Shown: positions 1 to 64,000 of the stretch, one piece after another
How the letters are laid out: each line of letters begins with the position of its first letter
Position numbering within the stretch: the first letter of the stretch is position 1
From: Astropecten irregularis
Lineage: Eukaryota > Echinodermata > Asteroidea > Paxillosida > Astropectinidae
Length of the DNA stretch: 64,000 nucleotides
Assembly: GCA_963971285.1 (NCBI GenBank)
Contig: OZ020262.1
Span: 5,179,036 to 5,243,035 of the forward strand
Direction: 5' to 3'
Program-made: the position numbers and the translations under genes
The notes under the pieces: model-generated
Told to the model about the DNA's origin: nothing
Database searches by the model: none
Seen by the model: only the letters and a program-made list of their open reading frames with translations

Positions 1-905
1 AATTGGACATTAACCCTAACCCTCTGTACTTAGCACACAAGACAAGAGCTGCTTACCACATGTTACCAGTCTCCACAGGAGAACTGGATATAAACCCTAA
101 CCCTCTGCACCTACCACACAAGACAAGAGCTGCTTACCACACATTACCAGTCTCCACAGGAGGACTGGATATTAACCCTAACCCTCTGCACCTACCACAC
201 AAGACAAGAGCTGCTTACCACACATTACCAGTCTCCACAGGAGGACTGGATATTAACCCTAACCCTCTGTACTTGGCACACAAGGCAAGAGCTGCATACC
301 ACATGTTACCAGTCTCCACAGGAGGACTGGATATTAACCCCAACCCTCTGCACCTACCACACAAGACAAGAGCTGCTTACCACACATTACCACAGTCTCC
401 ACAGGTGGACTGGGTATTAACCCTAACCCTCTGCACCTACCACACAAGACAAGAGCTGCTTACCACACATTACCAGTCTCCACAGGAGGACTGGATATTA
501 ACCCTAACCCTCTGCACCTACCACACAAGACAAGAGCTGCTTACCACACATTACCAGTCTCCACAGGAGGACTGGATATTAACCCTAACCCTCTGTACTT
601 GGCACACAAGGCAAGAGCTGCATACCACATGTTACCAGTCTCCACAGGAGGACTGGATATTAACCCCAACCCTCTGCACCTACCACACAAGACAAGAGCT
701 GCTTACCACACATAACCACAGTCTCCACAGGGGGCCTGGATATGAACCCTAACCCTCTGCACCTACCACACAAGACAAGAGCTGCTTACCAGACATTACC
801 ACAGTCTCCACGGGTGGACTGGGTATTAACCCTAACCCTCTGCACCTACCACACAAGGCAAGAGCTGCTTACCACACATTACCACTGTCTCCACAGGGGG
901 ACTGG
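1..905. repeat. 81-bp telomere-like minisatellite array
   Basis: About eleven head-to-tail copies of an 81-bp unit (spacing 81 bp measured at 83, 164 and 245). Each unit carries a telomere-like TTAACCCTAACCCT core followed by a CTACCACACAAGACAAGAGC stretch. Some units have a 2-bp insertion (TACCACAGTCTCC instead of TACCAGTCTCC), which shifts the reading frame. Because 81 is divisible by 3, a 249-codon open frame (3-752) runs through the array; it changes frame mid-array and is a repeat artefact, not a gene. The array continues off the left edge of the window. Confidence 0.93.
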
Positions 906-1245
906 ATCATAAACCATGCGTTACCACAAAAACCACACTGCGGTGCATAGTGGTATTCAGGATACAAAACTTATCACATGAAAAACCATGTGTAGTAAAC
1001 TGCGGTATGGAGTTGGGTTAGGGTTAAAACTTCAAAACCTCAAATAACTACCGGTCATCTTTTAGCTTTATGGAACGTACTGTAAGTGTGGTATCCTGAA
1101 TATCACAATACACCACAGTGTGGTTGGTGGTGCTAACATGGCTAATGCATAGCTTCTGATCCAGACCCCCTGTGGAGACTGTATTGTGTGGTAAGTAGCT
1201 CTTGTCTTGTGTGGTAGGTGCCGAGGGTTATAGGGTTAACAAACA
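906..1245. mobile_element. Foldback core with one inverted minisatellite unit on its far side
   Basis: The stretch 912-965 (AACCACACTGCGGTG... ending TATTCAGGATAC) is repeated inverted at 1090-1147 (GTATCCTGAATAT ... CACAGTGTGGTTGG). Beyond the right arm, 1163-1240 is a reverse-complement copy of the 81-bp minisatellite unit that forms the array on the left. Inverted arms flanked by oppositely oriented tandem repeats is the architecture of foldback-type (FB/TU-like) elements. No coding potential is seen. Confidence 0.65.
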
Positions 1246-1620
1246 CACTTAGGAAGGACATAAACAACACCTGTGATTGGACATAAGCAAAAGGGGCGAG
1301 GCTTAATACACCAGTCGACTGGTCCAACCTACATCGGCGGTTCTCCTTCCGGACTCTGATTGGTGGACTGAAAGCATGTGACCTGTATCTGCCCGGCTTT
1401 TGTTTCCTTCTCTTCGTTGAAGCAGGAGAATATGAGACCAATGAAACCGTCATCTAGGAACTGGTAGGATGCTTGGGTCCTGACGTCTAGAAAAAGAAAA
1501 TGACCAGAAAATCACAAACAAACTCAGGATGATTAACATCCTTGACATAATGCAATTCATCTATAGAGGGCGCCATTCATGTTTATTTCAATAATCCCAC
1601 TTAAGTAAAATGCAACTTTC
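1246..1620. other. Spacer with no recognised feature
   Basis: Unique-looking sequence between the foldback unit and the next MITE. A 103-codon minus-strand frame (1142-1453) starts inside the minisatellite copy and shows no recognisable domain, so it is not called. Nothing else is supported here. Confidence 0.4.
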
Positions 1621-1625
1621 CGAGT

Positions 1626-1871
1626 TTAAGGGTGTTAACGAAACGGAGGCTTCTAAGGCTCAGGCTCAGGCTCCAGCTCTGACATCCATATGTTGATAGG
1701 TTGTGGTTTTTCATTGAAGCTGAAGCTCTGTTTTCCTTTTCAAACCAGATATCTACTTCCAAACCGCAGCCAAAAGCCTCTATTTTGATACCCGTTATTT
1801 CAGAATGGATTCATGAAATGGAACCGGAGCCTGAAACAGAGCCTGAGCCTCCATTTCGTAAACACCCTTAG
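1626..1871. mobile_element. MITE with GGCTCAGGCTC terminal inverted repeats, copy 1
   Basis: Left end AGGGTGTTAACGAAACGGAGG and right end CTCCATTTCGTAAACACCCT are inverted copies, continuing inward as GGCTCAGGCTC / GAGCCTGAGCC. TA flanks both ends, possibly a TA target duplication. Related copies lie at 29150-29382, 29655-29850 (partial), 36340-36558 and 43296-43556. No coding capacity. Confidence 0.8.
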
Positions 1872-1950
1872 AGCCTGAACATGCTGAAGAGGGATGGTGA
1901 AAGTATAGCCTTTCTGCTAACGGTGACCAGTGAGGTTACAGCATACCAGG

Positions 1951-2192
1951 GGCCAATTTCATGGAGCTGCTAAGCACAAAAAATTGCTTAGCACAAAAAT
2001 GTCTTGCCCAATAAAACAAACCACTATTAGGCTACAAATTCCATTTAACATTCATGGTCAGCGAACAACAACCAAAGAGCAATCACAAGTGATAGGCCTA
2101 CAAAACACATGGAAATTTGGTTGTATATCCTATTTTCATGAAGACAACGATTTCATGGTTTTTATGCTTAGCAGGGCCGTGGAATTGGCCCC
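1951..2192. mobile_element. Harbinger-type MITE with CAG target duplication, copy 1
   Basis: Terminal inverted repeats GGGCCAATTTCAT and its complement (AATTGGCCC) enclose about 240 bp. The 3 bases outside each end are CAG. Copies at 35290-35524 (CAG) and 43730-43895 (CTG) show the same. A 3-bp CWG duplication is the known signature of some animal Harbinger transposons. Confidence 0.78.
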
Positions 2193-2194
2193 AG

Positions 2195-2600
2195 GTGATA
2201 ATGTAACAAATTAGGCCATGTCCGAAACGGGCTTCCAGACGGGCTGGGTCAATTGTCTTGGTGTCTCTGCGTATTTCCAATGGAGCAAAGACATAGACCT
2301 AGCTCTAGACAACAGATTCGGATGCAGCCTTAGAATGAAAAGCTAATGTAACGTCTGGTGCCCAGACTACTCACCAACATGTGATGGCCAGACTGTGATG
2401 TGCGGGTGAGAATGGTACCAGCCTATGACCCTCAACGGACGACACATTACCGTGGCTAATCTGTATTCTCCCTCATTAAGCACAATACAAATTGCAGCTC
2501 TTATTAAATAAATAACAAATACATGTGCATACATGTTTCACTAATGACTTATACAGTAACAAGCTAAGTGTACATTTCCCCCAAGGCTAACATAAACTAT
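2195..2600. other. Spacer with no recognised feature
   Basis: No coding exon, RNA gene or complete repeat could be supported. A short stretch at 2215-2240 resembles a decayed MITE end but has no matching partner. Confidence 0.35.
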
Positions 2601-2619
2601 TTATACAAGTAATAAACGT

Positions 2620-2800
2620 AATGCAAGCAATAAACCGCTTCAAACTGCTCATCAGCCAAAATAATGACCGGAAATTTATAAAATGCTGGGAGTAATAAGG
2701 AGGGCCTGATGAGTTTCGCTCTTTATCGAAGGCGAAAGATCCTGCTAGGATCAAAATGCGTCAGGCTCTTCTAACTCCAAGCATTAACTATTTATAATTA
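2620..2800. repeat. Dispersed repeat with GATCCTGCTAGGATC core
   Basis: The segment around 2700-2790 (GGGCCTGATGAGTTTCG ... AAGATCCTGCTAGGATC ... CTCCAAGCATTAA) recurs, diverged, at 18120-18215, 30360-30415, 52365-52430 and 56040-56140. It is a dispersed interspersed repeat, probably a SINE-like family associated with a TGATGAGCAGTTTG segment. Boundaries are uncertain. Confidence 0.55.
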
Positions 2801-3105
2801 AAGGAAAAAAACAAGGACGTTGAGAATGTTTTCATGTTCTTTTTAGCTATATAGGCCTGAGGGGGCTTTGCTCATTATGACTTATACAAGGACATATATG
2901 TATCCGGTCGGTAATTATAATGATGATGCTAAATTACTAAACATGAAAGGCTAAAGTTATTAGTGTTAAAAAAAGAAAGACTTTTTTTGCTGAAAGTATC
3001 AACCATCTTGTCAAATATCAGGAGTCACGTATAATTTTGGTTGGCTGACTAAATGTGGACAAGTGTGAATTCTGGAAAGGTTTCTGTTTTTCATGCCCTC
3101 AACTC

Positions 3106-3221
3106 TAACGCTTTGCTAAAGCCGAAATCTATCGCTAAACAGAAAATCGATCACTGCTCTGCGTAGCAATTTTCCGTTTAGCGATGGATTTGGGCTTTAG
3201 CGATAATCGCAAAGTGTTACC
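3106..3221. repeat. Small imperfect foldback repeat
   Basis: TAACGCTTTGCTAAAGCC / ATCTATCGCTAAACAGAAAA in the left half is matched inverted by TTTTCCGTTTAGCGATGG / GGGCTTTAGCGATAATCGC in the right half. The loop is near 3155-3170. It is probably a MITE remnant. 3222-3880 beyond it shows nothing supportable. Confidence 0.6.
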
Positions 3222-3881
3222 GAATTTGTAAGTTTACAAGAAGGGAAAAAAAACAATTTAAGACACAACAAAAACAACAAACCCATGAGCTTCGGAGGGC
3301 TTTGCTCTCTCATTACCCCCACCAGGGCTTTCATCTCTGGACCCCACCAAGGTCTGCTTAAGAGCCCCTGGATCCCATGCTATGATGCTCCGCTCGCTTC
3401 GCTTGATATGCGTGTTGATTGGTGAAGCAAGCCACCAGCAAATACGCATAATAAGTGGAGCTTAGTCTAAATTACTTGAGGGCAGTGTTGTAGATGAATC
3501 CAAGATGAGTGTGCTTGTATAATTTCCAAATTATCAACTTGATTAAAAAGGATATTTCAGCCTCTGACGCTGCCATTGAGAGTTGCTCTGGCGATATCTC
3601 CACACGATCTTTGCTCTTGTCTGACCTGCGTAGCATGATCACTGACGTGATGTGCACGGCTCGATTTGTGTCGATCTATCAAAACAGAATGATCAATCAT
3701 AAACTGTACAATTACGGTACATAAATACAGTAAATTTACCCCAAAAAGAAGTGTAGGCATTTTGTTCACTTACAGATAGACCCTCATTTTTTTGGACTTA
3801 AAACTGTTTGGCTGCTACTCCATCGGTTTTGTACAGTATGCTTTCTAATCGCAGAGCTTTTCCTAATCGTGGACCATAGAG

Positions 3882-4227
3882 CGTGTTTCCACTGGCCCAT
3901 CGCTAAATAACGGTAAGTGGATATCGCTAAATACCGCTACGTTTTTCCGATTAAGCTGATGTTTCCACAGCCTACACTATCGCTAATTAGCGTGTTTAGT
4001 GCTGATGGAGTTGCATGACGTTCATAAGTTTCCACAGAGCCAACTTACCGCTAATAACGCTATTTAAAACATATCGGCAAAAACCTACTCGGAGTAGGTT
4101 GCCGATACCGCTGAAATTGAAAAGGCGATAGCGATGCCGATTAAAAGGCGATGGAGTTGATTTCTACAGAAATTAAATGCCGTGTTTTAACATTATTTAG
4201 TGGTAAGTTGGCTCTGTGGAAACACTG
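3882..4227. mobile_element. MITE with GTGTTTCCAC inverted ends
   Basis: Left end GTGTTTCCACTGGCCCATCG and inner ATAACGGTAAG match, inverted, GGTAAGTTGGCTCTGTGGAAACAC at the right. Further internal palindromic pieces (TCGCTAAATA) recur. No coding frame. Sequence 4228-4895 to the P element holds no supported gene. Confidence 0.65.
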
Positions 4228-4895
4228 TGGAAATTAAAAAAGGGAGTTCAGCGACCCAGTCACTCTGTTACTGGGTCTAACGTAGCCTAAACTGTAAACA
4301 AACAGGGAACACCCATACGAACCTCTCCAATGCAAAGTCCCATGATCTCTTCTCTTTCTGTTGACAATGCATGTGTCAAACACACCATGTATGCATCAGC
4401 AGCCAAATACACACAGGAGGCCGTCATCTTTCCAAAGTGTGGAGAATACAGTTCACTATTTCAGAGATGTGTCAAAGCACAGGACACTGCTGTTTGGCTA
4501 ATGGAGTAGGCCTACTGCTGTTCACATTCACAAACTTCAAGTTCAACTCACGATCTGCGACTAGGACTAAACCTACAGCTCTGTCAATCTTGAAACATAT
4601 CCAAATTTTCCTTTCCACTCTTAAAATCTAGTACACATTGCCTACAACTTTCAGTTAAGAGATGTTATTTTAAACTCTCTTAAAGTTCTAAAAACATTGA
4701 CAGCTAGCTGTCATGTCGACCTCTACCTCTACGACGTTTACTGGAGTACACAAATAACGAACAAATATACGGAAGTGCGCCTTGGAGGTTCGTCGGGCTC
4801 CCAGACGTCGTGCATGTACTGCAAGCACAGAAGAGGCGTGAATGTTTCGGTAACAGACGAATGTATTACTTGCGTACAATATTTCTATCGCGAGC

Positions 4896-4902
4896 GTGAG
4901 AG
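4896..4902. other. Target-site duplication, left flank of P element
   Basis: GTGAGAG lies directly outside the left terminal CATAGACC and is repeated exactly at 16413-16419 directly outside the right terminal GGTCTATG. P-superfamily elements typically leave about 8 bp; 7 bp are visible here. Confidence 0.88.
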
Positions 4903-4910
4903 CATAGACC

Positions 4911-5402
4911 AGGGGTGCGTTCCGCTTGCGCGAACATGTCTCAACGTTTGCGGCAACGTTTGCGTACAACCGGAACCGATTGTGAGCGCGCGTGGAACAC
5001 AACCGTAAAATGGCGGTGTCCAGTCGTAACCAAGATGGCGTCGAATGCCTGCAGCGTCCAAAATAATTGATGAAATTTCTGATAGTACTTGTACTGCAGC
5101 ATATCATTAAGTACCAATTATCTATGGTGCAATTTGTGAAGTACTTGATAAATTTTCAATCTTAAAAACTGCAGTTTTTACTTTCGTCACAAAAAAAATT
5201 ACGTCGTCTGCTTACCGTTCTGCCATCTTGGAAATATCGACCATTTTTAAATGACACGCGAACATTCGCGAACATCTCAGAAATATGTTCGCCGACTGTT
5301 GCTAACACCCGCCAACGTTAGCGGCGCACAAGTCGTTCCACCCGAAATTGTTTGCAAACGTTGGCAAACGGTGGCAACGTTCGCGCAAGCGGAACGCACC
5401 CC
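4911..5402. mobile_element. Inverted-repeat element inserted in the left P terminus
   Basis: AGGGGTGCGTTCCGCTTGCG at the left is perfectly inverted at the right (CGCAAGCGGAACGCACCCCT). Reading across the insertion, CATAGACC|TGGAGG reconstitutes the intact terminus seen at the right end of the P element, so this is a later insertion. The exact target duplication is ambiguous (CC, or CCAGG/CCTGG). Central sequence is non-coding; frames at 4688-5107 and 4697-5008 cross the junction and are spurious. Confidence 0.82.
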
Positions 5403-5472
5403 TGGAGGAAAAATCAATGGACTGCCAACTCCAGCGGGCGCGCTATCAATCGCGTACGCGATGTTCCGTCAA

Positions 5473-5510
5473 CCGGAAGTTCTAGAGTTACCGGCACAGA
5501 AGACTTCCGG
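5473..5510. promoter_or_regulatory. Paired CCGGAAGT motifs in left P subterminal repeat
   Basis: CCGGAAGT (5473-5480) and its inverse ACTTCCGG (5503-5510) bracket a TTACCGGCAC segment, 75 bp upstream of the left gene's ATG. The right terminus has CCGGAAGT at 16311, ACTTCCGA at 16333 and ACTTCCGG at 16341. The motif is an ETS-family core and could also be a THAP/transposase site; both readings are inference. Confidence 0.5.
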
Positions 5511-5585
5511 TTGACCTTTGAAGCGTTGACCTTATGTACGAATACGTCGATTAGGCATCGCAATCCCGTGAATTATCGTCACAAA

Positions 5586-8500
5586 ATGGACCACATAGAC
5601 AGCATACAAGTATGTTCAGACATGGTTTTATGAATACTAATAATAATGTGATTATTGTCAACAATTTGTGTAACACTTTTTAGGTTTTATTCACCTTTCT
5701 TGCATTGGATTTGTCTGCTAGTGAGTAGGCCTAGGCCTAACTAGTACTACTACTAGGCTACCTAACGTGTCGTTACTGACGTTAGTTATTACTTTAGGCC
5801 TAGGCCTACTTAGTACGAGCATGGAGGAAGGAAGACGAGTGGCGCCATTTTTTGAATTTAGTGTACGAATTTTATAACGTACGAGTACGATACGAATTGA
5901 ACATGTCGATTTGTGCATGGAGGTAGAAATAGAGATTTACCTCCATGATTTGTGTATGTCTACATTGACATTACAATTATTGTATGGACAAAACTTTCAA
6001 GAAAGATAGATTATTGTGTAACACTAGTAATGATACAATCATCTAAATAAATGATCGATCATCGAGTACTTGTTGTAGTGGAACTCGAACATTCACAGAG
6101 AATTGATTCAAGAACATGAAGAATGATCTATGTTAGAAATTTCCAGTCCCACATTACGGTGACGCACTGTCACTGCACTGACGTTGCCCACTTCAGGGCT
6201 GGAAATAAGGTTTTGTGAGGGCAAGGCCAATTTTCTATTGTAAGGGACACTTTCATTGGAAAATAATAATGTCTATGGAAACATTTGAAGGGGCACCAAG
6301 GCCAAGAACCAGGGCAACGAAGGCCATGGCCTCCGTGGCCTTTGTTTATTTCCAGCCCTGCCACTTATTGAGAAAATAAAGATTAAATGCCCATGATATT
6401 TAAAATCTTGACCGTAGAAGTTTTGTTGATTAGGCCTACTGTATGCAGCTGCAGTCAGATCTTTATGAATATAACAACTGATCAGTTACCAATGTTACTC
6501 GGGGAAATAAATGACAAATGCATCATCTTGTATTTTCAGGCAGAGATCAACGATGAGTTTCTGGCATGCCTAGATGAGCCTTGGCCTGAGGAGGAGCAAG
6601 CAAGCACTTCTGCCTCTGCAGATGCAGGGAACATTATTCAAGTTAGTGTGCTTGCCATTGTACTCTACTCTAAAAAGAATCCAAATCACAAAGCATAAAA
6701 ACAAATGAAGACATATTTACATTGCATGTGTATTTCCTTTTCATTTATTATATTTATATGACATAAGTGAACAAAGAAAAATTTACTAGAGCGGGATTCG
6801 AACCGGTGACCTCCTGAATATCGTACAGGCGCAGCGCAGCGCTCTACCAACTGAACTATCCAGCCCTATGTTGGTGATGTTCCCAATAGTCAATTATCTT
6901 TGGTTCGTTTGGCAGTCAGAAGCCGTATGCTCTTTGAGTGATCTCCCATGTACCATTCCCAGGTTGCAGCATTGCTGCGCGTATCGGTGAAATGATCCTT
7001 GGGATATGGCGGTGTGTGCATGGTTTCATGGCTTCTGACTGCCAAACGAACAAAGATAATTGACTATTTGGGACACCACCAATGTAGGGCTGGATGGCTC
7101 AGTTGGTAGAGCGCCTGTACGGTATTCAGGAGATTGCCGGTTCGAATCCCGCTCCAGTCAATTTTTCTTTGTTCACATTTCAATGACTTTAAATTCAGTC
7201 AGTTTCCCTTGTGGTTATTTGATGATAATATTTATAACAAGTAAACAATAACTTATAATAAACATAATTTTCAATATAAATTTTGTTTATAAATATATTA
7301 TGTATGAAATAAATTATGAGGTTTCATTTTAATCCTTTATACTGTGTTTTGTCCTCTTCAGTTGAATTTGTCCATATTGACAAAAGCCTTAGGTGGGATA
7401 AGTGAGGATGATGGTCTTCCAGAAGAAATGCGGAATAGAGCACTGTTCTTCCTCAAAAATGCAGCAGGTACCTATAAACATGTACACAATGCTATAAACT
7501 ACATGTAATGCATTTTGAAATTTAATTCAATTACTTCAAGGATTTATGAGGAAGATTCTACAGGCCTTCATTTTAATAAATATGAGGAGAGCTGCAAATC
7601 GCTCTCATTAAATCAACATAGGGCCTACTCGTACTAGTAAAAAAAAGAGAGCAATTTGATTTTTCTTAAGTTTTCACATCATGTGTCAGAAAAAGAGAAC
7701 ATTCAAAGTTGTGCTTGTCCTGTTGAAAAAGAATATAAACATATTACTTTAAGGATATTACTTAAACATTAAGGAGAGCAGAGGAGAGTGATCACTCTCA
7801 CTCTCCTTAAAAATCAAGGTTTGATTCTATACATGTAAATAATTTAACTTTTACATGTACATGTATACACTTTACAGTAATCCGAGCACATGCCGCCACA
7901 CGGTTTTGAATGGTGCCCTCTTTTGATTAAAACGAGAAATTGCGGTGATTTCAATAAAAGATTATTGGCGGTGTACAAAATAATATACTGACATCACCAC
8001 AGTTTCTTGTTTTAATCAAAAGAGGGCGCCTTTCGGATTACTGTATACACTGATCCGCCGGCGCGAACATGGAGGAAAAAACCACCCACCATTACTGGTG
8101 TGTCCCCGCCCATATTTTGTCCGGCAACAAAAACATTTACGTCCGCTGCACTCTATACTGCAGTGTACGTCCCCTAATCATGGGACGTACACCCTGTAAT
8201 TATGGAGTGCGGCGGAGCGTAAATTGTTTTGGTGCCGGACAAAAGGTAGGCAGGGACACACCAGTAATGGCGGACAGTATTTCGTGCCGTCAGATTGGTC
8301 TATACATGAAGTTGTTTGGATTCACATTGCCCTTTAATATCGAACAAATTGCATACTCTGTGCTTCCCTGAGGAACAATTTTAATGGTGTGCTAAGTGGG
8401 ATTCAAACTCACATTGAATTATCCTCTTTACTAGGTAGAATAACTTATTCTCTTTGAACAATAGTACACAGTGTGTATCAAATGTACTACTGTTCAAAAA

Positions 8501-9427
8501 GAATAAGTTATTGTACATAGCAATACTTGTAGGTTTGCACAGAAAATGCATTACATCTATCGTACAATCACAGATAATACATAGACTCTAACTATGTGAT
8601 AAGTAAAGGTATGATGGTTATGATTTTTCTTAGCTCAATCCAAACTCAGGACATCTTTGATATTTGTCGACAACTGCATCCACAAGAAAGGTGTTTTCAC
8701 ATCAGTTCAGCGCCAGACTTCTTTGCAGAATTTTTTTGCAAAACAAGTGGAAAACATGGCACTGATCACAGCCATTGTCAAGAATAAGCAGACTGCCGCA
8801 ATGATAAGTTCCTGTGTATTTGAGCAATTACTAAATGCCAACTTTGAGAGTAGGCATTTATCTCCTCATACATGTACAGAAGTAATAATATCTGAGGATG
8901 AACTAGAAATCATTCATTACATTGGTGGTAGCATTGTGAGGAAAGTACGTCAGAGAGCTATCAAAATGTCCAATCATGATGAGCGACGAAAAGTCACAGA
9001 AATGGTCAATGACATGGCTAGTCGCGATTCAACGGATCTCCAGCAGCAGGACATGATAGGTATCCTTAACCGAGGTGGGCTGAGCAGACCATGTCCAAAC
9101 ATGAAGTATGCATTCTGCGCAATGGAGGCCACATTCCGACGACTTTTCCCCATGAGTTCAACAACAATGAAAGAGGATGACTTCACAAGGGTCTGTCTGG
9201 AAGACGAACAAATAACATGTGGGTATTACGAATCAGTGTGTGAAGTTGAATGTGATGACCGGCTGAAAGAGAAAGTACTGAGAATCATTCTCAGTCTTTT
9301 TTTCAAAATAAGAAGTCATCACACCTGCCGCAAGATAATTGACAAACTTAAACATGACAAGAATGTGGCTGGTAAGGCTAAGAGTCTTCGGAAGACACTA
9401 AAACGAAGAAATGATGATGTAGAGTAG
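5586..9427 (+). CDS. Uncharacterised 341-aa protein carried by the P element (4 exons)
   Basis: Exons 5586-5609, 6540-6641, 7362-7467 and 8634-9427, each bounded by AG and GT (donors GTATGT, GTTAGT, GTACCT; acceptors TTTTCAG, CTTCAG, TCTTAG). Together they give one uninterrupted 341-aa frame beginning MDHIDSIQAEINDEFLACL. The start is the first ATG inside the left subterminal region and the only one that splices in frame. The N-terminal part is acidic with a Ser/Ala stretch. The last exon holds a folded-looking region with IIHYIGGSIVRKVRQRA and a later LNRGGLSRPCPNMKYAF segment, ending in a basic tail. I do not recognise a named family. The HYIGG...RGGL pattern recalls the C-terminal module of some THAP9/P-like transposases, so this may be a split-off partner of the transposase encoded opposite it. 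That is inference. Confidence 0.72.
6194..6360. mobile_element. hAT-like MITE (CAGGGCTGG ends) in intron 2... of the P left gene
   Basis: CAGGGCTGGAAATAA at the left is inverted at the right (TTATTTCCAGCCCTG). CCACTT is directly repeated at 6188-6193 and 6361-6366. It lies in the first intron (5610-6539) of the 341-aa gene. The interior (GGGCAAGGCC...GCCAAGAACCAGGGCAA) recurs without these ends at 9790-9945. Confidence 0.75.
6767..7176. repeat. tRNA-derived foldback repeat, copy 1
   Basis: Each end carries a tRNA-like segment in opposite orientation: minus strand about 6784-6866 and plus strand 7087-7160 (GGGCTGGATGGCTCAGTTGG ... GGTTCGAATCCCGCTCC). A-box-like GGCTCAGTTGG and B-box-like GGTTCGAATCC are clear. 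The anticodon arm is degenerate (C instead of T at position 33), so this is a tRNA-derived repeat rather than a working tRNA. The rest of the arms (CCAAACGAACAAAGATAATTG) also pair. Copies at 18389-20853 (interrupted), 21340-21720 and 30600-31000. It sits in intron 2 of the P left gene. Confidence 0.82.
7873..8045. mobile_element. MITE with TACAGTAATCCGA ends
   Basis: TACAGTAATCCGA and GAGGGCG/TTTTGATTAAAAC at the left are inverted at the right (GTTTTAATCAAAAGAGGGCG ... TCGGATTACTGTA). Lies in intron 3 of the P left gene. Confidence 0.75.
8085..8275. mobile_element. Foldback MITE with TTACTGGTGTGTCC arms
   Basis: ATTACTGGTGTGTCCCCGCC and TTGTCCGGCA at the left pair with TGCCGGACAA and GGGACACACCAGTAAT at the right. 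Its centre is a second palindrome (ACGTCCCC..ATGGGACGT). Intron 3 of the P left gene. The 100-codon frame at 8069-8371 is spurious. Confidence 0.7.
8437..8512. repeat. Short palindrome
   Basis: GAATAACTTATTCTCTTTGA and its near-complement TTCAAAAAGAATAAGTTATT flank a GTACACAGTGTGTATC loop; a small foldback in intron 3. Confidence 0.55.
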
Positions 9428-9493
9428 TGGCAGGCAAATCAGTTTGAACAGTTTCCACATTCAATTCTTTTTTTATGGTTATATACTAGTGCT

Positions 9494-9772
9494 TAAAGGT
9501 AATATCATAATTTGTTTTTTGTCAAAGAAGTACAGATTCATGGGCAAAAATATCAAGGAATATACAGTACCAGTCATCAGTCCACTTTTTAAGGAAACAG
9601 TGTGAAAAGTATTATCTCTTTTATTTTTGATCTTTTAAAGATCAAAAATAATTTTGGTCACTGGTTTTACTCTTTTCTGGATAAATACTGCATTTCAAGC
9701 AGAAAAATTTAACAGTATGTTTCTACCATCATGATCTTTATACCCTGTAAGTTATAGGTAAATCTGTGAAGA
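9494..9772. mobile_element. TTAA-type MITE family A, right-truncated copy
   Basis: Begins TTAAAGGTAATATCATA and carries the family hallmark palindrome TTGATCTTTTAAAGATCAAA and the segment TTATAGGTAAATCTGTGAA, then breaks off. It lies between the two convergent P-element genes. Confidence 0.65.
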
Positions 9773-9954
9773 CGAACAGAGCACCAAGTCTTGGTTCTGA
9801 AAAGGGCAAGGCCATTTTTCCAATGCAAGGGGCACTTCCATTGGGAAAATCATAATGTCTAAACATTTGAAGGGGGCATGAAGGCCAAGAACCAGGGCAA
9901 TGAAGGCTATGGCCTCCATGGCCTCCGTTAAATTCAAGGCTTGGAGCACACTGT

Positions 9955-10373
9955 TCGAAATGTTGACAAAATACCACTGGTTCTTCTCAGAACCACACAG
10001 TCACAGAAGAGATTACATGTACATATGGTGTCATCCATAGAGCTATATTAAAATTACTATAGCGCTAGGTCCGTGTTCTCCGCGCGTAGATGCTTTAAAG
10101 CTGTCCCGGGTGCAGTCATTTTGAATTTGAGTGCGTGTCTGTGGAACAAGAACACTTTGACTGGATTTCCGGCATATTTGGCTTCAATAACGCACCTGTA
10201 TAGAACACAACGCAGATATGCAAATGAACGTACAAAAAACGTACAAAATTGTGTGCTTTACATAGGTTTGTGCACAAACATGGATGCGCCCAGCAAGCAT
10301 CACTCTGTTCAAAGTGCTAGCGCTCTAGTAATTTTAATATAGCTCTATGGTGTCACCGCAAACCTACCTTATT
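9955..10373. repeat. Arm of a GGTGTCACC/AACCTACC foldback repeat, split by a MITE
   Basis: 9963-10033 (CACTGGTTCTTCTCAGAACC ... AGAGATTACATG) and 10351-10373 (TGTCACCGCAAACCTACCTT) are two halves of the same arm found complete at 57569-57781, with half copies at 20865-21035 and 27936-28085. The element at 10034-10350 separates them. The repeat border coincides with the transposase stop codon at 10374-10376. Confidence 0.7.
10034..10350. mobile_element. MITE with CCATAGAGCTATATT ends
   Basis: Left CCATAGAGCTATATTAAAAT and right ATTTTAATATAGCTCTATGG are perfect inverted repeats. TGTCA occurs directly outside both ends (10029-10033, 10351-10355), consistent with a 5-bp target duplication inside another repeat. 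A shorter copy lies at 48531-48660. Confidence 0.8.
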
Positions 10374-13300
10374 TTAGTCTTCATGTTCCTGATAACGCCT
10401 CTTCTTCAGTGGGCTTGTTGAAATGCGGATGACCTTATCCTGGGAACCAACGCATCTAACATTACCACGTGGCTTTAGTGCTATAGACAAGGAACGTTGC
10501 AATCGTATTCGATTTTCTTGGTACCTAAAGAAATTTTCCATGGCAAAAAAGAACATGTACATGTGGTGAATATTACTTAATCTGAGTTCATTTTAAAACT
10601 GCAGTAAACAGATAGTGCACTATTGTATAAGAGATGTTCATAGGATGAGTAAACATTAATTGTTCAATACATACCCAAAAGCCCAAAGGGTTGGGTTGTC
10701 ACTTCGACGTCCAAGTGATCTGTGCCGGCTGAAGTGTTCCTCAACTGGATCCTGGCAAAACTTATTTGTGTTCACATAAGTGACCCCTTGTTGCAGCAAG
10801 TAGCGTGTTGCTTCGATGGTTGAGTGGACTACATGTAATATGGGGACAGCAAAAATAACATGTTTTTTACAGTTAGTTGCTTGTTGTATTGTAAATAACT
10901 CTTAACAATATAAATCAGTACTGTGCCAGTTTCTCATTCAGTACCATTTTACATACATGTACTTAATTTGCTGAATTTCTATTGAATAAATGATAACCAA
11001 TGTGTCTTATGTCACTGAGAACTTTTAAGCAGAAACATGTATGTATTAAAGCAATTTACCTGTCATCCATAATCCTTCATATGTCTGTGATGACAAGAAC
11101 ATTTCATTCCGTTCACTCTTTGAAAGGTCTCCAGTCATGGTCATGACTCTGTCCCTCCAGCTCTCTATGTAACCCAAGAAGTCCTTGGAGAGATACTATA
11201 TGTAATTGTATTCAAAAAAAGAAGAAGATATTTTAGACTATACCTTTCATTATAAAGGCTATATTGAGCCATATCAGAGATGCAATTTTTTAGATGTTGA
11301 TTTAAAAATTCCCTTAAATGACTAGCTAGCTATTTAAGATTTTTTAGCATTGGCCCGTTGCATCTTTGTTTAATTTGTGTGATCAAAGAAAATAATTATA
11401 CAAAATCACACAAATGATAGCATATCTACATATTTATTCACCTGGAACCGCTGATCGTCAACCGATGTGTAGGGAAGTAACCATTCATTCCTTTTCCTAT
11501 GTCCCTCAACAATGGACCTGGTATTCAGACAGTCGAAGAACTTGTTCATTAAGAGGATGAACTTGGCAGTCTCTTTATTGTCTTTGCTCGAAGATGCCAT
11601 CATCAAACGCCCAACAGAATCACTGAGAACCTGTTGACACATATTAGAAAGACAAAAAAGTCTCCAATTATCTCAAAGGCTGTCCAGGTGTAAAAGTACT
11701 TTTTTCCAAAACTCAGAATGTGAAAGGAAACATTTCTCAAAAATTAACAAACCTGAGCTGCAAGTTTAACAGTCATTTTCGAATGTGGGGTCAGGTATAT
11801 GTGGTCATTCGTCAATTTAGTTTTGCGAAGAACAAGGCTGGCATCATGTTGATACATATCCTTGACATGGCTCCATAGTATGTGGCTACCATTCTACAAA
11901 TGAAAAAGCATAAAGAAATTGTACACAAAAGGATATCATTAGTAAATGCCAATGGCTTTCAAAATAAATTTCATACACTGTCACAACCCAGTCACAGATT
12001 TAGATATTAAATTCAAAACATGTGCATGGGAAGTAAACTGGGCTAAAATTGGTGCAACATGGCAAAGAAGAAAAATTAATCGGCAGAATGTATAATTTTT
12101 GAATGGGAGTTTCACACTGTGCATGGTACAGGATTTCAACTGCAGTTATACTCTTCTGGAGGACAACTGCCTTTAGTTAAACCAAGTAAAATGTCTGATC
12201 CCCAAATGTACTATGCCTTACCCACAAATACTTGGTGCCAGAGGTTGATGATGAGTAGAGGTTGTTTCTAACCGTTTTTACCAAATGAGGGGCATCGGAA
12301 AAAAAGTAGACATCTCTCTCGTCTTTGGCATACAAATTGGGTGCCTTGAAGCAGAGCTTGCCCTGGTTGTGCATCCGATAGAGTTTCTGGTTCTGAGAAG
12401 CTTTGTCACTAGTACTGGCGATGACCTGGAAATAAAACATTAATACATGTAGATATTGTTAAAAAGCACTAATATCATACAACTTGTACATTACATATTT
12501 CAATCAGCCAATGAATCTGCTCATTGACAATGATGGTAAGACACAAACTTATAAACCTACATACATGTATATTGTACAATAATCACCTTCAGATTACAAG
12601 ATATTTCCAGATAGGCAATGGCCTTCCACAATAGACTGAACAGTGCATCAGCTGTGGCGGTCTTGGTGGGGAAGAATCCCAAGCTCATCTTCAAGTGTGA
12701 TGAGACTCCTACGACAAAAAAGACAAGGACATGGGTAGCCACATTCTCACATGGATCATCCTTCACTTGCCACTCGTTGGGACGAACATATCCAACCAAT
12801 TCACCAGTAACACGGTCAAACACAAGGTCATTCTTCAAAGTCATCTCATCATGCAGAAGGACAACAAAGCGCTGGTGTGGACCGAGTCCTTTACAGGCAT
12901 CTTTGACCTCATCTAGAATGCTTGCATTAAAGCCAGCCTTGGGATGCACAACATTTGTATAGTCTCTGAGTGTTGACTCACATGGGAGTTTTATTACTGC
13001 AGTGTTACGCAGAGTTTCATAGGCACTCCTGCTTTGGGAATGCAGCAGAATTGCGAGCCGTACCATCATGGGATGCCAACGCATACCATTATTTGGCATT
13101 TGGAATGCCTTGCACTGCTGCTCCCAAAACAGCTTAATGAAATGGTCTTCTATCTTGGAAGAATTGGCATTGATTATACCGGTCAGCTCTTCATGTGTCT
13201 CCTCATTTACATGGAAAGCCTCAGCTTCCAAACGTTTCTCAATTTGAGAAACTTTGACCCGAAGCTCTTTCTCTTGCCTCCGAGCCTGTTGTAGGGCAAG

Positions 13301-16244
13301 GGCAACTTTTGATTGTGCCACTTTCTGCAGAGGAGTTTTTGGATGGAGAGTAACAGCTGATGCCAACCTTCTGGATCTCTTTCTCTGAAGAAGAGTAAGG
13401 ACACCGCGACACTTTGAGCACAGACTTGACTCTTTGTCATTACCTAACAAAAGGAGACACTTCTCCGACCTCACTGTCGATAGACATCCATTGGTAGACA
13501 AACACCGAACGTGCCGAAAATAAACACATCCAGCTCTTGGAAGCTCGGCATAGCTCTGTAATGATGAGTCTGTCACTCCTGGACAGATCGGTTGCTTTTC
13601 CAACTGAGTGACAAATTTCGACAATTTCGTCGTTTCCATGGATGCAGTCCTGTCAACCAGGAGCCCATAGGCATGTATGGTAGCACTTAAGTCGTTGGCT
13701 ATCTTCAAGTTGAGTTTAAAGCCCTCGGACGGTTGTTGTACATTGCTAAGAAGACCAATAGCAATATACTCTTCACAGTCTCCTGTCAGTAGCCACTGTG
13801 GTCCCAACTTTTGGGCTTCCCGTCGCACATCATTTAGATCCATGTGGGCCACCAATTTAGGGGAAGTCTGTAGAGGTGTCCGCACAACCTGAAGCAAAGG
13901 TGGGCAAGTACATGATGGATTGGACAAAATTTTAAATCTACATGTACAATTAAAAGCTACCATCCATAAAATACATGTGTAAATGTCATGTGTATATAGT
14001 TCAGAGTTTGTGGAACAAATTGAACTGACTGAAGTGTCCCAGTTTTTTTAAGAAAATATATCAAAAGTGGAAAGGTCATTTCAAAAGAACTTGTTTCAAA
14101 AATGGGAACTGTTTTTGGGTTTTTTTTTTTGCAGGATTATTTGAATTGTAAGTTATGTTTTTTCTATAGTCCATATGACACTAGAATTCAGATTTGAAAA
14201 AAAAATGGCTTAACAAATTTTACATGGACAATGTTGGAAGCTGTGACCTAAAATTCAAAGCAAAGATGTAATGTGAGTAACCGACAAATTACGGTATGCT
14301 TTCTTCGAATGAACGAGTTTCTTAGTTTTAAAATGTATTCTAAATAAAACCCAATGCAAAAACTAAACTTGTTCTTTTTATGTGACTGTTTAAAACTGTA
14401 TAACACTAGAAGGTGATGAAAACCTGTAATGTAAGTAACCATGCAATTGTAACTTGAGTAACAATTTATGTAACATGAGTAACCTGGATAACATGACTAA
14501 ATACAGCCACAACAATCAGAAAAGTACATGAAAAATGTAACATGAGTAACTGAAATTTCCCTGAAGTTAAATTTGAATAACTAGTGTAGAAAAGGTGGTT
14601 CTTTTTGTTTTGTTTGTTTGTATGATAAGGCAGTGCATCTGACAGTGGCAGCATTGGGTCTGTGGAGGTCTATTGATAGGTTTGCTTGAGGTCAAGTAAG
14701 GATGTGTTGAGATGTACATGTATGCTTCACTCCGAGGTTTGCACATGGGAGAGGAGAACCATCAAAATTGATGATCTGACAGTTGGCTTCCTTATTGTGG
14801 ATTGTGGATTGCTGTGACAGTACGTACAGTACGTGCAGTACTAGTAGCCATGCTCAGCTTCAGTCGCCAGGTTTTAAAGTAGTAGTACCCATGTAGGAAG
14901 TTGTTGGTTTGGGTAGCGCAATGATGGGAGCGTTCCACTCGTATCTTTAATTGCTGAGATAGCACTCGTAAGTAGAATTTCACAAGCCACCATCAACATT
15001 TTGGCTCCAGATGTAGCAAGAATGCAGGGAGAATGTTGTCATGTATAATGTTGAATGTATAGTGCAAGTATACAAACCAAAGGGTTAGAAGTGAACTGAA
15101 CATATCATAAACATGCATGCAATCAAGGTCATTCAAAGAAAGACCTTTTATTATTTATATAAAACTAACCATTCTTCTTCATAATAAATTTGCAAGGAAA
15201 TCGTAAAATTAGTCAGGATGGCTCTTTGAATAAACAAAAAAGATACAACGGGCTTAACATGTTGTAAACACAAAGCAAATACAGAGTAACATGAAATGTA
15301 AAAAAACATACATGATGTGTACTGGTACATGCTCAGAACAATGAGTAACAACAACTCAGGAATATGCAAATTGTAAAAAAAAAAATCCAATATTTCCAAA
15401 TACAAAATCATAAGTGAAAACAACTCAACATGTTTGACAAACTGAACATAGTTGACATTCTTACAGGTACTCGCTTTGATGGTTGTGAAGTAGGAACAGA
15501 GGATGTGGGCATGAATTCAGTGGGCAAACTACCCATTTTTAGAAATTTCTTTCCAGTTGCACCTGCACATATCAAAAAGACACATGACATAGATGTGTAT
15601 CATTGTATGTTATTGCAAAAAAAAATAAGGTCCGAATAATCTCTCTACCAAAGACATTATGACAGACCTGTAACGTTAGTTACCTGCTTCAATACCAGGC
15701 AAAAACCTACAATGAGTAACTTTGACCATACTACACGTATCTAGGTGTACTCTTGCATAGTGCCATATCCGATCTTAGACAGTGACCATCGCCCATCATG
15801 CCATGCCACTCCATGATGATTGTGATGTGTTGTGTTCCAACTTCCAAAACACTTTTATTATTTTCATTCTAAAAAAGCTTTAACACGTTCAGCAAATGTT
15901 CCAGAGCCTTTAGGGCTAGGTCATGAATCTGTTAATAGGCCTACGCATGAATATGGATTTCAACCCTATATCCACATGCCCGAAAATATTACCAACTCAC
16001 CTGTTAGAAAACATTCGTCCTTGAAATGCCTGGAACAGATTGTAGCAGTGTCGGGGTTGAACGACGAATCGCATCTGTTTATTTTTACAATCAAGCGCTG
16101 CCTCCATTCTTGCCGCTCTGCCTCGTCTGATCGCCGTCGTTTTTCTGAAGGATCCTGCCTCTTGGGCAATCCATGGAAGCTCAACCCCCTATTTCTCCCT
16201 TTGCAAGCACCACAACCAACAATAGCACAATTATCTCCAGGCAT
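10374..16244 (-). CDS. THAP-domain P-element-type transposase (THAP9-like), 872 aa, 9 exons
   Basis: Exons in coding order: 16001-16244, 15465-15562, 12587-13888, 12222-12425, 11753-11893, 11442-11630, 11060-11195, 10675-10828, 10374-10524. Every junction is AG/GT and the joined frame is open for 872 aa (human THAP9 is about 900). Residues 1 to about 95 form a THAP zinc finger: CAIVGCGAC, the FHGLP turn, a W in the helix, TICSRHF and, after the first intron, GSLPTEF in place of the usual AVPTIF box. Then follow a coiled region, the helix-turn-helix-like segment GMRWHPMMVRLAILL...STLRDYTN, and an RNase H-like core. Catalytic candidates are HDEM (about residue 472), FFSDAPHLVKTVRN (about 593) and CQDPVEEHF (about 798). 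Expected to cut and paste the surrounding element. Its ATG is 63 bp inside the right subterminal motifs. The C-terminus ends abruptly at a repeat border and could be shortened. Confidence 0.9.
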
Positions 16245-16310
16245 TTTGAAGCGAAACTACGCGCGCACTGCCACTGCACAATGTACGGTTGCTAAGTACA
16301 CACCGGCAAA

Positions 16311-16412
16311 CCGGAAGTTCTCTGTGCCGGTAACTTCCGAACTTCCGGTTGACGTAAGATGGAGCGCGCCCGCTGGAGTTGGCAGTCCATTGATTTTTCC
16401 TCCAGGTCTATG
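16311..16412. promoter_or_regulatory. Right P terminus acting as a possible divergent promoter
   Basis: This terminus lies between two divergent start codons, transposase at 16244 and COMMD2 at 16471 (227 bp apart). It holds CCGGAAGT (16311), ACTTCCGA (16333), ACTTCCGG (16341) and a GC-rich GGAGCGCGCCCGC stretch. No TATA box is seen. That it now serves COMMD2 is inference. Confidence 0.45.
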
Positions 16413-16419
16413 GTGAGAG
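16413..16419. other. Target-site duplication, right flank of P element
   Basis: GTGAGAG, identical to 4896-4902. It places the original insertion 51 bases upstream of the COMMD2 initiation codon, in its promoter or 5' UTR. Confidence 0.88.
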
Positions 16420-16470
16420 GCTGATCGTTTGTGAAATCAGAGGGTTTTTTGTAACCGAAATAAAGGCACG

Positions 16471-19400
16471 ATGTTGCTCGTTTTGGAGGATGAACACAAG
16501 GAGCACTTGAACTTTCTTGTTTCAGTAGATGTGGAAGGTAAGTGATGAAATTGCGGCAGATAAAACGGTGAAAGAGAACAACTTGCACTGCAAGATACAA
16601 GAACAACTGGACTAGACCATGTAGACCATTCATGAACACCTGGGGGCGCTTTTCTTGCCGACACTTGATTGTGGAGGGAGGGGGCGGGGCAGAGGTTTTG
16701 TTTACCACGTTAAATTTTAGTTTGCAATTTAGAAAGGAATAGTGCAATTAAACCCTTGTCCACAGTAGGCATTTTATTCTTAAGAAATGTCATGCCTATA
16801 ATTTTTTTTTATCAAAAGATCAAACGTTTAACCGTTAGGCCTATTTCTTTTTCTTTTTGCTGATGGCCGGATTAGAGAAAAGTGAAATCTGTCCGGGGGT
16901 CGATTTCACAAAGCCCTACGATTGATTGCATCTCAAATCTATTGGCCGATGGGGGATAACCCATCATAACCTAGTCCGAGTAACTTGGACCCTAAAAATC
17001 GCCTTTTTTAACATTTGGACATGGTCTGGCGATAGTAGGGTCCAAGTACCTTGTTTGCATTTTGGTTGCAAGAGCTCCATTTTGCAATGTTTTGCCTCTA
17101 CCCTGAGTCAAAATCCTGTGATTTCACCTCCAAAACGATCCCAAAATGTCTCATGCGGCCAGCTATGGACCAAGGGAGAATTGGAGATTCCGATAATGAC
17201 AAGGTTTACTCACATTTTTTGAAGAAAATATCGTTTTTCCCCTAAAAATGGGCACAGAGACCTCCTATAAAATGAGCACAGTGTCCGTTGGGTCGGCCAT
17301 CTTGGTTTTTCAAATTGTACAATGGTACCCGGAAAAAATTAGGGAAAATATGATCTTTTCTTAAAAAAATGTGAGTAAACCTTGTCATTATTGGAATCTC
17401 CAATTCTCCCTTGGCCCATAGCTGGCCCCATGAGACATTTTGGGATCGTTTTGAAGGTGAAATCAAAGGATTTTGACTCAGGGTAGAGGCAAAACATTGC
17501 AAAATGGAGCTCTTGCAACCAAAATGCAAACAAGGTACTTGGACCCTACTATCGCCAGATCATGTCCAAAATGTTTAAAAAGGCGATTTTTAGGGTCCAA
17601 GTTACTCGGACTAATCATAACCTACGTAGGGCTGCAATGTACGTATCACAAGTCTACTAAGTAAATTACGATGAGTTTGGTGAAATCGACCCCCCACCCT
17701 GGGTGGTTATGTGTGGTATTCTGGTTGTCTTGTGCAGTAGAGAATTGGGGTTAATGTTAGGCAGAGTTTATTTTGCCATTCTTCATGAAAGTGCTATTTT
17801 GCTGTCCCTTACTATGATTGGCCAATTTGCAGTATTTGAAATCAACGTACATGTATCTCAGGCAAAATAACTTGAAATACATTTTTTTTAAAGGAGGATG
17901 GCATGATGTTGACCAATCAAATTGGTATAATTGCTTCTTTAATATTACTTGGTGGTGACAGTGTCACAGTGGATTAGAAGTGATATGACATTTGCATTAA
18001 TTTGTGTTTGAATCCCAGCCGAACCAGCGCATGATTTGTTCATGTGCACTCAAAGCATTGAGCGTGTAATGCTGATACAACAAGTTCGTGAAGTGTAATC
18101 CTAATACAAATAGTAAACTGCTGCCAACTCATCAACCAAAAATATTCCTGAAATATCTAAATTGTTGGAGTTAGGAGAACTTGATTTCAATCCTAGCAGG
18201 ATCTTTCTCAAAGGATAATGATTAACACAGATTGATGACTTCTTATTCTTCCAGTTGTGCAGGAGTTTTGCCGCATCGCCATGGAGTTCATCAGGAAAGG
18301 CATCAACTACAAGATGTACCTGATAGCAGCTCGTAAGTAATGCATGCACTAACTTGTGAAAGCTGTATTAATAATAATAAGTAATTGAAAAGTGAACAAA
18401 GACAAATTTACTGGAGCGGGATTCGAACCGGCGACCTCCTGAATACCGTACAGGCGCTCTACCCACTGAGCCATCCAGCCCTACGTTTTTATTTATTAAA
18501 AAGCCGTATCACTTTGAGTGATCCCCCATGTGCGGTTCCCAGGTTGCAGCATTGCTGCGTGTATCATTGAAATGATCCTTGGGGTATGGCGGTGTGTGCT
18601 TGGTTTCATGGCTTCTGATAGTTGCGATGATCGTAACCCTAGGTCTGACATGGGGACTGGGACCTTAGGGTTACGACAAAACTGGATAAAAAAATGGGTA
18701 CGACCTTTTTGGCCAACTCCTGAAGTACGTTTCCACTTAGTTTTCCACTTTCCAAAATCCAAACACAAAATCTGACTACATGGATCTGATTGGTACTTAT
18801 CAATGAGTCATATAAAACCACTTTGAATATCGAAAGATCATTATATTAAGAAAAAATGACCAAAAACTTACCGAAGGTGTCGAGATTCCCTCCGTTTGCT
18901 GTCAGTCGGCCATTTTGAATAGTGCGCAGTGTGCCATCTCGACCAAATCACGTCATGCGAAATGCCGTTTTGGCTGTTCCACCATTCAAACTCAAACTCA
19001 CAGCCCTATGGAGGGTGTTCCCAGAATAACACGTGCGCTGTGATATACCGTGTACACGCATATCGTATACAGTATGGAGGAGGGTTTTTTTTAAGTCCGC
19101 ATAATTGTTTGCCCATGTCAAGCTGCTGCTGACAATTCAAATCTTTCATCATGAACTGAAGGAAATTGCTAAGATTTTCAAATGATTTCCTTTACGAATG
19201 GTCCCACAAACAGACAAAATGTTAGCAAGTCACAATTCGGTGCCGACCCAATCCATGATCAAACAGAAATAAAAAGGTCATCCACCTCATCACAGATCGC
19301 GCAGGGGTCGAAATTAACGCTGGACTAAAAAATCTATCCGGTCATCAATTACACCAAAAATGATCATACCCGGTAGGACAGTGGGGACATTCCTAAAAAT

Positions 19401-22400
19401 ATCACCGGAATATTCCACTGCGGAAAAACCACAATCACTGCAAATCTGTAGTTCTGTACCGAGCCGGCCGCGGCTGTGAGCCACCGTCCGTATACGGTAA
19501 CGAGCCCGGCCGCGATCCAAAAAGGTACCGACCGAGCGCAACATACACTTCAATTTCAAGTCCACGGCGAAATCTGTACCGAGCCGGCCGGCCGTGAGCC
19601 ACCGTCCGTAACGGTGGAACGAACCCGGCCGCGATCCAAAAAGATACCTTCCGACCGAGCGCAATTATACACTTCATTTCAAGCACATGGCACGTGTGTA
19701 ACGTACTGATTGAGACTTTCGCTGGTGCACGTACACAATGTACGTTAACTACGTTTGCTTTGAAACTGTGGCTATTACGCACGCGGATACCAGGCTGTCT
19801 TTATCTGCGGTGTGGGCAATGTTTTTACGTCTTAATTTTTTAATGCGATAGTCGATCGGTTTCGGAAGGATTTCAGTAATTTCACGATAATTTTTTTAGA
19901 TTCAGTATAATTATGAAGAGAGTGTTTCTACTTGGCCAATTGAACAAAAATAACTGAGTGAAATTCAAGTAAGATTTATAAGCTGATCAGCCTACGATTT
20001 ACGGTACTTTGGAAGGACGGTCGATCAGAATATTTTTTATTTAGATCTCGCAACGATATAACGCATATACATATCGTGTATAATACACCATTTCTTTCTC
20101 CATGAATCGTATTTTCGCATGTGTTGGATGTCGGAAAAAATCACGCCGTATACGTTTTCTTCACCTGTCATATCAGAAGAGCGGCGGAAAATAAACTTAA
20201 TTCGGCAGTTTCGGCACACGGGTCTGGTCAATTCAATAACCACACAGTCCACACGCTCACACACTGTATGCCGTGTATAGCACTGTACAACGCACGTGAT
20301 ACGAGCCCTCCATAGGGCTGCGAGTTTGAGTTTGAAAGGTGGAACAGCCAAAACGGCATTTCACGTGACGTAATTTGGTCGAGGTGGCACACTGCGCACT
20401 ATTCAAAATGGCCGACTGACGGCAAACGGAGGGAATCTCGACACCTTCGGTAAGTTTTGGGTCATTTTTTCTGAACTTAATGATCTTTCGATATTCAAAG
20501 TGGTTTTATATGACTCATTGATAAGTACCAATCAGATCCATGTAGTCAGATTTTGTGTTTGGATTTTGGAAAGTGGAAAACTAAGTGGAAACGTACTTCA
20601 GGAGTTGGCCAAAAAGGTCGTACCCATTTTTGTTATCCAGTTTTGTCGTAACCCTAAGGTCCCAGTCCCCATGTCAGACCTAGGGTTACGATCATCGCAA
20701 CTAGGCTTCTGACTGCCAAACGAACAAAGATAATTGACTATTGGGGTCACCACCAATGTAGGGCTGGATAGCTCAGTTGGCAGAGCGCCTGTACGGTATT
20801 CAGGAGGTCGCCGGTTCGAATCCCGCTCCCGTCAATTTTTCTTTGTTCACTTTTTAAGGCAAATAATAGGTAGCATTTGAAGCTTTGCATGGTGGAAGTA
20901 ACGTAATAGAGGAGGTTTGCGGAGACACCATGTATAAACTCTTTCATAGATGTGTGGTTCTGAAAAACAACCGGTGAGAAAAGTCTCGACGTTCCGGCCA
21001 GTGTACTCTGGCTGTCCTCAGGTGAGTGAGTGCCGTGAAGCGAGAAGACCTGTCAGTCTATAGGTTTTTTATGTCTAGAGGGTGGCAACACACAAAGCAA
21101 TCTCTACCCAGAAGGCAAGTCTAAGTAACTTGAGGAACAGTTGCCCAAATTGTTGATTTAAGTAATGTTTTGTTTTTTTGTTTGACAGAGAAGCTGGGTG
21201 TAGATGCAGAGGCTGTGCAGCATGTCGTTGAAGGACTCATGTATCTACTTACTGAAAGTGCTAAATTAATGGTAAGAATACAATAAATCAGAATACTGTA
21301 TTATAAGCATCAAATAAACCTCAAGGGAATTTGATTATACTGCCATATCCCAAGGATCATTTTAATAGTGATACTTACAGCAATGCTACAACCTGAGAAA
21401 TGGTGCACGGGGGATCACTCAAAGAGGATGCGGCTTTTTGATCAATATTATCATCCAATAACCACAAGGAAACTGACTGGATTTAAAGTCATTGAAAAGT
21501 GAACAAAGAAAAATTTACCGGAGCAGGATTCGAACCTGCGACCCTGGAATACCGTACAGCATCTACAGGGGATCTACCAACTGAGCTAGCCAACCTTATG
21601 TTGATGGTGTCCCTAATTGTCAATTATTTTTGTTCATTTGGCAGTTAGAAGCTATGAAACCACGCACATATCGCTATATCCCAAGGATCATTTTATCGAT
21701 ACACACAGCAATGCTGCAACCTGAGAAAGAGTACAACATTCTTAACATGAAAGATTTTGTCTCATTGCCAAGGTGACAGAGATCGACTTCCAGGACTCCA
21801 TCTTGACTCTGGGCTTCTCCGAAGAACTCAAGCAGGCACTCCTGCAGTTGTACCTCGACAACCGGAAGGAGATTCGAATGATCCAATCAGAGATGGCCAT
21901 GGACCTACCTCATTACCATAATCTGGAGTGGCGTCTCGACATTGAGGTAAGTGGCTTAAACTTACCCCCGTTTCAGACAGGCGTTCTAGCATCGTGCCAA
22001 ACTAAATAAACCCCTCAAAAGAAGGTCTGCAACTCAAGTTTGAGGGATGATATTGTTTTTATTACTGATCTATGAACGGTTAAACTGGTATCATTGAAAA
22101 GATTCATTATTCTTCTTTACAATGATGTGCCAAATGATATTTACATATCATTTGTCATTTGCATTGAGTTCGGCTCATGACTAGAGCGACGTCTGAAAGG
22201 ACTCGCTCTAGCGCCATTCTGAACGACCCAGACTGTCGATCTGTCGGCATCAGGCGCGCCTGGTCGCTCCTAACTGTTTCCAGCGTTGAACTTTCCATGT
22301 ACTTCATTCAAATCTTGCCTTTTAATTGGGCTCTGCGCTTGAGCTATTTATAGAATACGCCCTTTGTTATCGACAGCTATAGTTCCCCGGATGTTCAGAC

Positions 22401-22740
22401 AAATATCACAACGTTTACGTGTAAGTTAATGGAACCACGTGCGATTTGTTTGTCCCTACTTCTGAATGTGACGAAAGTCCTTCAGTTTGTTGACTTTGTT
22501 CCTTAGTTTCTAAATTCACAATATTTCTTGTGTTTACAGCTTGCCAGCCGCTCATTGCACCACCAGACTACTCCATCCTTCCTATTGAAGTTACACACAG
22601 AGGATTCTGGGTGCAAGACCACCCAGCTGCTGGAGACGGACCCATCCAACCTCCTGCACATGACGCAGTGCCTAGAGGGCGCTCTTGCCGAGGTCAAGAA
22701 TCAGCATTGTCGCAGAATTATGAGGAACATTAATAAATGA
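16471..22740 (+). CDS. COMMD2: COMM domain-containing protein 2, 200 aa, 5 exons
   Basis: Exons 16471-16537, 18255-18332, 21189-21271, 21773-21946 and 22540-22740. All junctions are GT/AG and the sum is 201 codons including TGA. Human COMMD2 is 199 aa. The N-terminal helical domain starts MLLVLEDEHKEHLNFL and continues with EFCRIAMEFIRKG and VVEGLMYLLTESAKLM. Exon 4 has the family-typical ILTLGFSEELKQALLQLYLD and LPHYHNLEWRLDIE, which opens the COMM domain; exon 5 ends with HCRRIMRNINK. COMMD proteins form hetero-decamers and the Commander complex with CCDC22/CCDC93 for endosomal cargo recycling and NF-kB control. Introns 1 and 2 are swollen by nested transposons, yet every splice site survives. 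The P element sits just upstream of the ATG. No frameshift or stop is seen. Confidence 0.95.
16896..17693. mobile_element. Harbinger-like MITE in COMMD2 intron 1, split by a MULE-like element
   Basis: Ends GGTCGATTTCACAAAG and TTTGGTGAAATCGACC are inverted. The core TCGATTTCACAAAGC is shared with the termini of the autonomous Harbinger at 54031-62465. After removing the 642-bp insert and one 9-bp repeat, the MITE is about 147 bp. Its own target duplication is not clear (flanks are G- and C-runs). Confidence 0.7.
16972..17613. mobile_element. 642-bp palindromic MULE-like element with 9-bp target duplication
   Basis: Starts TAGTCCGAGTAACTTGGACC and ends with its complement. The arms pair for roughly 280 bases around a short centre (GGTCGGCCATCTTGG). 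ATCATAACC is directly repeated at 16963-16971 and 17614-17622. Long inverted repeats with a 9-bp duplication are the hallmark of Mutator-like elements. A one-armed copy lies at 34575-34934. The 62-98-codon frames here are palindrome artefacts. Confidence 0.85.
17960..18075. repeat. tRNA-related SINE fragment
   Basis: TTTGAATCCCAGCCGAACCA followed by GCGCATGATTTGTTCATGTGCACTC matches the segment at 48790-48855 (TTCGAATCCCATCTGAGCCA, GCGCATAATTTATTTCATGTGCACT). It looks like a decayed copy of a tRNA-derived SINE in COMMD2 intron 1. Confidence 0.55.
18389..20853. repeat. tRNA-derived foldback repeat, copy 2, split by a MULE-like element
   Basis: The left half (18389-18618, minus-strand tRNA-like 18410-18482) and right half (20704-20853, plus-strand tRNA-like 20761-20834, GGGCTGGATAGCTCAGTTGG) together match copy 1 at 6767-7176. 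They are separated exactly by the 2,085-bp insertion. Lies in COMMD2 intron 2. Confidence 0.85.
18619..20703. mobile_element. 2,085-bp MULE-like element with ~400-bp inverted repeats and 9-bp target duplication
   Basis: Starts TAGTTGCGATGATCGTAACC and ends with the exact complement. The two arms match almost base for base to about 19022 and 20300. GGCTTCTGA is repeated at 18610-18618 and 20704-20712, and removing the insert restores the host repeat perfectly. The interior has no transposase. It contains two roughly 120-bp direct repeats (GAGCCGGCCG...GTGAGCCACCGTCCGT at 19455 and 19575) and GC-rich sequence unlike the arms. It is therefore non-autonomous, of Mutator type by structure. The minus frames at 19314-19782 and 20037-20351 have no recognisable domain; captured host sequence is possible. 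Confidence 0.88.
20865..21035. repeat. Half copy of the GGTGTCACC/AACCTACC foldback repeat
   Basis: GAAGCTTTGCATGGTGGAAG ... GACACCATG ... GTGTGGTTCTGA ... GTCTCGACGTTCC matches one arm of 57541-57781 and the copy at 27936-28085. Confidence 0.6.
21340..21720. repeat. tRNA-derived foldback repeat fragments
   Basis: Carries CCCAAGGATCATTTTA..GCAATGCTACAACCTGAG twice (21350, 21685) and a minus-strand tRNA-like stretch (GGAGCAGGATTCGAACCTGC at 21518). A rearranged copy of the family at 6767-7176, in introns 3 of COMMD2. Confidence 0.65.
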
Positions 22741-23215
22741 AATGTATATAATTTTATAATCAGAGTACAGTAATACGCCTGATTCACGCTGCATCCATCT
22801 TGTCACCTTTCTTGTATACCCACTGGAAAAGATAATACTAAATTCTACAATGAAAACGGGTACCAGACTACTTTGAATCCAAGCCTCGGTTTGCCGGATT
22901 GCACTGCTTCGAATGTAGGATGGATGCACCGTGAATAAGGTCTATTGGATGTACATATGCAGTTATCTCCGACCTGCGACTGGTCGAATGTGGAGGCCAC
23001 ATTGGTAGTTGGTGCCGTTAGCTATTTCTAAGCAAGTGTCACTTTGAAATGGTGCACAGAGCTACATACATATCCATGATGTAAGAGACTTCTAGCATGA
23101 TCAACAGTTGACCAGATAATGACTTATTTATGAATTGTGGAATAAATGGAAAGATTTTGACATAGAGAAAGAACACAGAAACAGTTTGAACGTGTGATAG
23201 CTTTGTTGAATGTTA
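22741..23215 (+). other. COMMD2 3' UTR and downstream spacer
   Basis: No further coding sequence. AATAAA at 23141-23146, 400 bp past the stop, is a candidate polyadenylation signal, and an AATAAA also overlaps the stop codon. The minisatellite begins immediately after. Confidence 0.4.
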
Positions 23216-23780
23216 GACAAGTCGACCCCGGGACAACTTGACTCGAGAAAAGTGGACTTCAAAGACAAACTCGACTCCGAAACAGCTTGACTGCAAAGAC
23301 AACTCGACCCTGGGACAACTTGACTCGAGACAAGTGGACTTCAAAGACAACTCGACTCAGAGACAGCTTGACTGCACAGACAACTCGACCCCAGGACAAT
23401 TTGACTCGAGGCAAGTGGACTTTTAAGACAACTCGACTCCAAGACAGCTTGATTGCTAAGACAACTCGACCCTGGGTCAACTCGACTTGAGACAAGTGGA
23501 CTTTAAAGACAACTCGACTCCAAGACATCTTGACTGCTAAGACAACTCGACCCTGGGACAACTCAACTCGAGACAAGTGGACTTTAAAGACAACTCGACC
23601 CTTGGACAACTTGACTTCTAAGACAACTCGACCCCGGGACAACTTGACTCTAGACAAGTGGACGTCAAAGACAACTCGTCTCTGAGACAGCTTGACTGCA
23701 AAGGCAACTCGAGTCCGAGACATCTCGACCGCAAAGGCAACTCTAGTTGTCTCGGACTTGAGTTGCCTTTGCGGTAGACT
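23216..23780. repeat. Minisatellite of GACAACTCGAC units, ~81-bp higher-order period
   Basis: Variants of GACAACTCGACCCTGGGACA, ACTTGACTCGAGACAAGTGG and ACTTCAAAGACAACTCGACT repeat. The composite spacing is 81 bp (23298 to 23379). Divisibility by 3 keeps a 154-codon minus frame open (23259-23723); it is a repeat artefact. The right end is a perfect small palindrome (CGCAAAGGCAACTC..GAGTTGCCTTTGCG at 23730-23775). Confidence 0.88.
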
Positions 23781-23872
23781 TGTCTAGTGCCAGTTTTGTC
23801 AACAGGTGCTTCATGTCATGTATAAAAGCACCCCTTAATTTGAAATGGATTATGCTTACAATCCACACGCAT

Positions 23873-24210
23873 TCCATGAAACATTCAAGTAGCTCAAAGA
23901 ACCCATTTCTATCATAAAAATTGGTCCATTTATTATCAGTGAGGGAAATTGAGGCCATTTCAGTAACTTTGATTTTTCGTCTAGAATTGATAAAATGGCA
24001 AGGGGTACCACTTGTCGTTTTTGTCACTTTGGCCCAAAACTGACTTTTCCCCAAAGTGTTCCAAATAGGTGTCTCATGATCAGAGCACAAAGAACTTATG
24101 TCTATCATAAAAACTGGTCTATTTATTATCTGCGAGAAAAATTTAGGCCATTTCAGGAACTTTGATTTTCCATCCAAAATTGAAAAAATGGCAACTGGTA
24201 CCCCTTGGCT
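23873..24210. repeat. 187-bp satellite, left outlying copies
   Basis: Two diverged units in the same orientation as the main array at 26093-27555 (GCACAAAGAAC..TCTATCATAAAA, GAGGCCATTTCAG, CAAGGGGTACC, CCCAAAACTGAC). They are cut off from it by 24211-25780. Confidence 0.8.
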
Positions 24211-25055
24211 GGTATTCATAAAAACGTAGCATATGCTTTTACTTCACTTTTCAAGTATTTAGCATGCACCATAATTATTCATAAAAAGGGAAGGAATTGC
24301 ATATACTTTTAAGCATGTGCTTCAGGTAAAAGTATCTCCTTCAAGACATCGAGCAAATAGTAAAAGTAGAAGCATCTCCTTCTATACATATTCATAAAGA
24401 GTAGTATTAAGCATAAACTACAAGCATATCCTTGGAAAAATTCTAAGGTTGCTCCAGACCAGGCTTTAATGTCTTTAGTTATTACTTGTGCTTGGCGTGG
24501 CTGGCTACATTGAACTTGTGGAAGGTGCAGGGAGGAAAACAAATGTTTATAATGTCAGGCAGTTGTATTGGCCATCGTACTTCATGCGTTTTTATCATTT
24601 TGGTGAAGAAAATGTGGATTGGCTACATGTAGCTACCCGTCACATCTTCGTCCGACATGCTGCCTGATGTTACCTCAGTGTGGAATGGTTCAAGAGGCAG
24701 ATCTAGAGAGGGTTTTGCGGCGTTTAGCGCAGACCGATGTATTATTAGTAACTATCAGTATTATAAATGGAGACCGAAAATGAGCACCCTTTAAAATACT
24801 GGTAATTTTAAAACCATTTTCATACATGCATGTGATTTGAATGTTTTTTGCCCTATAATTGCAGAAAAATCTTGACAACAAATATTCTGTTCTGTAAACG
24901 AAGAATTTGATGTGCTCTAGCCATGACACGTCCCTCGATAAGTTTTTCAGATTGCGACTCAGTTTAGGACTTGATTTCATCAAAATAATATACACGTTTT
25001 GCTTTCCAACCCCCTTGTGGTTTTCTGAAGGCTAAATCTGCCCCAACTGTTCGGA
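24211..25055. other. Insert interrupting the satellite array
   Basis: Begins inside a satellite unit after GGTACCCCTTGG. It contains repeated TATTCATAAA and AAGTATCTCCTTC motifs (24215-24440) and then unique AT-rich sequence. No exon or terminal repeats could be defined. Confidence 0.4.
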
Positions 25056-25059
25056 CTCA

Positions 25060-25785
25060 TCTGTTCCCCCAGTATGGTAGCTCCCCCAGTATGGTAGTTC
25101 CCCCAATATGGTAGTACCCCCCTAGTAGTTCCCCCAGTATGGAGTAGTAGCCCCGGTAGTTCCCCCAGTATGGAGTATAGTGCCCCCAATATAGTAGTTC
25201 CCCCAGTAATTGAGTAGTGCCCCCCCCAACCCCCCCCCCCCCCGGTAGTTCCCCCAGTATGGAGTAGTGCCCCCTAGTAGTTCTCCCAATATGGAGTAGT
25301 GCCCCCGGTAGTTCCCCTAGTAGTTCCTCAGTATGAATTTAAGTAGTGCCCCCCGGTAGTTCCCCCAGTAGTTCCCCCAGTATGGAGTAGTGCCCACCGG
25401 TAGTTCCCCCAGTATGAAGTAGTGCCCCCCCCCCCCCCCCCCCCCCCCCCGTAGTTCCCCCAGTAGTTCCCCCAGTATGGAGTAGTGCCCCCTAGTAGTT
25501 CTCCCAATATGGAGTAGTGCCCCCCGGTAGTTCCCCTAGTAGTTCCCCAGTATGAAGTAGTGCCCCCCGGTAGTTCCCCCAGTAGTTCCCCCAGTATGGA
25601 GTAGTGCCCCCTAGTAGTTCTCCCAGTATGGAGTAGTGCCCCCCGGTAGTTCCCCTAGTAGTTCCCCCAGTATGAAGTAGTGCCCCCGGTAGTTCCCCTA
25701 GTAGTTCCCCCAGTATGAAGTAGTGCCCCCAGTAGTTCCCCTAGTAGTTCCCCCAGTACTAGTGCCCCCCAGGTAGTGCCCTGAA
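25060..25785. repeat. C-rich minisatellite (GTAGTTCCCCCAGTATGGAG units)
   Basis: About twenty-five variants of TAGTTCCCCCAGTATGGAGTAGTGCCCCC in tandem, including two long C runs (25218-25243 and 25427-25450). The complementary strand carries many G runs. Non-coding; the TTGGTTGGLL-type frames are repeat translation. Confidence 0.9.
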
Positions 25786-25843
25786 GCACAAATAAACCAT
25801 TTCTATCATAACAACGGGTATATTTATTATCTGCGAGGGGAAT

Positions 25844-26092
25844 GCGCGGTATTTTTGAACGCATGAGGGCGCTGTTAGGTGTACAACTTTATTTACTTCT
25901 TGGGGTACGGTCCGGTTAATTGTCAATTGAGCGGAGGTCATCTACGGACAATTTTGTCTTTTAGGATACGATAGAAGTGTATATTTTTTACTACGAGTTG
26001 TATTCTGACACGGCGGTACACAAGAACAAGGCAATGTTAAATGACCCCCGGAAGTAATTCGAAGCGCCCTCAAGTGTTCAAAAATACCGCGC
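25844..26092. mobile_element. MITE with GCGCGGTATTTTTGAAC ends inserted in the satellite
   Basis: GCGCGGTATTTTTGAACGC and its complement GTTCAAAAATACCGCGC form the ends; GAGGGCGC / GCGCCCTC also pair. Satellite sequence reads GAGGGGAAT before and ATTGAGGCC after, against GAGGGGAATTGAGGCC in intact units, giving a 2-bp AT duplication. Confidence 0.85.
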
Positions 26093-27555
26093 ATTGAGGC
26101 CATTTCAGAAACTTTGATTTTTCATCCAAAATTGAAAAAATTGCAAGGTGTACCCCTTGTCGTTTTTGCCATTTTTGGCCCAAAACTGACTTTTTCCCAA
26201 AATGTTCCAAAAAGGTGTCTCAAAGCACAAAGAACCCATTTCTATCATAAAACGAGTCTATTTATTATCTGCGAGGGGAATTGAGGCCATTTCAGAAACT
26301 TTGATTTTTCATCCAAAATTGAAAAAATTGCAAGGGGTACCCCTTGTCGTTTTTGCCATTTTTGGCCCAAAACTGACTTTTTCCCAAAATGTTCCAAATA
26401 GGTGTCTCAAAGCACAAAGAACCCATTTCTATCATAAAACGAGTCTATTTATTATCTGCGAGGGGAATTGAGGCCATTTTAGGAACTTTGATTTTTCATC
26501 CAAAATTGAAAAAAATTGCAAGGGGTATCCCTAGTCGTTTTTGCCATTTTTGGCCCAAAACTGACTTTTTCCCAAAATGTTCCAAATAGGTGTCTCAAAG
26601 CACAATGAACCCATTTCTATCATAAAACGGGTCTATTTATTATCTGCGAGGGGAATTGAGGCCATTTCAGGAACTTTGATTTTTCATCCAAAATTGAAAA
26701 AATTGTCGTTTTTGCCATTTTTGGCCCAAAACTGACTTTTTTCCGAAGTGTTCCAAATCTTCTTAATAGGTATCTCAAAGCACAAAGAACCCATTTCTAT
26801 CATAAAACGGGTCTATTTATTATCTGCGAGGGGAATTGAGGCCATTTCAGGAACTTTGATTTTTCATCCAAAATTGAAAAAATTGCAAGGGGTACCCCTT
26901 GTCGTTTTTGCCATTTTTGGCCCAAAACTAACTTTTTCCCAAAATGTTCCAAATAGGTGTCTCAAAGCACAATGAACCCATTTCTATCATAAAACGAGTC
27001 TATTTATTATCTGCGAGGGGAATTAAGGCCATTTCAGGAACTTTGATTTTTCATCCAAAATTGAAAAAAGTGCAAGGGGTACCCCTTGTCGTTTTTGCCA
27101 TTTTTGGCCCAAAACTAACTTTTTCCCAAAATGTTCCAAATAGGTGTCTCAAAGCACAATGAACCCATTTCTATCATAAAACGAGTCTATTTATTATCTG
27201 CGAGGGGAATTGAGGCCATTTCTGGAACTTCATCCAAAATTGAAAAAATTGCAAGGGGTACCCCTTGTCGTTTTTGCCATTTTTGGCCCAAAACTGACTT
27301 TTTCCCAAAATGTTCCAAATAGGTGTCTCAAAGCACAATGAACCCATTTCTATCATAAAACGAGTCTATTTATTATCTGCGAGGGGAATTGAGGCCATTT
27401 CAGGAACTTTGATTTTTCATCCAAAATTGAAAAAATTGCAAGGGGTACCCCTTGTCGTTTTTGCCATTTTTGGCCCAAAACTGACTTTTTCCCGAAGTGT
27501 TCCAAATCTTCTTAATGGGTGTCTCAAAGCACAAAGAACCCATTTCTATCATTAA
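26093..27555. repeat. 187-bp satellite array (about 8 units)
   Basis: Units of about 187 bp (GCACAA at 26222, 26409, 26596 and so on) run CATTTCTATCATAAAACGAG, GAGGCCATTTCAGGAAC, CAAGGGGTACCCCTTGTCG, CAAAACTGACTTTTTCCC. Two units about 750 bp apart carry the same ATCTTCTTAAT insertion (26757, 27505), suggesting a four-unit higher-order duplication. Single units have small deletions (27225, 26703). Confidence 0.93.
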
Positions 27556-27559
27556 AACT

Positions 27560-28837
27560 TTAAAAATAATGCCATGTATGTAATATCCATGTTGCTTGTA
27601 CAGATAGATTGATAGATAGATGGATTTTTTAAAACAAAGAACTTCAAGTTCAAAAATATTATATGCATTCTAAAAACGTGTGTATTTATTATCTTATAAT
27701 TCAAGCAATTATTCTATTGGCTAATTGGGTAATGACTTATTTCAGTCCATTTTGTTTTGGATATGTTCATTACTTAATCACTATCATTCATGATAAACCT
27801 CTAAATGATAAATTTGACAAATTTTGGGAAAATACATATTGGACAGCCATTCAGATCTCAATTTGAATACAGGTATAGCCCCGTTGAACAATCAAATTCA
27901 AACATTTCAAATAATTGTAAATGAGACTTGAAGCTATGCATGGTGGAAGTACTATAAGAAAGAAGGTAGGTTTGCAGTGACACCATGTAATCTCTTCTGT
28001 GAGAGTGTGTGGTTCTGAGAAGAACCGTTGGTATAATCTCGACGTTCCGAAAAGTGTGCTCTGTTCGTCCTCAGGAGAGTGACTGGTTCAAATAATTGTG
28101 CAAGCTGTCCATGGTATGTATACTCGACAAAACAAAATAATGTAAAGTAATCTTTACTACCATTTGCTATTCTTGCAAAATAGGTACCTTTATCAAAATA
28201 GACATAAACTCCTCTTAGGAATGATCAATTTGTTTCATTCTTTTTTCTAATAAGCATAAGAGAATGCTTGTTAAATATAATTATGCTTTACTGAACTTTT
28301 GAGTGTCATTTGTTTCTTTTAAAAAACATCACCAATCCTGGTCAACTTCTTTTTGACTCACCCTGTACATGCACACTGCATACAAAACAGTCATTACGCA
28401 TTTATGCTACACGATTCGCTTTTTAAGCACAACACCACTTATTTTATAAGTACTGATTTTCGTTTGTATTAAAAATTAATAATCATTAAATTTCTTAAAT
28501 AATCAACCAGTTATCAGGTTATTATCATTAAGTGCAACTGAAAAATCATTGGTAGCAAAATACATTGTAAAATATTTCTGTAAATTACAGCATTAAAATA
28601 AATATTGTAATAAAAAAGAAATAATATTTCGTAATCATTCAATGATTCATTAAAAAATGACTTGTCCTTTATAAGGCTCAAGAATCACGACACATCAGAA
28701 AAAGTTTTAAAAATCATTATTTCCTATTTAATGGTTTTTTTTAGTGACCTACGGTATTTCTAATGGCAAATGGGAAAAAGCTTTTGATCTATCATTTAAT
28801 TTTGATAATAAATATCCTCCAGAAATGTCATACAATT
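27560..28837. other. AT-rich spacer with one half foldback repeat
   Basis: No exon is supportable. 27936-28085 is one arm of the foldback family also at 57541-57781. The rest is AT-rich, unique-looking sequence. Confidence 0.45.
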
Positions 28838-29140
28838 TAAAGGTATAATACATGATTGGTAAACTTCACAGAACAGCACCCACACTTTGTCTGATCAAGC
28901 ATGTACATGAAATGGTAACCTGTGAAAATTTGAGCTCAATCAGACATCTGAGTCAAGAGAAAAAAGCGAAAACCTGATTCAATTTTTCTTATAAAACATG
29001 AAGAATGGTTTTGATCTTACTTCAAGATCAAAACTGTTTTTGGTTCTAGCTTTACTAAATTCCTGGATAAATACAACATTTCAGGCGGACACATTTACAC
29101 GGTATGTTTCTACCAGCACCATCTTCATACCCTGATAGCT
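28838..29140. mobile_element. TTAA-type MITE family B copy
   Basis: Starts TTAAAGGTATAATACATGATTGG and carries the family hallmarks GAGCTCAATCAGACATCTGA and CGGTATGTTTCTACCA. Right end lost at the next MITE. Confidence 0.65.
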
Positions 29141-29149
29141 TTCATAGGG

Positions 29150-29382
29150 CGTTTATGAAACGGAGGCTCAGGCTCTGTCTCAGGCTCCGGCTCCATTTCT
29201 GAAATAACGGGTATCAAAATAGAGGCTTTTGGTTGCGGTTCGGAAGTAGATTCTCTGGTTTGAAAAGGAAAACAGAGCTCCAGCTTCAATGAAAAACCAC
29301 AACCTATATTTTCAGGATATGGATGTCAGAGCTGGAGCCTGAGCCTTAGCCTGAGCCTAAGCCTACGTTTTGTAAACGCCCT
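29150..29382. mobile_element. MITE with GGCTCAGGCTC terminal inverted repeats, copy 2
   Basis: AGGGCGTTTATGAAACGGAG at the left and CTACGTTTTGTAAACGCCCT at the right. Ends 7 bases into the intron that follows the putative minus-strand exon 29390-29572. Confidence 0.8.
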
Positions 29383-29389
29383 CTCTTAC

Positions 29390-29572
29390 TTGTTCAACAA
29401 GAGACAGGAACTTGGAATGATTCAACCACATGACATGGAAGAAGCCGTTATCATCGTGAACCCTTCCGCCCAGGAAGCGTCTATGACAGTTCCCCGAAAG
29501 ACCCCGATATACTGCACCAATATGATGATTTCTTTGTTGTGTCCATTGAATTGCAATGAATGAGGGTACTGT
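29390..29572 (-). CDS. Putative coding exon, unidentified protein
   Basis: On the minus strand an acceptor (CCTTTCCTTCCAG) and donor (CAA|GTAAGAG) enclose 183 bp that is open over all 61 codons (TVPSFIAIQWTQQRNHHIGA ... FLSLVEQ). A second frame is open for about 50 codons before a TGA. It could instead follow the exon 29938-30189 if that exon used the donor AAC|GTGAGA at its end. I recognise no family and cannot decide which frame is used. The neighbouring minus-strand exons suggest one gene. Confidence 0.4.
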
Positions 29573-29654
29573 CTGGAAGGAAAGGTTCAATGAAACTTTA
29601 TTGTCCCCCAAAATGGGCTCATTGTGGTGAAGCTACTTGATGATTTGCATTTAA

Positions 29655-29850
29655 GTAGATCGTCTTTTTCGAGCTAAACTGAGACTTAGGCTCAGGCTCC
29701 AGCTCTGACATCTATATGCTGAAAATATATGTTGTGGATTTTCATTGAAGCTGAAGATGTGTTTTCCTTTTCAAACCAGATAATCTACTTCAGAACCACA
29801 GCCAAAAGCCTCTATTATGATACCCGTTACTTCAGAATCTAATAATCCTG
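29655..29850. mobile_element. Partial copy of the GGCTCAGGCTC MITE
   Basis: AGGCTCAGGCTCCAGCTCTG to GATACCCGTTACTTCAGAAT matches the interior of copies 1 and 2, with the right end missing. Confidence 0.7.
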
Positions 29851-29937
29851 GCCAGTTGGAACAAAAACCAGGCAGAAGGGGTTAAAGCGAATGTAGTCCA
29901 CTTGCCAACTTTGCCGTACCTTAGTGGAAAAATCGTC

Positions 29938-30189
29938 TCACGTTCCAACCTCCGGTTTCTTCATAACCACCCGCAGATTAGCAATGCTCTCCCGTAACCA
30001 CACCAGTGAGTCTTTGGTCCCCTGGAACTGCCTGTAGGCGCACCTCGTCTGCAGCTGAAGGAGGATCTTGTCGGTGATCTCCTCGCAGCGCCTGCAGAGG
30101 TAGGAGTCCACGTAGCTGGTGCCGTGTTGCTGGACGCTGCGACGGGACGGCCGAAGGTACAGGCACGGAGCCATGTCCCCCTCTACTCC
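29938..30189 (-). CDS. Putative terminal exon of an unidentified minus-strand gene
   Basis: Acceptor CCCGCTAG, then 83 codons (GVEGDMAPCLYLRPSRRS ... YLCRRCEEITDKILLQ ... VVMKKPEVGT) and a TGA. GC-rich, with codon use typical of real coding sequence and unlike the surrounding AT-rich DNA. It is in phase 0 with the exons at 31369-31446 and 32568-32681. I do not recognise the protein. The conserved-looking Cys pair (LCRRC) and Arg/Gln-rich helix suggest a structured C-terminal domain. Confidence 0.6.
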   Translation of the reverse strand, partial: GVEGDMAPCLYLRPSRRSVQQHGTSYVDSYLCRRCEEITDKILLQLQTRCAYRQFQGTKDSLVWLRESIANLRVVMKKPEVGT

Positions 30190-30339
30190 CTAGCGGGAAG
30201 ACAGATAGAGGAGCATCTTGGTAGATTAGGGTCAATCTTGAATAAAATGGAAGATTGAAAACGAATAAAAACCCTGCTACACTCAATTTTTCCCGTAGCT
30301 CACTTTTCAATGACTGGACTTATATCAATCCAAAACCAA

Positions 30340-30425
30340 AAGGGAAACTGTTTATTTCATGCTTGGAGGTAGGAGGGCCTGATGCGTTTCGATTCTAGCA
30401 GGATCTTTCTCAAAAGCTAAATGAC
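30340..30425. repeat. Fragment of the GATCCTGCTAGGATC dispersed repeat
   Basis: GGAGGTAGGAGGGCCTGATG and TCTAGCAGGATCTTTCTCAA match 2700-2760 and 18170-18215. Confidence 0.5.
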
Positions 30426-30599
30426 AAGAGGACAAGAACATGCAAGTCAAGATACACATGGATACACATGGATAAGAAGGGCTGGACAAAAGAGGGGTAT
30501 AGGGAGGGTGAGGGTGGGTACAATCAAAGGTGGACACCAACAAAGGTGTGGAGAAGGAAGGGGGACTGGGATTAACAAAGAAGGTCATGTGTTGGTTTT

Positions 30600-31000
30600 T
30601 ATTTCATTGGAAAGTGAACAAAGAAAAATTGACTGGAGCGGGATTCGAACCAGTGACCTCCTGAACACTGTACAGATGCTCTTCCAACAGTGTTGTAGTC
30701 GAGACCTGGAAGTCCGAGACCAAGACCGAGACCGAGACCTGATGGTTCGAGACCGAGACCAAGACCAAGACCAAGCTAGACCTGATGCCGAGAGGGGGAG
30801 ACCTGATGCCTCGAGACCGAGACACGAGACCTACAACACTGTCTACCAACTGAGCCATCCAGCCCTATGTTGGTGGTGTCCCCAATAGTCAATTATCTTT
30901 CTTCGTTTGGCAGTCAGAAGCCATGAAACCACGCACATACAGCTATATCCCAAGGATCATTTTATCGATACTCGCAGCAATGCTGCAGCCTGATGCAAAC
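30600..31000. repeat. tRNA-derived foldback repeat, copy 3
   Basis: GTGAACAAAGAAAAATTGAC, minus-strand tRNA-like GGAGCGGGATTCGAACC and CTGAGCCATCCAGCCC, then TTTGGCAGTCAGAAGCCATG. The tRNA-like part is split by a 154-bp hAT-type MITE. Confidence 0.8.
30688..30841. mobile_element. 154-bp hAT-type MITE inside a tRNA-like segment
   Basis: Starts CAGTGTTGTAGTCGAGACC and ends GAGACCTACAACACTG; CAGTGTTG is a classic hAT end. The 8 bases before (TCTTCCAA, 30680-30687) and after (TCTACCAA, 30842-30849) differ by one, fitting the 8-bp hAT duplication. Interior is repeats of GAGACCGAGACCAAGACC. Confidence 0.85.
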
Positions 31001-31175
31001 AATATTTATATGGGGATCACTTAATTATAAGGAGAACGCAACTGTTTAACCACTATCATCATCAAACATTCAAATAACCAAGAGGGAAGCTGACTGGCTT
31101 TTAATCCATTGAAAAGTGAACATAGAAAAAAAGGGAAACTGATTGTTTCTCATGTGGTTATTTGATGATTATACT

Positions 31176-31400
31176 GATCGCTCCTCCTATGATCTCAAAT
31201 GTATGTAAATTAGGTGGGTGGAGCCATTCATCATGAATATTCAATACCTTGAGTTGCACCTTAATGAAGGCGGTGACCTGCTTCTGATGCTCCTCCTATT
31301 AGCTCAAATGTATGTAAATTAAGTGGGTGGAGCTATTCATCATGAATATTCAATACCTTGAGTTGCACCTTAATGAAGGCGGTGACCTGCTTCTGATGCT
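31176..31400. repeat. Tandem duplication of ~112 bp including the end of an exon
   Basis: CTCAAATGTATGTAAATTAG to GTGACCTGCTTCTGATGCTC occurs at 31193-31290 and again at 31302-31401 with few differences. The right copy includes the last part of the coding exon 31369-31446 and its splice donor; the left copy is the duplicate in the intron. Confidence 0.88.
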
Positions 31401-31446
31401 CCGCCCATTCCTCCCCCTGCTCCTCAATGATCTTCTTCAAATCCGA
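31369..31446 (-). CDS. Internal exon of the unidentified minus-strand gene
   Basis: Acceptor TTTGTCAG and donor AAG|GTGCAA bound 78 bp, 26 codons in phase 0 (SDLKKIIEEQGEEWAEHQKQ then VTAFIK). Charged, helix-forming sequence. Upstream partner exon is 32568-32681, downstream partner 29938-30189. Family not recognised. Confidence 0.6.
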
Positions 31447-31997
31447 CTGACAAACCTTAAAAAACAAAAGCAAGTCCAAACTGATAAATATTGTAGCTCA
31501 AGCTATATCAATTTCACAGCAAAAGTAATACTGAAACAAACAAACAATCGGGGAAATGGTGTTTGGTGAAATTGTTTATTTTACTACCCAATTCAGAAAG
31601 TTTTGGTTTTGATTTGTAACCAATTAAGAAATGTTTATCAACGTAAACAAAGTGGGCAGACAATGGTTGAATACTGCAAGACAATGTATTCAATAGCCTG
31701 AATTTTCCAGCGGATGTAATCGTTGTCACTAGCTAGCTGCAGCTGTGTTTGGAGCTTGTAGAGTATGGTTTGTTTGAAAATTATCATCTATTCATATTCA
31801 AACCAGGCTAAGCTAATTTTGTCTCCCCCTCTTTTCCTTCTCTTTTTGAGTACGGCTTTCTCCCTCCCAATGTAATTGTTTTTACCTCTTTCTTTCTTTC
31901 TTTTCTTTTTCTTTTATGTTTATCTTTTGCTGGGAGAAAGGGGGCCCCTGCACCCCCCCGGATCCGCCTATAGGTTTTTACCAATGTTGTACATGGC

Positions 31998-32385
31998 CTT
32001 TAAAGGGAGCATATAGGATTTGCAAAGATGTGCGTTTTGGCTGAATGTGGTACTTAAACAGAAGTGAAGGTCTTAAACTTCCTTACAGACGTTATTTCAA
32101 GTACCTTTTTACGCTTTGTTCATCTGGAATGCATAAATAAGGCCAAAATAATCTTGCTCCCTTCACGGTTACACCACGCTTTCGAAATGCTAGTAAATCA
32201 TTCCGACGAACGATCTTTTTAAAAGGCACTCTTGATTTCCTTGAAAATCCCCAACATCTGATGAGCAAAGATTTACCATGGTGACTGTTTGCACTGTTTA
32301 CAAACTTTTTACAAGTCCATTTTCTGTCTGAAACTAAATCATTTTTTTTTTGGAGGCCTTGCAAATCATGTACGCTACCTTTAAG
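31998..32385. mobile_element. TTAA-type MITE family C
   Basis: TTTAAAGGGAGCATATAGGA and GCAAATCATGTACGCTACCT plus TTTAA are inverted ends. The 90-codon frame 32092-32364 is inside it and not called. Confidence 0.65.
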
Positions 32386-32567
32386 GTATTAAACAAAACA
32401 CTGTGATCAAATTTTCATACATGATATAAAACACCTGATCATCAGTAAAAAACTCGAGCTTGGTGAGGAACAGTCATTGCCCACGTGAAGAGTAGTTGGG
32501 CTTAATACGCCATTAGTCTCATCCAACTGGGTTGATTTAAACAAGAAATGACAGAACGTTACATTAC

Positions 32568-32681
32568 CTCGTAGGTATCCTTAAAAAGCACAGGCAGTTC
32601 TTCGCTGAGCTCGTACTTGAGACAAATGTGGAGTGATTCGTAGGCTAACTGACCGACGGACAAACATGCGGAGTTCATGGC
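32568..32681 (-). CDS. Internal exon of the unidentified minus-strand gene
   Basis: Acceptor ATTCATCAG, donor GAG|GTAATG, 114 bp, 38 codons in phase 0 (AMNSACLSVGQLAYESLHIC, then LKYELSEELPVLFKDTYE). Helical, Leu-rich. Upstream exons were not found in the window to the right with confidence; the gap at 33431 may hide sequence. Family not recognised. Confidence 0.6.
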
Positions 32682-32839
32682 CTGATGAATGCGATACAAA
32701 GAGTGTAGCCACCACCATGTATAAATAATAATCCCCGTGCAGCGAACACCAGTTGTAACATCCGTGGCAGACGATTTGAAAACAACATGCAAAAAGAAAA
32801 ATGATGCCATTTAGTTATGTGAAATCATACATGTCAACT

Positions 32840-33198
32840 TGAGGGTACAGTACAGGATTGGTAACATACCCAAACAGAAATGTTCACAGATTTACATATA
32901 ACTTTCACGGTATGAAGATGGTGCTGGTAGAAACATACTGTTCAAATGTTTCTGCCTGAAATGGTGTATTTATCTAGAAATTACCAAAAACAGTTTTGAT
33001 CTCGGGGTAAGATCAAAACCATTCTTTATGTTTTATTATAAGAAAAATTTTGTTGGGTTTTCGCTTTTTTCTTGTGACTCAGATGTCCGATTGAGCTCAA
33101 ATTTCCACAGGTGTATCATTTTATGTACATATTGGATCAGACAAAGTATGAGTGCTGTTCTGTGACATTTACCAATCATGTATTATACCTTTAAGCTA
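32840..33198. mobile_element. TTAA-type MITE family B copy
   Basis: AGGGTACAGTACAGGATTGG ... ACCAATCATGTATTATACCT with TTTAA at the right; the central hallmark TTTTGATCTCGGGGTAAGAT is present. Confidence 0.75.
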
Positions 33199-33369
33199 GT
33201 GAAATCTTCAGTAAAATAAGATGAAATCTTTGTAGAGATATTCACAAAAATAATATGATATGATTGGATAAATTATAAGTGATTAGTCCAATATACACAA
33301 TCTAGTGATTAATACAATCTAACCAATCAATAGATAAAGATTCCTCAATTCCAACATAAGTACCACAAC

Positions 33370-33404
33370 GTTACCATGGTAACATATGCTTGTTGCCATG
33401 GAAA
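33370..33404. promoter_or_regulatory. RFX X-box-like palindromes
   Basis: GTTACCATGGTAAC (33370-33383) fits the RFX X-box consensus exactly, and GTTGCCATGGAAA (33392-33404) is a second, weaker match 9 bp on. Function is inference. Confidence 0.45.
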
Positions 33405-33430
33405 ATCCCTGGAACTATCATGGTACTGAG

Positions 33431-33630
33431 NNNNNNNNNNNNNNNNNNNNNNNNNNNNNNNNNNNNNNNNNNNNNNNNNNNNNNNNNNNNNNNNNNNNNN
33501 NNNNNNNNNNNNNNNNNNNNNNNNNNNNNNNNNNNNNNNNNNNNNNNNNNNNNNNNNNNNNNNNNNNNNNNNNNNNNNNNNNNNNNNNNNNNNNNNNNNN
33601 NNNNNNNNNNNNNNNNNNNNNNNNNNNNNN
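33431..33630. other. Assembly gap (200 N)
   Basis: Exactly 200 N, a placeholder length, directly bordering a 16-bp minisatellite. The true length is unknown and probably larger. Confidence 0.99.
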
Positions 33631-34492
33631 ACTCGGTCCGTGGCCAACTCGGTCCGTGACCAACTCGGTCCGTGACCAACTCGGTCCCTATGGGAAAACG
33701 TACACAGACAAGAATCCAGTTTGCAGCAGCAGTGTACAACATGTAGGCTACTTGTATTAATGTTTTGTAATGTCATCATAACATAAGATTATATGTTTTG
33801 CTTGTGGCTGAAACCGTGAAGAAATAGAAATAAATTATGTCTTATTATGTTGATACCATAATTATTTGATAAAATGGCACAATACAATTTTAATTAAAAT
33901 ATCAATTAAATTATATACGAAGTCAAATGCCTTATGGAAACGTGCTTTTTATGTTTAAAATTAATAAATTAATAAATTAATAATAATGATGACTGTTTTG
34001 TGTTTTTGTTTTTATTTTGTTTAGCTTTGTTTTAATTAATCTGTGTATAAACATATAAGATTTATAATTGGCAGGTGTTTGGGAAGGGCACGTCTTTTGA
34101 TGACAGGTTTTTTTTTTTTCTTTTTTTTTTTTTTACTTTTTGTCATCCCTGGGCAGCACCTGCCAATGTATTTTTTATTCTTATAATGTTTTTAAGATAA
34201 TAAATGAATAAATAAATAAATAAGCCTAAATAAATAGTTAAATTCACGCAATTTGCGAGACTACACACTCGTTTTGCTGCAACAAAATTACCAGACGTTT
34301 TTGCGTGCATTTTCCCATAGGGACCGAGTTGGTCACGGACCGAGTTGGTCACGGACCGAGTTGGTTACGGACCGAGTTGGCCTCGGACCGAGTTGGTTAC
34401 GGACCGAGTTGGTCATGGACCGAGTTGGTTACGGACCGAGTTGGTCACGGACCGAGTTGACTCGGACCGAGTTGGTTACGGACCGAGTTGAC
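33631..34492. mobile_element. Foldback element with 16-bp tandem repeats at both ends
   Basis: Left end: ACTCGGTCCGTGACCA units (33631-33690, continuing into the gap). Right end: the inverse GGACCGAGTTGGTCAC units (34321-34492). Next to each array, CCTATGGGAAAACG (left) pairs with TTTTCCCATAGGG (right). A non-coding AT-rich centre separates them. Tandem repeats making up long inverted ends is the FB/TU foldback architecture. Confidence 0.8.
34080..34232. repeat. Possible LINE 3' tail
   Basis: A segment ending in ATAAATGAATAAATAAATAA preceded by GGGCAGCACCTGCCAATG resembles a non-LTR retrotransposon 3' end. No coding remnant accompanies it. Lies in the centre of the foldback element. Confidence 0.35.
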
Positions 34493-34574
34493 CTGAAACC
34501 TTTAAATGCACATAGTGCATAGCATTGTATGGTTACCAGCTTTAGATGCACTGCATGCTGCATGCACTGAATGG

Positions 34575-34934
34575 TAGCCGGGTACCAGTGTACAATTTGA
34601 AAACATGGCAGCCAACTGACACTGTGCTCATGAATATGAGATCTCTGTGCCCATTTTCATGGAAAAAATGATCTTTTCTTCAAAAAATGTGAGTAAACCT
34701 TGTCATTATTGGAATCTCCAATTCTCCCTTGGTCCATAGCTGGCCGCATGAGACATTTTAGGATCGTTTTGGAGGTGAAATCACAGGATTTTGACTCAGG
34801 GTAGAGGCAAAACATTGCAAAATGGAGCTCTTGCAGGCAAAATGCAAACAAGGTACTTGGACCCTACTATCGCCAGACCATGTCCAAATGTTAAAAAAGG
34901 GCGATTTTTAGGGTCCAAGTTACTCGGACTATTC
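34575..34934. mobile_element. One-armed copy of the 642-bp MULE-like palindrome
   Basis: From the central segment (GGTACCAGTGTACAATTTGA) to the right terminus (CCAAGTTACTCGGACTA) it matches 17310-17613. The left arm is missing. Confidence 0.8.
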
Positions 34935-35285
34935 TGGCACAGGGTTTGTGTACGTACGTACGGGGTGTAACTTTAAGAGTTGTTCGTGGTATGAAAAATC
35001 GTTTCTTACCTGATTCCAAATCTCTTACATCGGAGGATTACTGGCCTCTTGAAAGTCAAACTGCTACATAAATGAAACTGAAATTGAAATGTGTAAAAAC
35101 CATCCCAATTCCAAGTAGCCTAAACGGTGTTTCCCCATTTTTTTCGACGCACTCATGACTCAAATTTCGCGTGACCTTTGTTTACTTGAGCAGCGCCACC
35201 TCGCGTCAGGTTTCTGAATGATGAGAACAATAATTATTCTGCCCATGCGTCAAACTTTTTTAGCTTGTGGTCCGTGCGTGTGGCC
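34935..35285. other. Spacer with no recognised feature
   Basis: Splice-like signals flank 35008-35058 on the minus strand (TATGTAGCAG, CAG|GTAAGAAA), but the 51-bp stretch is too short to support as an exon. Confidence 0.3.
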
Positions 35286-35289
35286 AGGG

Positions 35290-35524
35290 GCCAATTTCAT
35301 AGAGCTGCTTAGCACAAAAAATTGCTTAGCGCAAAAATAGCTTGCCCAATCAAACAAACCACCATTGAAAATTCCATTTGATATTCATGGTCAGCGAACA
35401 ACAGCCAAAGAACAATCACAAGCGATACACAACACGCGGAAATTTGGTAGTTAATCCTGTTTTTACTAAGACAGAAATGTCATGCTTAGCAAATTTTTGT
35501 GCTAAGCAGCTCTATGAAATTGGC
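35290..35524. mobile_element. Harbinger-type MITE with CAG target duplication, copy 2
   Basis: GGGCCAATTTCATAGAGCTG and CAGCTCTATGAAATTGGCCC are perfect inverted ends; CAG lies outside both. The inner TTAGCACAAAAA also pairs. Confidence 0.85.
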
Positions 35525-35981
35525 CCCAGTATACTGTGTTTGTCACTAAGCAAAGTCACTGCATTATTTTAAAAGAGCCCGAGTTATAGCAACGTGTAGG
35601 CCAACTTATAAACTCGGATTTTATTATTTTTATAGATGCGAACGAATTTCCTTATCTTGTATTGTCTTGGCATACTAGTACACGAAATTGTTGAGAGAAA
35701 TTTCTTTGGAAAGTTTGGAGACCGGTTTTGGGTTTTTTTTTTTGGGGGGGGGGCTATTCAAAGTTCTGATGCAGTTTTCACGATGACGGAAAAGAATACA
35801 ACGGAATCGACATATGCCTCACATGAGAAAACATAAACAGTTCACCTTTTTAATTTTTTTGACACACAAACCAAAAATTCCTTTCCAAATTGGGGATAGG
35901 CAATTACAATGTCGGAACGATATGGCTAGTATAATTAAACGCTGTGAATAAAATAATTGTGTAAATGCCTCATCATATATT

Positions 35982-36335
35982 AAAGGTAGGCATACAGTAC
36001 AGGTTTGGTATTATACCCAAACAGAAATGTTCACAGACTTACCTATAACTTCCAGAATTATGAAGATGGTGCTTTTATTTCCGCCTGAAATGCTGTATTT
36101 ATCCAGGAATGAGTAAAACAAACACCGAAAACAGTTTTGGTCTCGGGGTTAGATCAAAACTCTTGTATGTGAATAGGTTTTTTTAAATACCGTGAGCGTT
36201 TTCGAGTCACTGTTTTCTACAGGTTCCCATGATGACATGAGCTGAAAATGTCACAGGTTTGTTTTTATTCAATGACAAATCAAATCATAAACAGTATGTT
36301 GTTGCTCTGTCACCCTTACCAATTAGTATGAGCCG
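35982..36335. mobile_element. TTAA-type MITE family B copy
   Basis: TTAAAGGTAGGCATACAGTA, then ACAGGTTTGGTATTATACCC at the left; ACCAATTAGTATGAGCC at the right; hallmark TTTTGGTCTCGGGGTTAGAT. Diverged. Confidence 0.55.
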
Positions 36336-36339
36336 TGTA

Positions 36340-36558
36340 TGGGCGTTTACGAAATTGGGCTTGAGGTTAGGCTTGGGATTTATTTTTGCTGCCGTCATTT
36401 TGTGCTCGGAATGAAATTTAGGGCTGGAGATACATGGCGAAGCTGCAGCTTTTCTCCGGCTTTGTCATGTGGCCTTCATTTTGTTTTGTGGGCCCCAAAT
36501 GGCGGTAGCGAAATAAGTCCCAAGCCTAGCTAGCCTCAAGCCTGGTTTCGTAAAGGCG
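36340..36558. mobile_element. Relative of the GGCTCAGGCTC MITE
   Basis: GGGCGTTTACGAAATTGGGC and GCCTGGTTTCGTAAAGGCGT are inverted ends; TTGAGGTTAGGCTTGGGA pairs with CCCAAGCCTAGCTAGCCTCA. Shares only the terminal GGCGTTTACGAAA with the other copies. Confidence 0.7.
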
Positions 36559-36559
36559 T

Positions 36560-36990
36560 ATATGTCTCCATTTATTGAAGCCTTTACCCCATGAAAGAAA
36601 ATTGATCCCATTTTCTAGACCAAGTCAAAAAAATAACCTGCAAACAAAACGATTTCTAAAAACAAAACGGAAAGTTAACGACATTTAAAGCCGCTGCAAT
36701 TTAGACTTTGTCACCATTGACATTTCCTGAGTGAGAATTTAATTGCTCGAATACCAATTACCTATGGTCGTACGTTTATGAACTCAGAACGTTTTGTCTC
36801 ATACTGTCTACCGATGTGCTCAGGAAATAATGTGGACATGTTGATTTAAACCCAACATCAGGAATAGGACGGCACGAGGCCCAATAAAGTCGTTAATATT
36901 TTACTGGTATGCATGATATCCCACTGGTTTAGTATGAACTTTTGTAGTTCATTTTCATTAATGATCATGTTTTGTTCGAATGGTTGTTTT
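36560..36990. other. Spacer with no recognised feature
   Basis: No coding frame, repeat pair or RNA gene could be supported. Confidence 0.35.
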
Positions 36991-37356
36991 TAAAGGTATA
37001 GTATCATACTTTGGTTTTTATCAAAGAAATACAGATTCATGGGCAAAAATATCAAGACAGAAACAGTAGCAGTCATCTGTGAAAATTTCATTCCCATACG
37101 GTGCCCACTTTTTGAGAAAATATTGAAAAAAGGCCACAGTATTTCTTAAGTCTTTTCTCTTTTATTTTTGATCTTTTAAAAGATCAAAAAGATTTTCGGT
37201 CGTTGTTTTACTAATTTCTGGATAAATACAGCATTTCAGGCGGAAAAATGTCAACGATATGTTTCTACCACAACTATCTCCATACCCTGTAAGTTATACG
37301 TAAATCTGTGAACATTTCTGTTTTGGCTTCTTACCAAAGTATGATACTACCTTTAA
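36991..37356. mobile_element. TTAA-type MITE family A copy
   Basis: TTAAAGGTATAGTATCATACT at the left and ACCAAAGTATGATACTACCT plus TTAA at the right; central GATCTTTTAAAAGATC palindrome. Confidence 0.8.
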
Positions 37357-38090
37357 AGGTAAAGTACAGGATTGGTAACATACCCAAACAGAAATGTTCA
37401 CAGATTTACCTTTAGGGGTATGAAGATGATGCTGGTATAGAAACATATCCTTAAAATATTTCCGCCTGAAATGGTGCATTTATCCAGAAATTAGTAAAAA
37501 CAACGACCGAAAACAGTTTTGATCTTGGGGTAAGATCAAAACCATTCTTTAAGTTTATAAGAAAATATTAGTCGCGTTTTCACTATTTTCTCGTGACTCA
37601 GATGTCCGATTGAGCTCAAATTTTCACAGGTTTAATATCATTTCATGTACATAATGTTGGATCAGACAAGAGTGTGAGTGCTATTCTGTGACCTTTAAAG
37701 GTAGTATCATACTTTGGTAAGAGACAAAAACAGAAATGTTCACAGATTTACGTATAACTTACATGGTATGAAGATGGTGCTGGTAGAAACATGCTGTTAA
37801 AATATTTCCGCCTGAAATGGTGTATTTATCCAGAAATTAGTAAAACAACGACCGAAAATCTTTTTGATCTTTTAAAAGATAAAAAATAAAAGAGAAAACA
37901 CTTAAGAAATACTGTGACCGTTTTTCGCTGTTTTCTCAAAAAGTGGGCACCGTATGGGACTGAAATGTTCACAGATGACTGTTACTGTATCTTCCTTGAT
38001 ATTTTTACCCACGAATCTGTATTTCTTTGACAAAAACCAAAGTATGATACTATACCTTTAAACAATCATGTATTATACCTTTATGTGAAA
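37354..38090. mobile_element. TTAA-type MITE family B copy split by a family A copy
   Basis: Left part 37354-37694 (AGGTAAAGTACAGGATTGGT ... CTATTCTGTGACC) and right part 38062-38088 (CAATCATGTATTATACC). The family A element 37699-38057 lies between them. Confidence 0.82.
37699..38057. mobile_element. TTAA-type MITE family A nested in family B
   Basis: AGGTAGTATCATACTTTGGT at the left and CCAAAGTATGATACTATACC at the right. TTAA is present on both sides (37695-37698, 38058-38061), within an otherwise continuous family B element. This nesting shows TTAA is the duplicated target, as in piggyBac and Kolobok. Confidence 0.85.
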
Positions 38091-38660
38091 AGGTTAAAGT
38101 GATGTTTACTGATTCTGTTTGGAAACATAATGGCATGTGGATTCACATGCATGGCTTTTTAAATATCGCAACAAAAAAATCTTCACTATTAAGAAATCAT
38201 AATATCCTGGTAAAATATATTCACTATTATGCCACCAAAAATAATAACACTATCGGGACAGAATTGTCAATATCGAAAGCGAGATATATTACAATTAGAA
38301 ATAGAAATATCTCCAAAAAAAAAAGAAAAAAAAAAGACATGTCTTATTCTTTTAATATTAAAATTGCAAGCCACAAAAAGGCCTCGGATGGTTTTCCCCC
38401 TGGAAAGTTTTTTGATTTGCCTTACAGCTTTGTTTATCTAGTGAATGGAAACGCCATAATCCCCGTACATAATACGAGGGATTTTGCTCAAAATAGCACG
38501 GACAAAATTAAGTTGATTTTAACAGTATTGGCATCTCATTCCATGCGGAAATGTTTGAAGAAACAAACCCAAATGAAGATCTATAATATCACTTTTCGCG
38601 GTTCAGCCTGGCTAGGTTACGAATTTCCATCTTCTATGAGCATGGTTTGAAATAGATTGT
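38091..38660. other. AT-rich spacer with an unsupported 183-codon frame
   Basis: A plus frame at 38099-38650 is open for 183 codons, but its composition (Lys/Ile/Asn-rich, poly-K, AT-driven) and lack of any domain argue against a gene. No splice sites or neighbours support it. Confidence 0.3.
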
Positions 38661-38663
38661 TAA

Positions 38664-39010
38664 AGGTACTAGTACAGTACAGGATTGGCAACAAACCAAA
38701 ACAGAAATGTTCACATTATTTTCAAATAAAGAAAACACGACATAGAGATGGACATGATAGAAAATCCCTGTGAAATATTTCTACCGAAAATGCTATATTG
38801 TTTAGAAAAGTGGGAAACAAATAATTTACGTCTCGACCAGATCAAAAACATTCTTTATGTCTTTTTAGAAGGGAAAAAAGAGCAGTTTTTGCTATTTTCT
38901 AGAGATGTCCGATTGAGCTCAAATTTGCACAGGCTCATTATAGTACGTGTATATAATTATGCTGGATTAGACAAAGTGTGAGCGCTGTTTTGTGACCTTT
39001 ACCAATCATG
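38664..39010. mobile_element. TTAA-type MITE family B copy
   Basis: TACAGTACAGGATTGGCAAC at the left, TGACCTTTACCAATCATGTA at the right; internal GATGTCCGATTGAGCTCAAA hallmark. Strongly diverged. Confidence 0.6.
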
Positions 39011-39013
39011 TAT

Positions 39014-39436
39014 ATCAAGGTGTCCCCAAAAAACGCAACACTTGTGTCGAGAACTATTATATGAAAATAAAACTGTTTATCACTTCGTGATTCAGATATG
39101 TGATAAAGCTTTATCTTGGCTATTACCATGTTGAATTTGAGCAAAATTGGACTAAAAATGAGTGAAAAAATTAAGACTGAATTACACAACCTCAAAATCC
39201 GATGTTTAACTTTCTTTCATACACATTATGTGTATAATTGACCACTATGCGTGTTATCCTTGCAAATTTGTTTTTAAGGAGTACTCTTTCAATTGGTAAT
39301 ATTTTCGCCAATTTCACCCCGATTTTGCTTAAATTCTACATGCTTGTATGACATATCTGAATCTTGAAGTGATAAACAGTTTAATCTTAACATAATGGGT
39401 CCCGACACAGTGTTGCGTTTTTTCTGGGACACCCTG
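39014..39436. mobile_element. Mariner-like MITE
   Basis: CAAGGTGTCCCCAAAAAACG and GTTTTTTCTGGGACACCCTG are inverted ends (CAGGGTGTCCCA is typical of mariner), with CGCAACAC pairing inward. TA flanks the right end and TATAT the left. TGTTTATCACTT / AAGTGATAAACAG pair inside. Non-coding. Confidence 0.75.
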
Positions 39437-39439
39437 TAC

Positions 39440-40446
39440 AATTGTATACATGTATACTTGTAAGGGTTAACTAAATTGTATTACCTGCGTTTGTACCATC
39501 TGGGGATAGTATAATATTTGTTTATACTATATACTGCGACCGAGAATTAGCAGATATTCAGAAGATGCAAAAGAATGTCTCCACTTTTGTTGCGAATTAA
39601 GCACGATTCAACGAGATCATTCCATACTGTCTCACTGTATAGATGAAAAGCTGCAATTATCAATGTCGTAACATGATGCCCTGATGTAATCTTTTATCGG
39701 GATACATGTTAAAAGCCATCCTAACATTCAGACGGTTTTGACAAAGGGAATTTCTTCTCCAAAATTCGAATACGGTCGTATTTTTGGCAGCCGACTTCTC
39801 AGTTATAATATCACAAAATTTGATACAAAAATAGCACAGATAATAAAATAAATGCAGAGATGACACAAAAATGATTTGAAAAGTGTTTGAAAACATCGAT
39901 GTTTATGATGTCTACAGGTAAGGTTAGATGCCACGATCTTAGTCAGCTTGATGTAATTCGATTATGTAATTCTTGAAATTTTCACAATTAGGCCTACCTT
40001 ATATGGATATTGACCGCGCTAGCTGTTCTTGTAAAAAACAATTGAATAAATAGAAACCGTTTTATAATTAATTGCCATGTTTTCAAAAACACACACACGA
40101 ACTACGAAGAATGTTCACGGCTTAATTTTCATATAAGATTTTTGAAAACTGGATAATTCATCAAATGTGATTTCTTTCTTTTTTTGGGGGGGGTATATAA
40201 CTATATCATGAATTTCACGGAACTAAATGTGATTTAGTTTGACGTTCAAAGTGAGCGTGTTCCTCAAATGATACGAAAATACGTTCAAATTCGAAGTGAA
40301 GGGCCATTGTCGGTTATTTATATCGCAACAGTCCAGTGCAAGTGTACATGTTTTCCCTTTTATTTCACAAAATTATGCCATTATTTTGTACTGCATGCCT
40401 TTCGCCTTTGTTTTAATACAGGTTTTGAGTTACATCCGTATGCAAG
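39440..40446. other. AT-rich spacer with no recognised feature
   Basis: No exon, repeat pair or RNA gene was supported in this kilobase. Confidence 0.35.
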
Positions 40447-40448
40447 CT

Positions 40449-40806
40449 AAAGGTAATATCATACCGTTTTTTGTCACAGAATGCAGATTCATGGGCAAAA
40501 ATATCAAGACAGATACAGTAACAGTCATCTGTGAAATGTTCAGTCCCATACGGTGCCCATTTCTTTTTTTAGAAAACAGTGAAAATACTCACAGTATACT
40601 TTTAAAATCTTTTGACCTTTAGTTTTGATCTTTAAAAGATCAAAATTGTTTTTGTTCATTGGTTCTACTCTAACAGCATTTCAGGCAGAACAAAATTAAC
40701 GGTATATGTTTCTACCATCGGCATGCATCTTTATACCCTGTAAGTTTTAGGTAAATTTGAAGATTTCTGCTTCGGTATGCAACCAAAGTATTATACTACC
40801 TTTAAG
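40449..40806. mobile_element. TTAA-type MITE family A copy
   Basis: CTAAAGGTAATATCATACCG ... CAAAGTATTATACTACCTTTAA; central GATCTTTAAAAGATC palindrome. Confidence 0.75.
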
Positions 40807-40956
40807 ATCCCTTAAAACTAATTCATTGATTTCATTTCAACTTCACAATACTGGGCTAAAATGCGGTCATACAAACTAAACTATTCGCAAAAGTGAAGTT
40901 GAACTGCGGTTAATTAGTGATGGCAACGATGGTAAAATCACGTTACTTTCGCGACT

Positions 40957-41324
40957 TAAAAGTAGTATCATACTTTGGTAAGAAACCAAATCAGAAATGT
41001 TCACAGATTTACATATAACTTTCAGGGTATGAAGATGGTGCTGGTAGAAACCTACCGTTAAAATGTTTCCGCCTGAAATGGTGTATTTATCCAGAAATTA
41101 GTAAAACAACGACCGAAAATATTGTTGATCTTTTAAAAGATCAAAAATAACAGAGAAAATACGTAAGAAATACTGTGGCCGTTTTTCACGATTTTCTCAA
41201 AAAGTGAGCAGCGTATGGGACTGAAATTTTCACAGATGACTTGTGACTCATCTTCCTTGATATTTTTGCCCATGAATCTGTGCTTCTTTGACAAAAACCA
41301 AAGTATGATACTTCCTTTAAAGGC
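40957..41324. mobile_element. TTAA-type MITE family A copy
   Basis: TTAAAAGTAGTATCATACTT ... CCAAAGTATGATACTTCCTTT; central TTGATCTTTTAAAAGATCAA. Confidence 0.8.
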
Positions 41325-41700
41325 ATTGCATACGTTTGGAAATGACTCTGAAAATTTATGGCAATAAAAACTTACTTGGTGAGAAGTACAGCTGCTTTGG
41401 ATAGTATAATGCATATTGAGAAACGTTCAATTCGAAGTACCGCGGTTATGGGAAAATATGTCACTTTTTATCTCCAAAAAATATGAATCTGAGAAGCGTT
41501 ATGGCCGTAACGCTTCTCAGCTATTGACTAACTGTTCTCTGGCGTGAAATAACCGCTCTTGTTTGTCGCCAAAATCTCAAAAACGCTACCACCTTTTGAA
41601 TTGAAACTTTCACAGGTTAGTTTTATGGTACATATATACAATTATATTGGTTTGAAACAAACAGTACGCTCAAATTACCAAACGTATGCAATCCCTTTAA
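41322..41700. mobile_element. TTAA-type MITE family D
   Basis: AAAGGCATTGCATACGTTTGG and CCAAACGTATGCAATCCCTTT are inverted ends with TTTAAA on both sides; abuts the preceding family A copy. Centre holds the palindrome GAAGCGTTATGG..CGTAACGCTTC. Confidence 0.8.
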
Positions 41701-41719
41701 ACAATTTTAATGCGCTTTA

Positions 41720-42320
41720 TATGATTTTCGTGCATTGAACACAGTAAAAACGGATAAATCCAATTGCAACTGAAAAGACTCCGCATTGGCTTGTACAAAT
41801 TGACGACTTTCTCTCGGAGTAAATGAAAAAAGGACACAAAAGAGAAGACAATAAATGTGATTGTAAAATAAGTAATAAAGAAAGGAAGAAAGAAATTATA
41901 CGATTTTCTTGAATGCAAATTGACGACCTTCTTTTCAATAGTAAATACAAACGAAGAAAGAAATGAAGATATTATTTTCTTGAATTGAACACAGTAAAAT
42001 CAAATAACGTGAATGTAAAGACTAACGAAAACAAGAAAGAGATAAAGAAATATACGATTTTCTTGAATACAAATTGACGACGTTCTTAAATACAAACGAA
42101 ACAAATAATACATAATGCGAAATTCTTTGAATTCAACACAGTAAAATCAAATAACATGCATGTAAACACAAACGAGAATAAGAAAAAAGGAATTTACTAC
42201 GATTTTCTTCAATTTAACACAGTAAAAACAACTTAAATCAAATTTCAACTTTGAAGACTCTGCAGTGGCTTGTACAAATTGGCGACCTCCTTTTCAGAGT
42301 AACTGAATATCAGAGCCCCT
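41720..42320. repeat. Degenerate tandem repeats (ACACAGTAAAA / TTGACGAC units)
   Basis: GAACACAGTAAAA recurs at 41737, 41989, 42131 and 42218, and TACAAATTGACGAC-like segments at 41790, 41915, 42065 and 42273. They are separated by AAAGAAAGAAAT stretches. An old, diverged tandem array; non-coding. Confidence 0.6.
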
Positions 42321-42329
42321 TATATTCCT

Positions 42330-43290
42330 AATTCACAAAATAATAAGAGAATAATATGTGTGCTCTTAGCAGGGCCTTTCAAGTATAACGTACGCGGTAT
42401 TTTATTTCTGTGGAAGTAAACGGAACAAAAATGTTAGAAAATTATTTGAATGTAACTCCAAAAGAAAGAATTTTCAGAATTCTAAGATTTTCTTGAATTA
42501 AATCTTGTTTCATCGGGAACTAAATTAAACCATCACGATAAAATAGATACAAAATGTCTTGACGCACACAAATAGTTGTCAGCTCAATGGCTGTTACAGA
42601 CATTTTCAAGGAAGGAATAGAAACCTGTAAATCATTAACGTCATCTTGCGTCTAAATCTTGAAAATGTATCCGGCGTACTTTTATAGTTTAATCCGACAC
42701 CGTCGAATGTCGTAAATGCCGGTATTATGCGAAAAGTAATACCACGAAAACAACGTGCGTCTTATACGCGAGATTGAGACCGTTAACATTTTACTTGGGG
42801 AGAGAATATTGAGTACGTGCAAAATTTGGCTCGACTTTTTTTTATTATTTCCTCGGCAACCAGACCAGAAAATGGCCTTATTTATTAAGCCATAAATCTC
42901 CATTGACGAGGCATTTTCTCCATCTTTATCTGAAAGCGGATACACAATGTCTGTCTCCACGGGCCGGCCTGGCCTGGGAATGAATCAGCCAGACGCTGGG
43001 CGGGTAAATATTGAAAGATCAACCGGGCTCCAGAATCAGAAACGACCGGCCAGACCTGGCTCAGAGATGATGAACTGCGGGTAACGGGAAGTCCGACAGA
43101 ATCTGGACAAACATTTACAACCGTCGTTGTGAACAGAACAACAACATAAAATGCTAATGACCGTTCAGGGGTCGTCTCATGCGTTGACACTTGAGATTAT
43201 TTTCAACTCTTCGTATTTTGCTGATTGTGCCAGTTCCATGCACGTGGAATATGTAGAATTCACTCTTTAATTCATAAACTCGTTGGAGAA
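42330..43290. other. Spacer; one GC-richer patch
   Basis: 42870-43190 is GC-richer than its surroundings and holds minus frames of 92 and 101 codons without any recognisable domain or consistent splice sites. Nothing is called. Confidence 0.3.
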
Positions 43291-43295
43291 TACAG

Positions 43296-43488
43296 GGCGT
43301 TTACGAAACGGAGGCTCAGGCTCTGTCTCGGGCTCCATTTCGTGAATCCATTCTGAAATAACAGGTATCAAAATATAGGCTTTTGGCTGCGGTTCTAAAG
43401 TAGATTCTTAGGTTTGAAAAGGAAGACAGAGCCTCAGCTTCAATGAAAAAGCACAACCTATATTTTCAGCATATGGATGTTAGAACAG

Positions 43489-43530
<42 letters not shown>

Positions 43531-43556
43531 AAGCCTTTGTTTCGTATAAACGCCCA
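43296..43556. mobile_element. MITE with GGCTCAGGCTC ends and expanded GAGCCT hexamers, copy 3
   Basis: GGGCGTTTACGAAACGGAGG at the left and TTTCGTATAAACGCCC at the right. The right arm holds seven tandem GAGCCT units (43492-43533), which translate as Gly-Ser repeats on the minus strand. Confidence 0.82.
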
Positions 43557-43729
43557 TAGGCGGTTGCAGAAAATGTTATAGACTGGTTCCCGTTCCCTCC
43601 ATTGTCTCCTGACGTCTACTTCACTGGAATAGATTTTATGTATTGGGACGGGAACCATGCAGTCCAGTAGAGTGAAGGTGTATAAAGAGCAACGCAATGT
43701 GTGTGTGACAGTTTGTGCTAACTGGGACC

Positions 43730-43895
43730 AATGTCATGGAGCTGGAAGCACAAAATGTCTTGCTCAGTAAAACAAGCTACCATTAAAAAATTGTTATTTA
43801 TGGTCAGCGAACAACAGCCAAAGAACAATCACAAAAAGCGATACACAATATGGTTAGCAAATTTTTATGCTAACCATGGCCGTGCTGTTGGCCCC
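43730..43895. mobile_element. Harbinger-type MITE with CTG target duplication, copy 3
   Basis: GGACCAATGTCATGGAGCTG and GTTGGCCC ends; CTG directly outside both. Shorter, diverged copy of 35290-35524. Confidence 0.72.
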
Positions 43896-43946
43896 TGTTC
43901 ATACAAAAACTCCTATAGGCTGGCCGCCCGAAATTGTTGGTGTGTT

Positions 43947-44297
43947 AAAGGTATCATATTTTGGTAGCATACCGAAACAGAAATCTTCACAGATTTACCT
44001 GTAACTTACAGGGTATAAAAGATGGTGACTGTAGTAAGATACCGTGCACGTTTCTCTGTTTGAAATGCTGCATTTATCAAAACGGTCAAACCAATAAGCG
44101 AAATTTTTTTTGATCTTTTAAATATCAAAAATAACGATGGAAAGACTTAAGGAATGCTGTGGGCGTTTTTCACTGTTTTCTCAAAACGTGGGCACCGTAT
44201 GGGACTGAAATTTTCACAGATGACTGTTACTGTATCATCCTTGATATTTTTGCCTATAAATCTGCATTTCTTTGACCAAAACCAAATATGATATTAC
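43947..44297. mobile_element. TTAA-type MITE family A copy
   Basis: TTAAAGGTATCATATTTTGG ... CCAAATATGATATTACCTT; central GATCTTTTAAATATC palindrome. Right end is 6-8 bp from the candidate splice donor of 44305-44432. Confidence 0.75.
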
Positions 44298-44304
44298 CTT
44301 CAAG

Positions 44305-44432
44305 TACCTTGTATAACACTGATCGCGGGGCGTGTTAACTTGACACTCATTCTCATTAGGAAGGAAAGCTTCAAGTTGATCTTCTTGCTTCTCCACGTGA
44401 GCTTCGATGATTGAGACACAAATCACATAGCT
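44305..44432 (-). CDS. Weak candidate exon
   Basis: Minus strand: acceptor CTAATACAG, donor ACAAG|GTACTT, 128 bp open in one frame (YVICVSIIEAHVEKQEDQ, then LEAFLPNENECQVN). Acidic and helix-like, with better coding character than the surroundings. It could be an upstream exon of the gene at 29.9-32.7 kb, but nothing in between proves it. Confidence 0.25.
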
Positions 44433-44659
44433 GTATTAGTTTCATTATAACCTCAATGTAATCAAAGCTTCTAGGACTTCCGAGGCGCAAGATTGAATCG
44501 TCCAAGCTGTCACAAATAAATCTTGGCCTTCGGAAGAATCGGAGTTCTGAGTCACGCTTTATTTTGTAAAGAATAAAACCCAGACCAACAGTGATCTTTT
44601 GCTGGGAATCGTGTCAAAATCAATTCATTATCGAAGCAATAATGTCTTGGTTCTCAAAA

Positions 44660-44995
44660 GTACAGTACAGGATTGGTACAGTACAGGATTGGTAACATAC
44701 CTATACATAAATGTTCACAGATTAACGTTTAACTTATACAGGATATAAAGATGATTTTGGTTATAGAAACATCCAGAAATTAGTAAAACAAAGACCGAAA
44801 ACACGTTTGGTCGCGGGGTAAGATAAAAACCATTCTTCATGTTTTAAAAGAAAAATTTAGCCGGGTTTCAGCCATATTTTTGTCGTGACTGGGATGTTCG
44901 ATTGAGCTCAAATTTTCTCAGGTTTGTTAGTTCATGCTGGAGCAGACAACGTGTGAGTGCTGTTCTGTGACCTTTGCCAATCATGTATTATACCT
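44660..44995. mobile_element. TTAA-type MITE family B copy
   Basis: GTACAGTACAGGATTGGTAA (the first 17 bp duplicated in tandem) ... GCCAATCATGTATTATACCT; internal GATTGAGCTCAAATTTTCTC. Confidence 0.7.
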
Positions 44996-45335
44996 TTGAA
45001 TCATGGATGGTTTTTGACTGGCCAAACAATCGAAATAGTCTTGAGTCTGGAAAGTGACAACAAAAATAATATAGATATTACCTCAATGTTTTCATTCGCT
45101 GATATTCAGGATAAGTGAGAAAGAAACAAGATCATTGAAAGAAATGATGACAATTCGAAATACTTTTAATGATTTCTTCTTCAAATATATATAGACCTAC
45201 AAAAATTCAATTTTAATAACCATGTTTTTTTTTTTATTGTGAATTCCAAATTCAATCGTTAAGGTTAATATATCTGTTTCTAACAAAACTATACTCGTAA
45301 TACCGGAGAAAGATGTATTTAAAATGTCGCTTTAA

Positions 45336-45640
45336 AGGGCATGTACATGTATATACAACATTGGCAAAGGTGACAGAGATGCTGCATCGCCTTATAATTC
45401 GATTTGTTATGGAATAAAAAATAAACCTGTGAAATTACCATTGGAAACAATATCTTTCCATGATCACAAATGTGTTGGTGTTTGGTTTTACTCTTTTCAT
45501 GATAAAAAATACAGCATTTCAGACAGAAACATTATTACAGTATGTTTCTACCATTACTGTCTTTATAACATGTAAGTTATGCATAAATATGTGAACATTT
45601 GTTTGATTTGTTACTAATGTTGTATAATGCCTTTTAAAAC
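45336..45640. mobile_element. TTAA-type MITE family E
   Basis: TTTAAAGGGCATGTACATG ... GTTGTATAATGCCTTTTAAA, with the internal CAGTATGTTTCTACCATTAC shared with families A and B. Confidence 0.6.
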
Positions 45641-46059
45641 TGGTAATTCTGATTCACAAGATAACCCAAATACCGTTCAACCTCCAATAAATGACATGCT
45701 TGCTATTTGAATATTGCTTGTATAGAAAATGCGAAGGGTGTATAATTATCATCGTATTGTAGGTAACACGTAGTGTCCATTCCACGCGATTAAATGACGA
45801 TTATGCGTGCCTTGAATGTGTAATAAGATCTCCGAATCGGGGAAACTCTATACTCGTAGAGTGTGCTCTTTTGGTATAATAACCTCGTGTACATACGCTG
45901 TAATTCCACAATATAAACACCAAATGCTATAGGACGCAACTCCCCTGCTTCATATATTGTTTGTGTACTAATGTTCTCATTTCCCAGTCTGATGAATGTT
46001 GATCATGTCAACGACTTGCAGCTATGAAACTTAGCACGCCAAATTCCACGAACGCACGT

Positions 46060-46436
46060 TTTTAAGTACGCGATAAGTTTCACGTACGTACATGATAAGT
46101 GTCAGTATATCACGTGTTTAACTGCGCGCGTTTTAGTACGTGCGTGTTCACATACCATACGCCTATGGGATTCTGGTGGAACATGGAGGCACAGCTAGGT
46201 TTTCATACATGTACGTCGCGGCATGTCAACGATGGGACCAGAAGTGCGTCACGTCATTCGACTATGACTATGAGAAAAGTAACACGCGTCCATATGAGAA
46301 ACTTATCATGTAGGCGTACGTGAAACTTATCATGTACGTACGTGAAACTTATCATGTACGTACGTGAAACTTATCACGTACGTACGTGAAACTATCACGT
46401 ACGTACGTGAAACTATCACGTACGTACGTGGAAAAA
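46060..46436. mobile_element. Foldback-type element with 22-bp ACGTACGTGAAACTTATC repeats
   Basis: A tandem array of CTTATCATGTACGTACGTGA (22-bp period) at 46285-46436 is matched by the inverse ACGCGATAAGTTTCACGTAC at 46067-46105. The core of about 180 bp has no gene; the 74-codon plus frame is chance. Confidence 0.7.
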
Positions 46437-46439
46437 AAA

Positions 46440-47372
46440 TGTGTGGCGGTAATACGTTTCCGTAGATAAACAACCCTTCCGATGTTATTTTCCATCCCTG
46501 GCGCTATAAATCTCAAAGGAAATTTTGACATGAAAAATGGAGGCGGTATCGAATTATTCACATTGATGAGAGCTGCACATTTTAGTGAAGTTGGTATAGT
46601 TGGACACGCTTTCAGAAAGACCCCGTGTTGTATGTGCAACCAATAATTATAAATAATTTATAGGACCGAAGCCTCAAGAAATTTGAAAAAACCTTTGATG
46701 CACAAATCAATGCGCAAAGACGTATTTGATTATACTTTACATCTTTTGGCCAAGTCATTTAATTTCCAAGCTGTATGCTTGCCAAGTAATCTTTGCAGTG
46801 AAACATATCCCTTAGTATACAAGTTGTCTCTATAGACGTGTACTCACAAAAGCACCCGTTTCCACACGAAAATGAACGCCACTCATTTTCTGCATGGAAA
46901 CACGGTATCCATTTAATTACTAGGAGGGTCTGGGCATCTTTGTTACCAGGCATTGCAAACATGGGTGTCGATTACATGGGATGAGAAGATATATCCCTTC
47001 AATATTTGATGTAGGGGATGGCGTGTATTCATCTCCCAATAATTCGAGGTTGAATGTCATTTAATACCGACAAAATATCTGAAGCACCAACAACATAATG
47101 AATACATGTATTAAATAGCATGCTTGGAATGTAGAAAGACAATAAATTGTCCTTGTTGGCACTTCTCGTTCTTATTATACATTGATTATCTTGATGTGGG
47201 TAGTTTATGAGGCGTGAGAGAGAATTATGCGAGTCATGCGAGAAAGCGAAGACATGTGCCACATTTTTAATAAGCAGGAGTGAAATTAAACTATGTTAAA
47301 TTATTCTGTATATCGTTTTTAAATGCTCTAAAATGCGACTTTTCGACTTTGTTTTTTAGTCCCTATTTTGTT
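46440..47372. other. Spacer with no recognised feature
   Basis: Short minus frames (67-95 codons) have no domains. Nothing supported. Confidence 0.35.
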
Positions 47373-47373
47373 T

Positions 47374-47790
47374 TAAAGGTAGTATCAGATGACTGTGACT
47401 GTATCAGATGACTGTATCAGATGACAGTGACTGTATCATACTTTGGTAAGAAACCAAAACAGAAATGTTCACAGATGTACGTATAACTTTCAGGGTATGG
47501 AGATGGTGCTGGTAGAAACCTACCGTTAAAATGTTTCCGCCTGAAATTGTGCAGTTATCCAGAAATTAGTAAAACAACGACCGGAAATATTCTTGATCTT
47601 TTAAAAGATCAAAATTAAAAGAGAAAAGACTTAAGAAAAACTGTAGCCGTTTTTCACGATTTTCTCAAAAAAGTAGGTACCGTATGGGACTGAAATTTTC
47701 ACAGATGACTGTGACTGTATCTTCTTTGATATTTGTGCCCATGAATCTGTATTTCTTTGACAAAAACCAAAGTATGATACTACATTTAAG
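47374..47790. mobile_element. TTAA-type MITE family A copy with an extra GATGACTGT repeat
   Basis: TTAAAGGTAGTATCA, a short tandem ATCAGATGACTGTGACTGT insertion, then CATACTTTGGTAAGAAACC ... CCAAAGTATGATACTACATT and TAA. Confidence 0.78.
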
Positions 47791-48530
47791 ACCGAGACCG
47801 ACTCATTTTGTTGATTCCGATCACGAATGTCTTTCACCACACGTCAACCTATTTTCTGTTGAAAGTTTGTTTTCTTAATCTTGTATAAGCCCATAGCCTA
47901 TACTGCTCCACAATTAAACAATTTCGCTGTCAAAACAGTTGCAGGAGCCATGCATGAATACAACCACTTATCTAAATTGTCTTTGCAAACAAATTATCTT
48001 TTTGGTAAGCTAAACGGACAAGAAGAATCATGGGTCCCCGAGTTAAAAAAATATATTGCGTTGAATGTTGGAATCGTGAAAGTCGGTTTTATTTTATTAG
48101 CGAACAAAGCATTTCACATTCTGCATGCTAAAGCTTGTTTTCGTACTTTCTCGCAATCTAGACTATTGATATTTCCATTGTAAGCTCGAATTTCTGAAAA
48201 AGCTCTGTTTACATATAGGTGGGGAAAGACGGAGAAAGCTTTATCAGCAGAAAAACCAATTACGTTTTCATTGTAAGAAATAAAAATCCTTGAATTTTGT
48301 CTGAAGATTGAATTTCTATCCAGGAATTGAGTTGTATAATATCATCTTTTGTTCATTGATAATCTAGGGTACATAAATATCATCCCTCAAAATAATTCAT
48401 GTACATTGTATAGGCCTATAAATATTGAATGATCAGTTTTCTTCGGTTTTGCTGATTTTAACTTATTTCAGATAACTGTTTCAGTTTTCATTCGCAAGTA
48501 TTTTTATACAAATTCTCAATGTCGATGCAA
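47791..48530. other. Spacer with no recognised feature
   Basis: A 100-codon plus frame (47881-48183) shows no domain or splice context. Nothing supported. Confidence 0.3.
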
Positions 48531-48660
48531 AGAGCTATATTAAAATTAAATGTACACAATGTTGGGCTTTCCATAGGTTTGTGCACAAACATGAATGCGC
48601 CCAGCAGGCATCACTTTTTACACGGAGCTAGCGCTCTAGTAATTTTTAATATAGCTCTAT
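48531..48660. mobile_element. Short copy of the CATAGAGCTATATT MITE
   Basis: AGAGCTATATTAAAATTA and TAATTTTTAATATAGCTCT ends; interior TAGGTTTGTGCACAAACATG matches 10262-10282. Confidence 0.8.
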
Positions 48661-48724
48661 GTGTAGATGTAACAATGTGACAGCTTTACGCGCACAATAA
48701 TATAATTATTGAAGTAACTCATAT

Positions 48725-48895
48725 TCAAATTGGGCTTGCCTTTCAACGACGTATAGAGCACTGCATACTCAGTGCAACTGCAGTGCTCAGTGCAAGGGGT
48801 CGTTGGTTCGAATCCCATCTGAGCCAGCGCATAATTTATTTCATGTGCACTAAAAAGAAACATTGCTCCTCTTATTATGTCGATGAAGGGCAAGC
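48725..48895 (+). repeat. tRNA-derived SINE
   Basis: GGTCGTTGGTTCGAATCCCA (B-box-like) followed by CTGAGCCAGCGCATAATTTA and ATGTGCACTAAAAAG, ending GTCGATGAAGGGCAAGCC. Related fragments at 17960-18075 and 57222-57385. Confidence 0.65.
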
Positions 48896-49282
48896 CTAAA
48901 TTCCATAGGCTTATTCTACCTCCACAACGAAAATCATTAATTTAGGCGCCTAAATGAGCAATTTATAGTTGATTTTTCTGCGCAAATGTTTTGAGGCTTA
49001 CAAAATATTCACGTTGGTAAACATCAATACTAATATAGCTCTTCTGTACAAAATGAACTTAATGAAAAATTCATGTTACGGACCCTTTAAATGAAATACA
49101 GCCTGGTATGTGTAATTAACTACAGGCATATTGGTTATATATAGTTCTTGGCTGCAATTACTTCGAGTCAAACGTCTTCAGAAGCAGTAAAATACAAAAG
49201 TTTTATTCCCGAACGAAAATGTCAAAAGCGTACACTAGCGGCCCGTGCGAGAGTAAATTAACAGTGCGAGTGATTGATTGTC

Positions 49283-49416
49283 GTTACCTTGGTAACATCA
49301 ACTCGTCCGTATACTGCTTTGTTTGGTCAGCAACATCGCCAGCGCTGAGTGTTGCCTGGCAACATGTTATTAAAACATCCACGATTTGCTCTAAATGTTG
49401 TCGTTGTTTGGGTAAT
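49283..49416. promoter_or_regulatory. Cluster of RFX X-box-like palindromes
   Basis: GTTACCTTGGTAAC (49283-49296) and GTTGCCTGGCAAC (49351-49363) both fit the X-box consensus GTNRCC(0-3)RGYAAC; GTTGTTTGGGTAAT (49403-49416) is a weak third. RFX sites control ciliary genes in animals, but no ciliary gene is visible here. Confidence 0.5.
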
Positions 49417-50168
49417 AACACTGCATGCTGTGTGCCGCGTGGCGGTTAATTTCTTGGTAAGCGACATATTACAAAAATGTTTAATGAACTTCCCCTGAGC
49501 TGTTGTCCAGTGGGACGAATTAAAAATTGCAACCGTGGGTACAATATGTATTCACCCGTTACAGAACAGTTTCGTTAAAGGTTGACTGTAATCCAATTTG
49601 GGAAAGGATGAAAGTGCTTTAAAATTCATGCTTAATACAATAATTAATGACTATAAGACAATATTTTTATGCAAGTGCTTAATTTTGAGCTCTAAGGTAC
49701 AAAATCATTACATGTATGCCCCGCCCCCAATAAATCCCCCTTGGAACCGATCCACGGAGCAATGCGTGTGACGGCACGACATATCATCCGCCATTACTGC
49801 AGTGTCCCAACATGTGTCAAAATAGGAATTTACACCGTCCGACGCACTATTATTCGGTGGGGGACACACGTACCGCAGGGCCAACTATGAATCACTCATC
49901 GGATTTGTGTATAGCTCGCACAACAGTATACTACGTGGCGTCGATCCGCATGTGACGTAAGCAAGGTTTTTGACGTCGCGGGAAGTGGGGTGCTAAATTA
50001 TGGGTTTAAAATACCGCCTTTTTCAATGTACACAATATAAAGCACAAACAATGATAGACAGGTTGAGTTTTATAACAATACAGACGTATTTAACTTCATA
50101 TGAGTTTTGATTACTGTAAACCTTTAACGGTAAATATGTCTCACGCAGTTTCAAGCAGATTGCAAATA

Positions 50169-50400
50169 CTACGTCATAGTGACGTAGGACTTACAAACAT
50201 GGCCTACTGTAAGCGATCTGTACTTAGTGAATGTACTACAGGTTTGGCTTACCTGACGTGTATAACGCAAGTGCATACTTTGTACTTTGGATACCCCCGG
50301 GGGAGGGGAGAGATAAGTTTGCACAGGTGTGACAGACCCCTTGATTGGGTCGCCATCTTTGCAGCTGTTTAAGTATATAAGGCGCGCTTGGTACGCCAAA
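50169..50400 (+). promoter_or_regulatory. Candidate promoter: CRE palindrome and TATA box
   Basis: ACGTCATAGTGACGT (50170-50184) contains two facing CRE half sites. AGTATATAAGGCGCGC near 50371-50386 is a good TATA-box context. No downstream coding exon on the plus strand could be identified, so this is weak. Confidence 0.3.
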
Positions 50401-50559
50401 CGTCTTCGTTGTCAAACTCAAATAAACAAATAACATTTTTTAAGTAGACATGTTGGATAAGTGGACGTTAGGTGGAACTGCCGCCTACGGTCTTTCCTAT
50501 TTCGACATGTTTTGCTAAATTTGCATAAAAACCGGTCACGATTTAAATTCCACCCTGGT

Positions 50560-50880
50560 TTTTAATCAAAAATATCAAGACACGCAGTAACAGCCATCTG
50601 TAAAATTTCCAGTCCAATACGGTGCACACTTTTTAAGAAAACAGTCAAAAACGGCCACGGCATTTTTAAAATCACATGAGATTTTATCTTTCTGAGATCA
50701 AAATTGTTTCTGGTCAATTGGTTTAGTTTACTCTTATCTGGATAAATACACCATTTCAGACAGAAACATTTTAACGGTATGTTTCTACCACCAACATCTA
50801 TATACACTGTATATGTATTATAAGTTAAGGGTAAATCTGTTAAAATATCAGTATGCTACAAAAGTGTATGTGATCATAGT
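50560..50880. mobile_element. Diverged TTAA-family A copy
   Basis: AAAATATCAAGACACGCAGT, AACAGCCATCTG, TTCTGGTCAATTGGTTTAG and ATTTCAGACAGAAACATTTT match family A interiors; ends lost. Confidence 0.55.
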
Positions 50881-50978
50881 ACCCGTAAGAAAATTAAGCC
50901 ACTTTTTGCCGCAAGAATGTTCTTCAGTATCATATTAAAACAGACTTCATCTCCCTTTCATCCATGTTGGATGAGTAA

Positions 50979-51545
50979 TTAAAGGGTTACTGCAGTGCTT
51001 TTTCCAGTCAGGTTATTTTATTGCCTTCATACAGAGAATATACTGACAGATAATGAATGGCAAGTCTTATTTTTGTTTCAAACCAGCATTTGGTTTTCCT
51101 TTGAATGGCTTTGTAAAACGGAAGATTTTCACGCATACTCATGTAGGGAACCAACACCAAAAATATAATGAAAAAACATAAACAATGAAGAGGCAAACTT
51201 GACCAACAGGAAATGGTTTGGTATAACAATTACACCACCAGTTGAGTGAAAGGAACATATTTGGCAAAATAAAACCCATTGATGAGGAAAAGGTCTGTCA
51301 GAAAACCTGTAAAACAACAACAACTTTTTGTGCACAAATCAATTGGGTTACTGCTCTCAGTTCCCCAGATGACATCACAGTTTTGCTCATGAATATGGAA
51401 ATGCTAATTAGCATACAAACAAACAAAACTGTTTTTAACCTTGAATCAGTGTGAGGAAGTGGGTAAAATCACAGTCCCCATGTACTGTTTTTTTTTATTG
51501 GCACATGTTCAAGCCATAATATTCCCATTGCAGAGACCCTTTAAA
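50979..51545. mobile_element. TTAA-type MITE family F
   Basis: TTAAAGGGTTACTGCAGTGC and CATTGCAGAGACCCTTTAA are inverted ends with TTAA. About 560 bp; frames inside are not called. Confidence 0.65.
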
Positions 51546-52360
51546 TCTATATATGAAACGTATGCTGGCTTGGGTGAAAACCATGGATACGAAAACTTGT
51601 TTACATCATACCACACTCCAAAAGAAACAAATGCAGAGTGCATTTTTCAGTCCGTACACAGTTCAACGTCCGGTCAAGCGGGACTAAGGACCCCAGATAT
51701 TGACAACGAGGTCTTGATAGCCAAAGTGTGTTGCTGGGGTCAGCATCTCCTGCAGTCACTATTGGATACCGAGCTGCATCTATCAAAACAGACTACATCA
51801 GATGGAGAGTGGTTTCTACAATTTACGGCGAGGACAAATTTGATCTTTTAAACAAATTGTCATCCTTGTCGAGATTTGGGTTCAGTTTTCCATTTTCCCA
51901 TCTCGTAATTTCCAGTAATGGCCTTTGGGACTAAAACTCTTTATTTCATCAGTGGCAGCAAAATTTACCTTCGTCCTTGTACTGGTGTACTTCTACTAAT
52001 GTAATAAACGGTATACGTGCAGCTTCGGTTAACAAATTGGTTGTATTCCACGACGTGTACAAGTGCACGTACACAACTGGCAGAATGTCAATATTCTATG
52101 GCGTGTGGTTATTGGGGTGAGTGGTTGGTTTCGTTCTCAAGGTTGGAAGTGAAAACCGCAAACCGAGTTTTGCTTTGACAACTGCTGGGGCTAGCTCCAC
52201 TATCCGGACTTTATACCGAAACTAACCTCGGTTATTAACCGGAATGATAATTACCAATATTGCGGTCGGCAATAGTTTTTTTTTTTTTATTAGTTCGATT
52301 GAATATACCGATTTCAGTTTCAATTTCGGTTCGGTTTGTATTTCTTGTTTAATTTGATGA
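51546..52360. other. Spacer with no recognised feature
   Basis: The 136-codon plus frame 51441-51851 begins inside the preceding MITE and has no recognisable domain. Nothing is supported. Confidence 0.3.
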
Positions 52361-52364
52361 AGCC

Positions 52365-52432
52365 TTCGATAAAGATCCTGCTAAGATCGAAACGCGCCAG
52401 GCCCTCCCAACTCCAAGCATTACATTAAATTT
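52365..52432. repeat. Fragment of the GATCCTGCTAGGATC dispersed repeat
   Basis: AAGATCCTGCTAAGATCGAA and ACGCGCCAGGCCCTCCCAAC match 2740-2790 closely. Confidence 0.55.
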
Positions 52433-52964
52433 CAGGTCATCATTATGGCTGATGAGCAGTTTGCAGCAGTTGATTACTTGTATTGTTTCATTGTATTCAA
52501 TTCATGTTCGTTCCGTTATACAGTTTTGGTTGTTTTTGTTTCAATGTTTGGTTTGTTAAGGGCTCAATTCATTTTGATTTCAACCTCGTAACCACAACAT
52601 AATGCTCGGGTTCACTATTTTATTGACCAGCGGTCTTTTCACCTCGTTCCCACTATAGATGATCAGTCGGCACTGGTAAATCGGTCAATCAATAAGAGTA
52701 TTCATCCGAAGAGATCCTCCTCTCTTGTCACGGCGTCCTTTGCATTTAGAGCATTACTATTAGCTCGGTCTATTTTGCCTGAAACAATCTCAGTAACTTC
52801 ATTACCCAAAACACAGCACCCATCTAATGATCATCCTCACTAATAATTTAAAGGTACATTAAACCTGAGGTGAAGGAGAAGAAGAAGGCTGTTAAGTTTG
52901 GGCATAAAACGTTTGATAACCTTCAGACTACACCCCAGTATTTCAATGTGAAGTTGCCAATTTG

Positions 52965-53450
52965 GACAGGGCAGGGCAGGTCAGGGCACGGCAGGGAACG
53001 GCAGAGAACGCCAGGGCACGACCTGGCACGGCATGGAACGGCAGGGCACGTCAGGAAACGGCAGAGAACGGCAGGGCACGGCAGGAAACGGCAGAGAACG
53101 GCAGGGAACGGCAGGAAACGGCAGGGTACGGCAGGGAACGGCAGAGAACGGCAGGGAACGACAGAGAACGGCAGAGAACGGCAGGGAACGGCAGGAAACG
53201 GCAGGGTACGGCAGAGAACGGCAGGAAACGGCAGGGAACGGCAGGGAACGACAGAGAGCGGCAGAGAACGCCAGGGCACGACCTGGCACGGCAGGGAACG
53301 GCAGGAAACGACAGAGAACGACAGGGAACAGTAGAGAACGGCAGGGAACGGCAGGGCAGGGCAGGGCCGAGGGCAGGGCAGGGAACGGTAGAGAACGGCA
53401 GGGAAAGGAAGGGCGCCACAGAGCACCACAGATCGGGACAGAGCAGAGCA
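52965..53450. repeat. 10-bp minisatellite (GGCAGGGAAC variants)
   Basis: About 48 units of GGCAGGGAAC, GGCAGAGAAC, GGCAGGAAAC and ACAGAGAACG. The plus strand is almost free of T, so stop codons are absent and 140-180-codon frames appear in five of six frames. None is a gene. Confidence 0.95.
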
Positions 53451-53454
53451 TGAT

Positions 53455-54027
53455 AAAGCAAGACTATCACTAGCCACTTCCTCTCACGAAATAAAGTAAC
53501 TTGTTACATTCCGATTCTGTCTTTATATTACTATATCAGGAAAATATACAATAATCTGCGATGACGGACTCGGGGCCAATTTGAGTAAATTGCGGCGGCA
53601 TGGCCTTTCATCTTACGGTGATTTAGAGGCCAGTCCAAAAATGGACCCAGTATATAATCACGGACCGTACACATAGAGCATCTTCACGTAGAGTAAACAT
53701 CTCCGAAGTTGAGCTGCGAGCTGTTTAGTACCGCAATCAATCACTGCGGTCGTTTTCTTCGGGCGTCACGGATGAACTCGCCGTGGCGCTGCCGCTGAAG
53801 TGCCCGGTCGGAGTACCCGTTGGGCCCGGCTGTGGAGAGAGGGACAGAAGGGGGGACTGTGGATACACTTCGATCGCTAAATTAACTTATAGGTCTCCCA
53901 GCCGTCTGCTGATGAGAGGCGATCTTCAAAGACCTAGGGCCTCTTGCCGCTATGAACTTGATGCAATTATCCAGCATCGCCTTGTCATTATGATATTCTT
54001 CCGGCCCAAATCAATATCCATATACCC
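53455..54027. other. Spacer before the Harbinger element
   Basis: Moderately GC-rich, unique-looking; the 135-codon plus frame 53783-54190 runs into the Harbinger terminus and is spurious. Confidence 0.35.
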
Positions 54028-54063
54028 CTGCAGTCGATTTCACAAAGCTCTTCTTAACTTACG

Positions 54064-54120
54064 AGGCGTCGCAGAGTTAAGACGCATCGCATCTCTGCGA
54101 CGCGTCGCAGCTACGACGCG
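54064..54120. promoter_or_regulatory. Left subterminal ACGACGCGTC repeats
   Basis: GGCGTCGCAG, GACGCATCGC, GCGACGCGTCGCAG and TACGACGCGTCC are crowded within 60 bp. Likely binding sites for the Myb-like protein or transposase (inference from other Harbingers). Confidence 0.5.
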
Positions 54121-54579
54121 TCCTGCGATTCATTTCACCAAACACATCGTAGGGGCGATGCGTAGAATATCCAATTACATTCACTTATAGTTTTTGCTCG
54201 AGCCTAATTTTGTATGCTTCTGTGACTGTTTCCTGCTTCAATGTATCGGGTCAAGTAATAGCCGTCGGACACGCGCGCCTTACAAGAAAGAAGTTGATGA
54301 TTGGAAGAAGAATGACGGCCAACTTTCTGGAAACTGCGATGTCGTCTGCTTTGGTAAGTAATTGGTTGCTATGAGAGTAAAATCTTCCCAATTTTGTCTC
54401 AGTGAGTCGTAGACATATTTGAACGAAGAAATAAACGAGTGGGGAAAATAGAAATCAATTGCAGAGTAAGAGAAATTTATACACGGTCTAAATTACACAA
54501 CGTAGGCCTACATCGTGTGTACATTACGTACGTAGGCTACTTTACGCCTTACGGCGAAGAAAGGCGGCGAATAATCATA

Positions 54580-56553
54580 ATGACCGATAAGAAAGAGAGG
54601 GCAGTTAACTGGTCACACGAGGAGGTTGCGATATTGTGCCAGTTTGTTCAGAAGAACTCACACCATCTGTTCGGGACATCAACTAGAGGAAAAAAAGCAA
54701 ATGTAGAGAAGGTGAAGCGTCACTACTGGAAGCAGGCAGCTGTGACCTTAATGGAGGGTGGTGGCCGGCTAAGACATCATGACCGTGTCAGGAAAAAGTG
54801 GCAAGATGTAGCCAGCAAGGCAAGGGCATATCACAGGGATATGCACAGAACCGGTAATTATTTCCAATTTGATATAGCCTAGGCATATGCTCAGATAGGG
54901 GTTAGTGTCTTTTACGCCACCCAAATTATTTTCAGTATTTATTTAGCTTCTGTTAAAAAATGAGATTTGTTACTTAAGTTATTTAAAGCAAATTTATTCA
55001 ATGGTCCTGTAAACCCTAAAATTAACATATTTCAACAATATTTTTGTGGAAAAACCCAGTTTCTTACCCAAATAAATAAGCCTACTGAAAATAATATGGG
55101 TGGCGTAAAAAAAGACACTAATGCCCTCAGGGACTACTTGGCTAGTAGGCTAATTTTATGTAGGGCCTAATGTGTTAATGGTCTAACCCAGGTTGGACGT
55201 CATCATCGGTTACATGTAGGCCCTATCCTTTTTATAGCCAAGTACACTGACGTCCAGGGTATATTGACTTTCCATAGCAATGTCAATGTCAATGCCCCCC
55301 AAAACAATTCACTGCAGATTTGTATTAAACATTATCCAAAAAATAACCACAAACATTATCCAAGTTAGAACAGTTCTATATTATTGTAGTTAACCTATGT
55401 AATCATGTGCGACATGCATGACATGAGCAATTTATGGAAGGCCTATACGTCTTCTTCAATGTGATCGTCGCTTTCGGAATGCTTTTTCCTTTTTTTTTTT
55501 ATATCAAGCATTAAGATTAAGCACATACAGGGGATACAATGGTTTTTTTTAGATCCAGTATGTGAAAAGCAAAGGAAAATTGTATTCAGATAATTAAATC
55601 TGGTTCGGTTAACCTATAACCGGATAAAAATCCCAGCACTTATGTTGACTCATGCACTCTAACTAGATCCGCATTTTATTCTCTTGTCTGACATGTCTGA
55701 CAGGGGGAGGTGAGAGGCCAGCTACAAACAAAACATTGGAGGTTGTACTGGATGCCTTACAACCAATGGCTAAAGATGGCATTGTTAGCCAGGATGATGG
55801 GGAGACTGATCCTTGCTCATCTATGGAAGACATCCTCATGAATGAAGATACCCAGTCTCTTGTAGAGGAAGACTTTATGATGGACTATGTTGCCAAAGGT
55901 AAATTTTGAGCGGTTAACATATGTACTTCACAGATTTATGAGCAAGACAATGTCAAATTGAGTGAAAAAAAAGATGTAAAAGCCCTTTTTATTTGTCTAT
56001 TTACATGTATATACAAGAATTAATATAATACAACTAGGCCCCTAATAAACTCCTGCAATGCCTGCAAACTTGCTCAATGCTCATCGACCAAAATAATGCC
56101 TCAATAAAATGCTTGCAGTTAGGAGGGTCTGACGTTTCAATCCTGGTTAAGGCTGAATTTAATTATTTTTGTTGCAATTCTTTTGTTGCAGCAGTCAGCT
56201 GTGCCGATGAATGCATCAACTTGGAGGAAGTGACAGTGACAGGGCCTACTGGTGGTAAACCAGCCGAAGAGATGTCTTCAGCACTGCCAACTGAAAGTGC
56301 CAGCACCTCAAGTTCAACTAATAAACATGGCAGTGGCAGCAATGAGACAATCATGCTTGTCGAGAGGGAACGATTGCTTGTTGAGCGTGAGCGACTACAA
56401 GTAGCCAAGGAACAACTGCAAGTTTCGAGGCAGATGGCATCTTCTTTGAGTTCTCTTAGCCAAAACTTGCAGCTGTTTCTTGGCTTCACTCTCGAGAAGC
56501 ATGGTCTGACAGTGCAGACAGTCGTTCAGGAGGAGGCCGAAATTAATAGTTAA
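54580..56553 (+). CDS. Harbinger Myb/SANT-like DNA-binding accessory protein, 276 aa, 3 exons
   Basis: Exons 54580-54853, 55704-55898 and 56192-56553; junctions ACCG|GTAATT, TGACAG|GG, AAAG|GTAAAT and TTGCAG|CA all keep frame. The start chosen is ATG 54580, where MTDKKERAVNWSHEEVAIL begins the domain; an in-frame ATG at 54439 lies in the subterminal repeats. Residues about 10-90 form a trihelix/Myb-like domain with spaced Trp (NWSHEE, RHYWKQ, VRKKWQDV). The middle is acidic. Residues about 210-250 form a coiled coil (LVERERLLVERERLQVAKEQ). In other Harbingers this protein binds subterminal DNA and brings the transposase into the nucleus. AATAAA at 56837 and 56945 may end the transcript. Confidence 0.88.
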
Positions 56554-56836
56554 ATAATTATTTTATGATTCAAACAAAAGTCTAATCACAATCTTAAGGG
56601 TCAAGCTGCATTGAGCAAATATTTTCAGTGTAATTTCTAAAGAATTTTTAAATCAAAAATAATTTCATCCTGATTTTGATTAAAAGATGCACTGCCTGTA
56701 CTATATCTGACTCAATGATTAAAGGGTGACATGGATTTAATTATTGTATATTTGCTTCTTTCACCACACAGATTAACATAATTCATACTTCTTGTTTTAG
56801 TGATGTAAATATATCAAGTTGTTCAGAATCTAAGCC

Positions 56837-56842
56837 AATAAA
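56837..56842 (+). terminator. Candidate polyadenylation signal of the Myb-like gene
   Basis: AATAAA 284 bp past the stop; a second at 56945. Confidence 0.4.
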
Positions 56843-57221
56843 TCATTTTTAATTGTATTATGTATAACATGTTCTTAAAAAGTAATTTATACTACAGTTC
56901 TAATATTTGTTATTGGTTTTTACCCAACTGAAATGTGAAGCAAGAAATAAATGAGACATTTCATATTTGAAATTAATGAAACAAATTGAGAAAGATTAAA
57001 TGTGTTATTATTACATGGGAGTTCTTAATTGTCTTTAAACCCCTATCATCCCAGCCCATCATAAGTTACTAGTTTCGTCCATATAACGTATCTAAAAACA
57101 TCCCACTTATATGTCAGTTCCCATTGAAAAAACAAATTTTAACCCTTGTTATTAGTATTTTTTTCATCGCGGGGATAGAATTATGCAAATTATTTATTAC
57201 CCTTCACCGACATATATGAGC

Positions 57222-57385
57222 ACTACACTTTTGCTTTTTAAGTGCACAGGAAAAAATCATGCGCTTGCTCGGGTGGGATTTGGACCCATGACCTTCCACC
57301 TGTGGCAGCGCATTATTTTGTCATGTGCACTCAAAAAGCACTGACCTTACCGTAGTGCTGATCTTCGTCGGTGAAGGGCAATAAA
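57222..57385. repeat. tRNA-related SINE copy
   Basis: AAGTGCACAGGAAAAAATCA, GGTGGGATTTGGACCCATGA and GCGCATTATTTTGTCATGTG relate it to 48725-48895, in the gap between the two Harbinger genes. Confidence 0.55.
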
Positions 57386-57540
57386 TAATTTGCATAAATA
57401 AATTATTTATGCAAATTATGTACATGTAGTATAACCCATTGACCTATGGAAGCAATGAAATCAGCATTTTTTTTGGGGGGGGGAGGGCTTATTGTATTTA
57501 TATTATGGTATACCGATAGTTTTCTTAAATAAGGCTTGAA

Positions 57541-57781
57541 GCTATGCATGGTGGAAGTACTAAAAGAAGGTAGGTTTGTGGTGACACCATGTAATCTCTT
57601 CTGTGAGAGTGTGTGGTTCTGAGAAGAACCGTAGGTATTATCTCGACGTTCCGAACAGTGCGCTCTGTTCGTCCTCAGGAGAGTGCACACTGTTTGGAAT
57701 GTCGAGATAATACCAACAGTTCTTCTCAGAACCACACACTCTCACAGAAGAGATTACATGGTGTCACCACAAACCTACCTC
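57541..57781. mobile_element. Full foldback repeat (GGTAGGTTTG...CAAACCTACC)
   Basis: GGTAGGTTTGTGGTGACACC, then ATGTAATCTCTTCTGTGAGA and GTGTGGTTCTGAGAAGAACC pair with an inverted copy ending CACCACAAACCTACC. The loop contains GTCCTCAGGAGAGTG. Half copies at 9955-10373, 20865-21035 and 27936-28085. Confidence 0.8.
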
Positions 57782-57870
57782 TTTTTTAGTTTTTTATAGT
57801 TTTCGTATTAGCGTGAAGTACATAATGATAACCACATTTTTATGTTTTCAAAATATTTCTCTATACAGAT

Positions 57871-60811
57871 CTAAAAGAACGTATTAACGATTGTGTTGCG
57901 TTGGATGCGACCATCTGCCACGTGACCATCATATGGGTTGTCATCGTCATCTTCAACCTCACCATCACATTCATCTTCAAGATCTGGCTGACCCAACATT
58001 TTGGACAGGTTGAAGAGGACACAGCAGGCCTTGATGATCACACATGCCTTCTCCGGTGCCACTCGCAACCCTTGGGAGAGACAGGGAAACTTCCTCTTCA
58101 GTTGACCGAATGTTTGCTCGATGACAACACGGGTCCTTCTGTGGCTCCTATTAATGTAAGAAAACAATAAATGTACCCACACATGTTAACCCATACATGT
58201 ATTTAGGACAACATTTTATGTGTAACAACCCCCCCCCCCCCTCCCCAACCAAAAAAAAACAAGAGGTCTTGGTTTTTTTTCAAAAGGGAGTTAAATTTAT
58301 ATGAAATTTGGTTCCTGTTGCTTTGGAAAGGCGAACCATGGGTTACTCTGTACACATGCATTGTCAATGTTTTGCAGAATACCATGAGAAATGTGGTAAA
58401 TACATTATTGTTACCTGTTGTAACTTCTTTCAGCATTTGTAGCTGGCTGTGGGATAGGGGTCATAAGCCATGGTCGCAGTGCATAGCCGCTGTCACCCAC
58501 CAGAAGTCCATTCAGTCTGAATGTAATTAGAGAAAATTATACATCAGCTTATAATTATGTACATGTGGTACAGCTTTATTGTTAAAGAAAAAATAGAATT
58601 AACAATAATAGGTATGCATTATCTTCTTGATATTTTCAGATTCGAAGGAATGTTCACTTACTGCCCAGTGTCAAATCTGTCTGCAATGATGCTTCCATGG
58701 ATGATGGCACTATCATGTGTGCTTCCGGGCCATCTTGCTACAACATTTGTTATTCTGTAGTTTGCATCACAGATGGCCTGCACATTTATGCTGTGGAAGC
58801 CCTTCCGGTTTACAAAGAGGTGCTCGTTTTCTCCGAGTGGAGCCCCATACAACCGAACATGTGTACAGTCGAGTGCACCAACCACATTGGGAAATCCAGC
58901 AAGCTGGAAAAACTCATGTTTAATCCGCTGTTCTTCCTGGGGATGGGTGGGGAATCTGATGACTGTTGGTGCCAGTGTTGATATAGTGCGTGCCACTCGG
59001 TGTACAATACGACACACTGATGGGACACTTATGTCATGTAGGTCTCCATGGACAGTATAAAATGAACTTGTTGCCAAGAATCGCAGTGTTGCCAATACTT
59101 GAAGATAAGCAGGGATTGGATTGTTGCGCTGAAAATAATAGCAGAAATGAATTTTAATAATAACAATTTTATGTAAAATGTGAATTTTTCAAAAATATTT
59201 TTACTACCCTCAACGCCTTTCAGAGGTTTTGTAAACTTTCCAAATAATTGCTAGATAATCTTTAAAGGATATGTGCAATAGGAACATTATTACTTAATTG
59301 CATGCATTATTACAGCTGCTCTATAGTGTAAATTATTTTACCCACTGAAATTTTCTTCACAAACTTGAACTTCCCATTCAATCAGCTAGTAGAGTATAAT
59401 TGCTAACCATCTTTGTGGGACAAATTTGCACTTCGAATTTTTAATGGTTTTTCCCACTGTGGGTTCCCTAAATGAGCATTTATGAAAAGCATTGTGCAAA
59501 TATACAAATGTTATTAAAAAAGACTACTGTCTGTTTGAAACCAAAGGCTTGCAATTTGGTTTGTATTGTTGATGTCGTCATACTGTATTTTAACATGTAC
59601 CTAATGAACTTTACGTCCGGTTTGTGTGGTTTAAGGAATTTAAAGTCTAATCTGATGTTATTTAAAAACTGTAAAATATTTTAAAGGTAGTATCATACTT
59701 TGGTAAGAGACCAAAACAGAAATGTTCACAGATTTACGTATAACTTTCAGGATATGAATATGATGCTAGTAGAAACCTACCGTTAAAATTATTCCACCTG
59801 AAATGGTGTATTTATCCAGAAATTAGTCAAACAACGACCGAAAATCTTTTTGATCTTTTAAAAGATCAAAAATAAAAGAGAAAAGGCTTAAGAAATACAG
59901 TGGCTGTTTTTCACTGTTTTCTCGAAAAGTGGGCACCGTATGGAACTGAAATTTTCACAGATGACTGTTACTGTATCTTTTTTGATATTTTTGCCCATGA
60001 ATCTGTATTTCTTTGATAAAAACCAAAGTATGATATTACCTTTAAAAGAAACCTTATCATTCACGCAGTTTTACCTTTAATTGAATGTTGGGTTTGTTCC
60101 CAAAAGTTACAGTCACAAAAATTAAAAGCAACTGGCATGAATGAAGAAACTGATCTGTAGCCTATAGCTAGGACCCATGTTACGTAGTCTTGTTGCTTTA
60201 CCATCGTAATGTATAGTAGTTGTTCGCCAGCCGTGCAGGCCGGTGGCGTATTTTTTTCCCCTGGAAATTGTTGGCCGTGTATTAGCATAAACGCGCGCTA
60301 TTGGTTGGATTTTATCCACGCATGGTGAATTTAATATTCACAGCAGAGCACACGCGTGGTGTATGATAGTAGATAGACCATAGACCTCACGGCTGTAAGT
60401 TGAATGATTATCATGAATTATTCACCATGCGTGAATCCAACCAATAGCGCGCGTTTATGCTAATGATGACCAACAATTTCCTGGGGAAACAATTTATTAG
60501 GCCTACGCAAACTTGTTCAGTAAAATTTACATTGCTTTGGTTATTATAGCGATACAATTTTAGACCCCCCCCAAAAAAAAAACAAAAATATAACTAGGCC
60601 TTTGTATGGCCATAGGGCCTACTATTTTTACCTGTGTATTATGTTGAAGTCTATTTTCCACTCGATCCACTAAATTGAAAATCCCCTCTCTCGTGAAACG
60701 ATATCTTTGATAAATTTCGCTGTCACTTAAATTGTCTAAAGGATTGCGTCTGTCTCTGAAAATCCGCTCTCTTCTGATGGCTCGTCTCGCTTCTCGATCT
60801 GCTAGTAGCAT
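57871..60811 (-). CDS. Harbinger DDE transposase (HARBI1/DDE_Tnp_4 type), 341 aa, 4 exons
   Basis: Exons 60632-60811, 58662-59128, 58415-58516 and 57871-58147; all junctions AG/GT, 342 codons including stop. The N-terminus has the usual Arg-rich helix (ADREARRAIRRERIF) and YQRYRFTREGIF; then LATLRFLATSSF. Catalytic triad candidates are D147 (GALDCTHVRL), D223 (VGDSGYALRPWL) and E260 (VVIEQTFGQLKRKF). The C-terminus is acidic. This cut-and-paste enzyme acts with the Myb-like partner encoded opposite. The first ATG still in frame is at 60811; an insertion directly upstream has displaced an earlier ATGGCGCTT found at 62246-62254. Catalytic residues are all present. Confidence 0.93.
59684..60044. 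mobile_element. TTAA-type MITE family A copy in transposase intron 1
   Basis: TTTAAAGGTAGTATCATACT ... CCAAAGTATGATATTACCT and TTTAAA; central TTGATCTTTTAAAAGATCAA. Confidence 0.82.
60225..60490. mobile_element. Foldback MITE in transposase intron 1
   Basis: GGAAATTGTTGGCC, TTAGCATAAACGCGCGCTAT and TGGTTGGATT at the left pair with AATCCAACCAATAGCGCGCG, TTTATGCTAATGA and CCAACAATTTCC at the right. TTCACCATGCGTGAA near the centre also pairs. Confidence 0.8.
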
Positions 60812-60814
60812 AAG

Positions 60815-62239
60815 CAGGGGCGGATCCAGGATTTTTCAAGACGGGGGGCACACTCAAAGTGAAACCTCTGAATGTCAATTTTCCCTAGCTCTATGGTACA
60901 TGTATACGAAGATCAAAATGTAGGCCTACACATACATGTTTTGTAAAAAAATTGCAGTGGTATCCTATCGGTTGTGGTTTGACGATATATTCTAGCTTTG
61001 AAGCACTAATAACTGTCATGACATAATATTTATTATGCGTGTCATAAAGGGGGGCAGTGGCGTACGCAGGATTTTTCCAAGGGGATGTTTAAAAAGAAAA
61101 ACATTGCGAAGCCACGGCGTGGGGTGCGGGGCCCGCTTAAGGGCCCCGGAAAATTTTGTGGATATTAGATGTTCTCTGATGAATTCTAGAGTATTTCTGG
61201 GCTTTTTTTGTGCCATGAAAATAGGGTGGAATTTTTTCTTTTCATTTTTAATTTAGGATTTTAGAGACATTTAACCAAAGTATTTTTATATTTTGGGATT
61301 GCAAATTTGTTTTCATACAGTTTTCATTTAGACGAAGGATCAAAAGGAAATAATCATTCCGCCATAAAATTTCTTTGAACAATATTAAGAAATATGAAAC
61401 AAATATATTATAAAGCCATGAGTTGCACCCGTTTTGAAGAAACACGGCCAATTTTTTTGTACCAGTTATCTGGCGGCCGCTACAAAAAACATTCACACCC
61501 CAGGCAAGAAATGTTTTTACGCAACCGCGAAATGTGATAGTATTCACACCCGATGTCAAATAAATATATTCATCTGGCACTAATGGGCTTCCGTACAAAG
61601 CTGTGTAATCGACACTTTGAAAATGTTTCATTTCAAATGAACTGCTTTTCAATAAACATAGAATTTCCACGAAAATCTAAATGAAATCCAGACAACGACG
61701 AGACATGTTCCTTTTTGTGCATGACACTGAAATCGCAGTCACGGTCGTCCAGAACGAAGTCTCGGCCGGACTTCCTTTCAAAAGTTAGTAAGAACAGTGT
61801 CCATTTATTTAGTGGAGTTTTTAAGTGATTGTTAGTTACTAAGCGTTATCATGGACTAGAGGAAGGAAAATACAAGTAGGCCGAGGCCCCTAATTGTTGG
61901 GATCACTGCTTATAAAGTGATAGACAAGATAGGGAGGATCGGACTGTGCCGCCCATCCGTACCGTACGCGTGCTTGTGTTAAATCCACCACGTCTGTGTA
62001 CAGTGAAAATGAGTTTTTGTTACCGTGCGCACTGGCAAAAAGGCGAGCCGAGACATTTGCCTGTTGTCAGCTTTTCTTTGTGTGGCCGACAGAATGAACT
62101 GAAGAATGATGATTTTCTGCTCCTTCTTTCTCCTTTTATTTTTTATTTCGTAAAATTTTACCGGGGGCACAATTTATTTCCTCGTCAAATTTGACCGGGG
62201 GGCACGTGCCCCCGCGGCCCACCCCTGGATCCGCGCGTG
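60815..62239. mobile_element. 1.4-kb hAT-like element at the transposase start
   Basis: CAGGGGCGGATCCAGGATTT at the left; the right end CCCCTGGATCCGCGCGTG is a diverged inverse (11 of 13 terminal bases). ATAAG is repeated at 60810-60814 and 62240-62244. hAT elements usually leave 8 bp, so assignment is tentative. A second hAT-like end (CAGTGGCGTACGCAGGATTT) begins at 61055, so the insert is itself composite. No transposase frame. Confidence 0.72.
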
Positions 62240-62254
62240 ATAAGCGCCATTCTT

Positions 62255-62455
62255 AACACAGCAGTAATATAGTTAAGACGACTCGCACACACGTCTTAAC
62301 ATACGACGTGAAAGTGCCCGTTGTCAAGGTGCTTGCGACGTGATCAACGTGGCGCGACGCGTCGTATGTTTGGTGAAATGGTATTTAAGACGCGTCTTGA
62401 CTTGCGACGTGTCACGCGTCGCAACTACAGCTACGAGGCGTCGTAGCGCTTTGTG
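62255..62455. promoter_or_regulatory. Right subterminal ACGACGCGTC repeats
   Basis: CTTAACATACGACGTG, GGCGCGACGCGTCGTATG, AGACGCGTCTTGAC, GTCACGCGTCGCA and ACGAGGCGTCGTAG. Mirrors the left subterminal cluster. Confidence 0.5.
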
Positions 62456-62499
62456 AAATCGGCTGCTGGAGGACAAGCAGAGAAGGCCATTTGTCCGAA

Positions 62500-63023
62500 C
62501 TCATTGGAGCTTGACTGGAGCCATAGCGAACGTAAACACACAGTGCGATAACAAAGAAGATAAAGTTAAAACAGTGCACAATGAAGTTATAGTTCACCCA
62601 AGCTTTCGGTGCGATGCACCTTCTTCAGGGGAATGGAAAGGCGTTGAACTCGATGTTCATTCCGTCAGGCAGGGTGGAGCGTGCCAAGTTGGAAGATGAT
62701 CCGCTGTTCCAAAGAATGGCGCTGTGTGTCGGAAGAGGCTGTGGCAACAACGCAGACGCACATGTCCTTGGTTGAGTGCGATGGCGCGCTAAAATGTTCA
62801 GCCACCGTCAGGCCAGCTAGGTGTCTTGAGGCGGACACTCCGGAGGTGCTCCGTGAAGCGATCGGCGAGACGACGCTTTGTCTCACCGATGTACAGCATA
62901 CCACAACGCGTGCAAGTGATGCAATAGATGAGATTGGTGGTGGTACTGTAACGGGCCCGGGGCACCCGTTCGGAGAATGATGTCTGTTCTTTTCTGCAGG
63001 AGATGCTCAACGCCTCACCGGTT
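62500..63023 (-). pseudogene. 5'-truncated Penelope-like retroelement, GIY-YIG end
   Basis: On the minus strand, 63018 down to about 62800 encodes IYCITCTRCGMLYIGETKRR then LADRFTEHLRSV. This is the GIY-YIG endonuclease signature of Penelope-like elements (YIGET, then Arg and His further on). A 1-base frameshift near 62827 moves the continuation (LAGLTVAEHFSAPSHSTKDM ... LEQRIIFQLGTLHPA) into another frame, and a second shift near 62670 precedes NIEFNAFPFP and a stop. The following CCTGAAGAAGGTGCATCGCA is typical of the 3' region of these elements. The reverse transcriptase part is absent. A dead fragment. Confidence 0.82.
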
Positions 63024-64000
63024 ATACTTACTGCCCGTCAGTAATTATTAGCACCGTGCAGACTGGCTCCGAGTCGGCTCACGTCAACCGAAGAGGGCGT
63101 GCTCTTCTGTACAATCACCAAAGTTGCTAGCCGATTACTGTATGTAACTTAACTGTCAGCTAGTTCACGTCACACGGTCGATCGCACAACTAATCTGTGT
63201 CGGAACTGTTCTGTACTGTACTGTATTGACGACTGGCTCTAGCTCTAGCCGTTTGTAGATGAAGTGTAGCTAGTTGCAGTAGTCTTGAACTCAAGTCAAG
63301 GGGCGGAGGCCGGAGAGGAGAAGAATGGTTGCTTGTAATATTGTGGGGAATAATTTATATTACTGGACATGGACTGGAGTAGAAGCTGAGTGAGTAGTAT
63401 CTTCTGCAAATCTAACTGTGATGTTCCAGCCTTGCTAGCTAATAGATGGATGGATATTCAATTATAAAAACAATTGTAACGGGAGTGGAGACGAATGAAT
63501 CGGAATTCAAACCAGCTTGCGTAAAAGTTACTCAACGACAAAGAAGTATCTGTCTTTTATTCAACAAGTAGAACTGTAAACTCAGCTGTAAAAGATAATC
63601 TCATCTGTGACTCATCTGTATAATCTCTGTAATAAGGTAAGCTTAACCACTGGTCGAGGGTATGGAAGGGGTGTTAACTCTTCTGCATTTGATTGTGCAC
63701 CTATATGCTTTTTGCGTCGTATTAACCCGCAAGTATTTCAGCCCTGGTATCTGTACTGTATCTGTAACTGTACGCGGCTCTTGTATAGCCGGCTTCTGTA
63801 CTGTACGCAGTATACAGCGCTTGCTATGCTGACTACTGTTTCTTGAACTGTACTGTGTAGACTGGGTAGACTGTGAGTGAGTTGTTCTGGACGCGAACAA
63901 CTCCAAGCCCGAATCACAGCTACGCGCCTCTTATATACAACTTCTGGGCAGCGCGAATCTGGGGCAACGCGTTGGCATTGGCCAAACGCTGCGTCACATG
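63024..64000. other. Spacer with CTGTACTGTA-rich stretches
   Basis: Short runs of CTGTACTGTACTGTA (63215, 63765-63860) but no array, exon or element ends that can be supported. Confidence 0.35.

What the first reader, a model, noticed from the sequence alone, without database searches (positions are those of the whole stretch)
4903..16412. Intact 11.5-kb P-superfamily transposon carrying two convergent genes
Seen: matching terminal inverted repeats CATAGACC.../...GGTCTATG, a 7-bp direct repeat GTGAGAG immediately outside, a 9-exon 872-aa THAP/P transposase and a 4-exon 341-aa second gene, both fully open. Known: canonical P elements encode a single transposase gene and are about 3 kb. The two-gene convergent layout resembles Harbinger and Kolobok elements rather than P. 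I do not know of a described P element of this form, so it is my best candidate for a new system.
Basis: partly seen in the sequence, partly recalled or inferred. Interest (0 to 1): 0.92.

Follow-up and report, generated by a model that had tools for sequence, protein, structure and literature searches.

The report
Two-gene P-type jumping gene
This stretch is a P-type transposon from an animal-like genome that seems to carry a second gene beside its transposase, perhaps supplying a missing part of the enzyme, although one of its ends has since been split by another insertion.

Summary
The element at 4903-16412 is real. The outer 7-bp duplication plus 8-bp inverted ends is not rare in 64 kb. 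What carries the case is a TIR of about 104 bp, 44 bp of it perfect, that resumes beyond a roughly 490-bp insertion lying 8 bp inside the left end. So the copy is not intact.

The right gene (9 exons, 872 aa) is a P-superfamily transposase: THAP, RNase H and GTP-binding domains, all three catalytic acids. The left gene (4 exons, 341 aa) is open and coding-like, with no Pfam or PDB relative found. Each ATG lies within 75 bp of a TIR edge, which ties the left gene to the element.

The transposase ends 71 residues after its catalytic Glu; fly and human proteins align at least 145 and 163 residues further. My leading mechanism is a transposase divided over two genes. No other copy could be examined. 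I rate it a new variant of a known kind.

The parts
4896..4902 (.). target site duplication, left copy GTGAGAG
   Evidence: identical to 16413-16419. The next 3 bases outside (AGC / GCT) are also complementary, a weak hint of a palindromic target
4903..4910 (+). outermost 8 bp of left TIR, CATAGACC
4911..5402 (.). nested inverted-repeat (MITE-like) insertion splitting the left TIR; boundaries uncertain by a few bases. Read with a 5-bp duplication it would be CCAGG 4909-4913 / CCTGG 5401-5405 (one mismatch) around 4914-5400
   Evidence: 27-nt perfect arms 4909-4935 / 5379-5405; arms of about 60 nt at 85%; the uninterrupted right end reads CATAGACCTGGAGG
5403..5512 (+). remainder of left TIR, with the motif ACCGGAAGT at 5472 (+) and, reversed, from 5511 (-)
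5586..9427 (+). left (second) gene: exons 5586-5609, 6540-6641, 7362-7467, 8634-9427; 341 aa
   Evidence: all introns GT-AG; codon-position asymmetry exceeded by 7 of 3000 non-exonic segments; no Pfam or PDB relative
10374..16244 (-). right gene, P-superfamily transposase: exons 16244-16001, 15562-15465, 13888-12587, 12425-12222, 11893-11753, 11630-11442, 11195-11060, 10828-10675, 10524-10374; 872 aa
   Evidence: THAP, TNP-like RNaseH_N and GBD above Pfam cut-offs; 6p5a E 4.6e-15
16309..16412 (-). right TIR, uninterrupted, with the same ACCGGAAGT motif at 16310 (+) and, reversed, from 16349 (-)
16413..16419 (.). target site duplication, right copy GTGAGAG
6765..7183 (.). tRNA-Thr-derived foldback repeat in intron 2 of the left gene (nested, probably not part of the ancestral element)
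9490..9770 (.). dispersed repeat between the two genes, with 7 near-full-length and further partial matches in this window (nested)
10027..10357 (.). MITE-like repeat between the two genes, 34-nt arms at 97%, related stretch at 48548-48661 (nested)

Best explanation
It is a P-superfamily cut-and-paste DNA transposon with two convergent genes between TIRs of about 104 bp. Shown: P-type transposase domains with DDE residues, TIRs, a 7-bp duplication, two open spliced reading frames that start just inside opposite TIRs, and an insertion that splits the left TIR. Inferred: each TIR carries the promoter of the gene beside it; the right gene's protein binds the TIRs, cuts and joins; the left gene's protein is an accessory subunit of the same transpososome, most likely doing the work of the C-terminal domain that the transposase lacks. 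This copy can probably make both proteins but, with its left end split, is probably no longer efficiently mobile.
For: Right protein: THAP 1.3e-8, TNP-like RNaseH_N 3.4e-26, GBD 1.2e-17; Drosophila P transposase 6p5a 4.6e-15 over residues 357-833. D461, D555 and E801 align with D230, D303 and E531 of the fly protein (fly and human catalytic residues from PMC8230255, passages). DxxH at 592-595.

Ends: 44-bp perfect plus 61-bp 82% TIR, 7-bp duplication. Zebrafish Pdre2 ends also begin CATA (PMC10983969, passages) and Galileo makes 7-bp duplications (PMC4168063, passages).

Left gene: stop-free 263-codon stretch in exon 4, chance about 5e-7 per start at the window's stop frequency; codon-position asymmetry exceeded by 15 of 3000 (exon 4) and 7 of 3000 (whole CDS) segments. 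Its ATG is 74 bp inside the left TIR edge and the right gene's ATG 65 bp inside the right one (coordinates).

Missing C-terminal part: 71 residues follow E801, while fly and human proteins are aligned in the paper to residues 676 and 776, i.e. 145 and 163 beyond their catalytic Glu (PMC8230255 table). [quoted passage not shown] The left protein has 14 K/R in its last 40 residues.
Against: Only one copy was seen, so purifying selection and joint mobility are untested. The left protein has no detectable relative: Pfam at E up to 10 gave only sub-threshold unrelated hits and PDB gave only two chance-level hits (E 0.43 and 0.89). Its structure model was useless (mean pLDDT 38.4). Codon preference trained on the right gene is only weakly positive for the left gene (89 of 2000 null segments score as high). 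At least one of 200 shuffles of the element held an ORF of 290 codons, so exon 4's length alone is not conclusive. Exons 2-4 of the left gene lie between two direct copies of a repeat of about 140 bp (6218-6355 and 9803-9938, 84% identical), which could point to a captured or composite stretch. RNaseH_C and the HTH model are below Pfam cut-offs. The fly CTD is described as acidic overall, whereas the left exon-4 product is basic (pI 9.1). No promoter, transcript or protein interaction was tested.
Confidence: 0.58

Rival explanations
1. The left gene is a passenger: a host gene captured between the TIRs, with no role in transposition.
For: No similarity to any transposon protein family was detected; four exons with long introns look like a host gene; exons 2-4 lie between two direct repeats.
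Against: It begins 74 bp inside the left TIR in the mirror image of the transposase gene. The transposase has introns too, and lacks the C-terminal part that a second protein could supply.
Confidence: 0.15
2. The left gene belongs to another transposon inserted inside a single-gene P element, or the whole is a composite of nested elements.
For: The region is full of nested repeats (2,149 element bases match elsewhere in the window or element), one of them inside the left TIR. Exons 2-4 of the left gene are flanked by direct copies of a repeat of about 140 bp (6218-6355, 9803-9938, 84%), and three weak inverted pairs (71-78%) have arms outside exon 2 or inside its intron and beyond or near exon 4.
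Against: None of the 25 listed of 89 inverted pairs encloses the whole left gene without the right one; no left exon matches another repeat in the window (exon 1 is too short to tell).
Confidence: 0.12
3. A domesticated gene pair: both genes are kept by the host and the element no longer moves.
For: Left end split; only 9 of 2,149 repeat bases are exonic although 31.7% of the element is exonic, as if insertions into exons had been removed by selection.
Against: Both TIRs and the duplication are still recognisable, pointing to a fairly recent insertion. A transposon that still moved would also keep its exons clean.
Confidence: 0.08
4. The left reading frame is not a gene; the element is a P element with one gene and long non-coding flanks.
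For: Shuffles reached an ORF of 290 codons; codon preference only weakly positive; exons 1-3 alone show no clear asymmetry (exceeded by 135 of 3000); no relatives.
Against: Codon-position asymmetry of the CDS exceeded by 7 of 3000 and a stop-free stretch with chance about 5e-7 per start; four exons in one frame with GT-AG introns.
Confidence: 0.07

Closest known systems
P elements of Drosophila and THAP9/Pdre2 of zebrafish (P superfamily)
   Same: THAP, RNase H with GTP-binding insertion, DDE residues, DxxH; ends beginning CATA in Pdre2
   Different: Those are described with one transposase gene (in the fly, alternative splicing gives an 87-kDa transposase and a 66-kDa repressor) whose product includes a C-terminal domain, 13-31 bp TIRs, 8-bp duplications and 2.9 kb in the fly (PMC7776569 and PMC10983969, passages). 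Here: a second convergent gene, a transposase without the C-terminal part, a TIR of about 104 bp, a 7-bp duplication, 9-11.5 kb
Galileo (P superfamily, Drosophila)
   Same: 7-bp target duplications, long TIRs (PMC4168063, passages)
   Different: No second gene appeared in the passages seen; Galileo TIRs can exceed 1.5 kb
Kolobok, Kol0 lineage with KolX
   Same: DDE transposase plus a second protein
   Different: Kolobok makes TTAA duplications and has 5'-RR ends (PMC9587614, Background section). Here GTGAGAG and CA ends. KolX resembles the P2X7 ballast domain (passage); the left protein gave no such Pfam match
RAG-like transposons (RAG1L/RAG2L)
   Same: Two convergent genes, catalytic subunit plus partner, between TIRs
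   Different: 5-bp duplications, CACT-type ends in the protostome consensus (PMC7204232, passages); unrelated catalytic family by the Pfam matches here
Harbinger
   Same: Two-gene layout (recalled for the family); a Harbinger-like convergent pair lies in this same window (54406-59188)
   Different: DDE_Tnp_4 plus Myb/SANT protein, not a P-type transposase

Membership tests
P superfamily | N-terminal THAP zinc domain | tested here: met
   Pfam THAP 35.9 bits against cut-off 23.9; Cys/His at 6, 11, 70, 73 (from the motif positions; that these are the zinc ligands is recalled)
[quoted passage not shown]
   PF21787 92.6 bits, PF21788 64.9 bits, both above cut-off; PF21789 17.0 bits, below its cut-off of 24; the 6p5a alignment runs through the last part
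P superfamily | DDE triad equivalent to D230, D303, E531 | tested here: met
   D461, D555, E801 (reference residues from PMC8230255)
P superfamily | Helix-turn-helix domain after the THAP and coiled-coil region | tested here: inconclusive
   PF12017 15.2 bits against cut-off 23 at residues 368-422; the phmmer alignment to the fly protein covers that stretch
P superfamily | C-terminal domain in the transposase | tested here: not met
   Only 71 residues after E801; fly and human are aligned at least 145 and 163 residues beyond. Not treated as excluding membership, since the catalytic core is unambiguous
P superfamily | 7-8 bp target duplication and inverted ends beginning CA | tested here: met
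   GTGAGAG, CATAGACC; 7-bp in Galileo, CATA in Pdre2
P superfamily | One transposase gene per element (as described in the passages read) | tested here: not met
   A second spliced reading frame of 341 aa between the TIRs
Kolobok | TTAA duplication and 5'-RR ends | tested here: not met
   GTGAGAG and CATAGACC
Harbinger | DDE_Tnp_4 transposase and Myb-like second protein | tested here: not met
   Neither in the Pfam results for the two proteins
RAG-like transposon | 5-bp duplication, CAC-type ends, RAG1L/RAG2L genes | tested here: not met
   no RAG family in Pfam results
P superfamily | Mobility: several copies with the same ends | not testable with these tools
   No genome held for this window; no second copy in the window

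The most novel reading that the evidence does not exclude
A split P transposase: the catalytic THAP-RNase H-GBD protein and its C-terminal, DNA-contacting domain are made by two separate convergent genes, each driven from one TIR, so that transposition needs both, as with RAG1 and RAG2. The left protein carries YIGGSIVRK (from 173) and, after a gap of 42 residues, RGGLSRP (from 224); neither pattern is in the right protein. A pattern of this kind near the C-terminus of single-gene P/THAP9-like proteins is my recollection only; no tool tested it.
Probability: 0.35. Interest if true: 0.75.

Novelty: new variant of a known kind. Interest (0 to 1): 0.55.

Why it matters
Transposons that need a catalytic protein and a separate partner are instructive; RAG1/RAG2 is thought to descend from one (PMC7204232 abstract). 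A P-type element with its transposase divided over two genes would give a separable handle on the C-terminal domain, which in the fly enzyme contacts the transposon strand and the target, and a natural off-switch: copies that lose one gene become dependent on others. If the left gene is only a passenger, the element is still a long-TIR P element with a 7-bp duplication, which is of modest interest.

Tried and rejected
Relatives: left protein in viral contigs and genome contigs, right protein in viral contigs, two-row alignment of the catalytic core in viral contigs and genome contigs. Pattern matches were 0, 21, 1, 79 and 124 in that order, and 0 relatives were confirmed in 5 of 5 scans. These collections are viral and prokaryotic, so this says little. 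Structure of left exon 4 (263 aa, single sequence): mean pLDDT 38.4, so I did not run a fold search on it. Pfam on four pieces of the left protein: only sub-threshold hits (RNA_pol_Rpb1_3 at E 0.046 and 0.12, DUF7924 at 0.09, YbjQ_3 at 2), rejected as chance.

Considered and rejected: that CATAGACC...GGTCTATG plus GTGAGAG proves the element by itself (6 such pairs in the window); that the nested insertion is a hAT with its usual 8-bp duplication (the 8 bp on either side of a CAGGGG-type end do not match, read; the hAT rule is recalled); that the left gene is a Harbinger Myb protein or KolX (no Pfam match). A first splice choice for the right gene gave stops and was replaced (mended). Paper searches returned 0 papers; one search listed irrelevant papers; others listed none on a two-gene P element as far as titles and starts of abstracts show; 16, 40 and 51 were background searches. 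All 10 were used. Repbase is not in the library, so absence from print is not shown.

The null segments left out the first 1,300 bases, the two genes' exons, N runs, five tandem-repeat or Harbinger stretches; those left out only the first 1,300 bases, exons and N runs. For the right CDS (2,619 nt) the null segments were 1,023 nt long.

I did not establish the host. On checking I added. They showed the 9-base exonic repeat overlap and brought out the direct repeats around left exons 2-4, already; for the latter I moved the best explanation from 0.60 to 0.58 and the composite rival from 0.10 to 0.12.
Full report
The observation. The window holds GTGAGAG at 4896-4902 and 16413-16419, directly outside CATAGACC (4903-4910) and GGTCTATG (16405-16412). 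Taken alone this is weak: with the same criteria (7-bp direct repeat, 8-bp perfect inverted repeat, 0.5-20 kb apart) the window from base 1301 holds 6 pairs, this one included, and 20 order-2 Markov shuffles hold 0 to 7. A 44-nt perfect inverted repeat joins 5401-5444 to 16363-16406 and a further 61-nt one at 82% joins 5452-5512 to 16309-16369. On the right it runs straight into the terminus. On the left it is separated from CATAGACC by a roughly 490-bp insertion that has its own perfect 27-nt inverted arms (4909-4935 / 5379-5405). The right end reads CATAGACCTGGAGG, so the left end probably once read the same before the insertion (alignment). The insertion's own duplication is uncertain: CCAGG/CCTGG with one mismatch is possible.

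So the element is a real transposon insertion with TIRs of about 104 bp and a 7-bp duplication, but this copy is not intact. Nested repeats also lie in introns and between the genes. Nine stretches that I listed by hand, the TIR insertion included, total 2,236 bp, overlap no exon and leave about 9.3 kb (stretches). A systematic recount by blastn of the element against the window gives 2,149 matching bases, of which 9 are exonic: the match at 10347-10382 covers the last 9 bases of the right gene, stop codon included, so that end of the reading frame may have been shaped by a repeat. Exons 2-4 of the left gene lie between two direct copies (84%) of a repeat of about 140 bp at 6218-6355 and 9803-9938; this speaks a little for a composite origin.

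The right gene. Nine exons on the minus strand give 872 aa with one terminal stop and GT-AG introns throughout. Pfam: THAP (E 1.3e-8), TNP-like RNaseH_N (3.4e-26), TNP-like GBD (1.2e-17); RNaseH_C (0.0062) and HTH (0.03) are below their cut-offs. The best PDB match is Drosophila P transposase 6p5a, E 4.6e-15, residues 357-833. In the pairwise alignment D461, D555 and E801 fall on D230, D303 and E531; those are the residues shown by mutation to matter in the fly protein, with equivalents in human THAP9 (PMC8230255, passages). [quoted passage not shown]

The left gene. Four exons on the plus strand give 341 aa. Exon 4 alone has 263 stop-free codons, chance about 5e-7 per start at the window's stop frequency; the other five frames of that stretch hold 9 to 24 stops; codon-position asymmetry is exceeded by 15 of 3000 non-exonic segments for exon 4 and 7 of 3000 for the CDS. 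Against this: the right gene's own CDS is exceeded by 101 of 3000, so the statistic is not decisive for a true gene, and exons 1-3 of the left gene alone by 135 of 3000; codon preference trained on the right gene is matched by 89 of 2000 segments; and the largest ORF in 200 order-3 shuffles of the element was 290 codons, the median of the maxima 141. I regard it as probably a gene. No relative was found in Pfam or the PDB.

Do the two genes belong together? The left ATG (5586) lies 74 bp beyond the inner TIR edge (5512) and the right ATG (16244) 65 bp beyond the other (16309). Each TIR carries ACCGGAAGT twice in opposite directions (5472, 5511; 16310, 16349), and these are all 4 occurrences of that 9-mer in the window. 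That it resembles an ETS-type promoter site is recalled, not tested. The mirror-image layout argues for two genes each started from a TIR, and against a random capture.

How it probably works. The transposase core implies THAP binding at the ends, GTP-assisted pairing, and DDE cleavage and joining; this is inference from the fly enzyme. The right protein ends 71 residues after its catalytic Glu. Fly and human proteins are aligned to residues 676 and 776, i.e. 145 and 163 beyond (PMC8230255 table of aligned residues). [quoted passage not shown] A domain of that sort could be supplied in trans. The left protein has a basic end (14 K/R, 5 D/E in the last 40 residues), an acidic start (16 D/E, 4 K/R in the first 80), and the motifs YIGGSIVRK and RGGLSRP, patterns that the right protein lacks. 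I recall similar motifs near the C-termini of one-gene P/THAP9-like proteins; this is a lead, not a test. Against it, the fly domain is called acidic while the left exon-4 product has pI 9.1. The single-sequence model of exon 4 is unusable (pLDDT 38.4), so the idea rests on length, layout and recall.

Known relatives. Galileo shows that 7-bp duplications and long TIRs occur in the P superfamily (PMC4168063, passages); zebrafish Pdre2 shows CATA ends with 8-bp duplications (PMC10983969, passages). RAG-like transposons are the nearest in layout: two convergent genes between TIRs (PMC7204232, abstract and passages). Kolobok lineages carry various accessory proteins (PMC9587614, Background section and passages). 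A Harbinger-like pair lies 38 kb away in the same window. A sea cucumber preprint reports THAP9-like genes of 819 and 828 aa (PMC13228809, passages); no second gene appears in the passages seen. None of these is a two-gene P element. Seven of my ten paper searches bore on that question: three returned nothing and the listings of the other four show none by title or start of abstract. Repbase was not available, so I cannot say it is undescribed.

Limits. One copy, unnamed host, no relatives within reach. Mobility, transcription, selection and cooperation of the two proteins are all untested.

Noticed in passing
54406-54879 (+) and 58664-59188 (-): A Harbinger-like two-gene convergent pair: Myb/SANT domain (E 1.6e-10) and DDE_Tnp_4 (E 3.6e-13). 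The 25 listed of 36 inverted pairs in 53500-60500 include only weak ones (71-79%) that enclose both.
   Followed up: partly
4911-5402: Inverted-repeat element of about 490 bp inserted 8 bp inside a P-type terminus, possibly with a CCWGG duplication; its superfamily is unresolved.
   Followed up: partly
9974-10019 (+), 27987-28031 (-), 57591-57635 (-): Histone 3' UTR stem-loop matches (RF00032) inside copies of a dispersed repeat: 37.2 and 34.5 bits, above the cut-off of 34, at the last two, and 30.3 bits, below it, at 9974, on the coding strand about 550 bases downstream of the left gene's stop. No AATAAA was found on that strand at 9400-10420. Probably repeat-derived, but a histone-type 3' end for the left gene is not excluded.
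   Followed up: partly
10347-10382: A stretch similar to the repeat around 57554-57793 overlaps the last 9 bases and stop codon of the transposase gene; the first part of that repeat is at 9944-10019 and the MITE-like repeat 10027-10357 seems to sit inside it.
   Followed up: partly
6218-6355 and 9803-9938: Direct copies (84%) of a repeat of about 140 bp flank exons 2-4 of the left gene.
   Followed up: partly
7088-7160, 18408-18480, 20762-20834: tRNA-Thr (GGT) predictions inside related repeats, i.e. tRNA-derived repeats that score as full tRNAs.
   Followed up: no
9490-9770 and places between 29009 and 60045: A dispersed repeat of about 280 bp: 7 near-full-length and further partial matches in the window, about 70-84% identical for matches over 50 bp.
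   Followed up: no
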